From Thermoanaerobaculia bacterium (lineage in GTDB: Bacteria; Acidobacteriota; Thermoanaerobaculia; Gp7-AA8): DNA of 52,464 nucleotides. Positions 1 through 52,464 of the stretch are shown here, one piece after another. The position numbers and the translations under genes are program-made. Within the stretch, counting starts at the first letter, position 1; each line of letters opens with the position of its first letter. The DNA lies in NCBI GenBank assembly GCA_017883205.1, contig JADGNZ010000043.1, forward strand, positions 1 to 52,464, in the 5' to 3' direction. Below the pieces are notes generated by a model that saw nothing but the letters and a program-made list of their open reading frames with translations, had not been told where the DNA came from and searched no databases.

Positions 1-99
1 AGCACGGGTGTCGTTCTCGTACAACCCTCTCACGCGTCGTAACTCTTTGAACCTTTGACTCTCTCTATCCCCGTGTCAGACTGTTTTGGACAGCAGTGT

Positions 100-351
100 C
101 CCGGAGCAGAACTTTTCCCTCCTGGAGCAAAACTTTTTGATCCCGGAGCAATACTTTTTCCTCCCGGAGCAAAACTCTTTGGTCCCGGAGCAGAACTTTT
201 TCCTCCTGGAGCAATACTTTTTCATCCCGGAGCAAGACTTTTTCATCCCGGAGCAATACTTTTTCATCCCGGAGCAAAACTTTTTCCTCTTGGAGCAAAA
301 CTCTTCAGAGCAGGAGCAGAACTTTCTCTCCGAGGAGCAGAATCTTTCGCG
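100..351. repeat. 21-bp tandem repeat array, 12 units
   Basis: Twelve units with an exact 21-bp period: the GGAGC core recurs at 103, 124, 145 and so on to 334. Each unit carries GGAGCA, then A/T-rich DNA with a T4-T5 tract, then CCTCC or CATCC. Because 21 is a multiple of three, several frames stay open on both strands and read as seven-residue repeats, for example a 109-aa frame at 55-384. I treat that openness as a by-product. The T-tracts recur every two helical turns, so the DNA may be curved. I see no gene in 1-99 or 352-471. Confidence 0.9.
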
Positions 352-471
352 CGCCGGCTGAGATCTATCATCGAGGCCGGGTGACATCACGCCGCCGCCG
401 GCTGCCCTCAAGCCGCTTGACGGGATGGCTGGCTCACGCGGAGCGCGGTTGATCGCGTTCGCGATTACGCT

Positions 472-1023
472 TCAGTGAATCGCCAAGTCGCGCAACACCG
501 TCTGCGCGCGATCGGTCACGAGCTCCGGATGCTCGCGCCGGAAACCCTCGGTGAGGTTGCAATTCCAGCAGACTGCATTGTGCGTCGCGAGAATCGCCGG
601 GACGTCTTCCGCAGCAATCCCCTCCCACTCCTTCAGCGATCCGTCGGATGCTCGCAGCGCAGGAATCGCTTCATGCCATTCGATCATGCCGATCGCGCGA
701 TGACAGAAGACACATTGCTGGTCGCCGTACCACGCCGCGACGATGTTCCGAACCAGAGTTGCGTCAGGCGACGCTTCGATCTGCGCCAGACAACCCTGCG
801 GACAATCGTGCCGCTCGGGCCAGCGGGAGCAGCTTTGCAAACGAAGATTCGCGTCGCCCGGAGTGCGCGCGGCCAGCCAGGCATTGAGCGCAACGCCCGC
901 CGGCTGCTGCGTCTCAGGACAGATGATGACGCGCTGTCCGCGATAGGTCATGAATCGCCAGACAAGAAGACCCGACAGAACTGCGGCGGCGACGACGAGA
1001 AGGGCAATGGCAGCGATGCTCAT
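472..1023 (-). CDS. membrane-anchored cysteine-rich protein with a CxxCH motif
   Basis: 183 residues. An N-terminal hydrophobic helix (about residues 3-24) should anchor it in the inner membrane, with the rest probably periplasmic. Eight cysteines lie in the soluble part: C35, C65, C74, C78, C104, C107, C152 and C155. C104-C107-H108 forms a CxxCH motif of the type that binds c-type haem, and C152/C155 form a second CxxC. A zinc or redox role is equally possible, because the other pairs look like zinc-ribbon knuckles. The nearest same-strand gene is the secreted protein at 1103-1996, 79 bp upstream. An opposite-strand frame covering the same DNA lacks such motifs and was discarded. I do not recognise the family. 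Confidence 0.72.
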   Translation of the reverse strand: MSIAAIALLVVAAAVLSGLLVWRFMTYRGQRVIICPETQQPAGVALNAWLAARTPGDANLRLQSCSRWPERHDCPQGCLAQIEASPDATLVRNIVAAWYGDQQCVFCHRAIGMIEWHEAIPALRASDGSLKEWEGIAAEDVPAILATHNAVCWNCNLTEGFRREHPELVTDRAQTVLRDLAIH

Positions 1024-1102
1024 GAAGTAACGGTGACCCTGCCGTTACTGTGATGCTGCGATAGCAATCACACAGGCGTGTGACGCGGGGACGAACGCGG
1101 AC

Positions 1103-1996
1103 CTAACAGCCCGATCCGCCACCGCGGTAAACACTCTTCCATTTGTTGCCGGCGCGCTTCAGGATCTCGTATTCGTACCCCTCGTAGCCGTGCACTCGGA
1201 TGACGACCTCGTCAGTGCCATCCTCATCGAGATCAATCGTGTCGACGACATTCTTTTCTTCTGCGGAGTCGCCCAAGTAGGTGAAGTACCAGACGTGTTC
1301 GGCGCGGAATCCGCCAGACTCATCGCCCATCGCAATCAGAAAGAGGTTGTACGTCCGCCTCTGGTCTTTGCCGTCGTTGACCGAGAAGTCGCCGATCAGG
1401 TCGCGGTGACCGTCGTGATCCAGATCGGTTGAGATTCCGGCTCCGCCTTCCATCTTCGCGAGCACTGACGCAGAAACGCCTTTGGCCCGTAGCTCATGCT
1501 CGGCAATCTCCCGGAGCGCCTTATCCTCGGCGTCATCGGGAACACGGCGGCCGGGGCTCGACGGCGGCAGATGCATCGAACCGACAGCGAGCACACTGAG
1601 CAGACTCGGATCCCAGTTCGACCGCGATATCACGTCGACACTCGCCGCCAACGACACGCAGCCGAGACTAGTCGGTTTGACCACCTTCACCGTTCCGATC
1701 TCCGCACCGCCGTCGAGCACACGATACGTGCGGCCGGGACGGAAATAGCTCGCCCCGAACTCATCTCTAGCATGGTCCTCGGATTTACCGAGGTCCTCGG
1801 GTGGCCGATCGATGCGCAGTTTCAAGCATCCGGGGCACGGTCCCGGCAATTTCGTGATCATCGCGACCGGCTCGATGGCCAGTTTGTCCGGCGAGAAGTC
1901 TCCCTGCGAGTCGGGCTGAAGCGCGAAGAGAACCTCCGGCTGCGGGCGATGCAGCGCCGTTGCAGCGGCGAAGAGCGTGGCGGCAAGCCAGAGCAT
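1103..1996 (-). CDS. secreted protein with Asp-rich (VCBS/EF-like) calcium-binding loops
   Basis: 297 residues. It starts with a short hydrophobic signal-like segment (residues 1-15). Two DxDxDG-type loops occur at about D191-D198 (DLDHDGHRD) and 255-263 (DLDEDGTDE), each followed by a beta-strand-like hydrophobic run. This is the pattern of FG-GAP/VCBS repeats, which bind calcium in extracellular proteins. A CPGC motif lies at 54-57. The start codon overlaps the stop of hspR by one base (TAATG), so translation is probably coupled and the gene is likely the third member of the dnaK-hspR operon. Why an exported protein sits in a heat-shock operon is not clear, and the function is unknown. Confidence 0.7.
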   Translation of the reverse strand: MLWLAATLFAAATALHRPQPEVLFALQPDSQGDFSPDKLAIEPVAMITKLPGPCPGCLKLRIDRPPEDLGKSEDHARDEFGASYFRPGRTYRVLDGGAEIGTVKVVKPTSLGCVSLAASVDVISRSNWDPSLLSVLAVGSMHLPPSSPGRRVPDDAEDKALREIAEHELRAKGVSASVLAKMEGGAGISTDLDHDGHRDLIGDFSVNDGKDQRRTYNLFLIAMGDESGGFRAEHVWYFTYLGDSAEEKNVVDTIDLDEDGTDEVVIRVHGYEGYEYEILKRAGNKWKSVYRGGGSGC

Positions 1997-2394
1997 TACT
2001 TGATCCTCGTCAATCCCCGCGGAACGGCTTTCACCAGCGCGTTCTCCCGCTCGATGCCGTGACGTTTATCGAGAACGGCCTGGCGGATGACGCGCATCAT
2101 GTCGTCGAAGTGACTGTCGGCGCGGTCGAGCGCTTCGCGTGCGTCCTCGAGGGCGTTCTGCATGTTGAGAATCACTTCGATTCCGGCCAGGTTCACGCCG
2201 AGGTCGCGGGTGAGGGCCAGAATCATCTCCAGCTTGCGAATCTCACTGTCACCGTAGAGCCGTGTGTTGCCTGATGTGCGCGCCGGCTTGATCAGCCCTT
2301 CGCGTTCGTAAAGGCGCAGCGTCTGCGGATGGATGTTGTACCGCTCGGCGATCACCGAGATCATCACGTATCCGTCTGCTCTGCGGCGTGTCAT
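1996..2394 (-). CDS. hspR: MerR-family heat-shock repressor HspR
   Basis: 132 residues. The N-terminal winged helix-turn-helix (about residues 10-75) contains ISVIAERYNIHPQTLRLYER and the Arg-Thr-Ser-Gly-Asn-Thr-Arg-x-Tyr wing. It matches HspR, the MerR-family repressor that binds HAIR elements upstream of dnaK and uses DnaK as co-repressor in actinobacteria and some other phyla. The C-terminal half is a charged helix, as expected for the dimerisation or DnaK-contact region. The gene follows dnaK by 51 bp on the same strand, the usual autoregulated arrangement. The start lies after MTRRRADG; a slightly later start is possible. Confidence 0.88.
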   Translation of the reverse strand: MTRRRADGYVMISVIAERYNIHPQTLRLYEREGLIKPARTSGNTRLYGDSEIRKLEMILALTRDLGVNLAGIEVILNMQNALEDAREALDRADSHFDDMMRVIRQAVLDKRHGIERENALVKAVPRGLTRIK

Positions 2395-2445
2395 GTTGGG
2401 GTTCCAGGAACAAGGAGGGCGGCGTTGCCGCCGCCCTCCGTCAAC

Positions 2446-4377
2446 TTACTTGTTTTCGTCCACGACTTCGGCGTCGATCACATCGTCCGCCTTGGCGTTG
2501 CCTTCCGGAGCTCCGGCCGGCGAACCGCCGGCTGCTCCCGCTCCACCACCAGCGCCGCCCGCTGCATTCGCGCTCGCGTTCTGGTACATCACTTCCGCGA
2601 GTTTGTGCGAAGCCGTCGTCAGCGTCTCGGTTGCCTTCTTGATGTTCTCCGCTCCGCCCTGCTCCATCGCTTTGCGAGCATCGGAAATCGCGCTTTCGAG
2701 GTTGCTCACATCCGAGCCCGAGATCTTGTCGCGGTTCTCGTTGAGCATCTTCTCGACCTGGTAGACGAGCGAGTCGAGCTGATTCTTCGCCTCGATCTCC
2801 TCACGCCGCGCCCTGTCCTCCGCCGCGTGCGACTCGGCGTCGTGCACCAGCTTCTCGACTTCGTCCTTTGACAGACCCGAGGTGCTGGTGATCGTGATCT
2901 TCTGCTCCTTGCCGGTGCCGGTGTCTTTCGCCGAGACCGTCATGATGCCGTTTGCGTCGATTTCGAACTTGACCTCGATCTGCGGCATCCCGCGTGGAGC
3001 CGGCGGCAGCCCGATCAGATGGAACACGCCGAGGAGCTTGTTGTCGCGCGCCATCTCGCGCTCGCCCTGGATCACTTTTATCTCAACCGACGTCTGATTG
3101 TCGGCCGCCGTCGAGAACGTCTCCATTTTGCTGTGAGGAATGGTGGTGTTGCGATCGACGAGCTTCGTCATGACGCCGCCGAGCGTCTCGATGCCGAGCG
3201 AGAGCGGCGTGACATCGAGCAGGACGACATCCTTGAGGCCTGCATCGCCGGCGAGCACACCGCCCTGAACCGCGGCACCGACTGCGACGACTTCATCTGG
3301 ATTCACGCCCTTGTGCGGCTCTTTTCCGAAGAAGTCGGTGACGATCTTCTGAACCATCGGAATACGGGTCGAGCCTCCGACGAGGACGACTTCATCGATC
3401 TTCTTCGGATCGACGCCGGCGTCGGTGAGCGCCTGCTTGAGCGGTCCCATCGTCTTCTGCACGATGTCGCCGATGAGCTGCTCGAACTTGGCGCGCGTGA
3501 GCGACATGTTGAGATGCTTCGGACCAGACTGGTCGGCCGTGATGAACGGGAGATTGAGGTCGGTCGACATGGTCGACGACAGCTCGATCTTCGCTTTCTC
3601 AGCGGCTTCTTTCAGACGCTGCAGAGCCATCTTGTCTTTCGACAGATCGATGCCCTGGTCTTTGCGGAACTCCTCGATGATCCAGTCGATGAGCCGGTGA
3701 TCGATGTTGTCGCCGCCGAGGTGCGTGTCACCATTGGTCGACTTCACTTCGACGACGCCGTCGCCGACTTCGAGGACCGAGATGTCGAACGTGCCGCCGC
3801 CGAAGTCGTACACGGCGATCGTCTCGTTCTTCTTCTTGTCGAGACCGTATGCGAGCGCGGCCGCGGTCGGCTCGTTGACGAGGCGCTCGACTTTGAGGCC
3901 GGCGATCTCGCCCGCGTCCTTCGTCGCCTGACGCTGCGAATCGTTGAAGTAGGCCGGGACGGTGATGACCGCGCGGTCGACCTTCTCGCCGAGGTAGTCC
4001 TCAGCGGCCTGCTTGAGCTTCTGCAGAATCATCGCGGAAATCTCGGGTGGCGAGTAGAGCTTGCCATCTACCTCGACACGCGCGTCGCCGTTCGAGGCAC
4101 GGGTGACCGTGTAGGGGACCATCTTCATCTCTTCATTGACTTCTTCGTACTTCCGCCCCATGAAGCGTTTGATCGAGAAGATGGTGTTCTCAGGATTGGT
4201 AACTGCCTGGCGCTTTGCGACCTGGCCGACGAGTCGCTCGCCGTTTCTGGCAAATCCGACCACCGAGGGGGTGATCCGGCTGCCTTCGGCGTTGACGATG
4301 ACTTTGGGCTCGTTGCCCTCCATGACCGCCACGACGGAGTTGGTCGTGCCGAGGTCGATACCGATAATCTTGGACAT
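2446..4377 (-). CDS. dnaK: molecular chaperone DnaK (Hsp70)
   Basis: 643 residues, the normal DnaK length. The N-terminal ATPase domain starts with [10 protein letters not shown] and contains the [25 protein letters not shown] and [10 protein letters not shown] motifs. The substrate-binding domain includes [11 protein letters not shown]. The C terminus is a Gly/Ala-rich linker ending in an acidic [11 protein letters not shown] tail that recruits co-chaperones. It refolds proteins in the cytoplasm with DnaJ and GrpE, neither of which lies in this window. A strong Shine-Dalgarno (AGAAGGAG, 4386-4393 on the complement) precedes the ATG by 8 bases. HspR is encoded directly downstream, so repression by HspR is likely. 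Confidence 0.98.
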
Positions 4378-4407
4378 ATGTTTTTCTCCTTCTGATACTT
4401 ACCGCAA

Positions 4408-4428
4408 CATGAGTGCGATGCAGTCAGA
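4408..4428 (-). promoter_or_regulatory. possible degenerate HAIR element (HspR operator) upstream of dnaK
   Basis: The HAIR consensus is CTTGAGT-N7-ACTCAAG. Here CATGAGT (one mismatch) is followed by seven bases and AGTCAGA (4 of 7). A second left half-site, CCTGAGTGC, lies at 4446-4454. The position 31 bp before the dnaK start and the hspR gene downstream make an operator plausible, but the match is weak. Confidence 0.33.
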
Positions 4429-4543
4429 TAATCTGGCAACCAAAACCTGAGTGCGCCGGTGTGATATTCCGCAGAATACTGTGCAAGTTTGGTGCGCGGG
4501 AATTGGTCATTCAGCTCATGACCTCTAATGTGGGAACTCATCC

Positions 4544-4768
4544 ATGAGAACCACACTGGACATCGATCACGACGTGCTGCTGGCCGTGAAACAGATCGCT
4601 GAAAAAGAGAAAACGACCGCAGGCAAGGTGTTGTCGGACCTGGCTCGACAGGGTTTGTCGATCAGCCATGAGCTGGTGCGAAACGGCGTTCCGCTGATCC
4701 CGCGACGTCCGAGCGGAAGTCGCCGCATGACCATGGAAATGGTGAACGTGCTGCGCGACGAGGATTAG
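4544..4768 (+). CDS. orphan ribbon-helix-helix antitoxin-like protein
   Basis: 74 residues. The N terminus (RTTLDIDHDVLLAVKQIAEK, then the Thr-Thr-Ala-Gly-Lys-Val-Leu turn) is the ribbon-helix-helix fold typical of VapB antitoxins. The C-terminal half is basic and would normally wrap a PIN-domain toxin. No toxin gene follows: the next 130 bp hold only a hairpin repeat, and the next gene is on the other strand. It is therefore either a solitary regulator or a relic of a lost toxin-antitoxin pair. It is divergent from dnaK. Confidence 0.75.
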   Translation: MRTTLDIDHDVLLAVKQIAEKEKTTAGKVLSDLARQGLSISHELVRNGVPLIPRRPSGSRRMTMEMVNVLRDED

Positions 4769-4821
4769 GGTCTTCCAACTGGCAGCGACAACCCTAGACG
4801 AACTTCGAAGCGCCGCCCGCG

Positions 4822-4871
4822 ATCGAGCCCCTTCTCCCCCCGCGAAAAGCGCGGGGGAGAAGGCGCTCGAT
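4822..4871. repeat. palindromic repeat, CCTTCTCCCCC family
   Basis: A long inverted repeat in which ATCGAGC(C)CCTTCTCCCC pairs with GGGGAGAAGGCGCTCGAT around a GCG-AAAA-GCG tip. Related longer hairpins occur at 20919-21108. It lies between two genes that converge on it, so it could also end transcription from either side. Confidence 0.8.
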
Positions 4872-4901
4872 TGGGGACTCAGAGCTGAGGAATGGCCGGC
4901 A

Positions 4902-5216
4902 CTATGTTTTCGACGTCACAAGCTGGTAGTCGATGAAGTCGACCGGCGCCAGACACTCGGGATAGAGCACCGACGCGAACTGCTTGACCTCAGCCGAATC
5001 GGAATGCGCTTGCTCCGCCGCGGCATCCCGGAAGATGAACTGGTGAACGAAGCGCGTGGGGTGGTCGCGCTCCTGCCAGACGTCGTAGCGCAACGTTCCG
5101 TCCTCATGCTCGCGGACGTACGCGACGAACTGGTGGATCGCAGCCAGGCAGCGATCGAGCGACTCCGGACGAACTTCATAGCGAGCGAGTTGATAAACCT
5201 GCGGTGACTGTGGCAT
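4902..5216 (-). CDS. antibiotic biosynthesis monooxygenase (ABM) domain protein
   Basis: 104 residues, the size of a single ABM/dimeric alpha-beta barrel domain. The pattern of a beta strand (YQLARYEVRP), a helix (ESLDRCLAAIHQFVAYV), then EDGTLRYDVWQERD and FVHQFIFRD fits this family. Its members oxidise quinones or aromatic compounds, or degrade haem, without a prosthetic group. The substrate cannot be read from the sequence. It lies 15 bp downstream of the SGNH hydrolase gene on the same strand and may be cotranscribed with it. Confidence 0.82.
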   Translation of the reverse strand: MPQSPQVYQLARYEVRPESLDRCLAAIHQFVAYVREHEDGTLRYDVWQERDHPTRFVHQFIFRDAAAEQAHSDSAEVKQFASVLYPECLAPVDFIDYQLVTSKT

Positions 5217-5231
5217 CTGACCTCCTCAGCG

Positions 5232-5993
5232 TTAGATGGCGTCGGCAATCCGGCGCGCGATCAGCGAATACCCTTCCTGCCCGGGATGGAACCGGTCCAG
5301 CGAGAGCCGGTCCCGGAACGCGAAAATGTCGGAGGTCTGGACGACGACGACGTTCGGATCGTTCGCGAAGCGCTCCACCAGCAGCGAGTTCCAGCGGTTG
5401 ACGAACGGCGTGAGCATCTTCCCGAACGGTGTGCCGGAGAACGGGTTGTAAAGACCGATCACGAAGATGCGCGCAGTCGGATTCGCGGCTCGAATGAGGC
5501 GCACGCTCTGATCCACGCGATCGAGCACATCGTGCATGACGCTCACCGGATTCGGCGGCGGCGCATTGCGAAAGGTGCTGTCTCCCCAAAGGTCGTTGCC
5601 GCCGATGGAGACGATGATGACGTTCGATTGCGCGAGCAGCGTCTGCACGCTGTGACTGTCGAGCTGCCGGATCAGATCGCGCGTCCGCGCTCCGTTGACC
5701 GCGAGGTTGACGATGTTCTTCGTGCTGATGTTGCGCTTCCGCAACTCGTCGACGAACCGTCCGCCGATGCCCAGACCAGTCTCGTCGCCGGTGCCGCGTC
5801 CGAGCGAATCGCCGACGATGATCGGCGCGATCTGCTTCCGCGGCGCAGCCTCCGTAATCCGCGTCGTCGAAGGCGCCAGTGACACGGATGTGCCGGTGTC
5901 GCCGCGCAGGAATGAGTAGAATCCGGCTCCGAACAAGATCGCCGCAGCCAGCGCGGCGGTGAGTGGCAGATACCACAACAGGAAACGGCGCAT
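5232..5993 (-). CDS. membrane-anchored SGNH/GDSL hydrolase
   Basis: 253 residues from the chosen start. A frame opens 27 codons earlier, but the later ATG begins the basic-plus-hydrophobic signal anchor MRRFLLWYLPLTAALAAAIL and leaves room for the divergent ABC gene. The SGNH blocks are present: GDS with nucleophile S63, GGND at 131-134, and the C-terminal Asp/His pair D233 and H236 in LDRFHP. These enzymes are esterases or lipases, often deacylating lipids or surface polysaccharides. The catalytic part should face the periplasm. Only 37 bp separate its start from the ABC operon start, so the promoters probably overlap. Confidence 0.87.
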   Translation of the reverse strand: MRRFLLWYLPLTAALAAAILFGAGFYSFLRGDTGTSVSLAPSTTRITEAAPRKQIAPIIVGDSLGRGTGDETGLGIGGRFVDELRKRNISTKNIVNLAVNGARTRDLIRQLDSHSVQTLLAQSNVIIVSIGGNDLWGDSTFRNAPPPNPVSVMHDVLDRVDQSVRLIRAANPTARIFVIGLYNPFSGTPFGKMLTPFVNRWNSLLVERFANDPNVVVVQTSDIFAFRDRLSLDRFHPGQEGYSLIARRIADAI

Positions 5994-6030
5994 TGCGTGA
6001 AACGATAACAGCAGTTGGCTGGTCTTTCCG

Positions 6031-6945
6031 ATGACGGAGCTTACCCCCACCCTCACCGCCTCGAATCTGACCAAGACAATCGGTCACAAGACGATCGTCG
6101 ACTCGGTCTCGTTCGAGCTCCAGCAAGGCGAGATCTTCGGCTTCCTCGGCCCGAACGGCGCAGGCAAGACCACGACGATCCGCATGCTGGTCGGCCTCAT
6201 CCGTCCGACCGCGGGCAGCGTGCGGATCTGCGGCTACGACATCCAGCAGAACTTCGAGGACGCCATGCGCTGCGTCGGCTGCATCGTCGAGAACCCCGAC
6301 CTTTATCGCTTCATGACCGGGCGCGAGAACCTCGAGCACTTCGCGCGCATGCTCCGCGTTTCGAACAGCGAGATCGAGCGTGTCGCGGACGCCGTCTCCC
6401 TCGCCCACCGCCTCGAGCAGCGCGTCGGCACCTACTCCCTCGGCATGCGCCAGCGTCTCGGCATCGCCCAGGCGCTCCTCGGCAATCCGAAGCTGCTCAT
6501 CCTCGATGAGCCAGCCAACGGCCTCGATCCCGCCGGCATCCGCGAGATCCGCGAACTGCTGCGGCGCCTCGCCGGCGAACAGCAGATGAGTATCTTCATC
6601 TCCTCGCATCTCCTCGCCGAGATCGAGCTCACCTGCGACCGCGTGGCCATTATTCACAAGGGACGCATCCTCCGCGAAGGCAGCGTGCGCGATCTGATCT
6701 CCAGCCGCCGCGACATGGAGCTCCGCGTCGACGACGTCCCACGGGCGTCCGTGATCGCACGTGAGCGTAACCTCACCTTCCGTACCGACGGCGACCGCAT
6801 CTGGCTGGCGATGGAGGAAGCCGACGCACCGCCGCTCCTCTCCGCGCTCGCCGAGGCCGGCGTCAAAATCTTCCACGCCCAACGACGGGCGCAATCGCTC
6901 GAAGAGATGTTCCTCGAAGCCACCGGCGGCGAGACGGTAGACTGA
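6031..6945 (+). CDS. ABC transporter ATP-binding protein
   Basis: 304 residues. Walker A is GPNGAGKTT (residues 40-48), the signature region is SLGMRQRLGIA, and Walker B is LLILDEP followed by NGLDPAG. An H-loop occurs in ISSHLL. This is the ABC-2 (CcmA/NatA-like) class, with a C-terminal extension of about 80 residues after the nucleotide-binding domain. It powers the permease encoded 12 bp downstream. The substrate is unknown; multidrug, lipid or sodium export are common for this class. It is the first gene of a three-gene operon. Confidence 0.94.
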   Translation: MTELTPTLTASNLTKTIGHKTIVDSVSFELQQGEIFGFLGPNGAGKTTTIRMLVGLIRPTAGSVRICGYDIQQNFEDAMRCVGCIVENPDLYRFMTGRENLEHFARMLRVSNSEIERVADAVSLAHRLEQRVGTYSLGMRQRLGIAQALLGNPKLLILDEPANGLDPAGIREIRELLRRLAGEQQMSIFISSHLLAEIELTCDRVAIIHKGRILREGSVRDLISSRRDMELRVDDVPRASVIARERNLTFRTDGDRIWLAMEEADAPPLLSALAEAGVKIFHAQRRAQSLEEMFLEATGGETVD

Positions 6946-6957
6946 GACGCTGATCCG

Positions 6958-7929
6958 ATGCTCATCCCACTCATTCAGAACGAAACGCTGAAGATCATCC
7001 GCCGCAAGCGCTTCGCGGTGGTGATTGCCATCCTCTTCGTGATTCTGGCGCTCGTCACCTACTCGCAGTACCGGCGGCTGCGCGAGCAGCAGAACCGCAA
7101 CTGGCGCGCCGAGATTCAGCAGCGGGTGGCGAATTTCCAGAACATGATGCGCAGGGGACGGCTCAACGAAAGCTATGCGCGCGGGCTGCGCGCGGAAGCC
7201 GGCCGCCTCCAGTTCTACCTCGATCACGACATCGAGCCGGACAAGCCGACTGGGCCTCTTTTCGTGCGCGGCTTCGCCAACGCCTCGGGCTGGCTGTTGC
7301 CGCTGCTCGTGGCAATGTTTGGTGCCGATATCGTCTCCGCGGAAAACGCAGAAGGCACGGACAAGCTTCTTCTGACGCGCCCGGTGCGCCGTTGGAAGAT
7401 CCTCACCGCCAAACTGCTGACCCTCTTCATGTTCGCGACGCTGACGTTGATCTGCGGCGCGGTCATCGCTTACGCCATCTCCTCGCCCTTCCTCCCCTCG
7501 GGCGGCTGGAACGCACCGACGTTCGTCGGCTTTCAGTTGAGCGGCAACAGCGTCAGCCTCGACTCGGTCCGCCAACTACCGCTCTGGAAAGACACGATGA
7601 TCGCTTATGGACTGCAGTGGTACGCCCTGCTCGCCGTTGCTGCCATCGCGTTGCTGCTGTCGGTTCTCTTCAAGTCGAGCGCTGCAGCAATCGGAACGAT
7701 GCTGGCCTCGCTCATCGGCGGCACCATCCTCACCCGCATCTCTCCCGACTGGACCGCGGGCAAGTACCTCTTCGTCAGCGCGCTTCCGCTCGCCGATTAC
7801 TACACCGGCCAGCCGCCTCCCTACGACGGCATGTCGATGCTCTTCTGCATCAGCCTCCTCGGCGCGTGGGCGATCGTGGCGACGACGATCTCCTACGCGG
7901 TCTTCACACGAAGGGACGTGTTCGGATGA
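6958..7929 (+). CDS. ABC-2 type transporter permease
   Basis: 323 residues. A first transmembrane helix at about 20-38 (VVIAILFVILALVTYSQY) is followed by a charged coiled region of some 70 residues, then about five more hydrophobic segments, for example GWLLPLLVAMFGADIV, LFMFATLTLICGAVIAYAI and WYALLAVAAIALLLSVLF. The motif AENAEGTDKLLLTRPVRRWKI is typical of ABC-2 permeases. It pairs with the ATPase encoded just upstream. Its stop overlaps the next start (ATGA), so the lipoprotein downstream is probably translationally coupled. Confidence 0.92.
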   Translation: MLIPLIQNETLKIIRRKRFAVVIAILFVILALVTYSQYRRLREQQNRNWRAEIQQRVANFQNMMRRGRLNESYARGLRAEAGRLQFYLDHDIEPDKPTGPLFVRGFANASGWLLPLLVAMFGADIVSAENAEGTDKLLLTRPVRRWKILTAKLLTLFMFATLTLICGAVIAYAISSPFLPSGGWNAPTFVGFQLSGNSVSLDSVRQLPLWKDTMIAYGLQWYALLAVAAIALLLSVLFKSSAAAIGTMLASLIGGTILTRISPDWTAGKYLFVSALPLADYYTGQPPPYDGMSMLFCISLLGAWAIVATTISYAVFTRRDVFG

Positions 7930-8492
7930 TGCGCATTCGATTCCACGCAGCGTCGATCCTCGCAATCGCTCTCTTCTGCTTCGCCTGTGGACCCGAGCCC
8001 TCGAAGGTAACCACCGACGACAGGATGCCCATCGCCGTCGAATATGTCCGCGGCGCGACGATGACAATCCACACGAAGCCGGCCGACGACGCGCCCGTCA
8101 TCAGCACCTACCAACGCGGCGAATCCGTCTCGGTGCTGGCGCGCAAAGGCGAGTGGGCCGAGGTGCGCACAGGTGCAAGCAGCGGATGGGCGCGCATCGC
8201 CGAGATGGCCGACGCCGCCGAGGCGCAGAAAGCGCTCGAGGACAACCCCTGGCCGCACTTCATCCGCACCCCCGCTCCGGTCACCCAGCCCGGCGCACAT
8301 GGGGAACTGGTATTGGAGGCCGAGGTCGACCAGGACGGAATCGTGAGAAGTGTCCGCACGCTCAGCAACACGACCGGCTCGATGGCGCTGGAGCAGCGCA
8401 ACACCGAGGCCCTCCGCCACGCCGAATTCACCCCGGTCGTGCTGAAGGGCAAACGCAAAGCGTTCGTGTACGAGCATCGCGTGCATTACTGA
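7926..8492 (+). CDS. lipoprotein with SH3-like and TonB-C-like domains
   Basis: 188 residues. The start chosen overlaps the permease stop as ATGA; the frame stays open far upstream, but that part is a shadow of the permease. The signal sequence ends in a lipobox-like FCFAC with C21 as the lipidation site. Residues about 40-95 resemble a bacterial SH3 domain (VEYVRGATMTIHTKPADDAP, then GESVSVLARKGEWAEVRT). Residues about 120-188 resemble the TonB C-terminal fold (LEAEVDQDGIVRSVRTLS, ALRHAEFTPVVLKGK). No transmembrane TonB helix or proline linker is present, so energy transduction is unlikely. It may be a periplasmic accessory of the ABC exporter. Confidence 0.78.
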   Translation: MMRIRFHAASILAIALFCFACGPEPSKVTTDDRMPIAVEYVRGATMTIHTKPADDAPVISTYQRGESVSVLARKGEWAEVRTGASSGWARIAEMADAAEAQKALEDNPWPHFIRTPAPVTQPGAHGELVLEAEVDQDGIVRSVRTLSNTTGSMALEQRNTEALRHAEFTPVVLKGKRKAFVYEHRVHY

Positions 8493-8501
8493 CGTTATCG
8501 C

Positions 8502-9083
8502 TTACGTCGCTTGCGCGCTTATCCACTTCGTCACCTTCGGCGGTTGATACTCCCCCATCCGCCGCAGCAGCGATGCTCCATCCTGATCGACGATCGCCAT
8601 CGCTCGGTGCGGCGCCCGAACAAAGCCTGCCTCCACCCCGTGATCGAGAAACGCCAGGAGCGGAGCATAGAACCCGTCAACATCGAGAAAGCCAACTGGC
8701 TTGTCGTGAATGCCGAGCTGCGCCCAGGTCCAGACTTCGAAGATCTCTTCCAGCGTTCCCAGCCCGCCCGGCAACGCGACGAAGGCGTCCGCGAGCGATG
8801 CCATCATCGCTTTACGCTCGTGCATCGTCTCGACGACATGCAGCTCGGTGAGATTGCGATGACCGACTTCGCGGTCCCACAGAGCCCGAGGGATGACGCC
8901 GATGACTTTGCCGCCGTTCGCGAGCACGGCGTCGGCGAGGATGCCCATCAATCCGACATGCCCTCCGCCGTAGACGAGTGTGATTCCTTCCCTCGCCAGC
9001 AGCGCGCCAAACTCGCTCGCGGCTTGAGCAAAGCGCGGATCGTTGCCCGCGCTCGATCCGCAGAAAACGCAAACGCTCCGCAT
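8502..9083 (-). CDS. LOG-family (TIGR00730-type) phosphoribohydrolase-like protein
   Basis: 193 residues from the ATG; a GTG one codon upstream is equally possible. The Rossmann-like fold opens with VCVFCGSSAGNDPRF and LVYGGGHVGLMG. The diagnostic PGGLGTLEE motif lies at about 108-116. Proteins of this family hydrolyse nucleoside 5'-monophosphates such as cytokinin riboside monophosphate, and many bacterial copies have housekeeping roles. The start overlaps the stop of the 79-aa gene upstream (TGATG), indicating translational coupling. It converges on the ABC operon with only 9 bp between stops. Confidence 0.93.
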   Translation of the reverse strand: MRSVCVFCGSSAGNDPRFAQAASEFGALLAREGITLVYGGGHVGLMGILADAVLANGGKVIGVIPRALWDREVGHRNLTELHVVETMHERKAMMASLADAFVALPGGLGTLEEIFEVWTWAQLGIHDKPVGFLDVDGFYAPLLAFLDHGVEAGFVRAPHRAMAIVDQDGASLLRRMGEYQPPKVTKWISAQAT

Positions 9084-9322
9084 CACAGCGCGCGAAACCC
9101 CGTCTCATCAACCGGCAACGGCTCGCGATTCCGATCGAGCCGCGTCACGATCCACTGCTCGCCACGCCGTTCGATCTCCGTCACGATCGACGCCCACATC
9201 CCATCGGCCGGATTCTCACTCCAGCGAAAGCGCATGCCGGCTTCCGGCCTGACGCCGCGCTCGCGAAGCTGCGCCTCCGCCATGTCGATCAGTTCCGCGG
9301 GGCCGATGTGGTCGCAGGGCAT
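9083..9322 (-). CDS. small conserved-looking hypothetical protein coupled to the LOG gene
   Basis: 79 residues starting MPCDHIGPAELIDMAEAQL. The frame continues open far upstream across a palindromic repeat and antisense to typA, so the true start is taken as the ATG at 9320-9322. The protein is mixed alpha/beta with no membrane segment; a Trp-rich middle (FRWSENPADGMWASIV) and basic C-terminal half (IVTRLDRNREPLPV) might suggest a small binding domain. Its TGA overlaps the start of the LOG-family gene, so both are probably translated together. I do not recognise the family. Confidence 0.6.
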   Translation of the reverse strand: MPCDHIGPAELIDMAEAQLRERGVRPEAGMRFRWSENPADGMWASIVTEIERRGEQWIVTRLDRNREPLPVDETGFRAL

Positions 9323-9334
9323 GTTTGTATTGTA

Positions 9335-9450
9335 GGGGGTGGGGTGTTGGGAGTGGGGTGTGGGAGCGAAGAAAAACAACGGCCCTGACCCCGGTTCCGC
9401 GATGAACTCGCCTCGCGCTCCCACCCCCCACTCCCCACTCCCCACCCCCC
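9335..9450. repeat. G-rich inverted repeat with quadruplex-like G runs
   Basis: The left arm (9335-9370) has five or more G runs of three to five bases separated by T or A. The right arm (9412-9450) is its C-rich complement. About 40 bp lie between the arms. It sits between two divergent genes, in the upstream region of typA. It resembles the GTCGGG families found further along but with a GTGGGGAG core. Confidence 0.8.
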
Positions 9451-9490
9451 GAAAGGAATTCAAACATCCCCACTGCGTTAACGCCCAAAC

Positions 9491-11422
9491 ATGCCGCAGT
9501 TTCGTTATGACATCCGCAACGTGGCGATCATCGCCCACGTCGATCATGGGAAAACCACTCTCGTCGACGCTCTCCTCCGCCAGGCCGGAGCCGTGCGCCT
9601 CAACCAACAGATGGATGAGCGCGTCATGGACTCCAACGATCTCGAGAAAGAGCGTGGAATCACCATCCTCGCCAAAAACACCTCGATCCGCTATCTCGTC
9701 GACGAGCCCGACGCCCTCGGCCACCTCGCGCACCACGAAGCGACGCACACCGCGTCCGGCCACGATCTTCCCGCCGCATTCATTCACCCGAGCGAGGTGA
9801 AGATCAACATCGTCGATACGCCCGGCCACGCCGATTTCGGTGGTGAAGTCGAGCGCGTTCTGTCGATGGTCGACGGCGTCATTCTCCTCGTCGACGCCGC
9901 TGAAGGCCCGATGCCGCAGACCCGCTTCGTCATGCGCAAAGCCCTCGGACTCGGACTGCTCCCGATCGTCGTCATCAACAAGATCGACCGTCAGGACGCG
10001 CGTCCGACGGAGGTCGTCAACGAGGTCTTCGATCTGATGATCGAGCTCGGCGCCTCGGACGAGCAACTCGACTTCCCCATCCTCTACGCCATCGGCCGCC
10101 AGGGCATCGTCCGCACGAACCTCGAGGATACGACCGAGGATTGCAGGCCGCTGTTCGATGCGATTTTGAAACGCATTCCGCCGCCGCCGGGCTACGCAGA
10201 CGCGCCGCTGCAGCTTCTCGTCTCCGCCATCGACTACAACGAATACGTCGGACGCCAAGGCGTCGGCCGCATTCAGCGCGGCAAGCTGCGCCAGGGCGAA
10301 GACGTCGTCCTCATCCTTCGCGACGGCACCTTCAAAAAGGGCCGCATCACCAAGCTCACCGCGTTTGAAGGCCTTCGCCGCGTCGAGGTCGAAGAAGCAT
10401 CCGCAGGCGAGATCGTAGCCGTGGCCGGCTTTACTGACGTCGAGATCGGCGAGACGTTTTCGTCTGCTGCGAACCCCGAGGCGCTGGAGCCGATCGCGAT
10501 CGACGAGCCGACCGTGTCGATGTTCTGGCTGGTCAACGACTCGCCGTTCGCCGGCACCGAAGGCAAGTACGTCACCTCACGCAACATCAAAGAACGCCTC
10601 GACCGCGAGCTGCGCAAAGACGTCGCTCTTCGCGTCAGAGAGACCGACCTCCCCGACCGTTTCGAAGTCAGCGGACGCGGAGAGCTGCATCTCTCCATCC
10701 TCGCCGAAAACATGCGCCGCGAAGGCTTCGAGTTCGCGCTGTCGCGCCCGCAGGTCATCCTCAAAGAGATCGACGGCCGCAAGAGCGAGCCGTACGAAGC
10801 GCTCGTCGTCGACATCGATGAAGCGCACGTCGGCGCCGTCATGGAGAAGCTGCAAACGCGCCGCGGCGAAATGACCGACATGGTCAACCCCGGCTCGGGC
10901 CGAGTCCGCATCGAGTTCAAGATCCCAACGCGTGGCCTCTTCGGCATTCGCACCGAGTTCCTCACCGAGACGCGCGGCACCGGATTGCTGTACCACACCT
11001 TCCTCGAATACGGCCCGTACCGCGGCGAGATCGCCGGCCGCAACCGCGGCGCGCTGATCAGCAAAGAAGCCGGCGACACGACCGCATACGCGATCGAGCC
11101 GCTCCAGGAGCGCACCGTCCTCTTCATCGCCCCCGGCCTCAAAGTCTACGGCGGCCAGATCGTCGGCGAAAACTCCCGCGACGCCGACATGGTCGTCCAG
11201 GTCTGCCGCAAAAAGCACCTGACAAACATGCGCGCCAGCGGCTCGGACATGGCCGTCCAACTCACCCCGCCGAAGATCCTGACGCTCGAGCAATGCCTCG
11301 AATGGATCGAAGACGACGAGCTGGTCGAGGTAACCCCGCAATCAATCCGCATCCGCAAACGCATCCTCGATCATTCGATGCGGGTCGTGGCGCAGAAGAA
11401 GATCGCGGCGGGTAGCTCGTAG
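9491..11422 (+). CDS. typA: translational GTPase TypA/BipA with an insertion in the G domain
   Basis: 643 residues; the usual length is about 600-615. The G1 motif AHVDHGKTT lies at 15-23, G2 in [12 protein letters not shown]3 [10 protein letters not shown] from 109, and G4 NKID follows. The elongation-factor domains and TypA C-terminal domain are complete. TypA binds the ribosome and supports growth under cold and other stress. Unusually, about 30 extra residues lie at roughly 69-102, between switch I and G3, including the His-rich HLAHHEATH. In other TypA proteins only a short loop joins these elements. No frameshift is needed to read through it. Confidence 0.96.
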
Positions 11423-11485
11423 CCCGCACTGTCGCTCAACCTCCACTTCGAGTCCCGGCGGCGAAGCCAGGCAAGACTCCGGCAG

Positions 11486-11545
11486 ATCCGCAGATGACGC
11501 AGATGTACACAGATAAAACCCTCCCCATCTGCGTCATCTGCGGAT
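11486..11545. repeat. 20-bp perfect inverted repeat (ATCTGCGTCATCTGCGGAT family)
   Basis: The left arm (11486-11505) and right arm (11526-11545) are perfect 20-bp inverted copies with a 20-nt loop. A third copy (19 bp) lies at 12323-12341, so the repeat brackets the vapBC module. The right arm supplies the last codons and the stop of vapC. It may also act as a terminator for typA. Confidence 0.88.
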
Positions 11546-11968
11546 GAGGTTCTCACGTGACTTCGCCGGCAGGATGCTGAACCGCCCCACACCCACCGGC
11601 CGGTAGACGCTGAAATCGCGGCGGTCGAGCGTGAAGATGCGGCGGATTTTCTCACGCTCGGCGGTTCGGACCAGGGCGGCGTCGGCGAGATCCATCGGGA
11701 GGTCGCGGTACTTCTCCATCAGCTCGCGCATGCGGCGCGCGTCGTCGATGTTCAGGTAGAACATTTGGATCGTGCCGCGTTCGATCATTTCCCAGAGCGC
11801 GCGTTGCGCACGCCACGACCACCGCAGCAGGTACATCGCCTCGGTGAATGCGGGCCAGACGGTGGCGATCGGCTCAGCGATCGTTTCGAGAGTTGTGCGG
11901 CAGCTCTCGTGGTGATTGTCGCTGGCGCTGATGAGAGCAACCATCGGCCCGGCGTCGATGAGTATCAT
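11534..11968 (-). CDS. vapC: PIN-domain ribonuclease toxin (VapC-like)
   Basis: 144 residues. The acidic residues of a PIN nuclease are in place: D5 (LIDAG), E43 (FTEAMYLL), D93/D96 (DLPMDLADAA) and the late Asp in TLDRRDF. PIN toxins cleave tRNA or rRNA and stop translation when freed from the antitoxin. Its ATG overlaps the antitoxin stop as ATGA, the usual toxin-antitoxin arrangement. The final residues (LIRR and the stop) are encoded by one arm of a palindromic repeat, so the C terminus appears to have been rewritten by the repeat. Confidence 0.9.
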   Translation of the reverse strand: MILIDAGPMVALISASDNHHESCRTTLETIAEPIATVWPAFTEAMYLLRWSWRAQRALWEMIERGTIQMFYLNIDDARRMRELMEKYRDLPMDLADAALVRTAEREKIRRIFTLDRRDFSVYRPVGVGRFSILPAKSRENLIRR

Positions 11969-12246
11969 TTCCGGCGTCCGGCTTTCTCTCGCAGGATCGC
12001 CGCGAACTGATCACCGCTCCCTTCCGACAGGTTGGGAGGAAGACCGGTCACGGAGCCGATGAGATCGGAGATGTCATCGTATGGGCGGCTGATCGTCTTC
12101 CGATCCTCTTCGACGATGCCAGCGACCGCATCGCGGATGACGTCGGACACTGTCCGTCTCTTCCGCTTCGCCAGCCGGCGTACGGTACGTTCTTCATCCG
12201 CACTCAGCCTCACGCTGATCGTCGTTTTGTTCTGCGTATCACGCAT
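11965..12246 (-). CDS. vapB: ribbon-helix-helix antitoxin (VapB-like)
   Basis: 93 residues from the ATG chosen (MRDTQNKTTISVRL). The frame extends 29 codons further upstream but those codons run into repeat DNA. The N-terminal ISVRLSADEERTVRRLAKRK and TVSDVIRDAV form the CopG/RHH DNA-binding fold. The C-terminal half is the toxin-binding tail. It overlaps vapC by four bases and probably represses the shared promoter together with the toxin. Confidence 0.85.
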   Translation of the reverse strand: MRDTQNKTTISVRLSADEERTVRRLAKRKRRTVSDVIRDAVAGIVEEDRKTISRPYDDISDLIGSVTGLPPNLSEGSGDQFAAILREKAGRRK

Positions 12247-12322
12247 GACAGAAATGTAATACAAAACGATGCGGCCGTCAACAGGTGATGCGTTCACGAA
12301 AAAATGTCTCCGATCTGCTCCA

Positions 12323-12341
12323 ATCTGCGTCATCTGCGGAT
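12323..12341. repeat. single arm of the ATCTGCGTCATCTGCGGAT repeat
   Basis: A 19-bp copy identical to the right arm at 11527-11545, with no partner arm nearby. It lies 42 bp before the helicase start and marks the other edge of the vapBC interval. Confidence 0.8.
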
Positions 12342-12383
12342 GGTCCCTGCGTTTCCTCGGATGAATTGATACAGTTCCCCCCT

Positions 12384-14381
12384 ATGTCGGACGCACCCAC
12401 CTTTGCTTCTCTTGGTCTTTCCACTCCACTGCTCGAAACGCTTACGCAGCTTGGATATGAAGCGCCGACGCCGATTCAGGCGCGGACCATCCCGGCGCTG
12501 CTCAAAGGGCGCGATCTCATCGGGCAGGCCCAGACGGGCACCGGAAAGACGGCTGCGTTTGCGCTGCCGATTCTGCAGCAACTCGATCTGAGCAGCCGCG
12601 TCACGCAGGCGCTCGTCCTTGCCCCCACGCGCGAACTGGCTGTGCAGGTCTCCGAGGCGATGCATACATACGCGAAAAAACTGGAGGGCGTCACCGTCCT
12701 TCCCGTCTACGGCGGCGCGCCGATTTTCGGACAGATGAAGCATCTGCAGCGCGGCGCTCACGTCGTCGTCGGCACGCCCGGACGCCTCATCGATCATCTC
12801 GACCGCGGCACGCTCAGCCTCGATCACGTCCGCATGATCGTGCTCGACGAAGCGGACGAGATGCTGAAGATGGGCTTCATCGATGAAGTGGAGCGGATGC
12901 TCTCGCTCGTTCCGAAGCCGCGGCAGGTAGCGCTCTTTTCCGCGACGATGCCCGAGCCGATCGCGCGCATCGCACAGAAGCATCTCGTCAATCCGGAGCG
13001 CGTGGAGATCGAGCATCACACCATCGCCGGGCCCGACATCGAGCAACGTTTTCTCAACCTTGCCGAGGGGCAGAAGCTCGAAGTGCTGACACAGATGCTC
13101 GAGCTCGAGGAAGCCGATGCCGTCCTCATCTTCCGTCGCACAAAAAACGGCGCGGCGGAGCTGGCAGAAAAACTCGGCGGACGGGGATTCGTCGCCGAGG
13201 CGATGCATGGCGACATGAAGCAAGCGGAGCGCGAGAGCGTCATCCGCAGATTGCGCGCCGGCAAGCTCGACATCGTCGTGGCAACGGACGTCGCCGCGCG
13301 CGGGCTCGACGTCGAGCAGATCACGCACGTCGTCAACTACGACATTCCGAACGACGTGGAAGCGTACGTGCATCGCATCGGGCGCACCGGACGGGCCGGC
13401 CGCAGCGGCGTTGCGACGTTGTTCATCACGCCGCGGGAACGGCGGATGATGCGCGAGATCGAGCGATTCACTGGCACGCAGATCAAACCGATGAAGATGC
13501 CGTCGCGCGCCGACGTGGCCGCGCGGCGCATCGCGGTCTTCAAGGAGTCGCTGCGCAAAGAGTTGCAGGCGGGCGATCTCGATCTCTACGTCGAAGTGGT
13601 CACGCAACTCGCCGAGGAAGGGCCGTTCGACATGGCCGAAGTGGCCGCCGCGGCGTCGCGCATTGCGCACGGAACACGGGCCGTTGCTGCGCCTGCGGAA
13701 GCGGTGAAGCGGGAAGCGCCAGCTTCTTCGGCTGTGCCCTCCGCTCCGAGCGACGACTCCGACGATGCCAAAGTCCGTCTCTCCATGGCCCTCGGCAAAC
13801 GCGACGGCATCCGGCCGGCTGACGTCGTCGGATCGATCGCGAACGAGGCCGGCATCCCCGGCAGCGACATCGGCCCGATCGAGATCCGCGACGACATCAC
13901 ATACGTCACGATCCCCGCACGTCATCGCGAGATTGTTCTGGCCAAACTCGGCAGCGCACACTTTCGCGGGAAGCCGGTGAACCTGCGTGTTGCCGGTGGC
14001 GAATCGCCTTCGCGCGAACGTCCGCGTTACGACCGCGAGCGCCCCACTCCCCGCCCCTCCCGCCCGCCCGCCGCTCGTTTCCAGCGAGATGATCGACCGG
14101 AGCGCCCGCCCGCCGCGCGTTATCAACGCGACGATCGCGAGGAGCGTCCGCGCACGACCAAGCCGTTCCGTCCCGGCGCCGGTGCGACGCCGTACGCCGC
14201 GCGGACTGGAAAGCCGTTTCCGCCACGAGGCAAGCCGTTCGGTTCGAGCGACAAGCCGTACGCGGCGAAGGGCAAGAGCTTCGGATCGAAGGACAAGCCG
14301 TACGCCGCCAAGGGCAAGCCGTTCGCATCGAAGGGAAAGCCGTTCGTGTCGAAAGGCAAACCGAAGCCGCGCAAGGGTTGA
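12384..14381 (+). CDS. DEAD-box ATP-dependent RNA helicase
   Basis: 665 residues from the ATG chosen; the frame opens 33 codons earlier in repeat-bearing DNA. The helicase motifs are complete: Q motif, AQTGTGKT, PTRELA, DEAD, SAT and HRIGRTGRAGR. Residues about 460-535 match the DbpA-type RNA-binding domain (IRPADVVGSIANEAGIPGSDIG). The tail from about 540 is Arg/Pro-rich, then consists of Lys/Phe/Gly heptads such as GKPFASK and DKPYAAK encoded by a 21-nt DNA period. The architecture is like DeaD/CsdA, which unwinds structured RNA during ribosome assembly and cold stress. No clear Shine-Dalgarno precedes the start. Confidence 0.94.
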   Translation: MSDAPTFASLGLSTPLLETLTQLGYEAPTPIQARTIPALLKGRDLIGQAQTGTGKTAAFALPILQQLDLSSRVTQALVLAPTRELAVQVSEAMHTYAKKLEGVTVLPVYGGAPIFGQMKHLQRGAHVVVGTPGRLIDHLDRGTLSLDHVRMIVLDEADEMLKMGFIDEVERMLSLVPKPRQVALFSATMPEPIARIAQKHLVNPERVEIEHHTIAGPDIEQRFLNLAEGQKLEVLTQMLELEEADAVLIFRRTKNGAAELAEKLGGRGFVAEAMHGDMKQAERESVIRRLRAGKLDIVVATDVAARGLDVEQITHVVNYDIPNDVEAYVHRIGRTGRAGRSGVATLFITPRERRMMREIERFTGTQIKPMKMPSRADVAARRIAVFKESLRKELQAGDLDLYVEVVTQLAEEGPFDMAEVAAAASRIAHGTRAVAAPAEAVKREAPASSAVPSAPSDDSDDAKVRLSMALGKRDGIRPADVVGSIANEAGIPGSDIGPIEIRDDITYVTIPARHREIVLAKLGSAHFRGKPVNLRVAGGESPSRERPRYDRERPTPRPSRPPAARFQRDDRPERPPAARYQRDDREERPRTTKPFRPGAGATPYAARTGKPFPPRGKPFGSSDKPYAAKGKSFGSKDKPYAAKGKPFASKGKPFVSKGKPKPRKG

Positions 14382-14403
14382 GGCGGTTTCGCGCGAGACG
14401 AAG

Positions 14404-14446
14404 CATTCGGGCGTGACGCCCGAATGCCCGCGTGCGAGACGCACGC
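14404..14446. repeat. pair of adjacent hairpins
   Basis: CATTCGGGCG-TGA-CGCCCGAATG (14404-14426) is a perfect 10-bp stem. GCGTGCG-AGA-CGCACGC (14430-14446) is a perfect 7-bp stem. They follow the helicase stop and precede a small gene on the same strand. There is no T tract, so they look like a palindromic repeat unit more than an intrinsic terminator. Confidence 0.8.
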
Positions 14447-14466
14447 ACTCCTCGTACAATCACTCG

Positions 14467-14709
14467 ATGGACCCTCGCGAATTGAAGCGCTGGATCGAGA
14501 ACCAGAGAGCGGGCGAGGCGCGGGTGCGCGAGGACGCAAGACAGAATCCCCTCACGACCGCTCAAGCGTTCGCCGCGGCGATGGCGCTGTTGAACCTCGA
14601 TGAGCAACTGAACGGCCCGCCATTCCAGCGTTACGATCCGGTGTCCGAACGCGAAGATGCCGCGATGTGGGAAGCATGGTCGAGGCTCCGCGAGAGATGG
14701 CCGCGGTGA
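14467..14709 (+). CDS. small hypothetical protein upstream of an AbiEii-like nucleotidyltransferase
   Basis: 80 residues, starting MDPRELKRWIENQRAGEARV. It is charged and probably helical (many Arg, Glu and Ala), with no membrane segment. The stop overlaps the start region of the nucleotidyltransferase gene (a GTGA overlap at the GTG, or 13 bp at the upstream ATG). This tight coupling is what a toxin-antitoxin pair would show, with this protein as the partner. I do not recognise the family. A longer frame runs in from the helicase region but contains antisense-like Arg/Ser-rich sequence and was discarded. Confidence 0.65.
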   Translation: MDPRELKRWIENQRAGEARVREDARQNPLTTAQAFAAAMALLNLDEQLNGPPFQRYDPVSEREDAAMWEAWSRLRERWPR

Positions 14710-15290
14710 GCGCTGATACCTCGATGGCGGGCGCGTTGCGAGCGCTTGCCGATGCACTGGATGAAATTCCAGCTCTTTCGATGATCATCGGCGGGATCGC
14801 GGTGATCGCGGCCGGTGTGCCGCGCGAAACGATCGATATCGATGCCACGATTCTCGGCCGGACCAGCGACCTCGAATTGGTTCTGGAGGCTCTCGCACGA
14901 CAGCAGATCGTTCCCAGGATCGCCGATGCCATCAGGTTTGCTCAAGAACGGCAGTTGCTGCTTCTCGTTCATGAGCCCAGCGGCGTAACGATGGAGATTT
15001 CTTTCGCCTGGCTACCATTCGAAGAGGAGGCTCTTTCACGCGCGGTGATGACGGATTTCTCCGGAGTCTCCTTGCGCGTGGCGATCCCCGAAGACCTGAT
15101 TGTCTATAAGGCGGCCGCTTGGCGCGATCGAGATCGCTCCGATATCGAGAGGCTCCTGACTCTACACGGTGACCGAATCGATCTCGATCGCGTCCGTCGA
15201 TTGATCGTTGAGATCGCCGCCGTGCTCGAAGATCCGGGCCGCGTCGTGCAGTTCGACGCCATCGTGGCACGCTCCCGCTCAACTGGTTGA
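14697..15290 (+). CDS. nucleotidyltransferase of the AbiEii/MNT type
   Basis: 197 residues. The active-site pattern is GGIAVIAAGVPRETIDIDAT, with Gly32-Gly33 and the metal-binding D47/D49, as in AbiEii and related nucleotidyltransferases. Later blocks (VAIPEDLIVYKAAAWRDRDRSD and IERLL) are typical of this group. Some members are toxins that add nucleotides to tRNA, and others are antibiotic-modifying enzymes. The start may be the ATG at 14697 or the GTG at 14706, which overlaps the upstream stop. A methyltransferase gene follows 2 bp downstream, so the three genes form one operon. Confidence 0.82.
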   Translation: MAAVSADTSMAGALRALADALDEIPALSMIIGGIAVIAAGVPRETIDIDATILGRTSDLELVLEALARQQIVPRIADAIRFAQERQLLLLVHEPSGVTMEISFAWLPFEEEALSRAVMTDFSGVSLRVAIPEDLIVYKAAAWRDRDRSDIERLLTLHGDRIDLDRVRRLIVEIAAVLEDPGRVVQFDAIVARSRSTG

Positions 15291-15292
15291 GT

Positions 15293-16129
15293 ATGTCCGA
15301 CGACCTCTCCTTCCTCGCGTTCGAGCCTGACTTCTCGTCGCCCGCTCTTCTTGCGGCGTACGACGAGCTGCCGCTCTGGTCGGCGATGTTCGGACTTCTG
15401 CTGATCGAGGAAGTGCCGGTGAGCGGCGCGACGACCGTTCTCGATATCGGCTGCGGCACCGGCTTTCCGCTCATCGAGCTGGCGGAGCGGCTCGGGCCGC
15501 GTGCGCACGTGCATGGTCTCGATCCATGGAGTGCGGGACTCGCGCGGGCAGCCGAAAAGATCGCCAGCCGCGGCACACCCAACGTCACCCTTCACGAAGC
15601 CACCGCCTCGGCGATGCCTTTCGCCGACTCCACCTTCGACCTCATCGTCTCCAACCTCGGCGTGAACAACTTCGACGACCGCGAAGCCGCAATCCGCGAA
15701 TGCCGCCGCGTCGCGCAGAACGGTGCAACGCTGGCGCTGACCACGAATCTTCAGGGACACATGCGTGAGTTCTATCAAATCTTCGAACAGGTGCTGGAGA
15801 CGGAGGACGACGAGGCGCGTGACCGGCTCCGAGCGCATGTCGCGCATCGCGCAACTGTGCCGGACGTGCGCGAGCTACTCGAGCACGGCGGCTTCAGGAT
15901 CACGCGCATCGTCGAGCGCGAAGGCGTGATGCGCTTCGCTGACGGCACGGCCTTGCTCAACCATCACTTCATCAAACTCGGGTTTCTCGATGGCTGGAAG
16001 AAGGTCGTTCCCGGCCGCGAGGCCATTGTCTTCGGCCGTCTGCGCGACGCGCTGAACGATCTCGCCGCTCGTCAGGGAGAACTGCGGCTGACCATTCCGA
16101 TGGCGTACATCGAAGCCTCGGCGCGCTGA
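15293..16129 (+). CDS. class I SAM-dependent methyltransferase
   Basis: 278 residues from the ATG; a TTG two codons upstream overlaps the previous stop. Motif I is VLDIGCGTGFP, the acidic residue binding SAM ribose follows in VHGLDPW, and FDLIVSNLGVNNF marks motif IV. The fold is the UbiE/COQ5-like type 11 methyltransferase. The substrate cannot be inferred. Its immediate adjacency to the nucleotidyltransferase suggests cotranscription. Confidence 0.9.
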   Translation: MSDDLSFLAFEPDFSSPALLAAYDELPLWSAMFGLLLIEEVPVSGATTVLDIGCGTGFPLIELAERLGPRAHVHGLDPWSAGLARAAEKIASRGTPNVTLHEATASAMPFADSTFDLIVSNLGVNNFDDREAAIRECRRVAQNGATLALTTNLQGHMREFYQIFEQVLETEDDEARDRLRAHVAHRATVPDVRELLEHGGFRITRIVEREGVMRFADGTALLNHHFIKLGFLDGWKKVVPGREAIVFGRLRDALNDLAARQGELRLTIPMAYIEASAR

Positions 16130-16193
16130 AGTGCCGGGGGCGATGGACGCATCCTGCTGCGTTTCTCGCCGCCCGGCGGAACTCACTCAACGG

Positions 16194-16538
16194 CTAGTGT
16201 TTCTTACCGTGACCCGTATCCGCGTGGAAGACGAGGTCGGTCGAGTGGCAGTCGTGGAACTCGGCATGCCAGACGTCCTGGTGATCGACGAGAAGAATCG
16301 AGAACGTGCAGTGGGGAACGTGAGCGACAGCGCTCTCGCCGTCCGCGAGGTGCGCGAACTGGACTCCGCCGTGCTCGTTGGTGTGGACGTCAGCATCCTG
16401 AAAGAGAAACACAACAACCTCGTGTCCGGTGTTGTTGTGGACATTCATATCTTCGCCATCATTGGCGCGGCTGACGGTGGGTAACGCGATTACGGCGGCA
16501 GCAAGGGCGAGGGTGAGCAACGATTGACGCAATTTCAC
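16194..16538 (-). CDS. small exported histidine-rich protein
   Basis: 114 residues. The start is the GTG at 16536-16538: a GGAGGT Shine-Dalgarno lies seven bases before it, while the earlier ATG in frame would place that site inside the gene. Residues 1-25 form a signal peptide (KLRQSLLTLALAAAVIALP, cleavage after SRA). The mature part has 14 His and two Cys in under 100 residues and ends in GHGKKH. This composition suggests binding of a metal such as zinc, copper or nickel in the periplasm. No known family is recognised. Confidence 0.7.
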   Translation of the reverse strand: MKLRQSLLTLALAAAVIALPTVSRANDGEDMNVHNNTGHEVVVFLFQDADVHTNEHGGVQFAHLADGESAVAHVPHCTFSILLVDHQDVWHAEFHDCHSTDLVFHADTGHGKKH

Positions 16539-16666
16539 TGGTGAACCTCCATTCATTTAAGGGACTTCATCAACACAGTTCGGGCGACGATGGACGAGGG
16601 GCTACCTGTCAAACGAGGTTTTGCTGCGGGGAAATCAGGGATCGATTTGGACCGGCGGATCCTACA

Positions 16667-17542
16667 TCACTTGTCGATCAACCCGACCCTCGTCGCGCGA
16701 TCGAAGAGCCATCGATCACCAGATTTAACCATCCTGATATAAAACAGACCGTACTGACCCTCGAATAACTCCGCTTCCAGGTCGAGGACTGCAACGTCGC
16801 CGCGCAGCTCGCCACCCGTGATCTTGCCGGGCTTCTTCGGCAGGAACATCCCCAGCGTCTGCAGCGCGTCGTCGAGGTTCTCCTTCGCGGTGCGGTCGGG
16901 TTCGTTGAACGATTCCAGGCGCTTCGCCGTGACGTTGCTCTTGATGCCTTCCCAGTTCTTGCCCGCCATCGCCGCCTGCAACGCATCGAAGGCCTTGCCA
17001 GGCTCGCCGCCGCCGGCAGGGAGCTTCGTGCCCGCGGGCGCATGCGAGACCGCGGTCGAGAACGTGAGGTCGATCGAGTAGGTCTCGCCGTCCATCGTCT
17101 TCAGCGGCTTCGGCGAGAAGATCCGTCCCGCAACGCGATCAAGCGTGTTAACCGTCAGCTCGGCTTTCATCCGATCCGGCGTCGTCTCGATGAACTGCGT
17201 CATCGTCGCGGAGTACGTTGCGTTCATGCTGACATCGTTGCCGGGACGCACCCACAGCAGCACGTAGTTGTGCTCCATCAGCGCTTTCTGATTGATGACG
17301 CTGGTGTGCGGATCGAGCTCGCCGACGGCTTCCGACAGATCGACCGGCTCCTCGGACAGCACGACTTCGACAGCGAGCTTCCGGGCGTCGCGCTGATCGC
17401 GCGTTTCGAACGCGGCCGCATACAACGGTTTGATCGGAGGGCGCTTTCCGGCCGTGAATTCGCCCGATGCTTCGCCGGCGAATGCAGAGAGGGGGAACGC
17501 GAGCAAGAGCGCCGGCAACAGGGAAAGCTTCAGTCGTGTCAT
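16667..17542 (-). CDS. exported protein of unknown function
   Basis: 291 residues with a clear signal peptide (LKLSLLPALLLAFPLSAFAG, cleavage near residue 23). The mature part is soluble and mixed. Its C-terminal segment, WLFDRATRVGLIDK preceded by beta strands, resembles the DUF4878-like or NTF2-like ends of secreted proteins, but this is only a resemblance. The start lies 17 bp from the start of the divergent membrane protein gene, so the two share a promoter region. Confidence 0.72.
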   Translation of the reverse strand: MTRLKLSLLPALLLAFPLSAFAGEASGEFTAGKRPPIKPLYAAAFETRDQRDARKLAVEVVLSEEPVDLSEAVGELDPHTSVINQKALMEHNYVLLWVRPGNDVSMNATYSATMTQFIETTPDRMKAELTVNTLDRVAGRIFSPKPLKTMDGETYSIDLTFSTAVSHAPAGTKLPAGGGEPGKAFDALQAAMAGKNWEGIKSNVTAKRLESFNEPDRTAKENLDDALQTLGMFLPKKPGKITGGELRGDVAVLDLEAELFEGQYGLFYIRMVKSGDRWLFDRATRVGLIDK

Positions 17543-17559
17543 GGTGAATCAATCCTACA

Positions 17560-17790
17560 ATGACGGCAGCGGCGTTCCCGGCGATGATGACTTTTTTTCT
17601 CGGACTGCTTTTCGGATCGATCGGAACGGTCTATCTCATTTACGGAAAACGGCAATCCAGTCCGATCCACCTCATCGTCGGCGCGATTCTGATCGTCTAT
17701 CCCTACCTCTTCACGAACGCGATCCTCGTGTTCGTCGCCGGCGTGATCCTGACGGCGATTCCGTATGCGCGTCACCGAGGAATCATCTGA
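17560..17790 (+). CDS. small two-to-three-helix membrane protein
   Basis: 76 residues with hydrophobic segments at about 9-28 and 37-66. A basic loop (YGKRQSSP) lies between them, and the C terminus is basic (YARHRGII). An internal ATG at 17584 or 17587 would remove only a short polar leader and is a possible alternative start, since the present start is only 17 bp from the divergent gene. The next gene begins one base after the stop, so the pair is likely cotranscribed. The family is not recognised. Confidence 0.7.
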   Translation: MTAAAFPAMMTFFLGLLFGSIGTVYLIYGKRQSSPIHLIVGAILIVYPYLFTNAILVFVAGVILTAIPYARHRGII

Positions 17791-17791
17791 G

Positions 17792-17980
17792 ATGGCGGAG
17801 CTGATACCGCTGTGCTGCCCCTACTGCGGCGAAGACGTCGATCTCGATATCGATGAGGGCGGCGGAAGCCGTCAGTCGTACGTGCAGGACTGCCCCGTCT
17901 GCTGCCAGCCGTGGCAGGTTGAAGTCATCCGCGATCACGAAGGCGATTGGAGTGCGACGCTGCGCACGGGGGATGAGTGA
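17792..17980 (+). CDS. CPXCG-motif cysteine-rich protein
   Basis: 62 residues from the ATG chosen, directly after the preceding stop. The sequence CCPYCGEDVDLDID, then QSYVQDCPVCCQPWQV, matches the small CPXCG family. It has two CxxC knuckles that probably bind zinc, an acidic middle and a Trp-containing second strand. The cellular role of the family is not established. A longer reading frame begins nine codons earlier inside the upstream gene. Confidence 0.85.
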   Translation: MAELIPLCCPYCGEDVDLDIDEGGGSRQSYVQDCPVCCQPWQVEVIRDHEGDWSATLRTGDE

Positions 17981-17989
17981 AAACCTTTT

Positions 17990-18054
17990 GAACCACAGAG
18001 ACACAGAGGACACAGAGAAAGCTCATCTCTGTGTCCTCTGTGTCTCTGTGGTTC
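17990..18054. repeat. perfect 29-bp hairpin repeat, AACCACAGAGACACAGAG family
   Basis: The left arm 17990-18018 and right arm 18026-18054 are exact inverted copies with a 7-nt loop. A second full copy lies at 22963-23021 and degenerate relatives at about 36751-36785 and 38673-38727. It occupies the gap between two convergent genes, so it can act as a bidirectional terminator. Runs of T on the right and A on the left flank it. Confidence 0.93.
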
Positions 18055-18071
18055 AGCCTTTTTTCTCAAAG

Positions 18072-18764
18072 CTAATCCGGATTCGTCGCCCACACCGACA
18101 GCTCGGTGATGAAGCCGCGGTCGTCCATCTCCAGCATCGACAGCGCGGCGTGGGCGATCTCTTGCGCGCGGAGTTTCCGGTCGCTCTGCGGCCGGCCGCC
18201 GCGAAAAAAGTCCGTCTGCACTTCGCTGGGATTGATCTGCATCACGCGGATGTCGTGCTTTCGCAGCTCCGCGCGCCAGCACTCGGTCATGCCGGAGACG
18301 GCAAACTTGCTCGCTGCGTACGCCGTGCCTCCAGCGAAGCCGCGCACTCCGGCAGACGACGACATGTTGATGATGTTGCCGCGTTTCCTTTCGACGAAGT
18401 GACGCGCCGATTCGCGCGCGACGACCATCGCTCCGAACACATTCGTGGCAAACAACTTCTGCATCGCCGGCAGATCGGTATCGAGAAGCGGCGCGAAGGA
18501 GCCGAAACCGGCGTTGTTGATCAGGACGTTGTACCCGGGCAGAAGCGCGATGGTCTGCCGCACCAGCTCGACCGCCTCACTCTCCACGCTCACATCGGCG
18601 CGGATCCCGTGCGCTCCGATCTTGTCCGCCGCCTCGAGCAGCTTCGCATCATCCCGCCCGCAGATGACGACGTCGCCACCTTTCTCTTTCAACTGCCGGG
18701 CGATCTCGAATCCAATTCCGGAAGTGCCACCAGTGACGAGCGCGCGAACGTCGGAGAGTTTCAT
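18072..18764 (-). CDS. short-chain dehydrogenase/reductase
   Basis: 230 residues, the usual SDR length. The cofactor motif TGGTSGIG lies at 11-18, followed by NNAG, a Ser in the catalytic region MSSSAG, and the YAASK catalytic Tyr-Lys. The acidic/basic pattern after strand 2 (VICGRDDAK) favours NADPH. It oxidises or reduces an unknown alcohol or ketone. It converges on the CPXCG gene across the 29-bp hairpin. Confidence 0.93.
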   Translation of the reverse strand: MKLSDVRALVTGGTSGIGFEIARQLKEKGGDVVICGRDDAKLLEAADKIGAHGIRADVSVESEAVELVRQTIALLPGYNVLINNAGFGSFAPLLDTDLPAMQKLFATNVFGAMVVARESARHFVERKRGNIINMSSSAGVRGFAGGTAYAASKFAVSGMTECWRAELRKHDIRVMQINPSEVQTDFFRGGRPQSDRKLRAQEIAHAALSMLEMDDRGFITELSVWATNPD

Positions 18765-18778
18765 GGGGGCATTCTAAT

Positions 18779-18868
18779 GTCGGGAGTCGCGTGTCGGGGG
18801 TCGGGTGTCGCAGAAGCAGATCGGCCTTTTCTCGTCGACTCCCGACGCCCGAAACGCGACTCCCGACG
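18779..18868. repeat. GTCGGG-type inverted repeat
   Basis: Left arm GTCGGGAGTCGCGTGTCGGG and continuation (18780-18811); right arm CGACTCCCGACGCCCG and continuation (18837-18868). The loop carries AGAAGCAGATCGGCC, also found in the copy at 19107-19261. No gene fits here: the whole interval 18765-19265 is repeat DNA. Confidence 0.8.
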
Positions 18869-18909
18869 AAAAGGTGCTGGTTTTGCCGTGCAAAAATGGA
18901 ATCAAGTAG

Positions 18910-19075
18910 AAAACCATTTCACACTAATGTGAAATGAGATCACATGAGTGTGAAACCAAATTCCATGAACGGGAAACCAGATCACACGAATGTGAAACCA
19001 GATCACATGAGTGTGAAACCAGAACCCGTTGATGTGAAATCGGAACGCGTTAATGGGCAATCGGAATGAGTGAGG
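18910..19075. repeat. 21-bp tandem repeat array, 8 units
   Basis: Units with the core TGTGAAACCAGATCACATGAG recur at exactly 21 bp (GAAA or its variant at 18910, 18931, 18952 and so on to 19057). TGTGA and TCACA alternate, so overlapping imperfect palindromes arise. Several frames stay open through the array, including a 113-aa frame on the minus strand that reads as FHTHVIW-type heptads; I do not regard it as a gene. The outer units are more diverged than the inner ones. Confidence 0.9.
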
Positions 19076-19106
19076 CGCAAAAATTTGACCCACCGACAGC
19101 GCCCCC

Positions 19107-19261
19107 AGTCCGGGTGTCGGGGGTCGGGGGTCGGAGAAGCAGACCGGCGTCTTCTTTCTCCGGCTCCCGACTCCCAACACGGGATGGCCGCAACCCGGAT
19201 GTCGGAGAAGCAGGTCGCCGGTTCTGCCTACGACTCCCGACAACCGACCAGCGACCCCCGC
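19107..19261. repeat. GTCGGG-type inverted repeat, second copy, partly doubled
   Basis: Starts with CGGGTGTCGGGGGTCGG, then an AGAAGCAGACCGG loop sequence and C-rich arms CGGCTCCCGACTCCC and CGACTCCCGACAACC. A second partial unit begins near 19196 (CGGATGTCGGAGAAGCAGG). It belongs to the same family as the elements at 18779 and 37994 and ends at the O-antigen ligase stop. Confidence 0.75.
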
Positions 19262-19265
19262 GAGC

Positions 19266-20861
19266 TCACTTCCCGCATCCCCTCGCTACCTGCGCAGCCG
19301 CGCGCGCGGTCGGGAAAAGCTCGTGCGCGGCGCGGGCGTGCTCGCAGCGCGCGTGGCCGCCCATGCGCGCCAGTCGCATCTGGATGCGGTAGTTGCCCGG
19401 GTCGAGCTCCGCGGCACGGGTGATCGAGGCACGGCCACCGGCGGAGAAGAGATTCATCGCCATGAGTTGCTTCGCGCTCCGGTACACGCCGATGGCCGAC
19501 ACGAGGATCATCGCAGCGAATGCGTACCGCCACGCTGGCCGTGCTGAAGATTCTTCCGGGATCCACAACGATCCGATGGCCGCCCACACCAGAAACGCGG
19601 GGACGGCCAGCAGCAGCACGGCATCGAACGCACCCGCCACGCATGCGCCCGCGAGCGTCGCCAGCAACACGACCGCTGCGATCGCCTCCTCGGCATCGCG
19701 CGCGCGGCGCAACTGGCGCAAACCATCCCACGCGATCTTGAAAACCGCGAATAACAGCAGCAGAAAGGCGGCAAGACCACGCTCGCTGAGCCAGGCCATC
19801 CAATCGCTGCTCGGCCACGGATTCGACGTCATCCCCGTGTCGCCTTGATCGAGCGATGGATCATTCTTCGCCGCATGCGCCGGATACGTGACCGGCCAGT
19901 TGCCCGGACCGACACCGAACAACGGATGCCGCGCTGCAAGGAGCATCGATCGTCCGTATTGCACGAGGCGTCCGTGCCCGCTCCCCTCCTGCGCATCGGT
20001 GACGCGGCGCAACGACTCGAGATAGGGATTGTCGTCGTTCCAGCGGAGCGTATTCGGCAGCACCAGCGCCGCGCCGATGCCTGCAGCTGCGAGAAGGCCT
20101 ATGCCCGCCAGCCGTTTCCACGTCCGCGCATCGCGCCGCAACGCTTTCGAGAACAGCATTCCGGCAAACACGACGACTGCGGTGACCGCGAACGCCAGCC
20201 ACGCAGCGCGCGAGCGCGTCAGCACGAGCGCGACGACCACAAGCGCCGCGCCGAAGGCGCGCCACACGTATGCTCGCCTGCTGCGCGCTCCCATCGCGCT
20301 GAAAAGGAGCAGCGGCAATCCGAACGCCGCCACGTGCGCCACGAAGTTGCGGTTGCCGAGGGTGCCGCCAGGGGAGCGGTTCTCAGCGAAGAAGTCCGTC
20401 CGCACGCCGTACGTCTGCAGCAGCGACATGACCGCGACGAGCATGACCGCCAGCCCGAGTCCATGAATGACCGCGCGAGCCAGGCCGGCATTCCGCAGCG
20501 TGCGCGCCACGCGAAACAGGACGACGCTCGAAGCGCTGATCGCCAGCGCGCGCAACGCCAGCCATCGGTTCGTCGCCATCAACGCCGAGAGGGCGCTGAG
20601 AAGGACGTAGATGGCCAGAAACACCTCGACGCGTGTGATGCCGAGGCGCGACATGGCGCGAACGACGAGGAGTCCTGCCAGGACGGCGGTCAGATGGAAG
20701 GCCAGCTCCTTCGGGACGAAGAAGCGGTCGAGCTCGAAGACGTGCAGGGTGCTGACTACGATCACGACGGCGATTGCGCCTACCTGCATGACGCGCAGGG
20801 CCAGTCTCTCGGCACCGTTGGCCGCAGGAGCGAGGGAAGAATCAAATTCCGGCATCGGCAA
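19266..20861 (-). CDS. O-antigen ligase/polymerase-like membrane protein
   Basis: 531 residues with about ten to twelve hydrophobic helices. The family region includes GTLGNRNFVAHVAAFGLPLL, followed by LTRSRAAWLAF, the conserved Arg-containing loop of Wzy_C-type ligases, and later the large periplasmic loop with GRLVQYGRSMLLAARHPLFGVGPGNW. Such proteins join or polymerise surface glycans. The C terminus (about 440-531) is soluble with a TPR-like stretch (ASITRAAELDPGNYRIQMRL). No glycosyltransferase genes lie nearby, so the substrate is unknown. Confidence 0.88.
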   Translation of the reverse strand: MPMPEFDSSLAPAANGAERLALRVMQVGAIAVVIVVSTLHVFELDRFFVPKELAFHLTAVLAGLLVVRAMSRLGITRVEVFLAIYVLLSALSALMATNRWLALRALAISASSVVLFRVARTLRNAGLARAVIHGLGLAVMLVAVMSLLQTYGVRTDFFAENRSPGGTLGNRNFVAHVAAFGLPLLLFSAMGARSRRAYVWRAFGAALVVVALVLTRSRAAWLAFAVTAVVVFAGMLFSKALRRDARTWKRLAGIGLLAAAGIGAALVLPNTLRWNDDNPYLESLRRVTDAQEGSGHGRLVQYGRSMLLAARHPLFGVGPGNWPVTYPAHAAKNDPSLDQGDTGMTSNPWPSSDWMAWLSERGLAAFLLLLFAVFKIAWDGLRQLRRARDAEEAIAAVVLLATLAGACVAGAFDAVLLLAVPAFLVWAAIGSLWIPEESSARPAWRYAFAAMILVSAIGVYRSAKQLMAMNLFSAGGRASITRAAELDPGNYRIQMRLARMGGHARCEHARAAHELFPTARAAAQVARGCGK

Positions 20862-20918
20862 CGAGCACTACCCTACCGCGAAACGGCGCGACAGCGAACA
20901 GGCATTACGCTTCCAATC

Positions 20919-21108
20919 GAGCGCCTTCTCCCCCACGCTTTTGTGGGGGAGAAGGTGGCCGAAGGCCGGATGAGGGGGCAGTGGATCGCGGGAATTGCCG
21001 AAGATTCGCGCGAGCAAGAACTTCTTTCTTGCCGTGTGCCAAACACCCCTCATCCGCCTTCGGCCCCTTCTCCCCTCGAAAAGCACGAGGGGAGAAGGGG
21101 CTCGATGT
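20919..21108. repeat. compound palindromic repeat, CCTTCTCCCC family
   Basis: Two hairpins, ATCGAGCGCCTTCTCCCCC...GGGGGAGAAGG (20919-20954) and CCCCTTCTCCCCTCG...CGAGGGGAGAAGGGG (about 21063-21101), are joined by a further inverted pair: GGCCGAAGGCCGGATGAGGG (20955-20976) with CCCCTCATCCGCCTTCGGCC (21047-21066). The outer ends both read ATCGAGC. It is related to 4822-4871. It fills most of the gap 20862-21159, where I see no gene. Confidence 0.85.
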
Positions 21109-21159
21109 TTGTGACTGGTTTTCTGAGGGAGAAGAGCATGTGCGAGTGCTGGCCTGAAG

Positions 21160-21309
21160 TCAGTGTCGCTTGAAATACTGGACGTCCCGCTCGTGCGCCT
21201 CGGCTGCCGCGCGCGTCTTGAACGTGCCGAGGTTGCGGCGCTTGCCGGTGCTTGGATTCTTTTTGCGCGAATAGAGGCGGTACTCGCCTGTCTTGAGCTT
21301 GCGAATCAT
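21160..21309 (-). CDS. 49-aa basic protein, Arm/AP2-like DNA-binding motif
   Basis: The complement of 21160-21309 reads MIRKLKTGEYRLYSRKKNPS, then TGKRRNLGTFKTRAAAEAHE, then RDVQYFKRH and a stop. It is strongly basic, and the three-strand pattern YRLYSRK / TGKRRNLGTF / TRAAAEAHERDV resembles the N-terminal Arm (AP2-like) DNA-binding domain of tyrosine integrases, but no integrase follows. I have a memory of similar stand-alone small proteins in environmental bacteria, but no name. The codon usage is typical of the region. It is a nucleic-acid-binding candidate. Confidence 0.7.
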   Translation of the reverse strand: MIRKLKTGEYRLYSRKKNPSTGKRRNLGTFKTRAAAEAHERDVQYFKRH

Positions 21310-21360
21310 GATGATTGGGATTGCAAGTGGATCGCCAGTTTCGGGCGATGGATTGAGGGT

Positions 21361-21404
21361 CGCCGCCGGGCCGGCGGCGGTCCAGCCGGCGGGCCGCCGG
21401 CGCT
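21361..21404. repeat. GC-rich palindromic cluster
   Basis: Overlapping short palindromes, CCGCCG-GGC-CGGCGG followed by GCCGGC-GGGCC-GCCGGC, in the gap before the thioredoxin-like gene. It looks like another small intergenic repeat element. No promoter was identified in 21310-21489. Confidence 0.6.
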
Positions 21405-21489
21405 ACGTTTTTCGCTGTTCCTGCGTTCGCGCGAAACTATTTCTCGTCATGCCGCGTCTAACATCAAAACAAATCGAGCGGAGGCTCTT

Positions 21490-22398
21490 ATGACCCGGAA
21501 ACTTCTCGCAGTTCTCGTCCTCTTCCTGTTCGCCGCGGCCAGCCAGGCTGGTGATCTCGTCAGCGGTGTTCGTTACAAACTTTCTGCCGGCGACCTGGCC
21601 AGCGGCATCGCTGCTGTCGAAGATTACAAGCTGGCCACCGGCGTCGATGCCGAGTATCTCAACGCCGTCGGCTGGCTGGCCCGCGGCGCGGAGATGCAGG
21701 GAAAGAGCGAGGTGGCGAAGGAGTACGTCGCCGAGCTGCGCCGCGAGATCCCTGTCGAGAAGCCCGACCTCCTCACTCCCCTCGGCGCCGCCATCGAAGT
21801 CGAGGGTCGGTTGATCGCCACACAGAACGGACGAGGTGCGGCGATCCGGTACTTCAACAGTGAGCTGGAGCACGCAACGGCTCCCTCCCTCCGGTCGCGA
21901 ATCAGCAAGAACATCAACCTCCTGTCGCTCGAAGGACACCAGCCTCCCGCGCTCGAGACTGCGAAGTTCATCGGAGCCACGCCGGTATCGCTCGACGCAC
22001 TCCGCGGCAAGCCGGTGCTCCTCTACTTTTTCGCTCAGGGATGCGGCGACTGCCGGGCGCAGGCGCCTTCGCTGACGCGCGTCTGGAAAAAGTATCAACC
22101 AAAAGGTCTGTCGTTGATCACGGCCACGCGTCTCTACGGCAGCGTCGGCGAGAACAATAAGGCAACGCCCGCCGAAGAGCAGGCGCAGATCGAGAAGGTG
22201 TGGGGCGAGCTTTACGCGGGACTCGACGGCGTGCCGGCCATCATCGATACCGAGACGATGGTGCGCTACGGCGTCTCGGCCACGCCAACGTTCGTCCTCA
22301 TCGATCGGAAAGGCCTCGTGCGCATGTACGCGCCGACGAGGATTTCCGAAGCCGAGTTGTCACGTCGGATCGACGCGGTGCTCGCGGAAGCGCCGTGA
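21490..22398 (+). CDS. exported TlpA-like thioredoxin-fold protein
   Basis: 302 residues from the ATG chosen; GGAGG lies five bases before it and a signal peptide follows at once (RKLLAVLVLFLFAAASQAG). The frame also opens 109 codons upstream, but that part overlaps the basic small gene and repeats. Residues about 150-300 form the thioredoxin domain: CGDC with C185 and C188, a WKKYQPKGLSLI strand, and a cis-proline in GVSATPTFVLI. The N-terminal 130 residues are helical, repeat-like and of unknown role. It likely reduces or forms disulphides in the periplasm. Confidence 0.88.
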   Translation: MTRKLLAVLVLFLFAAASQAGDLVSGVRYKLSAGDLASGIAAVEDYKLATGVDAEYLNAVGWLARGAEMQGKSEVAKEYVAELRREIPVEKPDLLTPLGAAIEVEGRLIATQNGRGAAIRYFNSELEHATAPSLRSRISKNINLLSLEGHQPPALETAKFIGATPVSLDALRGKPVLLYFFAQGCGDCRAQAPSLTRVWKKYQPKGLSLITATRLYGSVGENNKATPAEEQAQIEKVWGELYAGLDGVPAIIDTETMVRYGVSATPTFVLIDRKGLVRMYAPTRISEAELSRRIDAVLAEAP

Positions 22399-22511
22399 GC
22401 CGTGGACGCTACAACCCGCGGACGCGGCAGGCTACGAGGAGCAGGCCGAGTCCGATGATCCACGACCAGAGTGCTCGTGGCAGTGCAGGGCGTGAGCCAC
22501 TGACGCGCTCG

Positions 22512-22934
22512 CTACTTCCCGGCTCTCTCGATCGTGAACTTGCCGAAGGCGATTCCGACATCTACCCCCTTACCTTTGCCGACGATGCTGAGCGAGACCT
22601 CGCCTTTCGTCATCGCCGACGCCTTCGCCGACTTGCCGGCTCCCGCGTGCGCTTCGCTCTGAACGTAAGTGCCGAAGAGCTCCGAGATGCTGCGGACATC
22701 GGTGAACGTACCGATGCCTTCGATCGTCGAGCGTCCGAATGTGATTCCACCGCCTTTCGAAGAGAGGTTCGCCCGCGCGCGCTGGCCGTTGTCGCAGGTG
22801 ATCGTGCCGCTTCCCGACGCGGTCTTGTAAAACGCCGACCAACCGCTGAGGGTGAAGTTCATATGGCACTTGGTTTCAGCGAGAGCCGGGAGCGAGAGGG
22901 CGAGGAAGAGTGACGCAAGTACGATTCGTTTCAT
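22512..22934 (-). CDS. exported protein of unknown function
   Basis: 140 residues. The start is the ATG with a GGAGG five bases upstream; the frame opens 30 codons earlier, inside the hairpin repeat at 22963. A signal peptide (KRIVLASLFLALSLPALA) is followed by a Gly/Ser-rich beta domain (KCHMNFTLSGWSAFYKTASG, SKGGGITFGRSTI, ISELFGTYVQSEAHAG, KGEVSLSIVGKGKGVDVG). This looks like a small beta-barrel or YSIRK-like exported protein seen in other Gram-negative bacteria, but I cannot name the family. It converges on the thioredoxin-like gene. Confidence 0.75.
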   Translation of the reverse strand: MKRIVLASLFLALSLPALAETKCHMNFTLSGWSAFYKTASGSGTITCDNGQRARANLSSKGGGITFGRSTIEGIGTFTDVRSISELFGTYVQSEAHAGAGKSAKASAMTKGEVSLSIVGKGKGVDVGIAFGKFTIERAGK

Positions 22935-22962
22935 GACAACCTCCGTGATAGCGAGAAAGTCT

Positions 22963-23021
22963 AACCACAGAGACACAGAGGGCACAGAGAAAACCTCTGT
23001 GTCCTCTGTGTCTCTGTGGTT
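22963..23021. repeat. 27-bp hairpin repeat, AACCACAGAGACACAGAG family
   Basis: Left arm 22963-22989, loop of five bases, right arm 22995-23021; there is one G/T mismatch that a G-U pair would tolerate. Nearly the same sequence as the hairpin at 17990-18054. It lies upstream of one minus-strand gene and downstream of another. Confidence 0.92.
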
Positions 23022-23036
23022 CATGCCTTTTCACGA

Positions 23037-23456
23037 TCAATGCAACAAACCCGCCTCGCACGTCCCCTCGATGACACGCTCCCCCGCTTCGTTCTCGATC
23101 CAGGCTTCGATCTCGAGGCGGTGTTTCGTGCGGTCGATCGAGCGGACGACAAAATGTGCGGTGACCGTATCGCCCACGTAGACAGGCAACAGGAAGCGGA
23201 GCGTTTGCGATCGGTAGATCGCGCCGGTTCCGGGGAGCAGCATGCCCACCATCGTCGAGAAGATCGATGCGGTGAGCATTCCGTGCAGGACGCGCCTGCC
23301 GAACTTCGTTTCCGCGGCGAAAGCATCGTCGACGTGAAGCGGATTGACATCGCCGGTGATGGCGATGAAGCGCTGCACGTCGTCTTCGGTGAACGTCTTC
23401 GTGAAGCTCGCGTGCTGGCCGATGGTGAAGTCGTCGATGCGCGCAACCTTGTTCAT
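23037..23456 (-). CDS. MaoC-like (R)-specific enoyl-CoA hydratase
   Basis: 139 residues, the size of a single hot-dog fold. The hydratase 2 motif is present as AITGDVNPLHVDDAFAAETKF followed by RRVLHGML; the Asp and His of DxNPLH are catalytic in PhaJ-type enzymes. These hydrate trans-2-enoyl-CoA to (R)-3-hydroxyacyl-CoA, feeding polyhydroxyalkanoate or fatty-acid metabolism. No such pathway genes are adjacent. It is divergent from the S9 peptidase with 68 bp between the two starts. Confidence 0.9.
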   Translation of the reverse strand: MNKVARIDDFTIGQHASFTKTFTEDDVQRFIAITGDVNPLHVDDAFAAETKFGRRVLHGMLTASIFSTMVGMLLPGTGAIYRSQTLRFLLPVYVGDTVTAHFVVRSIDRTKHRLEIEAWIENEAGERVIEGTCEAGLLH

Positions 23457-23524
23457 CTCGAAAGAATGACACGGACTCGTCGATGTAACGGACCGAATCG
23501 CTCCCTCCGCTACAATCCGCGCCC

Positions 23525-25993
23525 ATGAAGAACGAATCGATGCTCGTCCGCTGCGGCCGTCTGTCCATCCTGATCGTCGCGCTCCTCACGCTCGTCCCTT
23601 CGCTGATTGCACAATCGACGTACCAGTTGCCGCCGAAGGACGTGGTCGATGCTTTCGATGCGGCGCCGCTGCCCGAGGCGATTCTCAGTCCGTCGAAGAA
23701 GGTCATCGCGCTGGCGTCGCGGCACGGCCAGCCATCGATCGGCGAGATCTCGCAGCCAATGCTGCGGCTGGCCGGAGCGCGCATCAATCCGAACACGTTC
23801 GGGCAGCATCGGGCAGGACTCATTTACGCCATCAAGCTGAAACCGATCGCCGGCGGCGCGGAAATCGACGTCAAGACTCCTCCGAATGCCCGCATCTCCA
23901 ACATCCGTTTTTCTCCGGACGGCTCGAAGCTGGCGTTTCTCAATACGCGCAGCGATGGGATCGATCTGTGGGTCGCCGATGCGGCCACAGGCAAGAGCGT
24001 GCTCGCTACCAACCACGCGAACTCAACGGGCGGTGACGTCTTCGACTGGATGCCCGACAACGCCACGCTGCTCTGCAAAGTCGTTCCCGAAGGCCACGGT
24101 CCGGCGCCTGCGGAACCACTGACGCCGGCCGGTCCGAACGTGCAGATGAGCGAGGGCAAGACCGCGCAGGCCGCCACCTACGAAGACATGATCCGCACGG
24201 CGCACGATGAGGCACTGTTCGAGTACTACTTCACCTCGCAGCTCGCCCTGATCAGCGCAGACGGAAGCAAGACCACGCTCGTCGGCAAGCCGGCCATCTT
24301 CGGTGGTGTCGGACCTTCGCCGAGCGGCGATCTCATCCTCGTCACGAAGATCAAGCGTCCTTTCTCGCATCTCATCCCCATGAACGGCTTCCCCGAAGAC
24401 GTCGAGGTGTGGGATCGGAAAGGCTCGGTCGTCAAACAACTGGCCGACCGCCCGAGCCGCGAAGGCGTGCCGCTGACCGGCGTCGAGACCGGACCGCGCG
24501 GACATCACTGGCGTCTCGATCAGCCGGCAACGATCGTCTGGACCGAAGCGCTCGACGGCGGCGATCCGAAGAACAAAGTCCCGTTCCGCGACCGCGTGGT
24601 TTCGCTGGCCGCGCCGTTTTCCGGCCAGCCCGTCGAGCTCGGAAGATCCGAGTGGCGCTCAGGCGGAATCCTGTTTACGGAAAAAGGCGTCGCGCTTCTC
24701 ACCGAATTCGACCGCGTCCTGCGGCGCACGCGAACATGGATCCTCGAGCCTGGCGCGGAGCCGAAAAAGCTGTGGGACCGCAAGCAGGACGCGGCGTACG
24801 AAAACCCGGGCACGCCGGTGATGCGCATCGACGGCAGCGACAACCGCGGATTCGGCGGGCGCGACGGTCTGGTGATCCAGACGGGCGACTCGATCTATCT
24901 GACCGGACAGGGCGCATCAAAGGAAGGCGATCATCCGTTCTTCGACCGCCTGAATCTGAAGACGCTTGCCACCGAACGGCTCTTTCACAGCGCGGCCGAC
25001 GCGTACGAGAACGTCATCGCTCCGATCGCTGATGGCACAAAAACGGACGACATGAAGACCGTCCTCACGCAATACGAGACGCCGAAAGATGCACCGAACT
25101 ACTTCGTGCGCGATCTCGCTTCGAACGCGCGCCGTGCCGTCACGGCGTTCAAGGATCCGCAGCCGCAGCTTCGCGGCGTCGAGCATCGTTACGTCACCTA
25201 CCAGCGCAAGGACGGCGTGACGCTGTCAGCGACGCTCTATCTTCCGCCCGGCTACAAGGAAGGCCAGCGCCTGCCGGTGATCATGTGGGCCTATCCGCGC
25301 GAATTCGGCGACGCCGGCAGCGCCAGCCAGGTCACCGGATCTCCGAACCGCTTCACGATCGTGAGCGGCTACTCCCATCTCTTCCTGCTGCTCTCCGGCT
25401 ACGCCATCTTCGACAATCCGACGATGCCGATCATCGGCGCGGGCGAGACAGCGAACGACACGTATGTCGACCAGCTCGTCTCCAGCGCCGAAGCGGCAAT
25501 CGACAAAGTTGTTGCGATGGGCGTCGGCGACCGCGACCACATCGGTGTAGGCGGCCACAGCTACGGCGCCTTCATGACCGCGAACCTGCTGGCCCATTCG
25601 CGCCTCTTCCGGGCCGGCTTCGCCGAGAGCGGCGCGTACAACCGCACGCTCACCCCCTTCGGCTTTCAGAGCGAGCGCCGCACGTTCTGGGAAGTGCCCG
25701 ACCTCTACGCGAAGATGTCCCCCTTCTGGTACGCCGACAAGGTCAAGGATCCGATCCTCCTCATGCACGGCGAAGCCGACGACAACTCCGGCACCTTCCC
25801 CATCCAATCCGAGCGCTTCTACATGGCCCTCAAAGGCCACGGCGCGACGGTGCGCTACGTGACGCTCCCGAACGAAGCGCACGGCTACGCGGCAAGGGAA
25901 ACGCTGCTCGACGTGTTGGCGGAGCGGATCAACTGGTTCGACAAGTACGTGAAGAACGCGGGGGCGCGGGCGGTAGCGGCTGCGACGCAGTAA
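23525..25993 (+). CDS. exported S9-family (prolyl oligopeptidase-like) peptidase
   Basis: 822 residues. A signal peptide (SILIVALLTLVPSLIA) is followed by a beta-propeller of about 500 residues with TolB-like blades (NIRFSPDGSKLAFLN, DLWVADA). The C-terminal alpha/beta hydrolase domain has the nucleophile motif GGHSYGAFM (Ser near residue 679), the Asp in MHGEADDNSGT and the His in NEAHGYAARE. It cleaves peptides in the periplasm; the specificity (dipeptidyl or acylaminoacyl) is not evident. It is monocistronic, divergent from the MaoC gene. Confidence 0.94.
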   Translation: MKNESMLVRCGRLSILIVALLTLVPSLIAQSTYQLPPKDVVDAFDAAPLPEAILSPSKKVIALASRHGQPSIGEISQPMLRLAGARINPNTFGQHRAGLIYAIKLKPIAGGAEIDVKTPPNARISNIRFSPDGSKLAFLNTRSDGIDLWVADAATGKSVLATNHANSTGGDVFDWMPDNATLLCKVVPEGHGPAPAEPLTPAGPNVQMSEGKTAQAATYEDMIRTAHDEALFEYYFTSQLALISADGSKTTLVGKPAIFGGVGPSPSGDLILVTKIKRPFSHLIPMNGFPEDVEVWDRKGSVVKQLADRPSREGVPLTGVETGPRGHHWRLDQPATIVWTEALDGGDPKNKVPFRDRVVSLAAPFSGQPVELGRSEWRSGGILFTEKGVALLTEFDRVLRRTRTWILEPGAEPKKLWDRKQDAAYENPGTPVMRIDGSDNRGFGGRDGLVIQTGDSIYLTGQGASKEGDHPFFDRLNLKTLATERLFHSAADAYENVIAPIADGTKTDDMKTVLTQYETPKDAPNYFVRDLASNARRAVTAFKDPQPQLRGVEHRYVTYQRKDGVTLSATLYLPPGYKEGQRLPVIMWAYPREFGDAGSASQVTGSPNRFTIVSGYSHLFLLLSGYAIFDNPTMPIIGAGETANDTYVDQLVSSAEAAIDKVVAMGVGDRDHIGVGGHSYGAFMTANLLAHSRLFRAGFAESGAYNRTLTPFGFQSERRTFWEVPDLYAKMSPFWYADKVKDPILLMHGEADDNSGTFPIQSERFYMALKGHGATVRYVTLPNEAHGYAARETLLDVLAERINWFDKYVKNAGARAVAAATQ

Positions 25994-26139
25994 GGATCAT
26001 AGACAACGCAATGAGGCAGCGCCGCAAGATTCGAAGCTGTGGCGCATGCTCACCCACCTCCGGCAAGTCGAGATATGGTGGTGTGGAAATCCCCGCGACG
26101 AGGCTCTCCTAAGTACACCCTTCAGTCGGGAGGTTCACA

Positions 26140-28368
26140 ATGGCCGCGATGCTGTGGGACGTCAAATCAATCATGCTCACGGGCGTCGGAGCGCTCGGCG
26201 TTCTCCTCGCCTACTATCTCCTTGGGCGGCCCAGGTACTGGTTTCCTTCCTTTCGTGGGTCGCGCCGGTACGCGCCGCACGACACGCTTGGGGAACCCTC
26301 TGGGGATGACACGCTTAGACAACGCCGAGATGAACACAATCAACCTACGGAATCGAAGCTACAAACTGACGAGTCCCCAGAGACGCCGGTAGTTGAGTCA
26401 GCGGAACCGCAGCCTGAGTCTGCGCGAGAGAGATTCGAGCGGATAAGTCGGAGTCAAGAGCGTTGGCCGCGTAGCCTGCCACAAAAGGATGAGAGTCCAA
26501 CGCTGGCAGGCGAGTATCGAATGCCCGGGTCGGAAAAGACCCGTGAAGAGCCATTGCCTCTATCTGAGCCCACTGGGGTGACTGCGATGCCGGCCGAAAC
26601 ACCGGCGCCAGTGACACGCAGGTACTTTCCCAAGTCGTCGCGTCCGCGCGACCGTACGGAAGCCAACGATATCCCGATGTCCGGCACACTCAGGATGTTC
26701 CGGCGGTGGTTCCGCAGCAGCGCAGGAGAGCCAAAGATAGTGCTCACCGCTGAAACAGGCGAAATCATACGTACGAGCAGTGGTGACATCTCCGGCAACC
26801 TCCCAATGACCGCAGAGGGCGAGGTCCCAAGAATGGATGAGCCACGCGACCCGCCGCGCAGCTCGTATGGATTGATCGAGTGCGCGGACACCGTGGTAGC
26901 CGGCGACGAATTCGAAGTCGTCATCGGTTTGAGCGAGACGAGAGTCGACCATGTCGCTGGCGACCCGATCGTCCGTCCAGCAAACAGCGTCGGCCCCTAC
27001 AAGATCGATCTGCACGTCATCGCCGATGGCTTCCAGCCGCGGGATGACGAGTCGCTGTTTCACACACTTCCCGTTACCGCCGAGAACCCCTTCCCCACGT
27101 TCACCATTCATCTCCGCGCCTCTCCGCCAGCGGGTGAGTCAATCGAGCGCCAGATCCGCGTCCGCTACGTCATCGACGACCAGGTGGTTGGTATGGCGGC
27201 ACGACCCGTCATGGTCAAGCAATCCGAAGCAGCACAACACCCAAAGATCCTTGGAAAGCGCTATCGGAATTTCGCGATCCCTACCGGCTCAGTGGCTCCC
27301 GATCTCACCATCTACATTCTCAAGATGGAGGAGGGAAACCGGATTGGCTGGTCCTTCAACTCACCGCACTCCGAAATCAAAGAACCGGCCGAGCCGATCA
27401 CGGTGTCGATGGAAAAGGCGGAGGCATTCGCTCGCATGCTCATCGACGACATGCGCGTCGAGGAAGGCAAAATCACTCTTTTCAAGAATCTGCGAGGGCA
27501 AGGAAAGCGGATCACGGAGAAGATCCCGGAGGAAGTACTCGACGCCATCCAGGCGGCGGCGAAAGCGGCGGCTCCTCAACCACCTTCGATCTTCCTAATC
27601 ACGGACGAGCCTTACGTCCCCTGGGAGCTGGCCGTGATCAAGCCGTTCTTCGACGACATGCCCCCATTTCTCGCTGCGCAAGCCACCGTCGGCCGCTGGA
27701 TCCTCACCACGCTCGACCTGGGGACTCCACCACCGATCGATATCCGCGTGGAACAGATGGCTGTGATCGCAGGAGACTACAAAACGCCGAACTTCAGAAA
27801 GCTACCAAGCGCGGTCGATGAGGCACAAGATCTCCGGAACGCCTACAACGCAGTGCCGGTCGACGCTACGGCCGCGACCGTGTTGTCGTGCATTGATGGA
27901 ACGCCGCGCGCGGAGGTGCTGCACTTCGCCGTTCACGGTGTGTACGACACCAACACGACATTACGCGGATTGATCATGGTCGATGGCAGCCCCATCACAC
28001 CCGCCACCATCCTCGGCTCCGATCTCACCTCCACTCACCCCTTCGTGTTCCTCAATGCCTGTCAGGTCGGAACCGGCGAGTCGGTTCTCGGCGATTACGC
28101 GGGAATGGCGGAAGCCTTTGTGGGAGCAGGCGCCGCCGGGGTGATCGCGCCGCTATGGTCGGTCAAGGACGCCATTGCGCGACAGATTGCCGTCTCCTTC
28201 TATCGGGAGTCCTTCCAGTCGAAGCGGCCCGCGGCAGAGGTGCTGCGCGACGAGCGTCGAAAGTTCGGCAAGACAGCCGACGGAGAATTGCCGTCGAGCA
28301 CCTATCTCGCCTACCAATTCTTCGGGCATCCGCAACTGAGCCTTCATCGGGAACCTTCGCAGCCGTAA
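26140..28368 (+). CDS. membrane-anchored CHAT-domain (caspase-like) protease
   Basis: 742 residues, with GGAGG seven bases before the ATG. One transmembrane helix (about 10-30, VGALGVLLAYYLL) is followed by a long charged linker to about 230. A beta-rich domain (about 240-370) and a second mixed region lead to the C-terminal CHAT peptidase. Its catalytic His599 lies in LHFAVHG and Cys641 in FLNACQVG, and the closing blocks GAAGVIAPLWSV and YLAYQFFGHP are typical of the family. CHAT peptidases are caspase relatives used in bacterial signalling and conflict systems. The hydrolase gene starts 17 bp downstream, so the two probably work together. Confidence 0.88.
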   Translation: MAAMLWDVKSIMLTGVGALGVLLAYYLLGRPRYWFPSFRGSRRYAPHDTLGEPSGDDTLRQRRDEHNQPTESKLQTDESPETPVVESAEPQPESARERFERISRSQERWPRSLPQKDESPTLAGEYRMPGSEKTREEPLPLSEPTGVTAMPAETPAPVTRRYFPKSSRPRDRTEANDIPMSGTLRMFRRWFRSSAGEPKIVLTAETGEIIRTSSGDISGNLPMTAEGEVPRMDEPRDPPRSSYGLIECADTVVAGDEFEVVIGLSETRVDHVAGDPIVRPANSVGPYKIDLHVIADGFQPRDDESLFHTLPVTAENPFPTFTIHLRASPPAGESIERQIRVRYVIDDQVVGMAARPVMVKQSEAAQHPKILGKRYRNFAIPTGSVAPDLTIYILKMEEGNRIGWSFNSPHSEIKEPAEPITVSMEKAEAFARMLIDDMRVEEGKITLFKNLRGQGKRITEKIPEEVLDAIQAAAKAAAPQPPSIFLITDEPYVPWELAVIKPFFDDMPPFLAAQATVGRWILTTLDLGTPPPIDIRVEQMAVIAGDYKTPNFRKLPSAVDEAQDLRNAYNAVPVDATAATVLSCIDGTPRAEVLHFAVHGVYDTNTTLRGLIMVDGSPITPATILGSDLTSTHPFVFLNACQVGTGESVLGDYAGMAEAFVGAGAAGVIAPLWSVKDAIARQIAVSFYRESFQSKRPAAEVLRDERRKFGKTADGELPSSTYLAYQFFGHPQLSLHREPSQP

Positions 28369-28385
28369 GCGGATAAGGAGACGTC

Positions 28386-29846
28386 ATGCCAGCACTGAAT
28401 CCGAATGGTTCGCCAATCAAGGTGGGACGAGGGACGCTGCGTACACCCGGTCTGAGCGGAGACGCTCAGGCGCATTCGCCGGCCACGGCGGAAATGCGCT
28501 CTGCCGAAATGACCATGGAATCACTCGATCGTGCACTCGACGCACACGCGGCGATGCCACAAGAGAGCATCGAGATCACGAACACCATGGAGCACCATGA
28601 TCCGCTGACCGACCTTCGCTCCGCCGGCAGCGCCGAGCCTGAGATCGAGTTGCAGTATCCGGCGCCGAACGAGGATTACACGCAAGTGGTCATGGCAGTC
28701 GACGAGGCCGGCGTCATCACGTGGAACTTTCCTGTGGCCACGGAGCAGGTAGCGGACGCGGCGCGTGGAGAGGCGATGAATACGTACCGCATCCGGCGAA
28801 CGACACCACCTACGCCGCTGCCCGAAGCAGCAGAGACACGTGGCGTCGTAGGCGCGATCGGCAAGAAACTGCTCAAGGTTCTCGTCTTCCCGCTCATCGA
28901 CCCTCTGATCGGCGCCGCAGCAGAGCGGTACGCCTCTCACTGGGAAGCCCGCAATCGTCCCTACGCCCTACGCTCATTCCGTCCCGAAAGCTTCAGCCAA
29001 TCCCTTGCCGACGGAATCGACGTGTCGGAGCTCATGAAGGGCCGTGCGCTTCTGATGATCCATGGCACCTTCAGTCATACGCACTCCGCGTTCGGTGGAC
29101 TTCCACGATCGTTTGTGGAGACGCTGCAAGAGATGTACGGGGGAAGAGTATTCGCCTTCGATCATCCGACGATGTCGGAAGATCCGACGGAGAATGTCGC
29201 GTGGTTCACCGCGCATTTCCCGGCGACGGCACCATTGAACGTTGACGTAATCTGTCACTCCCGCGGAGGTCTGGTCACGCGGGTCCTGGCCGAGCACCCA
29301 ACGGCCGCGCCGATGATCAACGTACGCCGCGCGGTCTTCGTCGCCGCCCCGAACTCCGGTACTGCGCTCGCCGACGACAAACACATGGGCGATTTCATCG
29401 ATACGTACACCAATGTCCTGAACTTCTTCCCGGACAATGGTGTGACGGAAACCCTCGAGGCCGTGATCGCCGTAGTAAAGCAGCTCGCCGTCAGCTCGCT
29501 GAAGGGGTTGACTGGACTGCAGTCCATGAATCCAAAAGGAGGGTATCTTCGCGGGCTCAACGCCGCCGTGACAGCAACACGTGACTACTTCGCACTCGCC
29601 TCCGACTATGAGCCGAACGATGAGGGTCTGAAGATGTTCGTCGCAAACCGCCTGATCGACCGGGTGTTCGATCGCAAGGGCAACGATCTGGTCGTCCCCA
29701 CGGAAGGCGTCTACGCGAACAATGGAGCAACGCCACTCTTCCCAATTGCGACAAGGCATTCCTTCGAGCAGAAGGAAGGCGTAATGCACACGCGCTTCTT
29801 CGAAAACGCGGTAACCCGGGAAAAGATCATGGAGTGGCTTCGATAG
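28386..29846 (+). CDS. alpha/beta hydrolase partner of the CHAT protease
   Basis: 486 residues, with AAGGAG five bases before the ATG. The first 200 residues are polar and of unknown fold; they may be the part contacting or cleaved by the CHAT protein (inference). The hydrolase core has the oxyanion motif MIHGTFSHTHSAF near 225, the nucleophile Ser292 in VICHSRGG, an Asp in GNDLVVPT near 433 and a late His in MHTRFF near 468. This is the lipase/esterase type, so a membrane lipid is a plausible substrate. No signal peptide is seen. It is downstream of the CHAT gene in one operon. Confidence 0.85.
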   Translation: MPALNPNGSPIKVGRGTLRTPGLSGDAQAHSPATAEMRSAEMTMESLDRALDAHAAMPQESIEITNTMEHHDPLTDLRSAGSAEPEIELQYPAPNEDYTQVVMAVDEAGVITWNFPVATEQVADAARGEAMNTYRIRRTTPPTPLPEAAETRGVVGAIGKKLLKVLVFPLIDPLIGAAAERYASHWEARNRPYALRSFRPESFSQSLADGIDVSELMKGRALLMIHGTFSHTHSAFGGLPRSFVETLQEMYGGRVFAFDHPTMSEDPTENVAWFTAHFPATAPLNVDVICHSRGGLVTRVLAEHPTAAPMINVRRAVFVAAPNSGTALADDKHMGDFIDTYTNVLNFFPDNGVTETLEAVIAVVKQLAVSSLKGLTGLQSMNPKGGYLRGLNAAVTATRDYFALASDYEPNDEGLKMFVANRLIDRVFDRKGNDLVVPTEGVYANNGATPLFPIATRHSFEQKEGVMHTRFFENAVTREKIMEWLR

Positions 29847-29904
29847 GGCTTAGCTGCGCCACGGGTATCCCTCGTAGTCACCGAACGCGCCGGCATGCCG
29901 AAGC

Positions 29905-32877
29905 CTACTTCACCCCATCCCTCAAATTCACGATGTGCGCGGCTTTGATCGGCGTTACGCCGCCGGTCACCGTTGGCGGGTCGGTGTAGATGATCGCGGA
30001 GAGGCCGATGGCGGTGCGGGCCTGATTGAGTGCGGTTCGAAGCTCGTTCTGGTGGAGTGCTTTGATCACTCCTCCCGATGCCAGTCCGGAATCGGTGAAG
30101 GATTGTGCGCCGAGGTTGGCGGCGGCGCGCATGGCGTTCACTGCCGTGCGCAGTTGCATCACATGGACGGCTCTGGCAGAGACGCCGGCGTTGAGCGGAT
30201 CGTCGGTGAAGATCGTCGTGGTGGCGGGATCGATGCTGCTGAATGCAGACATCGTCGCGCCGTTGATCGCGCGCACTTTGTAGAGATACGTGGTATCGGC
30301 GGTCAGACCGGGATCATTCGCTGTGAGTGTTGCGACCGTCGTCAGCGTCGTGAATCCGGCGCTGATGTTCGTGCTGCGCTGGATCTCGTAATTCGCCGCG
30401 CCGGCGACGGCGGACCATGAGATCGTCACCTGTGATGTGCTCGTGGCCGAGGCCACGAGGTTTGCCGGAGCGATCAGCGCGCCGCTGTTGATCTCGAGGT
30501 GATTGGTGGTGCCGCTCAGATCGCGGTTGAGCGTGATCCACAACTCGCTGGCGTCGGCACGTACTGAGGCGAAGTAGTCGGTATCGGCAACAAGCGTGGC
30601 CGAATCCAGTTTGACGACAGGCTCGCCGGCCGTGTAATTGCTCACAATGATCAGCGGCTTGCGCAGAGTCCCGGCGCCTGCGCCGCGTGTCGTGATCGTG
30701 TTCCCGAAATCGTGAACGGAGCAGTGATAGCGAAACGTTCCGCCGTTGGCTGGAACGACAAACGTGATCGTTCCGAGTGAGATGTTGTTGTTGGTCACGC
30801 TGCCGGGAGGGGCGCCGAGAATCTCGAACGGGTGACTTGCACTGGTATTGATGTTGAAGTGATAGGTGACGCCCTGAACCAGGGAGAGCGGCGGGTTCTG
30901 TCCGGAGATGCCATTGAAGGCGTAATAGAAAGCAGGCGCCGTGACATCGAATGTCGTGACCGGCGCAACCTGGATGTTTGCATCGAGCGCGTTTGCGCTG
31001 GCCCGGAACGCAAGCGCGCCATAGACATGGTTGTAGCCAACCGGCGCATAGGTGACGGTGTCGCCGCGCGTCACACCGGCGGGACCGGATGTGACCACGG
31101 TGCCAATCGCCGCGGTCAGCGTGAGCGACTGAGCCGTCTCGACCTGCGCAATTTGAGCGTCCACTGGCAGCGCGCTGTGCTGACCCAGAACGATGTAGGT
31201 GGAGTAGCTCTTCTTTGGATAGCCGGGAGCGGTGTCGGCTGACGACTCGACGGCGCCATTGTTGATGGTGTAAGTGTTCTGTCCGGCGAAGCCGAATTGC
31301 GTTTTCCAGGTCATCCGCGCGTTGTTGGTCGTGATGCCATCGGCATAAAGATTGTCGCCGCACGCCTGATACGGCCAATTATCGCCGTTGGGAAGCGCGT
31401 GTCCGGGGCCGGCGCTCTGGACGCCGTCTGCTTGTGTCTTGTGCCAGTACGGAGTGATGTCGCTACCGACGCTGAGGTCGCGGGCACCGCCGGCATCCTG
31501 CTGCCGGATCGTCTGCGTCTGCACGACTCCGATGGTCGCATCGAGCTTCGCAGGATTATCGGCAGTGAGTGGTCCATCGAGCCACTCCTTCACGAAGGGC
31601 ACTGTATTCTGTTGCGTCCAGTCAAAGGGGCTGTTCCATGTAATCGCAGTTCCGGCAGCGTTGGTCGTTGTAAATCTGTAGAAATCTCCCCACGCCACAC
31701 CGTTGAGATCATTGAATCCATAGCCGTCGATGTTGAGCTCACCGTATGGCGCGCGCGAATCGTCCCAATACATATTCGCGGCCACCGGCTGCCCTCCTGT
31801 AGCGGCGATCTGGTCGATGTCGTAGGTGACGGTCCACAATGGATTGTCGTGCCCGGTGGAGAAGACCCAATCGATCGTGACGGGGAGATAGCGCGTGATG
31901 ATCGAGCCGGAAGTCGGACAGTCTCGCGGATAGAGCTGGGTGAAACGGAAGATGGCGTGATGCTTTCCTTCGAAGATGCGTTGCCAGTGACCGGCGAATC
32001 CCATGCCGAGCGGCGAGTCATCGCCGTTGCAGCCGGCATAGTGAGCTGAGTGCATGGTCACATAGCCGAAACCGCCGTAGCCGGCGTTGCCGTACGTGGT
32101 CACCGTGGCCGTGCGCGTCTGGCCGTTGGAGAGCTGATACTTGTATTCGCGAAGCGCACCACCGTTCGATCCGAATTCTGTCTCGTTGTCGTTGTGAGCG
32201 AGGGACGCCACACGAGGCAGCCCGCTGCTATCGCGCCAGGTAAATCGATCGCTGGTGATCGCATGAACCACTACGTCGTGCTCGATCTGCATCGGGCTGA
32301 CCGCGGAACCGGTAGGTTGACCGAGAACGAAATCGTCGAAATAGGTCGCGCTGGCATCCGTGTGCGCCGCATCCTCATCGCTCTGGATATCGATGCGGTC
32401 GAAGTTGACGGCGTTGAACGGAGCCTGCCGGAGATCGATCGTCACCTGACGCCAGACGTTCTGCGCCACTCCCCCGCCGCTGATGTACGTGTCGAGCGCC
32501 GCGGAACTTCCGACGAACGATCCGTTCAACTCCAGCGCGAAATGGAACTGTTGCCCCGAGGCACTGCCGCCGTTGACCCAGAAACGAAGGATCGGCGTGT
32601 CGGAGGTATGCAGTGCTGTGAGAACGCCTCCAGGTGCATGTGCGAACGAGAGCGCATTGAAACTGTGGCCGAGGATCGACGCGGACTTCGTTCCCGTGTG
32701 AACGAATGCGGTTGCGTTCAGGTTCGTCCCGCCACCGAACGAATAGTCCGCAAAACCATTCTGCAGCGCATCGTCATAAACCGTCAGCGTCTGCGCGTGC
32801 GCGGCAAGCGCGAACATCGCTGCGGCAACTGCGAACACAACTCGAGAACTGGCCAGAACCGCCGCGCATCGTCTCAT
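29905..32877 (-). CDS. large secreted protein with a cupredoxin-like and an Fn3 domain
   Basis: 990 residues with a signal peptide (FAVAAAMFALAAHAQ) and GGAAGG before the ATG. Residues about 30-190 look like a carbohydrate-binding jelly roll (YFDDFVLGQ at its end). A middle of about 400 residues resembles nothing I can name. Near 670-735 the pattern ASHPFEILG ... YHCSVHDFGN looks like a blue-copper fold with His/Cys/His ligands, but the usual Met position is Gly. An Fn3 domain covers about 800-885. The C terminus repeats a 30-residue AVHVMQLRTAVNAMR / ALHQNELRTALNQ / AAHIVNLRDGVK unit. It is likely a surface or extracellular protein. Confidence 0.8.
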   Translation of the reverse strand: MRRCAAVLASSRVVFAVAAAMFALAAHAQTLTVYDDALQNGFADYSFGGGTNLNATAFVHTGTKSASILGHSFNALSFAHAPGGVLTALHTSDTPILRFWVNGGSASGQQFHFALELNGSFVGSSAALDTYISGGGVAQNVWRQVTIDLRQAPFNAVNFDRIDIQSDEDAAHTDASATYFDDFVLGQPTGSAVSPMQIEHDVVVHAITSDRFTWRDSSGLPRVASLAHNDNETEFGSNGGALREYKYQLSNGQTRTATVTTYGNAGYGGFGYVTMHSAHYAGCNGDDSPLGMGFAGHWQRIFEGKHHAIFRFTQLYPRDCPTSGSIITRYLPVTIDWVFSTGHDNPLWTVTYDIDQIAATGGQPVAANMYWDDSRAPYGELNIDGYGFNDLNGVAWGDFYRFTTTNAAGTAITWNSPFDWTQQNTVPFVKEWLDGPLTADNPAKLDATIGVVQTQTIRQQDAGGARDLSVGSDITPYWHKTQADGVQSAGPGHALPNGDNWPYQACGDNLYADGITTNNARMTWKTQFGFAGQNTYTINNGAVESSADTAPGYPKKSYSTYIVLGQHSALPVDAQIAQVETAQSLTLTAAIGTVVTSGPAGVTRGDTVTYAPVGYNHVYGALAFRASANALDANIQVAPVTTFDVTAPAFYYAFNGISGQNPPLSLVQGVTYHFNINTSASHPFEILGAPPGSVTNNNISLGTITFVVPANGGTFRYHCSVHDFGNTITTRGAGAGTLRKPLIIVSNYTAGEPVVKLDSATLVADTDYFASVRADASELWITLNRDLSGTTNHLEINSGALIAPANLVASATSTSQVTISWSAVAGAANYEIQRSTNISAGFTTLTTVATLTANDPGLTADTTYLYKVRAINGATMSAFSSIDPATTTIFTDDPLNAGVSARAVHVMQLRTAVNAMRAAANLGAQSFTDSGLASGGVIKALHQNELRTALNQARTAIGLSAIIYTDPPTVTGGVTPIKAAHIVNLRDGVK

Positions 32878-32975
32878 TTCACCTTCCGAAATTCGTGGGC
32901 AGCATCGTAAGCTGAAAAGGGAGCGAGAGCTCGATCTCGTTCCGGATGGAACCGCCGCGCCGGGGCGAAATGCCG

Positions 32976-34982
32976 CTACACCGCGCTTGCGATTGCGTCC
33001 ACCAGCTCCCTCGGCTCGATCGGTTTGAACAGATAGGCATCGAACGGGGTGTCGAGCATCCCGGCGCGGCCGGCGGGAAAGGCGCTCAGGGCGACGATCT
33101 TTTGGTTCGGCAGTTGCTCCCGGATCTTGCGCGCCAGCGTGTAGCCGTCCATGTGCGGCATGGCGATATCCGTAATGACGAGATCGGGAGTGAGGAGCTT
33201 GATCGCCTCCAGCGCTTGCGGTCCCGATGCCGTAGCCGTCACCTGCGCGCCTGCGCGGGTCAGCACCGTGTACACCAGTCTGCGGCTTTCCTCGTCATCA
33301 TCGACGAGAAGAATCGTCACGCCGCCGAGCTTCTTCGGAAGATCCTTGGCCGAGGGGAGCGCGGCGAAGACGATCGGCTCCGGACGCGATGAGGTCAGCG
33401 CTCCCAACGGCAGCGTGACCGTGAATGTGGCGCCCTGATCGCGGCCCGCACTCTCCGCCGCAACCGTCCCGCCGTGCGCCTCGACCAGGTAGTGGACGAT
33501 CGACAGCCCCAGACCCAATCCGCCATGAACGCGCGTGTTCGGATTCTCCGCCTGCCGGAATGGCTCGAACACATGCGGGAGAAAGCGCGGATCGATTCCC
33601 ACGCCGCTGTCCGTGACGTCGATTTGCAGATGGGACGACGTCCGCCGCGCACGAAGCATGATCCGGCCGCTCTTCGGCGTGAATTTCACGGCGTTCGTGA
33701 GGAGATTCCAGACCACCTGCTGCAGCCGTGTGGCGTCGGCGACGATCGACCCGAGCTGCGGCCCGAACGCCGTTTCGATGTGGACCATCTTTGCGTCCGC
33801 ACTCGGACTCACCGTCTCGACTGCTGCAGCGAGCACCTGTTCGATCTCGACATCTTCGACGGTCAGACGGAGTTTCCCCGAGACGATGCGCGATACGTCG
33901 AGTACGTCATCGATGAGCCGGGCCTGGAGCTGCGCACTGCGATTGATCGATCCGACCGCGTCCGCAAATCCCAGATCCTCGGGTTTCATGGTCGGAAGAA
34001 GACGCGCCCAGCCCAGAATCGAGGTCAGTGGCGTGCGCAGCTCGTGCGAGAGAGTCATCAGGAACTCGTCCTTGGCCCGGTTTGCTTCCTGCGCCACACG
34101 GAATGACGCCTCGGCGTGGCGGCGCTCTTCTTCCGCCTGCAGACGCGCTTCGCGCTGCTCCAGAAAGGCCTGCTGCACTTCCTCCGCCCGCTTCCGCTCC
34201 GTCATATCGCGCGTCACTTTCGTGAAACCGCGAAGCGTGCGGCGCTCATCGAAGACGGCGGTGATGACGACGTTCGCCCAGAAGCGCGTGCCGTTCTTTC
34301 GCAAGCGCCATCCTTCATCCTCGACGCTGCCACTCTCGCGCGCGATCTCGAGCTCGCGCGCGGGCTTCCCGTCACGCTTGTCCTCCTCGGGATAGAAAGC
34401 GGAGAAGTGATGGCCGATGATCTCGCGCGGCGCATAGCCCTTGATCCGCTCGGCGCCGGCGTTCCAGGTCATCACGTGACCCTCAGGATCGAGAAGGAAG
34501 ATCGCGTAGTCCTTGACCGAGGCAACGAGCAGCCGGAACATCTCCTCGCTCTGCCGGAGCTGTTCGTCTGCTTCGCGCCGCTTCGACAGGTCACGCGTGA
34601 CCTCGCCGAAGCCGTGGAGCGTGCCGCTATCGTCGTACACGGCCGTGATGACGACGTTGGCCCAGAAGGGCGTGCCATCCTTGCGCAGCCGCCAACCCTC
34701 TTCCTCGAAGCGGCCGGTCGCCCGCGCGACATCCAGCTCCATCGCCGGCTTGCCGCTCCGAATGTCCGCCTCGGGATAGAAAACCGAGAAGTGCCGTCCG
34801 ATGATCTCCTGCGGCGCGTAGCCCTTGATGCGCTCGGCACCAGCGTTCCACGTCATGATCGTCCCGCTCGGATCGAGAAAAAAGATCGCGTAGTCCTTCA
34901 CCGAGGCAACGAGCAACCGGAACGTCTCCTCGCTCTGCTGCAGACGCGCCTCGGCATTGTGTCGTTGATCCGTTTCAGTCAT
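32976..34982 (-). CDS. hybrid sensor histidine kinase with two PAS domains and a receiver
   Basis: 668 residues from the ATG chosen (MTETDQRHNAEARLQQSEE); the frame opens 29 codons earlier without clear support. Two closely similar PAS domains (about 15-125 and 140-255) share VKDYAIFFLDP-type starts and WNAGAERIKGYAP. The HisKA motif MTLSHELRTPL carries the phosphorylated His near 311. The HATPase motifs follow, and a receiver from about 545 has its Asp in LVITDIAMPHMDG near 601. It is cytoplasmic, with no transmembrane helix, so it senses an internal signal. No dedicated output regulator is adjacent; a single-domain receiver lies 3 kb away. Confidence 0.95.
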   Translation of the reverse strand: MTETDQRHNAEARLQQSEETFRLLVASVKDYAIFFLDPSGTIMTWNAGAERIKGYAPQEIIGRHFSVFYPEADIRSGKPAMELDVARATGRFEEEGWRLRKDGTPFWANVVITAVYDDSGTLHGFGEVTRDLSKRREADEQLRQSEEMFRLLVASVKDYAIFLLDPEGHVMTWNAGAERIKGYAPREIIGHHFSAFYPEEDKRDGKPARELEIARESGSVEDEGWRLRKNGTRFWANVVITAVFDERRTLRGFTKVTRDMTERKRAEEVQQAFLEQREARLQAEEERRHAEASFRVAQEANRAKDEFLMTLSHELRTPLTSILGWARLLPTMKPEDLGFADAVGSINRSAQLQARLIDDVLDVSRIVSGKLRLTVEDVEIEQVLAAAVETVSPSADAKMVHIETAFGPQLGSIVADATRLQQVVWNLLTNAVKFTPKSGRIMLRARRTSSHLQIDVTDSGVGIDPRFLPHVFEPFRQAENPNTRVHGGLGLGLSIVHYLVEAHGGTVAAESAGRDQGATFTVTLPLGALTSSRPEPIVFAALPSAKDLPKKLGGVTILLVDDDEESRRLVYTVLTRAGAQVTATASGPQALEAIKLLTPDLVITDIAMPHMDGYTLARKIREQLPNQKIVALSAFPAGRAGMLDTPFDAYLFKPIEPRELVDAIASAV

Positions 34983-35109
34983 CGTCCGTTCGGCAGGGAA
35001 GGGTATCCCGAGTGACCAGCCTGGAACCAATGCACTCAAAGAGCGCGCCATGGGATGGAGGCACCTCACGCTCCCCCTCGACGGGACGATCTGCCGTCAT
35101 CGTCTAAGA

Positions 35110-35140
35110 ACGGATGTGGGTGATTCTTTCGCGCGAAGCG
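35110..35140. repeat. direct repeat A (GGTGATTCTTTCGCGCGAAG)
   Basis: A 31-bp segment nearly identical to 35688-35717. It contains the self-complementary core TTCGCGCGAA. The two copies flank the hypothetical gene at 35193-35645 in the same orientation. Confidence 0.85.
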
Positions 35141-35192
35141 AAGGCTACCAAATCGGTCGGGGACGAGAGGGGGTCGTATCGGAAAAATCAGC

Positions 35193-35645
35193 TTAATGGA
35201 GACGGAGCAGCGGCTTCGCCGTCCCATCCTCGAAGATCAACTCCGTTTCACCGTCGGGGCTGATCGTCTCGGCCATGAGGTGCGGTCTGTGGCCGCGGAG
35301 CGCATCGCAGATTCGGTCATGCAGCGCGTCGAAGGACATCGCCGCATACTCGGCTCCCGAAAGCACAACGAGCGGACCGATGTACTCCTGTCCGATCTTC
35401 TCGGTCCGCTCGCGAACGATCACGACTGCGCGAAGCGGCGTCGCTGCGTCGTCGTCATCACTTATCGCAATGGCGGGAGGGAGGAAGCTGCTGTAGGGAT
35501 CGCCGGCCTCGTAGCCGTGGCCCTCTGTTGGTGTGCCGATGTGGCCCGGCACCCCCTGAGCGATCACAGTCTCCCATTCGCAGCCGAAGTACGAATCGCC
35601 AAGGGCGGGGAACTTGAGAATCCAAAGCGTGGCGTAGATGCTCAT
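35193..35645 (-). CDS. hypothetical protein, single-gene cassette between direct repeats
   Basis: 150 residues from the ATG chosen, with GGGAG five bases upstream; the frame opens 46 codons earlier through repeat DNA. It has no signal peptide or membrane segment. The N terminus MSIYATLWILKFPALGDSYF resembles small SUKH/DUF-type beta proteins, and the body is acidic (ISDDDDAATPLRAVV) with a closing PDGETELIFEDGTAKPLLRL. I do not recognise a family. It sits between two direct repeats (35110-35140 and 35688-35717), which suggests a small acquired cassette. Confidence 0.7.
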   Translation of the reverse strand: MSIYATLWILKFPALGDSYFGCEWETVIAQGVPGHIGTPTEGHGYEAGDPYSSFLPPAIAISDDDDAATPLRAVVIVRERTEKIGQEYIGPLVVLSGAEYAAMSFDALHDRICDALRGHRPHLMAETISPDGETELIFEDGTAKPLLRLH

Positions 35646-35687
35646 CGGTGCTCCCTCAGTGAAGGGCCGTATCGTGATCGTTAACAA

Positions 35688-35717
35688 ACGGATGAGGTGA
35701 TTCTTTCGCGCGAAGCG
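35688..35717. repeat. direct repeat B (GGTGATTCTTTCGCGCGAAG)
   Basis: The second copy of the repeat at 35110-35140, shorter by one base. It is followed by nested palindromes (CCGCTTTG with CAAAGCGG, and GCGGTGGCTGCGCCACCGC) up to about 35785. I see no gene between 35718 and 35924. Confidence 0.85.
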
Positions 35718-35924
35718 CTTTGGGGGTGGCGCCAACCACCGCTTTGAATCACGCGCCACAAAGCGGTGGCTGCGCCACCGCACTCCACAGCGACTTCGTC
35801 GCGAAAAGAAATGTTACTGAATCGCTTGACAGCACGTCGGGCAGCACCGCCGAGGGCCGGGGACTTGAGACCAAAGCGTGCGCAGGCGTTGACGTACGTA
35901 AGCCTCGGGGCGCACGCTACGACC

Positions 35925-36162
35925 ATGGGAAAGCGCATCACCGCCTCGCATCTTCGCCAGAACATCTACCGCATCCTTGATGAGGTGATCGAAACCGGAC
36001 GGCCTGTTGAGATTACACGGAAGGGCAGTGTCGTGCGCATCGAGGCAACCCGGCAGGAGAGGAGCATCTTCGAGACTCTGACGCCGCATCCCGATCGCTG
36101 GCGACTCTGAAGATCTCGTGCACATCGACTGGTCGCCGGAGTGGAAACGTGATCTACCTTGA
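35925..36162 (+). pseudogene. frameshifted Phd/YefM-type antitoxin
   Basis: The open frame 35925-36110 encodes 61 residues: MGKRITASHLRQNIYRILDE, then GRPVEITRKGSVVRIEATRQ. This is a Phd/YefM antitoxin N-terminal half. It stops early after HPDRWRL. The adjacent frame then reads GDSEDLVHIDWSPEWKRDLP and stops at 36160-36162, which is the C-terminal signature of these antitoxins (GDPEDLVHIDWS). One base change in or near 36085-36095 would rejoin them. The reconstructed gene overlaps the downstream toxin start by 14 bp, as is usual. Confidence 0.75.
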
Positions 36163-36240
36163 GACACATGGTCGTGGCGTTCCTTTACGAGGAACGCCGG
36201 GGCTTAACTCCCTCCCTCTCGAGATCGCTGATCGCTGTGG
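36149..36240 (+). pseudogene. truncated, frameshifted PIN toxin (VapC-like) remnant
   Basis: From the GTG at 36149 the frame reads VIYLETH, the start of a PIN toxin (MIYLDTH). One base later a second frame reads VVAFLYEERRGLTPSLSRSL, which is the expected continuation (VVxWLY...). A single extra G near 36170 separates them. Homology ends near 36240, where a membrane protein gene on the other strand begins, so more than half of the toxin is missing. Confidence 0.72.
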
Positions 36241-36246
36241 GTCCCC

Positions 36247-36693
36247 TCACCGCCGCCGCCATAGCGATAACCCAAGTCCGAAAACCAGCAGTGTCAGTTG
36301 GATGAGGTTGACGACGAATGCCGGTGGGGCTCCTGTCGTGACGAGGGGGATGAACTGAACGACCACTCTTCCGCCGAGGTGCTGCAGCAGGAGCAGTGCG
36401 AACAGGAAGGGAACCATGCTGCGGTAGCGGACCAGGGCGAATACGCACAGCGCGCCAATGATGATGTGCGAGAGCCCGAGGAGGGCCCAGAGCGCGACGA
36501 ACGACTGTGCGGCGGCGACCGGGTAGGTGTCGAGAGGGATTCCGTCGGCGCCGGTCATCACAGCGCGGCCGTTGATGATGGAGTTGACGCCGATGACGCA
36601 CTTCATCAACGTGAACAGGCCGAAGAGCCAGAGCGCGAGTTTGTGCCCGCGATAGTTGTTGTCGAAAGACTTCGGCAGTAGGAGCTCGAACAT
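36247..36693 (-). CDS. small four-helix membrane protein
   Basis: 148 residues with about four hydrophobic segments: LALWLFGLFTLMKCVIGV, SFVALWALLGLSHIIIGALCVF, SMVPFLFALLLLQ and AFVVNLIQLTLLVFGLGLSL. The C terminus is basic (WRRR). It is a polytopic inner-membrane protein of unknown function. Its stop side abuts the truncated toxin, so the toxin gene may have been cut by the event that placed this gene here. Confidence 0.8.
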   Translation of the reverse strand: MFELLLPKSFDNNYRGHKLALWLFGLFTLMKCVIGVNSIINGRAVMTGADGIPLDTYPVAAAQSFVALWALLGLSHIIIGALCVFALVRYRSMVPFLFALLLLQHLGGRVVVQFIPLVTTGAPPAFVVNLIQLTLLVFGLGLSLWRRR

Positions 36694-36785
36694 GGTGAAA
36701 GGTACGTGACGTGAGATCGAGAGTTTCTACGGACCGGCTGAAAAAGCAGATCACCTCAGAGACGCAGAGAGCACTGAGGAAAGCC

Positions 36786-37961
36786 CTATCCCTTCACACA
36801 AACGAACTGCTTCAGGATCGCCACCGTTCGCACGAGGTCGGATTGATTGCGCATCACGTCTTCGATGTTCTTGTACGCGCCGGGGATTTCGTCGAGCACG
36901 CCGCTGTCCTTGCGGCACTCCACGCCTCGCGTTTGGGCGATGAGGTCGGCGTTCGTGAATGTTCTCTTGGCGGCCGCGCGCGACATGCGGCGGCCGGCGC
37001 CGTGGGAGCATGACTGGAAGCTCTCCGGATTGCCGAGGCCTTCGACGATGTAGGAACGCGTTCCCATGCTGCCGGGAATGATGCCGAGAACGCCGGCGCC
37101 GGCGCGGATGGCGCCTTTGCGCGTGATGATGACTTTCTCGCCGAAGTGCGTCTCGCGCGCGAGGTAGTTGTGATGACAGTTGACCGGCTCGTCCAGCGTG
37201 AGATGCGGGAAGTGATGACGAAGATTGCGGACCACCTCTTCCAGGATGAGCAGGCGGTTCTTCGATGCGTACTCCTGCGCGAACTCGACGTCGGCTACGT
37301 AGGCATCGAACTCCGGCGTCGCTTCGTCGAGGTACGCGAGGTCGGGATCGGCGAGGTGGATCTGCGCCTGCTTCGCGATCTCCTTGGCCCGCTTCATATG
37401 TCCCTCAGCGATCGTCTTGCCGAAGTTGCGCGATCCGCTGTGCAGCATGATCCAGACGGAATCGCTCTCGTCGTGGCACAGCTCGATGAAGTGATTCCCG
37501 CCGCCGAGCGTCCCCAGTTGGGCAAGCTGGCGCGCACTGATCTTCGCCGCCATATCCGCTGGAGCGCGGCGCAGCCATGAGGAGGCGCCGCTCGTGGAGT
37601 CGTTGTGCGATCCGCCGGGACCGTTCCCGACCGGCACGCCGCGCTCGATGGCCTTGCGGAGCTTGGCGGCAACGCCGTCGCCGAAATCGAACGAGGTCAG
37701 GTTCGTACGAACGGCGGCCATGCCGCAACCGATGTCGACGCCGACCGCGGCGGGACAGATCGCTCCTTTTGTGGCGATAACCGACCCGACGGTCGCACCC
37801 TTGCCGAGGTGAACGTCGGGCATGGCCGCAACGTGATGGAACACGAACGGAAGGTTCGCGATATTCACGAGCTGATCGAGCGATTGCGACTCGACCTGAT
37901 CTAGCGGAGCCCAGATCTTGATCGGAACACGCGCTTTGTTGACTTCGCCAAGAATGGGCAT
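36786..37961 (-). CDS. rtcB: RNA-splicing ligase RtcB
   Basis: 391 residues. Family motifs are VFHHVAAMPDVHLGKGATVG, VGVDIGCGM, GTLGGGNHFIEL, MLHSGSRNFGK, and SCSHGAGRRMSR containing the His that becomes guanylylated (near 318). RtcB joins 2',3'-cyclic phosphate or 3'-phosphate ends to 5'-OH ends of RNA, using GTP and manganese, in RNA repair. The length is on the short side of the family, yet all motifs are present. No archease or RtcA gene is adjacent. Confidence 0.97.
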   Translation of the reverse strand: MPILGEVNKARVPIKIWAPLDQVESQSLDQLVNIANLPFVFHHVAAMPDVHLGKGATVGSVIATKGAICPAAVGVDIGCGMAAVRTNLTSFDFGDGVAAKLRKAIERGVPVGNGPGGSHNDSTSGASSWLRRAPADMAAKISARQLAQLGTLGGGNHFIELCHDESDSVWIMLHSGSRNFGKTIAEGHMKRAKEIAKQAQIHLADPDLAYLDEATPEFDAYVADVEFAQEYASKNRLLILEEVVRNLRHHFPHLTLDEPVNCHHNYLARETHFGEKVIITRKGAIRAGAGVLGIIPGSMGTRSYIVEGLGNPESFQSCSHGAGRRMSRAAAKRTFTNADLIAQTRGVECRKDSGVLDEIPGAYKNIEDVMRNQSDLVRTVAILKQFVCVKG

Positions 37962-37993
37962 GGGACTCTGTTAATGATGGCGGTGCCGCGTTT

Positions 37994-38205
37994 CTTCCTA
38001 CGCGGGTGTCGGTTTTCGGGGGTCGGGGGTCGGAGATAGCGTTACGCACGACCTCGCTAGCTGCGGGGAAGTCGGTACCCCGACACTCTTCCTACGCGGG
38101 TGTCGGGTATCGGGGGTCGGGGGTCGGAGATAGCGGTTACGCACGACCTCGCTAGCTGCGGGAAGCCGGTAACCCCGACACCCGACCCCCGATACCCGAC
38201 ACCCG
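37994..38205. repeat. tandem 94-bp duplication with GTCGGG inverted arms
   Basis: Copy 1 (37994-38087) and copy 2 (38088-38181) are nearly identical over about 94 bp, including CGGAGATAGC, TTACGCACGACC and CTCGCTAGCTGCGGG. A perfect 24-bp inverted repeat joins 38097-38120 and 38182-38205. The G-rich arm matches the family at 18779 and 19107. No gene was found in 37962-38251. Confidence 0.9.
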
Positions 38206-38251
38206 TCGCCACACCTGGCTTCACCGTTGCTTAGTCTGAATAACTCAGAAG

Positions 38252-38650
38252 GTGAAGGGTGTGTCTGACGAAGGAGAAGCGAACGACGGCGCGCGGCGCG
38301 CTCTGGTTGTCGACGACGATGCTGCAATCCGTATTCTCGTCTCGCGCATCCTCAGCCGGCGCGGATTTTTGGTGGACGCCGCTGCCGACGGCGCAGAGGC
38401 GATCGAGGATCTGCTGGAGCACGACTACGACCTGGTAACGCTCGACCTGATGATGCCGCGCATCGACGGATACGGCGTCGTGAAATATCTTCAGGAGCAC
38501 CAACCGGAACTGTTCAACCGGTTGATCGTGATGACTGCGTTCAGCCCGCACGCTCTGGAGAAGATCTGTCCGCCGGTGGTTCGCATCATCCACAAGCCAT
38601 TCGAGATCGACGAACTGGTGCGCGAAGCGGAGGAAGCGATCGCTTCGTGA
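38252..38650 (+). CDS. single-domain response regulator
   Basis: 132 residues made of one receiver domain. It opens ALVVDDDAAIRILVSRIL, has the phosphoryl-accepting Asp in LVTLDLMMPRIDGYGV, and a Thr in VMTAFSP and a Lys in IHKPFEI at the expected places. There is no output domain, so it would act by phosphotransfer or by binding a partner. The frame begins with GTG at 38252; the GTG at 38261 has an AAGG just before it and may be the real start. The hybrid kinase 3 kb away is a possible partner. It faces the end of the paralogue operon. Confidence 0.93.
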   Translation: MKGVSDEGEANDGARRALVVDDDAAIRILVSRILSRRGFLVDAAADGAEAIEDLLEHDYDLVTLDLMMPRIDGYGVVKYLQEHQPELFNRLIVMTAFSPHALEKICPPVVRIIHKPFEIDELVREAEEAIAS

Positions 38651-38672
38651 CGGCCGCTGATGATGCACATCC

Positions 38673-38727
38673 ACCACAGAGCCGCAGCGGCCACGAGAAC
38701 CTCGGTGACTTCTGCGTCTCTGTGGTT
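38673..38727. repeat. degenerate AACCACAGAG hairpin
   Basis: ACCACAGAGCCGCAG (38673-38687) pairs imperfectly with CTGCGTCTCTGTGGTT (38712-38727). It is a worn member of the family at 17990 and 22963 and lies between two convergent genes, where it could end transcription. Confidence 0.65.
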
Positions 38728-38738
38728 ATGAACGTCCT

Positions 38739-39443
38739 TCAGAGATTGGCCAGGGTTACGTTGAGGGAGCCGTCCGGCGGAGTCAGATTGACGACGTATA
38801 TGAACGAAGCTCCCCAGTTGAATTGAAAGGTGTAAGCGTTGACGACGGTAGTGGCGAAATAGCCCGGGGGAGGCGCGTTGCCTGTTCCGGGGCCGCTGTT
38901 CACCGTGTAATTGAGAGCGATGAGGTAGCCGTTATTGCCGGCTGCATCTGCCGGTCCGCCGAGGATCGCTACATTGCTGATGTTCGCCGAGGGCACCTCC
39001 ATCAGCAACTGCATCCAGGCCATCTGCGAGGAACCTTGCGCCGCTTGCATGGAGTTGAGCGTGACCGGCGTGCCGAACGGAAGCGGCACCGGAGTAATGC
39101 CGGGAATGCCCGGTCCGATCGCCTGAATCATGATCGGAACGTCCTGGGGCGCGCTGACATTCGTGAGCGTGAGCGCCTGGCTCTGCCAATTGTTGGCCGT
39201 CAGAGTCGGATACGGGGTTAAGGCCGGAATCGTCAGCAACTGGGGTGCTGATCCACCGCTGGTAATGGCGAGCGTGCCGGAGTTGTTGACGGTTGCCAGA
39301 TCTTTCGCCGCGATGATCATCGTTCCGAGCGGCGTCTGCGGCATCGTCGCACTCTGCGCGACCTGCAGGACCATCGGGGAACCGTCCCACTGGGTGTTGT
39401 GAGTGTTCTGTCCCAACCTCTGAATTGCATCTTCGTTTGCCAT
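38739..39443 (-). CDS. paralogue D of the four-member 235-residue family
   Basis: 234 residues from the ATG chosen (MANEDAIQRLG), with AAGGAG about eight bases upstream; a longer frame running in from upstream is antisense-like. Family landmarks are QWDGSPM, MPQTPLGT, NNSGTLAITSGG, GPGIPGITP, LGGPADAAGNNGY and GYFATTVVNAYTFQFNWG. It is the most diverged of the four, with NVSAPQDVPI where the others have NVSANxDTP. No signal peptide or membrane segment is seen. The fold looks all-beta. It is the last gene of the unit. Function unknown. Confidence 0.85.
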   Translation of the reverse strand: MANEDAIQRLGQNTHNTQWDGSPMVLQVAQSATMPQTPLGTMIIAAKDLATVNNSGTLAITSGGSAPQLLTIPALTPYPTLTANNWQSQALTLTNVSAPQDVPIMIQAIGPGIPGITPVPLPFGTPVTLNSMQAAQGSSQMAWMQLLMEVPSANISNVAILGGPADAAGNNGYLIALNYTVNSGPGTGNAPPPGYFATTVVNAYTFQFNWGASFIYVVNLTPPDGSLNVTLANL

Positions 39444-39456
39444 GACCCACTCTCCT

Positions 39457-40167
39457 TCAGAGCGCCCGCAATGTGAGTTTGATACCGCTGCTGTTGAGGG
39501 CCGACATGTTCGCGGCGAAGATCGGCACCGCGCCGCAATTGAACTGGAGGGTGTAGCTGTTGCTCGTCGTCGTCGCGTAGTAGCCCGCCGGTGGTGGTGG
39601 TCCGGTGGGGCCGGAGTTACTACCGTAGTTAATACCAAAGACGTAGCCGTTGTTGCCGGTGCCGTCGACGGGTCCGCCGATGACGGCCAGAACGCCGAGG
39701 GAACTGTCAATAGAGGCGATCACTAGCTGCATCCACTGAGCTGACGTCGCCCCTTGCGCGGTTTGCCCCGGCCCTACAGCGAGGGTTGTACCGGTGTTCA
39801 ATGTCAGCGGGGTCGGTCCCGGAATGCCGCGGCCGATTGCCTGAATCCCGAACGGCGTGTCGCTGTTCGCGCTGACGTTGGTGATGCTCAAGTTGTTCGC
39901 ATTCCAGTTGTTGACGACTATCGAAGGCTGCAGCGACGGCATCACATTGTTGTAGAAAATGGGTGCTGCTCCGCCCGAAGTGACGCCGAGCGTTCCGGCG
40001 TTGTTCTGGGTTGCGACATTGCGGTAGGAAAAGATCATCGTGCCGTTCGATGTTTGCGGCATGTTGGCGCTTTGATTGACGAGGAGGGTGATCGGCGAGC
40101 CGTCCCAGGCCGCGATAACGACATTTTGCCCGAGAAGCTCGTACGGAAAAGTTGCCGCCGCGCTCAT
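39457..40167 (-). CDS. paralogue C of the four-member 235-residue family
   Basis: 236 residues. Landmarks: AWDGSPITLLVNQS, MPQTSNGT, NNAGTLGVTSGG, NNLSITNVSANSDTP, GRGIPGPTP, AQWMQL, IGGPVDGTGNNGY and GYYATTTSNSYTLQFN. The usual Trp in FNWG is Cys here (FNCG). It lies 13 bp from the next gene on the same strand. It has no signal peptide and no membrane helix, and an all-beta fold is likely. I know of no family with these motifs. Confidence 0.87.
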   Translation of the reverse strand: MSAAATFPYELLGQNVVIAAWDGSPITLLVNQSANMPQTSNGTMIFSYRNVATQNNAGTLGVTSGGAAPIFYNNVMPSLQPSIVVNNWNANNLSITNVSANSDTPFGIQAIGRGIPGPTPLTLNTGTTLAVGPGQTAQGATSAQWMQLVIASIDSSLGVLAVIGGPVDGTGNNGYVFGINYGSNSGPTGPPPPAGYYATTTSNSYTLQFNCGAVPIFAANMSALNSSGIKLTLRAL

Positions 40168-40180
40168 GTCGTCCCATCCA

Positions 40181-40906
40181 CTACAGAGCGATCAGGATAA
40201 CTTTTGCCACCGACGCCGTGTATGGCGACATGTTCACGACATAAACGCTGGCGCCCGCCCAATTGAACTGAAACGTGTAGCTGTTGCTCGTCGTGGTCGC
40301 ATAGTAGCCGGCGGGCGGAGTCGGGCCGCCGGGGCCGCTGTTCGTCGTCGCATTTACTGCGAATACGTAACCGTTGTTTCCGCTGCTGTCGACGGGGCCG
40401 CCGATGACCGCGAAGATGCAAAGACTCGGCGTGTTGCTGACCATCTGCAGTTGCATCCACTGCGGCGCGGTCTTACCCATTGCGCTCTGGCCGGGCGCGA
40501 GGGAGACGCCCTGGGGGCTCGTCGGAAGGTTGAGCGAGCTCTGGCCGGGAACGCCCGGTCCATAGGCGAAGATGTAGATGGGCGTGTCGTTGTTTGCGCT
40601 GACGTTCGACACGCTGAGGTTGTTGGCCTGCCAGTTGTTCATCCACATCGACGGCTGCTGGACGTTTGCCGGTGCCGTGACGAACGACGGAGCGCTGCCG
40701 CCCGAAGTGACGCCGAGCGTGCCGGAATTGTTGAGCGTCCCGACGTTGACCCAGCCCAGGATCATCGTGCCGTTCGCGGTCTGCGGCATTAGAGCGTTCT
40801 GGCCGACGAGCAGCGTCATTCCCGTGCCGTTCCAGGACACCACCGTAGGGGCGGCGCCGGCGAGTCGTGCGAAGCTGGACCGTGCGATCTTTCTCAATGC
40901 CGGCAT
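40181..40906 (-). CDS. paralogue B of the four-member 235-residue family
   Basis: 241 residues from the ATG chosen (MPALRKIARSSFARLAGAAP), with GAGGAA just upstream; the open frame extends into paralogue A but in a non-family reading. Landmarks: SWNGTGMTLLVGQN, MPQTANGT, NNSGTLGVTSGG, NNLSVSNVSANNDTP, GPGVPGQSS, PQWMQL, IGGPVDSSGNNGY and GYYATTTSNSYTFQFNW. The N terminus has a short basic stretch not present in A or C. Function unknown. Confidence 0.87.
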   Translation of the reverse strand: MPALRKIARSSFARLAGAAPTVVSWNGTGMTLLVGQNALMPQTANGTMILGWVNVGTLNNSGTLGVTSGGSAPSFVTAPANVQQPSMWMNNWQANNLSVSNVSANNDTPIYIFAYGPGVPGQSSLNLPTSPQGVSLAPGQSAMGKTAPQWMQLQMVSNTPSLCIFAVIGGPVDSSGNNGYVFAVNATTNSGPGGPTPPAGYYATTTSNSYTFQFNWAGASVYVVNMSPYTASVAKVILIAL

Positions 40907-40922
40907 GCTGTTCCTCGCTGCA

Positions 40923-40950
40923 ACCGGCCCCGGCATCTGCCGGGGCCGGT
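40923..40950. terminator. perfect 12-bp hairpin between paralogues A and B
   Basis: ACCGGCCCCGGC-ATCT-GCCGGGGCCGGT. It is the only strong hairpin inside the paralogue operon. No T tract follows, so it may attenuate transcription or stabilise an mRNA end, setting A apart from B to D. Confidence 0.55.
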
Positions 40951-40962
40951 CAGGAATACGGA

Positions 40963-41679
40963 TCAGAGAGCGCGCATCACAATGCTGAGAGCCTGCGCCG
41001 TGGACGGCGACAGGTTCGAGACGAAGACCTGATGTGAGCCCCAGTTGAACTGGAAGGTGAAGCTGTTGCTGGTCGTAGTGGCGTAGTAGCCGGCGGGAGG
41101 CGGGGCTCCGCCGGGGCCGGTATTCGCGGTGGCGTTCACTGCGATGACGTAGCCGTTGTTGCCGGTACCGTCCGGCGGTCCGCCGATGATGCCGAGAATG
41201 CCCAGGGTCGGCGCGGTCGACTGAATCAACAACTGCATCCACTGCGGGCTAGCGTTGCCGGCGGCACTCTGTCCGGCGCTCAGTGCGGTCGCCGTGTTGA
41301 TGGGAAGGTTCAGCGGGGTAATGCCCGGAATACCGGGTCCGACCATCTGCACGAGGATCGGGGTGTCGTTGTTCGCGCTGACGTTGGAGATGCTCAGGTT
41401 GTTCGACTTCCAGTTCTGAATCAGAATCGTCGGCTGGTTGGCATTCGCGGGAATGTCGAGGAACTGAGGAGGCGCCCCGCCGGAAGTGAGGCCGAGCGTT
41501 CCGCCGTTGTTTATTGTCGACCGGTTCGTCGAAGCAATAATGGTCGTGCCGTTCGGCGTCTGCGGCATGGCCAGGTTCTGGTTGACGAGAAGAACGCTTG
41601 GGGAACCGTTCCATGAGGCGTTGATCGCGCTGTCGGCGTGTCCGAGCAGCATGAAAGTGGGGGTTGATCCTTTAGCCAT
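40963..41679 (-). CDS. paralogue A of the four-member 235-residue family
   Basis: 238 residues with a strong AAGGAG seven bases before the ATG. Landmarks: SWNGSPSVLLVNQN, MPQTPNGT, NNGGTLGLTSGG, NNLSISNVSANNDTP, GPGIPGITP, PQWMQL, IGGPPDGTGNNGY and GYYATTTSNSFTFQFNWG. The C terminus ends in an MRAL that recurs as LRAL or LIAL in paralogues B and C. It is encoded 40 bp downstream of the giant gene. No signal peptide is seen. It is Asn/Thr/Gly/Pro-rich with few charges, as in surface or self-assembling proteins. Confidence 0.88.
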   Translation of the reverse strand: MAKGSTPTFMLLGHADSAINASWNGSPSVLLVNQNLAMPQTPNGTTIIASTNRSTINNGGTLGLTSGGAPPQFLDIPANANQPTILIQNWKSNNLSISNVSANNDTPILVQMVGPGIPGITPLNLPINTATALSAGQSAAGNASPQWMQLLIQSTAPTLGILGIIGGPPDGTGNNGYVIAVNATANTGPGGAPPPAGYYATTTSNSFTFQFNWGSHQVFVSNLSPSTAQALSIVMRAL

Positions 41680-41719
41680 CTCTTTTCTCCTTGTTGTTCA
41701 AAACTGCGTTGATGTGAGG

Positions 41720-44700
41720 TTATGGCGTTGCGACGTCGGTCAATTTCAGTTGGAGATTCCGGAGCCGTAAGACGGGTGTATTCAAACCGCTGAGCTGCGC
41801 GAACAGCGTGATGTCAAAGACGAACTGTGCGCCGGCCAGCGAGCCGGCGCCGAGGGTGATGGCGTTGTCCGCGGCCCAGTTGGCGACGGCCGTGGCGTAG
41901 ATGCTGGAGAAGTCGCTCAACTGCGACGGCTGCGTGGCATCGATGAGGAACGAGCGCGCCAGGGCCACCGGAACGAGCGGACTGACCGGGTTCGCCGAGA
42001 CCACGCCGCCCGGCGTGGAGACCGGGTACTGGAAGCTGCAGGCGACCTTCACGCGGCGCGGCGTCGAGGCATCGAGGCCCGCGGTTGCGCGTGCGCTCAG
42101 CAGCGCCTGCTGCGTGTCGTCATCCGCCAGCAGGTCGTACATCATCGTGTAGATCCGCTGGCAAAGGCTGCCGACGCCCGGCGGCGGAGCGGAAGGACAT
42201 CCGGTGCCGATCCCCTGATTCGGCAGCGTGGCGATGTTGATCGCTACGGAGTTGTCGACAAGCGGCGTGATCGGCGTGGTGGCGCGGACGATCGGCGTCA
42301 TGTAGACGTACTCCGGCTTCGCATACCACTGGGTGTTGTCGGGCGCGGTCATCTCGATGAGGTTGCGCTCGATCTGCAAACCGGCCAGCGCGTTCTCGGC
42401 GAAGAGAACATTCAGTTTGTCGGCTTCGATCTGGTGAATGACCCAGTCGCCGGCCAGCGGCGGCACCGGCGTGTAGGTATTGGTGATGCCGTTCGGCACG
42501 GTCCCCGTGAACTGGTTCGGGTACGGCTGCAGGCTGCCGGGAGCCAGCGCCTCGATCGAAAGCGTCACCCCTGGGAAGCTCGACTCCTGCGTTTCCCACT
42601 TGAGGGTAATGATCTGCGCGCCGGCACTTCCCTGCGGGACATCGGTGACGGTGTAGGTATCGGTGATGTTCGGAAGCAGCCGCCCGGCCGCGAGCGCCGT
42701 GGGCAGCGGCGTCCAGGTGGTGTTAGTGACGACGGCGGTGACGAGATCGGCGAACAGATTCGCCGCAACGCTCCAATTGGGATCGGTCAGCTTCGTCAGC
42801 ACCGGCAGGATCACCGGGAACGTTGCGCTGAACCGCGCCAGCGCTTCGAAGAGTGTGAACCGCTGCGCTTCACCGGCCGCCAGCGTCGAGTTGCTCTGGC
42901 CACCGCCTGCGGAGGTGGTCAGGTCCGTGTTGTAGGTGATCGCCGTCAGGATCATGTCGTGGACGGTGAGCTGCACCTGGTACGCGTAGGTGAGCTGCCA
43001 CGCGGCGGCATCCATGAGCGGGTTGTCCGTCACCGGCGGAATCGACGGCTGAGCCGCCTCTTGCAAGATGACCGTTGGCGGCGTCGGATATTCGCGGAAG
43101 ACGAGCGGAATGTTGGTCACGCCGCTTCCGAGCGGGGGCAGCGTCGTGTACGGATTGACGAGCTGCAGCCACATCGACGGCCGCGCCTCGCCCGGCGGCA
43201 CGGAGCCGGACGGCACGAGGAAGTACTGGAGGTGGGTGACGTTGTAGGCGAGCGACAGGGTCACGCACTTGGTGTCCCTCACGTCGGAAACGCCGAAGAG
43301 GAAGGTCAGAAGACTCGATCCGTTAGGCGTGATGGGGACAGTCGGCGATGAGAACGTGTAGCCTCTCAGATCGTCCTCGCTGATGGGGTTGCCTGAGCAT
43401 GAAGGGGTGCCGGCAGGGGGCGGAGTAGCCTTGATCGTCCCGAACAACGCGAAGTTATCGCCGATACCGGCCGGCAGCGTTCCCCAGCTAACACCGTACT
43501 GAACGACTGTGTCGGTCGTGTAGGCGGTGGCCAGCGCCGCGCGCATCTGCTGCTCGAATGTCTCCTGCGCTGCGGCCAACTCCGTAGTCGTTCTCGTAAA
43601 CGGCGAATCCGCCGGGAACAGCCAGTCGACCTCCCGAAGCGAATAGAGGCTCGCCAGCGTTCCCCGCCCCTCGGCGACCGCATCGTATGCCGGACGGGCA
43701 AGCTCGAACGCCGTCGACGCTGAGGCGGGGGCGAGGAAACCGTCCACCGCCTGGAAGAAGGTCGAGTTGAGCCGGTCGAGATCGACGTCGGTGAAGAGCT
43801 GCGAGTCGGACCAGTTGGGCGGCGGATTCAGCACCGCCGGAATCGACGGCATCGGCACGACTGCGGTATTCAAGGTGTTATCGAGCGGCTCGGGCGAGAG
43901 ATAGAACGGTCCCGCTCCGGCGGCGCCGATGGTGATGTTGAGAAGCGATTGCTGCACCGCCCAGAGCGACTGGTTCCCGCCCTTTCCGGAGCCGCTTCCG
44001 TCGGCTGCAACGCCTGCCTGCCGCAGCAGGGAGCGCGATCGAGCAACGCTCGAATTCTGGCTCAGCGACTGCGCGCCGTTCAGTCCTACCGACAGAACGA
44101 GCTGCGGGAATGCCTTCACGAAGACCGCCGCGAAGTCGGTGACGGATACAGTCGCACCACCCCCTACCGAGGCACCGACCGTGGAGGCGACGTTGGTGGT
44201 AGCGCGCTGCGCCGACGGGAAGGTGATGTTGCCGGAGGCGTCCTTCAGCATCGGCGAGATGAGGCTCGGATCGCGCTGGATCTGGAAGAGCATCGCGATC
44301 TCGAAGGCCGGCGGCAGCGCGCCCGTCCCGGTCACCTTGATCGTCAGCACGACCGGCGGGACGTTGAACGGCGGGACAGGATTCCGGAGGTACGTGATGA
44401 TCGATGAGGCCATCGTCGTGATGGCGGTGGCCTGCTGCTGGCTCAGCGTCACCGTGACCATGCTGCCGTCGGAATTCAGGGCGAGATTCGTCTCGACGTT
44501 GAAGCTGATCCCCGGCGCGGTGATCTGATCGTAGATCGTCGTCCACAATGTCAGCGCGGACGCAGCCTGGTCGGCGGTGAGCTGCTCGAACGCGCTCTGG
44601 CTGGGCGTCAGATAGACATTGAAGGTATTTGCCGCCGGACCGGCGGGATTGAAGTCGTAGTTCGTGACCAGGCCCTGCCACTGATCGAGCGACACGATCG

Positions 44701-47700
44701 GATCGAAGTAGTCATTGTTCACGCCCGAGAAGTTGAGCGGCGCCGGCATCTGGTTGCCGAAGGCGTCGTTCTGGAAGAAGTCGACGCTGACCGGTGATCC
44801 GATGCTGGCGTAACGATTGGGCGATGGTCCGAGCGGCTGATTCGCAGTGGCGACGTTGTAGAGCGGAATGTAGGTGCGGTACGAGCGCGTGCTGGCCGTA
44901 GCATTCGTGACGCCGTCGGCGGCGCTGCTGTTCGGATCGGGCTGCTGCGGCTGGACCGGCGCGGAAAGGTTGCCCGCCACGAAGCCGCTCGTCGCCGCGA
45001 CCTGATAGGTGATCAGGCTGTACAACGCATTCAACTGCGAGGCGTTGCCGCCCGACGCCTCCAGCATGCTGCGCAACTCATCCTCGTCCGTGATGCCGCT
45101 GTCGACCAGCGCCTTGATCACCTCGGAGCGGCGATAGTGCCTGTTCCCTTCGATGCTCGCCCCAGCGCGAAGCAGCGTCGGGCTCGGCCGCATCAACATC
45201 GCGGAATCGTCGCGGGTCATAACCGCGCCGATCGAACCGGCAGCGACGGTGCCATATTGAATCGAGAACGCGGGATTCGTCGTTTCTGCGTAGTAGACGA
45301 GCGTCGCATCGGCGCTGTTCAGGACGATCGAGTTGTAGAACGGCCGGATCCGCGCCGGCGACGCCGGCGTGTTCTGCTCGCCGGTCGGCAGATAGCTGAT
45401 AAGGATCGTGAGCGGCGCTGGCCCGCCGCTGAAGAGCGTCGGCGGAAGGCTCTTGCCGGCCTGGTTGAGGTAGCGCAGGTAGTAGCCGGTGGCGTTGGTG
45501 ACCGCCGCCTGCTGGATGATCTGCAGGAAGCCGGTGGCGTCGTCGATCTGCGCGCCGACCGGGACAGGCGGCGGAGCCTGCGCCGCGGCCAACATCATTA
45601 GCGACCCGCTCGGTGGTGGGGATGACTGCGTGGTCGTATTCGTGCGCAGGACGAAGACGTCCGAGGCATTGATCGCATCGGATGTCAGTCCTGTCGATCC
45701 AGCCGCGGTCTGGTAGAGGATCTGGATCGAGGAGATCGGCTGTTCGCTCTGCAGCACCTGCAGGATCTGCTCGAGCAGTTGTTGGTCGCTCTGGCTGGCG
45801 CCGGCGAGCGTGAAGACATCCGGCAGACTGCCACCAGCGCCGGCCGGCACCTGCGTGACGTTGAGCGTGATCTGCGTCGCCCAGCCGAAAGCGGTCGGCG
45901 AGAGTGGTGTCCCGCCCGGCATGTAGGGAGCGCCGGCGAGGCGCGACTCGACGAGCACGCTGATGTCGGCGCCGGCGGCCTGCAGTCTCTGCAGAGCTGA
46001 CGCATACGGCCGGAGGCTGACCACGGTACTCGAAGGTTGCGTCCACGGCACCGGGTTGTCGAACGAGAACGCCTGCGGCCCGATGTCGGTGAACGGCATC
46101 TGCTGCGGCGCGCTCGGAGACTGGATGTCGGTGGCCTGCGCCTGTTGGAACGGCTGCAGCCATGAGCTGGTGAGGTCCCAGCTCGCGGTCGACGTGATCC
46201 AAGTCTTCGTCGTGTCGGGGTTCGACAGCGCGATCGTGTACTTGTTCGACGCTCCGAGGGATCCGACAGGGAACTCCTGCCACAGCAGCGCGTACTGCGG
46301 ATTCGTCGTCGTGAGCGCCGTGCCGCCCGGAACGGTGAGTCCTGCCGTGTAAGGAAGGCGGGCGCCGCCGCGGAAGGAGCTCGACATCTGTCCGCCGAGC
46401 GAGGCGAACAACCCGTTGCCGACGGCCGTGCTGATCAGTGTGTTGATCGCCGCCTGCGGCACGCCGAGGTTCTGGATCGTCTGCAGCAGTTGATGGACGG
46501 CGCCGCGGATCAGGCCCGTGAAGTAGTTGAGGAAGATCTCCTGTATGAGCGGGATCGTCTCGTCGGCGGCTGCCAGTGTCGCCGTGAGCGCACCACCGGA
46601 CGACGCCCCCTCCTGGTTCACGAACATCTGGTTGAAGTAGTCGTCGACCATCGTGATGTAGGTGGCCGGCACGTTGTTCTTCGTGGAGAAGACATAGTCG
46701 AGATCGTCCGGGGTCGTCCCGCTCATCCGGCCGTTGGTCTTCATGTTGAAGAACGGCGGCATCGGGTACGTCGATGCGTACAGCGTGGTGCCGGCCGGGG
46801 CCTGGGGAACGGCAACCGTGGTCGCACCGAACACCGACAACTGCGACAGCAACGTCGGATAGTCGATCAGTCCGATCAGCGCCTCCGGCGTCTGATCGAG
46901 CGCCGCCAGCTGCGTCTCCGTGACGGTGAAGTTCCACCCGGGAAGGGTCAGCGCCTGGCCAACCGCCCACGTTGCGAGCTGCGTCGTCAATTTCTCGAAC
47001 GGCTTGAAGGTCGCGTAGTCGGGCGTGCCGGTTGGGGCGTTGTCGTACTCGACGCCGAGCGACGAGACCACCCATGGCGTTCCAGTGCCGGTGCTGGCCG
47101 GGAAGACCACGGTTCCTTCCGGCAAGTACCAGATCGCGAGCGAGGTGGTAAAGCCAGGAATCAACGGAAGGACGGCCGGCGCGCTGGCCAGGAGCGCGCG
47201 CGACGTGTGCGACGCGAACAGGCGCTGCTTCATCTCGAGCAGCTCGTTCGGCGAATCCGGCGCGAGCAACTGCCACTCGAACCGGAACGACGCGTTGAAG
47301 CTGAAGCTGATCGTGATCGAGAAGAGGAAGAGGTTGATCTCCACCGAGACGCTGACGCTGACGCTGGCCTCGATGTACAGGAGAATCGATCCGCTGCCCG
47401 GAATCGTCCTCTCCATCTTCAGAACGATGCCGATGCTGGCCTGCAGGCGGACGTTGACGCTGGCCTTGATGATGACGAAGTCGATCTTGCCGTACAGCTC
47501 TCCGATCACGCCGAACTGCCCCGTGAGCATGAGCGCGTCGGGCGACTGGAAGATGTTGTCGGAGCCGCTGGCCAGGTAACCGGCCGCGCCCTGGACGATG
47601 CCGAAGAAGGTGATGCTGACGCCGGCTTTGAGCGGGCCGGCGGTGAAGTCTTTGCCGACGCCGAGCCGCACCGCGAATCCGAACGCCAGGATGCTTGGAT

Positions 47701-50700
47701 ACGTGCCCACGAAAATGCTGCTCGTCGCGGAGCTGAGGCTGGCGATGTAGAAGCCGCCCGAGCCTGTGACCGGAATCGGCCCGGCCTGCGCCTGCACGCG
47801 GAAGCAGCGGCTCCAGTCGTCGCCGTTCGGGAATCCGAGGTCGACCTTCCAGTCGCCGTTCGTGTAGACGCTCACCGCGAGCGACGGAAGTGTCAGCGAC
47901 GCCGCACCAACCTGGAAGGTCCGGAGCGAGTCCGGAAGCGTCAGCTCGGCATAGAAGAGACCGATGCTGTCGCTGATCTTTGTGTACGTGATCTCGAAGT
48001 CAAACAGTTTTTCGACGCTGAGCGTCAGGCTGTAGAACGGCGTGACGTCGTAGAAGACGAAGCCGACCGTGATCTTCTCGAGCAGTGTGAAGTCGGTCAG
48101 GGCGATCCACTGGCCGTTCGGGTGGTAGACCTTGTCGTATTCGCTGTTCTCGATCGCGGTCCAGAAGTCGCCCGTCATGAAGTCGAGGAAGGTCTTGAAC
48201 GTCGTCGGAGGGCTGCTGGGATCCGGACCGACGCGCTGGCCGAGGCCGAGGTACATCAGCTTGAAAACGCTGCCGCCGTCGTCGCCTTCGACCAGGTCGA
48301 CAACGCGTTCGCCCGCCGTGAGGAGCTTCCGCTCGATTTCGGCCTTCGGTTCGTTGTTGACTGCCGCGATCCAGCCGATGTGCGCGGCGTCGTTGATCGG
48401 AGCGAACAGCGCGAAGTCGAACTGCGCAGTGCCCGGCGGCAGGCGCTGCCCAAGGATCTCGATCGAGGAGTTGTGAAGCGCCAGGACGAGCATCGCATCG
48501 CCGCCGTCCGTGGGCGTCTGGTAGCGAAGGATGAACTGCTCGATGATGAGATCGAGCACGCCCTGGATCTTGATCTCGAGCTTCCCGTCCGCCTGCGGAA
48601 GCTGGACACCGAAGGCGATGCCCCCCTGTACACCCGTGCCTGGCTGCAGCCAGCCGATGAGGAAGCTGAACTTGAACGCCTGGAGAGAACCGACCAGCGC
48701 GCCGAGCGTACCGAGGTCGAGATCGAACGCCAGCCCGTAGTTGAACTGGTCCGTCAGCGAGTAGCCCGGATCGAGGGGAACGCTGGAGAGCGAGAAGTAC
48801 CCCAGGTTCTCGAGCGTCTGCTGATCGGGATATTGGTTATAGAGGAACGACGTGAGCTTGAACGGGAGGAGCGCGAGAAGGGCATTCTTCGTCCCTTCTT
48901 TCGCCGGGCTGTTGGCAAGGTCGAGGCGGAGATTCCCGGGGTTGAAGTCGAGTTTCAGGTTTGCGGTCTTCGGCGAGTTTGGCGGGTTGACCGTGAGGTC
49001 GAAGCTCACCGAGATCCCGAGGTCGTTGAAGCTCAGCTTCTCGAACGAGAAGATGTCGAGGACGTTGAAGTCCTTGAACGTCATGCTGCCCCAGATCCCG
49101 AAGGCCGCCTGGATGTTCGAAGTGGTCTTGTCGTTGGGATTGACGGTCTCCTGCTGGAAGGAGAACTGGAGCTTCGTCAGTTCGATCTCTTCGAGGTAGG
49201 TGTTGTCGTCGAATTTGAAGGTGTAGGTCTTCTCGGCGACGAAGGAGTAGACGCCCTCCCCTGACGAGCTGTCGTCGCCGCTCGTGGAGTGGGCCTGATA
49301 CGAGCCGATGATGATGATGACGTTGTCGCCATCACCCTCCGCCGCTGTCCCGCCGTCATCCTTCTCCTCGGTCACCTCGGTGCCGAACAACGAATTGACA
49401 GTGAGATTCACCTTGCACGAGAAGCTGCTCAGCGACGAGTTCGTGAAAAGAGCGCGGAGGTACTCGACTTCAAAGTTGTAGTTAACGTTCACTCCGGTGA
49501 CAGCCGGAACCGCCGAAGCCGTATCGCCGGACGGCTTTTCGTAGTCGACGAGGCCGAAGAACGAGCTCTGTGCCAGCGTCGGCGTCGTGCTGCCCGGTTC
49601 AGTATCGTTGATGGATACGCCGACGTGATGGACGCGGAAGGCGTCGATGTTGCTCACCGGCGGATCGCCGGGATTGGCTGCCGGCACCGTCATGCCGCCC
49701 GTCACCGCCTTGATGGCGATCGGGAGGCTTTCGAGCTGCATGTTGCAGTTCAGCGCGAGCATGCCGCTGAAGTTCGGGTCGGTGACGACCTTGTAGAAGT
49801 TGTAGTAGAGCGAGCTCGTGTCCGGCTGGCCGCTCGGATCTCCGTCCGGGCAGTTCCCAGCGCCATAGACGGCTTCACACGCGTTCTGGATCTGTTTCTG
49901 GATGTACGCCTGCGCGTCGTCAGATGTGAATCCCTGCGACGTATTGAACGTCGCCGCCTGCGACCAGAGGCTGGTGTCGGCCACAAGGCTCGCAATCGAC
50001 TGGCCGGGGTAGAACTTCAGGATCACGATCGGCGGAGTGCCATCGCTGCTGCGTGTGCCGTCGGGTGAAAGGCTGAAAGGCCATCCGGCGATGTTGACCG
50101 TCTGATCGAACCCGGCAAAATCGAAGAGCCTCGTCCCGTCCGGGTCCGGCGCCGTCAGGCTGCTGATGACCAGGAAGATCTGGTTCTGCATCAGCGCCTC
50201 GCGGACCGCATCCCCCATGTTGGTGAACTGGAGGATCACCGATGCCGGCGGAGGAAGCTTGAGATCGGGACTGAGCCCGATCCGCGTGCTCTGCCAGACC
50301 TGATTCGCGTCGAGGCCGGCCAGCAGTCCCTGCGGCGTCATCGCCCACTTCAGGTCGTCGCCCGGCGCAAAAGCGGCGTGAACGAGAGCTCCGGAAGCGC
50401 GCGCGAGCTTGTTCGCCGATGACTGCGCCGCGGTGAAGTTGTTCTTGCGCGTCGGATTGATCGCCGTCGACTCCATCGCCAGGAAGGGTTTGTACTGGTC
50501 CAGCGTCGTCTGCGTCAGCCCGGCATACGGAACCATCGGCACCAGCGGACTGGAAGCGGCGGCAAGAGCGTTCGCCTTCCCCTTCGCGCTCCACGCCGGC
50601 ACCGGCAGGAAGTCGAGGACGTAGACATTGAGACCGCTTGCCGGCGCGGCGCCGCCAAGCATCGCCGCCGACGAACCGCTCTGATCGAAGAGCGGCGATT

Positions 50701-51925
50701 CCTGCGGCTGCGAGATGTACTGGCCCTCGGCCGTTACGAACTGAACCCACGACGTCGTGACGTTCCCGTTCATCGTGTCGAGGAACACCGGCGGCTTGTC
50801 CCAGGACGTCGACGGTGTCGTCTTCTGGAAAGCCGGTTGCCCCGTCTTCATCACCAGGCTGTCGACGGCTGCCGACGCGACCTGCACGTTCAGGAACTCG
50901 GTGCCGGTCGCGCCGCAGAGAAGGCCGGCCGATCCCGCGGCGGGCGTCGATCCGTCCACGATTACGCCGAAGGAGCCGGCCGGCGTGAGGTAGTAGTACT
51001 TCCCCTGATCCGTCGGCTGGTTCACCGGCCGGTTCGCAAAGGCCAGCCGGCTGGTGAGTGCCGGATCGCCGCCATTGACGGTTGTCAGCGCAAACGACTT
51101 TCCGTTCGCAGTCGTGTAGTACGAGCCGACCGTCGCATCGGTGGCCTGGAAGTACGACCGGGTGTCGACCAGCGGCTGCAGCACGTCGAGCCACACACTG
51201 AAATTGAGCGGCGTCGCCGCGCCGCCGGGAGCGCGTAGAAGCGGGTACGAAAGAGCGGCGAGGAGATTGTTCGCGCCCGGCCCGAAGTACATGAAGCCGG
51301 CCTCGAACCACGCCAGGTCATTGGTGGCGAATTGGAACGGGAGGTTGACGCTGCCGGCATGAACGTTCGTGCCGTCGTCCATCGGAAGGGTCATGTTGTC
51401 CGACGCCGGCACGAAGGAGTTGGACTGCGATTGACTCGGCGGCGCCGAGGTGAGCTGGACGTTCCGGGTGGCATTGTTGAAGACGAAGGAGTTGCTTCCG
51501 TCATCGAAGCTGATGTTCGGTCTCAGCGACGGGATCGGGCTCGCTGTCACGGCAAGAGTGATGCTGTTGAACACCAGCGTGTACGACTGCGAGACGAATG
51601 GCGAGCTGGTTCCCTGGCCGCCCGTCAGCACCAGCGTATTCGCCGTGACCTTCGGCCCGCTCTCTTGAAACCATCCGAATTGCGCACTCGGCGTCCCCTG
51701 AAAGAGGCCGCGGACGGCGGAGGCGAATGCGTCCCAATCGCGCGTTGCCGACGGGACGAAGAACGCGAAGTATCCCTGCTGGCTGGGATCGGTCCACGTC
51801 GCCTGCGATAGCTGGAACGTCGGATCCGTGCGGCCTGCGTCCTGGAACAGGAACGCAACGCACGCTTTCGACGGATCCGCCGAGGACAAGTAGAGGCCGC
51901 TCTTGAACAACTTGAAGTTGATCAT
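41720..51925 (-). CDS. giant 3401-residue beta-rich protein
   Basis: One uninterrupted frame. It starts MINFKLFKSGLYLSSADPSK with no signal peptide and no Shine-Dalgarno beyond GCGGA. Residues 1-800 are polar and beta-rich. About 900-1550 consists of amphipathic strands, for example IELTKLQFSFQQE, VSFDLTVNPP and, near 1500-1540, VSVSVSVEINLFLFSITISF; this resembles large proteins I remember as DUF6603, unverified. About 1565-2250 is a further beta region (NATGYYLRYL near its end), 2260-2290 a short helical part (RRSEVIKALVDSG), and 2300-3401 Thr/Pro/Asn-rich sequence. It is low in Cys and rich in small polar residues. Four paralogues follow in the same transcription unit. Function unknown. 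Confidence 0.88.
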   Translation of the reverse strand: MINFKLFKSGLYLSSADPSKACVAFLFQDAGRTDPTFQLSQATWTDPSQQGYFAFFVPSATRDWDAFASAVRGLFQGTPSAQFGWFQESGPKVTANTLVLTGGQGTSSPFVSQSYTLVFNSITLAVTASPIPSLRPNISFDDGSNSFVFNNATRNVQLTSAPPSQSQSNSFVPASDNMTLPMDDGTNVHAGSVNLPFQFATNDLAWFEAGFMYFGPGANNLLAALSYPLLRAPGGAATPLNFSVWLDVLQPLVDTRSYFQATDATVGSYYTTANGKSFALTTVNGGDPALTSRLAFANRPVNQPTDQGKYYYLTPAGSFGVIVDGSTPAAGSAGLLCGATGTEFLNVQVASAAVDSLVMKTGQPAFQKTTPSTSWDKPPVFLDTMNGNVTTSWVQFVTAEGQYISQPQESPLFDQSGSSAAMLGGAAPASGLNVYVLDFLPVPAWSAKGKANALAAASSPLVPMVPYAGLTQTTLDQYKPFLAMESTAINPTRKNNFTAAQSSANKLARASGALVHAAFAPGDDLKWAMTPQGLLAGLDANQVWQSTRIGLSPDLKLPPPASVILQFTNMGDAVREALMQNQIFLVISSLTAPDPDGTRLFDFAGFDQTVNIAGWPFSLSPDGTRSSDGTPPIVILKFYPGQSIASLVADTSLWSQAATFNTSQGFTSDDAQAYIQKQIQNACEAVYGAGNCPDGDPSGQPDTSSLYYNFYKVVTDPNFSGMLALNCNMQLESLPIAIKAVTGGMTVPAANPGDPPVSNIDAFRVHHVGVSINDTEPGSTTPTLAQSSFFGLVDYEKPSGDTASAVPAVTGVNVNYNFEVEYLRALFTNSSLSSFSCKVNLTVNSLFGTEVTEEKDDGGTAAEGDGDNVIIIIGSYQAHSTSGDDSSSGEGVYSFVAEKTYTFKFDDNTYLEEIELTKLQFSFQQETVNPNDKTTSNIQAAFGIWGSMTFKDFNVLDIFSFEKLSFNDLGISVSFDLTVNPPNSPKTANLKLDFNPGNLRLDLANSPAKEGTKNALLALLPFKLTSFLYNQYPDQQTLENLGYFSLSSVPLDPGYSLTDQFNYGLAFDLDLGTLGALVGSLQAFKFSFLIGWLQPGTGVQGGIAFGVQLPQADGKLEIKIQGVLDLIIEQFILRYQTPTDGGDAMLVLALHNSSIEILGQRLPPGTAQFDFALFAPINDAAHIGWIAAVNNEPKAEIERKLLTAGERVVDLVEGDDGGSVFKLMYLGLGQRVGPDPSSPPTTFKTFLDFMTGDFWTAIENSEYDKVYHPNGQWIALTDFTLLEKITVGFVFYDVTPFYSLTLSVEKLFDFEITYTKISDSIGLFYAELTLPDSLRTFQVGAASLTLPSLAVSVYTNGDWKVDLGFPNGDDWSRCFRVQAQAGPIPVTGSGGFYIASLSSATSSIFVGTYPSILAFGFAVRLGVGKDFTAGPLKAGVSITFFGIVQGAAGYLASGSDNIFQSPDALMLTGQFGVIGELYGKIDFVIIKASVNVRLQASIGIVLKMERTIPGSGSILLYIEASVSVSVSVEINLFLFSITISFSFNASFRFEWQLLAPDSPNELLEMKQRLFASHTSRALLASAPAVLPLIPGFTTSLAIWYLPEGTVVFPASTGTGTPWVVSSLGVEYDNAPTGTPDYATFKPFEKLTTQLATWAVGQALTLPGWNFTVTETQLAALDQTPEALIGLIDYPTLLSQLSVFGATTVAVPQAPAGTTLYASTYPMPPFFNMKTNGRMSGTTPDDLDYVFSTKNNVPATYITMVDDYFNQMFVNQEGASSGGALTATLAAADETIPLIQEIFLNYFTGLIRGAVHQLLQTIQNLGVPQAAINTLISTAVGNGLFASLGGQMSSSFRGGARLPYTAGLTVPGGTALTTTNPQYALLWQEFPVGSLGASNKYTIALSNPDTTKTWITSTASWDLTSSWLQPFQQAQATDIQSPSAPQQMPFTDIGPQAFSFDNPVPWTQPSSTVVSLRPYASALQRLQAAGADISVLVESRLAGAPYMPGGTPLSPTAFGWATQITLNVTQVPAGAGGSLPDVFTLAGASQSDQQLLEQILQVLQSEQPISSIQILYQTAAGSTGLTSDAINASDVFVLRTNTTTQSSPPPSGSLMMLAAAQAPPPVPVGAQIDDATGFLQIIQQAAVTNATGYYLRYLNQAGKSLPPTLFSGGPAPLTILISYLPTGEQNTPASPARIRPFYNSIVLNSADATLVYYAETTNPAFSIQYGTVAAGSIGAVMTRDDSAMLMRPSPTLLRAGASIEGNRHYRRSEVIKALVDSGITDEDELRSMLEASGGNASQLNALYSLITYQVAATSGFVAGNLSAPVQPQQPDPNSSAADGVTNATASTRSYRTYIPLYNVATANQPLGPSPNRYASIGSPVSVDFFQNDAFGNQMPAPLNFSGVNNDYFDPIVSLDQWQGLVTNYDFNPAGPAANTFNVYLTPSQSAFEQLTADQAASALTLWTTIYDQITAPGISFNVETNLALNSDGSMVTVTLSQQQATAITTMASSIITYLRNPVPPFNVPPVVLTIKVTGTGALPPAFEIAMLFQIQRDPSLISPMLKDASGNITFPSAQRATTNVASTVGASVGGGATVSVTDFAAVFVKAFPQLVLSVGLNGAQSLSQNSSVARSRSLLRQAGVAADGSGSGKGGNQSLWAVQQSLLNITIGAAGAGPFYLSPEPLDNTLNTAVVPMPSIPAVLNPPPNWSDSQLFTDVDLDRLNSTFFQAVDGFLAPASASTAFELARPAYDAVAEGRGTLASLYSLREVDWLFPADSPFTRTTTELAAAQETFEQQMRAALATAYTTDTVVQYGVSWGTLPAGIGDNFALFGTIKATPPPAGTPSCSGNPISEDDLRGYTFSSPTVPITPNGSSLLTFLFGVSDVRDTKCVTLSLAYNVTHLQYFLVPSGSVPPGEARPSMWLQLVNPYTTLPPLGSGVTNIPLVFREYPTPPTVILQEAAQPSIPPVTDNPLMDAAAWQLTYAYQVQLTVHDMILTAITYNTDLTTSAGGGQSNSTLAAGEAQRFTLFEALARFSATFPVILPVLTKLTDPNWSVAANLFADLVTAVVTNTTWTPLPTALAAGRLLPNITDTYTVTDVPQGSAGAQIITLKWETQESSFPGVTLSIEALAPGSLQPYPNQFTGTVPNGITNTYTPVPPLAGDWVIHQIEADKLNVLFAENALAGLQIERNLIEMTAPDNTQWYAKPEYVYMTPIVRATTPITPLVDNSVAINIATLPNQGIGTGCPSAPPPGVGSLCQRIYTMMYDLLADDDTQQALLSARATAGLDASTPRRVKVACSFQYPVSTPGGVVSANPVSPLVPVALARSFLIDATQPSQLSDFSSIYATAVANWAADNAITLGAGSLAGAQFVFDITLFAQLSGLNTPVLRLRNLQLKLTDVATP

Positions 51926-52051
51926 TGATGTCCGCCGACCGACTGCTGAATTCCGTTCTGAAGTAGTGGAAGCAACAACCTAGTTCCGGGAAGGGCGGGA
52001 TGTCAAGAGTCATGCGAGAAGTATTACTGGCATTTCACACCGGACATCAAT
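51924..52051. repeat. 11-bp inverted repeat flanking the giant-gene promoter
   Basis: ATTGATGTCCG at 51924-51934 and CGGACATCAAT at 52041-52051 are perfect inverted copies about 106 bp apart. The first overlaps the giant gene's start codon; the promoter lies between the two. Confidence 0.6.
51977..52006 (-). promoter_or_regulatory. sigma70-type promoter for the giant gene operon
   Basis: On the minus strand TTGACA (52006-52001) is a perfect -35 box, followed after 18 bp by TAGGTT (51982-51977), a weak -10 box. Transcription would start near 51970, giving a leader of about 45 bases before the ATG at 51923-51925. Confidence 0.5.
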
Positions 52052-52102
52052 CTTCCTAAGTGGCCGGCATCTCTTTAATGAATCGCAGCGGCGCCAGAAA
52101 TG

Positions 52103-52134
52103 ACCGGGCGCGCCCGCGAATCGGCGCGCCCGGT
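52103..52134. terminator. 12-bp perfect hairpin downstream of the partial gene
   Basis: ACCGGGCGCGCC, eight-base loop, GGCGCGCCCGGT. It lies 21 bp beyond the stop of the gene at the right edge and upstream of the giant gene's promoter. No T tract follows, so Rho-independent termination is uncertain. Confidence 0.55.
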
Positions 52135-52154
52135 CCCGCTTTGCTACTTACGCT

Positions 52155-52464
52155 TCATCCGACGTGCGTCGCCGGCGCCGTGCTCGGCGCCGGTGAAGGC
52201 GCCGGTTCCGGTGACGGTGCTGGCGCAGGCGGCTTTGCCACCGGCTTGCGGCTGCGTCCCAGACGATTCGTCCGGCGCATCTGCGCAAGGTGCGGCAGCA
52301 GGCCGGCGTGCTCCGGCTGCTTGACCAGCTTCTTGCTGACGGAGTACGTCAGCAGCACTGCCTGGCCGAGGGTGTGACGCCGCGTCAGGTTCGCCGACGA
52401 AACACCACCCAGCATCGCTCGCAACTCGTCCTCGACGGGCGTCCAGCGGGCGCACGTCTCGGCG
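52155..52464 (-). CDS. partial gene at window edge, Pro/Ala-rich C terminus
   Basis: The frame is open to the right edge, so the gene is incomplete at its 5' end. About 102 residues are visible: AETCARWTPVEDELRAMLGG, a helical middle (GQAVLLTYSVSKKLVKQPEH), a basic stretch (RRTNRLGRSRKP) and a tail of Pro/Ala/Ser dipeptides ending in HVG. The tail looks like a flexible linker. It is on the same strand as the giant gene and could be the preceding member of the locus, although its own hairpin and the giant gene's promoter separate them. No family is recognised. Confidence 0.65.
   Translation of the reverse strand, partial: AETCARWTPVEDELRAMLGGVSSANLTRRHTLGQAVLLTYSVSKKLVKQPEHAGLLPHLAQMRRTNRLGRSRKPVAKPPAPAPSPEPAPSPAPSTAPATHVG

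What the first reader, a model, noticed from the sequence alone, without database searches (positions are those of the whole stretch)
38739..51925. Giant 3401-residue protein followed by four tandem homologous proteins of unknown family
The sequence shows one transcription unit of five leftward genes. The four small proteins share NNxGTL(G/A)(V/L/I)TSGG, a WMQL block, a GGPxDxxGNNGY block and a GYY/FATT..YTFQFN end, so they arose by tandem duplication. The giant protein is beta-rich, uncharged and lacks export signals, like a scaffold. One possible arrangement is a filament, shell or adhesin in which the paralogues decorate or cap the giant. I cannot place either protein in a named family. Inference only.
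Basis: partly seen in the sequence, partly recalled or inferred. Interest (0 to 1): 0.9.

Follow-up and report, generated by a model that had tools for sequence, protein, structure and literature searches.

The report
Mobile giant protein with small partners
A bacterium carries a compact five-gene unit, one giant protein plus four related small proteins, that matches no recognised family, also occurs as a unit in bacteria of another phylum, and belongs to a widespread, undescribed class of giant proteins that may build a large structure.

Summary
A 3401-aa giant gene is followed on the same strand by four 234-241-aa paralogues (gaps 40, 56, 13, 13 nt). Neither protein matches Pfam, NCBIfam, PHROGs or PADLOC. 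Two Sphingomonas MAGs, of another phylum by DnaK, carry giant plus three small genes in the same order at different sites. The giant is 58-61% identical to theirs but far less similar to its nearest same-class relative, so the unit probably moved horizontally. The small proteins form classes a, b and c (c weakly supported) older than that transfer. All three loci have a hairpin between genes a and b; five other spacers tested have none.

The giant is a fusion: in 13 of 15 distant loci its N-terminal third (A) is a separate gene beside, or one gene away from, the remainder (B). None of the 15 has the small proteins. A small-protein model shows two beta-sandwich domains; the giant's model failed.

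Best reading: A-B is a giant scaffold, a-b-c its subunits, the hairpin tuning their ratio. Unit and fusion are shown; scaffold, location and stoichiometry are inferred.

The parts
41720..51925 (-). giant gene, 3401 aa, natural fusion of A (aa ~1-1199) and B (aa ~1217-3401)
48329..51925 (-). A part of the giant (aa ~1-1199); a separate gene of 1083-1277 aa in 13 of 15 distant loci
   Evidence: BLAST
48275..48328 (-). linker between A and B (aa ~1200-1217), length-variable and low-complexity among the three giants aligned (window, L015, L016)
41723..48274 (-). B part of the giant (aa ~1218-3401); a separate gene (or two) in most distant loci, with LysM domains in some of them but none detected here
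47126..48274 (-). conserved core of B with amphipathic-strand periodicity; used (from 48328) as profile A2 for the surveys
40963..41679 (-). w1, class a small protein, 238 aa, two beta-sandwich domains by AlphaFold2 (pLDDT 81.7)
40923..40950 (-). 12-bp perfect G+C-rich hairpin in the w1-w2 spacer (spacer z -4.28); hairpins at the same position in both Sphingomonas loci
40181..40906 (-). w2, class b small protein, 241 aa
39457..40167 (-). w3, small protein, 236 aa, class c (weak support)
38739..39443 (-). w4, fourth copy, 234 aa; the two Sphingomonas units have three copies

Best explanation
The five genes are one self-contained functional unit. The giant, a fusion of two proteins A and B that elsewhere are usually separate genes of one cluster, is a non-enzymatic, beta-rich, low-charge scaffold. 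The small proteins a, b, c (plus extra copy w4) are double beta-sandwich subunits that assemble on it or cap it, each class with its own role. The hairpin after gene a is a processing or stabilising element that makes giant-a transcript more abundant than b-c transcript and so sets subunit ratios. The assembly most likely ends up outside the cytoplasm by a route without a Sec signal. SHOWN by sequence: the unit, its presence as a unit in two phyla, the A+B fusion, the classes older than the transfer (a and b well supported, c weakly), the shared hairpin position; by a model, the small-protein fold class. INFERRED: physical assembly, scaffold role, location, hairpin function.
For: Same gene order giant-a-b-c in three genomes, with no shared flanking gene in the stretches compared except a generic ABC transporter. 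B core 71% and 70% identical to the two Sphingomonas giants but 36% to the same-class G058 giant; over the whole alignment 61% (3229 aa) and 58% (3186 aa). DnaK shows the reverse, 61% to Sphingomonas G420 and 70% to G058, with E. coli plus Sphingomonadaceae split off at 100/100. Tree of small proteins: a 87/91, b 99/99, c with w4 74/84. A and B in one cluster, same order, at most one gene between, or fused, at 14 of 15 distant loci. Hairpin in 3 of 3 a-b spacers, z -4.28, -3.28, -2.24, against z +0.57 to +1.31 in 5 of 5 other spacers of at least 32 nt inside the units. Charged residues 12.3% and 3.3-4.3%. Precedent: stem-loops set subunit ratios in the cellulosome operon (PMC4423207, abstract read).
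Against: No structure of the giant: the model of aa 760-1620 has pLDDT 32. No direct evidence that any of these proteins touch. Distant A-B loci lack a, b, c, so the small proteins are not required for A-B in general. Low charge is not a family trait: G389 has 26.2%, the Lysinibacillus B 24.3%, the Paenibacillus pieces 20-25% charged residues. No signal peptide, so export is a guess. Hairpin z is modest in L016 (6 of 200 shuffles fold as well) and the stretch after w4 also has z -2.06. Only three genomes carry the full unit.
Confidence: 0.4

Rival explanations
1. A-B is a released, toxin-complex-like assembly acting on other cells; a, b, c are receptor-binding parts, and enzyme genes next to relatives (Exo_endo_phos, metallophosphoesterase, tyrosinase, trypsin-like) are cargo or processing factors.
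For: Exo_endo_phos-type genes between A and B at 6 of 13 unfused loci; other enzyme neighbours; Hint-like matches, below Pfam cut-off, in proteins upstream of two clusters; giant proteins without a hydrophobic N terminus; plasmid-borne, patchy distribution.
Against: No toxin family in Pfam, NCBIfam or PADLOC for the giant; the conserved unit itself holds no enzyme gene (an Asn_synthase gene lies downstream of the L016 unit, on the other strand); the enzyme partners vary from locus to locus.
Confidence: 0.2
2. The A-B junction region (aa ~800-1600) is a long amphipathic beta sheet or groove that carries or binds a hydrophobic substrate (lipid bridge or storage matrix).
For: Beta hydrophobic moment 0.85-1.13 in the four 200-aa bins 800-1600 against 0.63-0.89 in the others; conserved core with alternating residues.
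Against: Model pLDDT 32; no significant match to DUF6603, a family that looked similar by eye (hhalign probability 17.7%).
Confidence: 0.13
3. The small proteins are carbohydrate- or matrix-binding lectins and the giant a classical adhesin stalk.
For: VIA-align: C-terminal domain to ColG collagen-binding domain (1nqd, Z 9.5, 97 aa, rmsd 3.0), N-terminal domain to a PPC domain (5sv5, Z 8.7, 95 aa, rmsd 3.0); ColG tandem domains also lead Foldseek, but at TM 0.28.
Against: Identity 5-8% to these; the rows run on to nucleoplasmin, GOLD and complement folds at Z 7.1-8.6; no Pfam domain above cut-off in the giant; no hydrophobic N terminus.
Confidence: 0.15
4. Phage or provirus structural genes (tail fibre, capsid decoration).
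For: Low charge, beta-rich, large; weak Foldseek matches to phage fibres.
Against: No PHROG match for the giant, w1 and w3; none in 50,697 phage records for w1 or the B core; no relative confirmed in viral contigs; no phage family among the 10 window neighbours scanned.
Confidence: 0.03

Closest known systems
Uncharacterised giant clusters on plasmids (e.g. Azospirillum sp. B510 AZL_RS29535-29540, Tistrella mobilis TMO_RS20215-20205, Mycetohabitans rhizoxinica RBRH_RS15285-15295, Nostoc carneum NIES2107_74880-74860)
   Same: Homologous to A and B (21-35% identity in BLAST pieces), same A-then-B order
   Different: A and B separate genes, often with a gene between; B with a 600-1400 aa extension in 10 of the 13 unfused loci and LysM in some; no small paralogues
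DUF6603 (PF20248) operons
   Same: Large uncharacterised proteins in rows of large genes
   Different: No Pfam match; profile comparison probability 17.7%, not significant
Cellulosome cip-cel operon (works like, regulation only)
   Same: Scaffold and subunit genes with intergenic stem-loops (abstract of PMC4423207)
   Different: No Pfam match of that kind in the giant or small proteins
Fibrillar adhesins
   Same: Very long protein
   Different: No Pfam domain above cut-off in the giant and no hydrophobic N terminus; definition taken from passages of PMC9210967
PPC / ColG collagen-binding domains
   Same: Beta-sandwich fold by model, Z 8.7-9.5 per domain
   Different: 5-8% identity, no sequence-family match

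Membership tests
A-B giant family (as defined here from 15 distant loci) | conserved B core (profile A2) | tested here: met
   the window sequence is one of the four rows of the profile
A-B giant family (as defined here from 15 distant loci) | A upstream of B in one cluster, or fused to it | tested here: met
   fused in the window; 14 of 15 distant loci, up to one gene between
DUF6603 (PF20248) | match to the Pfam model | tested here: not met
   no hit in the giant at E<=1; own genome no match at E<=1e-5
DUF6603 (PF20248) | remote profile homology of the core | tested here: inconclusive
   hhalign probability 17.7%, P 0.0014 in one comparison, 86 columns
Fibrillar adhesin | known stalk, adhesive or anchor domain | tested here: not met
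   no Pfam match above cut-off
Fibrillar adhesin | displayed on the cell surface | not testable with these tools
   no experiment; no N-terminal hydrophobic stretch by simple hydropathy
Cellulosome | cohesin and dockerin modules | tested here: not met
   Pfam scans of giant and small proteins without such a match
Toxin complex (Tc-like) | recognisable toxin-complex domains | tested here: not met
   no Pfam, NCBIfam or PADLOC family in the giant
Phage structural protein | PHROG family or phage-record homologue | tested here: not met
PPC / collagen-binding beta-sandwich | same fold | tested here: inconclusive
   Z 8.7-9.5 at 5-8% identity, among many other sandwich folds
PPC / collagen-binding beta-sandwich | sequence-family match | tested here: not met
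   8 of 8 members without such a Pfam match; no PDB sequence match at E<=10
Beta-groove lipid-transfer protein | continuous amphipathic beta groove | tested here: inconclusive
   periodicity present; model failed

The most novel reading that the evidence does not exclude
The A-B giants are an undescribed, horizontally mobile class of macromolecular machine, seen here in Bacillota, Cyanobacteriota, Pseudomonadota, Actinomycetota and the window's own unnamed phylum. A two-part giant beta scaffold accepts interchangeable accessory sets (enzymes in many lineages; a heteromeric set of double beta-sandwich subunits a-b-c here) and builds an extracellular structure of a new kind, with subunit ratios written in an intercistronic hairpin.
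Probability: 0.35. Interest if true: 0.88.

Novelty: categorically new. Interest (0 to 1): 0.72.

Why it matters
Proteins of about 2100-4200 aa in several phyla, some on plasmids, are annotated in the records seen here only as hypothetical, LysM or Ig-like proteins. They resolve into one family with an A-then-B architecture. The compact window version, with defined small subunits and a shared hairpin position, is a tractable handle: four gene classes, one probable operon, a clear prediction of which proteins bind which. If the scaffold reading is right, it opens an unexplored type of bacterial assembly. If it is wrong, the same experiments reveal what cells gain from making a 3400-residue protein.

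Tried and rejected
DUF6603 was a lead from memory: the Pfam model does not match, and the profile comparison is weak, so it was not claimed. N-half versus C-half homology of the small protein: hhalign gave only an artefact at the cut. Small proteins inside the giant: no BLAST match better than E 0.12. The giant's structure: pLDDT 32 for the one segment tried, aa 760-1620, with three sequences, not searched further. SIDT ectodomain match (Z 9.7, 165 aa, rmsd 5.2): two sandwich domains in tandem, read as a common arrangement. Viral structure library: matches with query TM 0.16-0.36 in the rows listed, read as generic. Marginal small-protein matches treated as chance and left out of counts: G000:C25 E 0.00235, G567 E 9.7e-4, 19 bits, 70 residues. 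Some mechanical neighbour ORFs appear to be wrong frames (e.g. L015:12300-13901). 16S search in the own genome found none, so the phylum is unnamed here; the DnaK tree shows only that it is not with Pseudomonadota. A first tree used two sequences read on the wrong strand and is discarded in favour. The gene at the A-B gap of Tistrella (479 aa) has no Pfam match and was not in the comparison; it is not counted as Exo_endo_phos. Papers: six protein accessions gave no paper, DUF6603 none, a giant-LysM word search none; listings of the other word searches showed nothing on this family. These searches cover open-licence PMC papers only.
Full report
1. Observation. The window is a whole contig (G000:C80, 52464 bases) of a 6.37-Mb genome. 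The giant gene runs 41720-51925 on the minus strand, 3401 aa. Four small genes follow with gaps of 40, 56, 13 and 13 nt. NG86 estimates between the copies give dN 0.39-0.57 against dS 0.90-1.47, dS near saturation, which points to purifying selection. Promoter- and terminator-like matches in the region are at or below chance.

2. No known family. The giant has no Pfam family above cut-off and none in NCBIfam, PHROGs or PADLOC at E<=1. The small proteins scanned have none either (Pfam: eight members; NCBIfam and PADLOC: w1; PHROGs: w1 and w3), and their profile has no PDB sequence match at E<=10. w1 and the B core were not found in 50,697 phage records, w1 not in 72,556 plasmid records, and no relative was confirmed in viral contigs.

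3. A mobile unit. One scan of genome contigs gave 60 pattern matches, of which 2 encode relatives of the small proteins; both lie in Sphingomonas MAGs. Each has the giant directly upstream and three small genes. Outside the unit, the two Sphingomonas loci share no gene with each other in about 9 kb downstream and 12 kb upstream. Against the window, the downstream stretches of both and the upstream stretch of L015 gave only a generic ABC transporter; the upstream stretch of L016 was not compared, and the window contig itself ends 539 nt upstream of the giant. The giant is 61.3% identical over 3229 aligned residues to one and 58.4% over 3186 to the other, both Sphingomonas sequences being cut at the locus end. 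In the B core it is 71% and 70% identical to them but 36% to the same-class G058 giant. DnaK, from the same window, shows the opposite order: 61% to Sphingomonas G420 and 70% to G058, and a tree of 8 rows that separates E. coli plus Sphingomonadaceae from the window's phylum at 100/100. The L015 genome (G419) gave only a partial DnaK match, 57% over residues 285-638, and was left out of that tree. Horizontal transfer between phyla is the simplest account; its direction is not known.

4. Old classes. A tree of ten small proteins groups w1 with both Sphingomonas first copies (87/91), w2 with both second copies (99/99), and w3 and w4 with both third copies (74/84, weak). Gene order matches class order. 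The duplications therefore precede the transfer, at least for a and b, and the copies are kept distinct. This is what different subunits would look like, rather than gene dosage.

5. A hairpin at a fixed place. The w1-w2 spacer folds into a 12-bp perfect hairpin, z -4.28. The a-b spacers of L015 and L016 fold with z -3.28 (2 of 200 shuffles as good) and -2.24 (6 of 200); by eye the three sequences are unrelated. Five other spacers of at least 32 nt in the three units have z of +0.57 to +1.31; the two 13-nt spacers of the window were too short to test. The stretch after w4 has z -2.06, but it contains a copy of a repeat that occurs elsewhere in the window. No T-run follows the hairpins, so they do not look like intrinsic terminators. 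The window as a whole has several sites with a perfect stem of 11 bp or more and a short loop (9 listings, some overlapping), so a hairpin as such is not unique; its shared position is the point. In the cellulosome operon of Clostridium cellulolyticum, intergenic stem-loops set subunit stoichiometry (abstract of PMC4423207). The same role here is an inference.

6. The giant is a fusion. The B core (profile A2) matched 6 of 396 genomes of the window's phylum including its own, 3 of 397 genomes of the Sphingomonas family including G419, and, as a single sequence, 8 of 72,556 plasmid records (Paenibacillus, Nostoc, two Azospirillum, Embleya, Tistrella, Lysinibacillus, Mycetohabitans). That makes 15 distant loci (5 + 2 + 8). 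In 13 of them a separate gene of 1083-1277 aa homologous to the giant's A part (BLAST pieces within residues 8-1213) lies upstream of B on the same strand, directly or with one gene between; in G389 the two are fused (3323 aa); in G654 only a core match was found and no A. Where the window giant and the two Sphingomonas giants are aligned, the junction is a length-variable, low-complexity linker. Lysinibacillus shows the intermediate state: A and B adjacent, separate, and B starting at the core. In 10 of the 13 unfused loci B carries some 600-1400 aa before the core. In 6 of the 13 an Exo_endo_phos-type gene lies between A and B: G321 and G368 by Pfam above cut-off, G068 and Nostoc by Pfam below cut-off, A. 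lipoferum by its annotation, G058 by similarity to the G321 gene. Loss of that middle part would join A to B. That A and B occur both as neighbours and as one chain suggests that they work together.

7. Who has the small proteins. Only the own genome among 60 relatives (four-row profile) and among 396 phylum genomes; G419 alone among 397 genomes of the Sphingomonas family, apart from one 19-bit match read as chance; G420 was found separately. They are absent from all 15 distant carriers: 0 of 5 and 0 of 10. One search had no positive among its targets; the same profile finds its positives. So the small proteins look like a dedicated accessory set of one A-B branch.

8. Structure and composition. 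The small protein model (8 sequences) has pLDDT 81.7 and is all-beta, two sandwich domains, closest by VIA-align to ColG collagen-binding (Z 9.5) and PPC (Z 8.7) domains at 5-8% identity, with many other sandwich folds close behind. The giant segment aa 760-1620 gave pLDDT 32 with three sequences and says nothing. Charged residues make up 12.3% of the giant and 3.3-4.3% of the small proteins, against 22% in a neighbouring 391-aa ORF that I take for RtcB (by eye, not scanned) and 30% in the response regulator. Several other frames listed in that call are not reliable genes; the 990-aa fn3 protein of the window, which has a signal-like N terminus, is also low (12.8%). Among the relatives the low charge is not general: 10-17% in the Azospirillum, Embleya, Tistrella, Mycetohabitans, G068, G368 and G321 A and B proteins, but 18-25% in the Nostoc, Paenibacillus and Lysinibacillus ones and 26% in G389. 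Strand-like periodicity peaks at aa 800-1600.

9. Partners elsewhere. Besides Exo_endo_phos-type genes, A-B clusters neighbour a calcineurin-like phosphoesterase and a tyrosinase (G468), a NAL1-type protein and a metallophosphatase (Paenibacillus), LamG and fn3 proteins, and weak Hint matches. A 411-539 aa family without a Pfam match above cut-off precedes A in G068 and G368 (two copies each), G321 and G389. The accessory set therefore changes while A-B stays.

10. Reading. The best-supported account is a giant A-B scaffold with a dedicated a-b-c subunit set, found as a unit in two phyla. Unit, fusion, classes and hairpin position are read from sequence. That the proteins assemble, where, and what the structure does are inferred. 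The readings I could not exclude are a released toxin-like assembly, a hydrophobic-substrate binder and a lectin-bearing adhesin. I call it categorically new because every family I tested either did not match or was inconclusive; a good structure of the giant could still place it in a known fold class.

Noticed in passing
17989-18055, 22964-23020, 36753-36769, 38673-38726: Dispersed palindromic repeat with ACCACAGAGACACAGAG-like arms (7 matches with up to 2 mismatches, 0.44 expected; one copy a 30-bp perfect inverted repeat); one copy lies just after w4.
   Followed up: partly
26140-29846: CHAT-domain gene followed by a DUF7379 alpha/beta-hydrolase gene; a gene annotated as a caspase-like peptidase C14 also neighbours the Nostoc A-B cluster (L027:31676-33820). 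Any link is recalled pattern, not tested.
   Followed up: no
29905-32877: 990-aa fn3 protein with a signal-like N terminus and charge as low (12.8%) as the giant's.
   Followed up: no
L070:199-804 and L071 (G654:3999-4739): Resolvase-type recombinase frames (one by Pfam, the other 72% identical to it) within 10 kb of the giant-related genes in two genomes of the Sphingomonas family.
   Followed up: no
L059-L066: DUF6603 genes on plasmids of haloarchaea, actinobacteria, rhizobia and Paenibacillus also sit in rows of large uncharacterised genes, in the 7 of 8 records that carry annotation there.
   Followed up: partly
L033:27532-36885: The Azospirillum lipoferum A-B cluster sits near a type III-B CRISPR module and several insertion sequences.
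   Followed up: no
46490-49264 (+): 924-aa open frame antisense to the giant, probably a by-product of codon bias.
   Followed up: no
52102-52135: 13-bp perfect G+C hairpin upstream of the giant, perhaps ending the previous gene.
   Followed up: no
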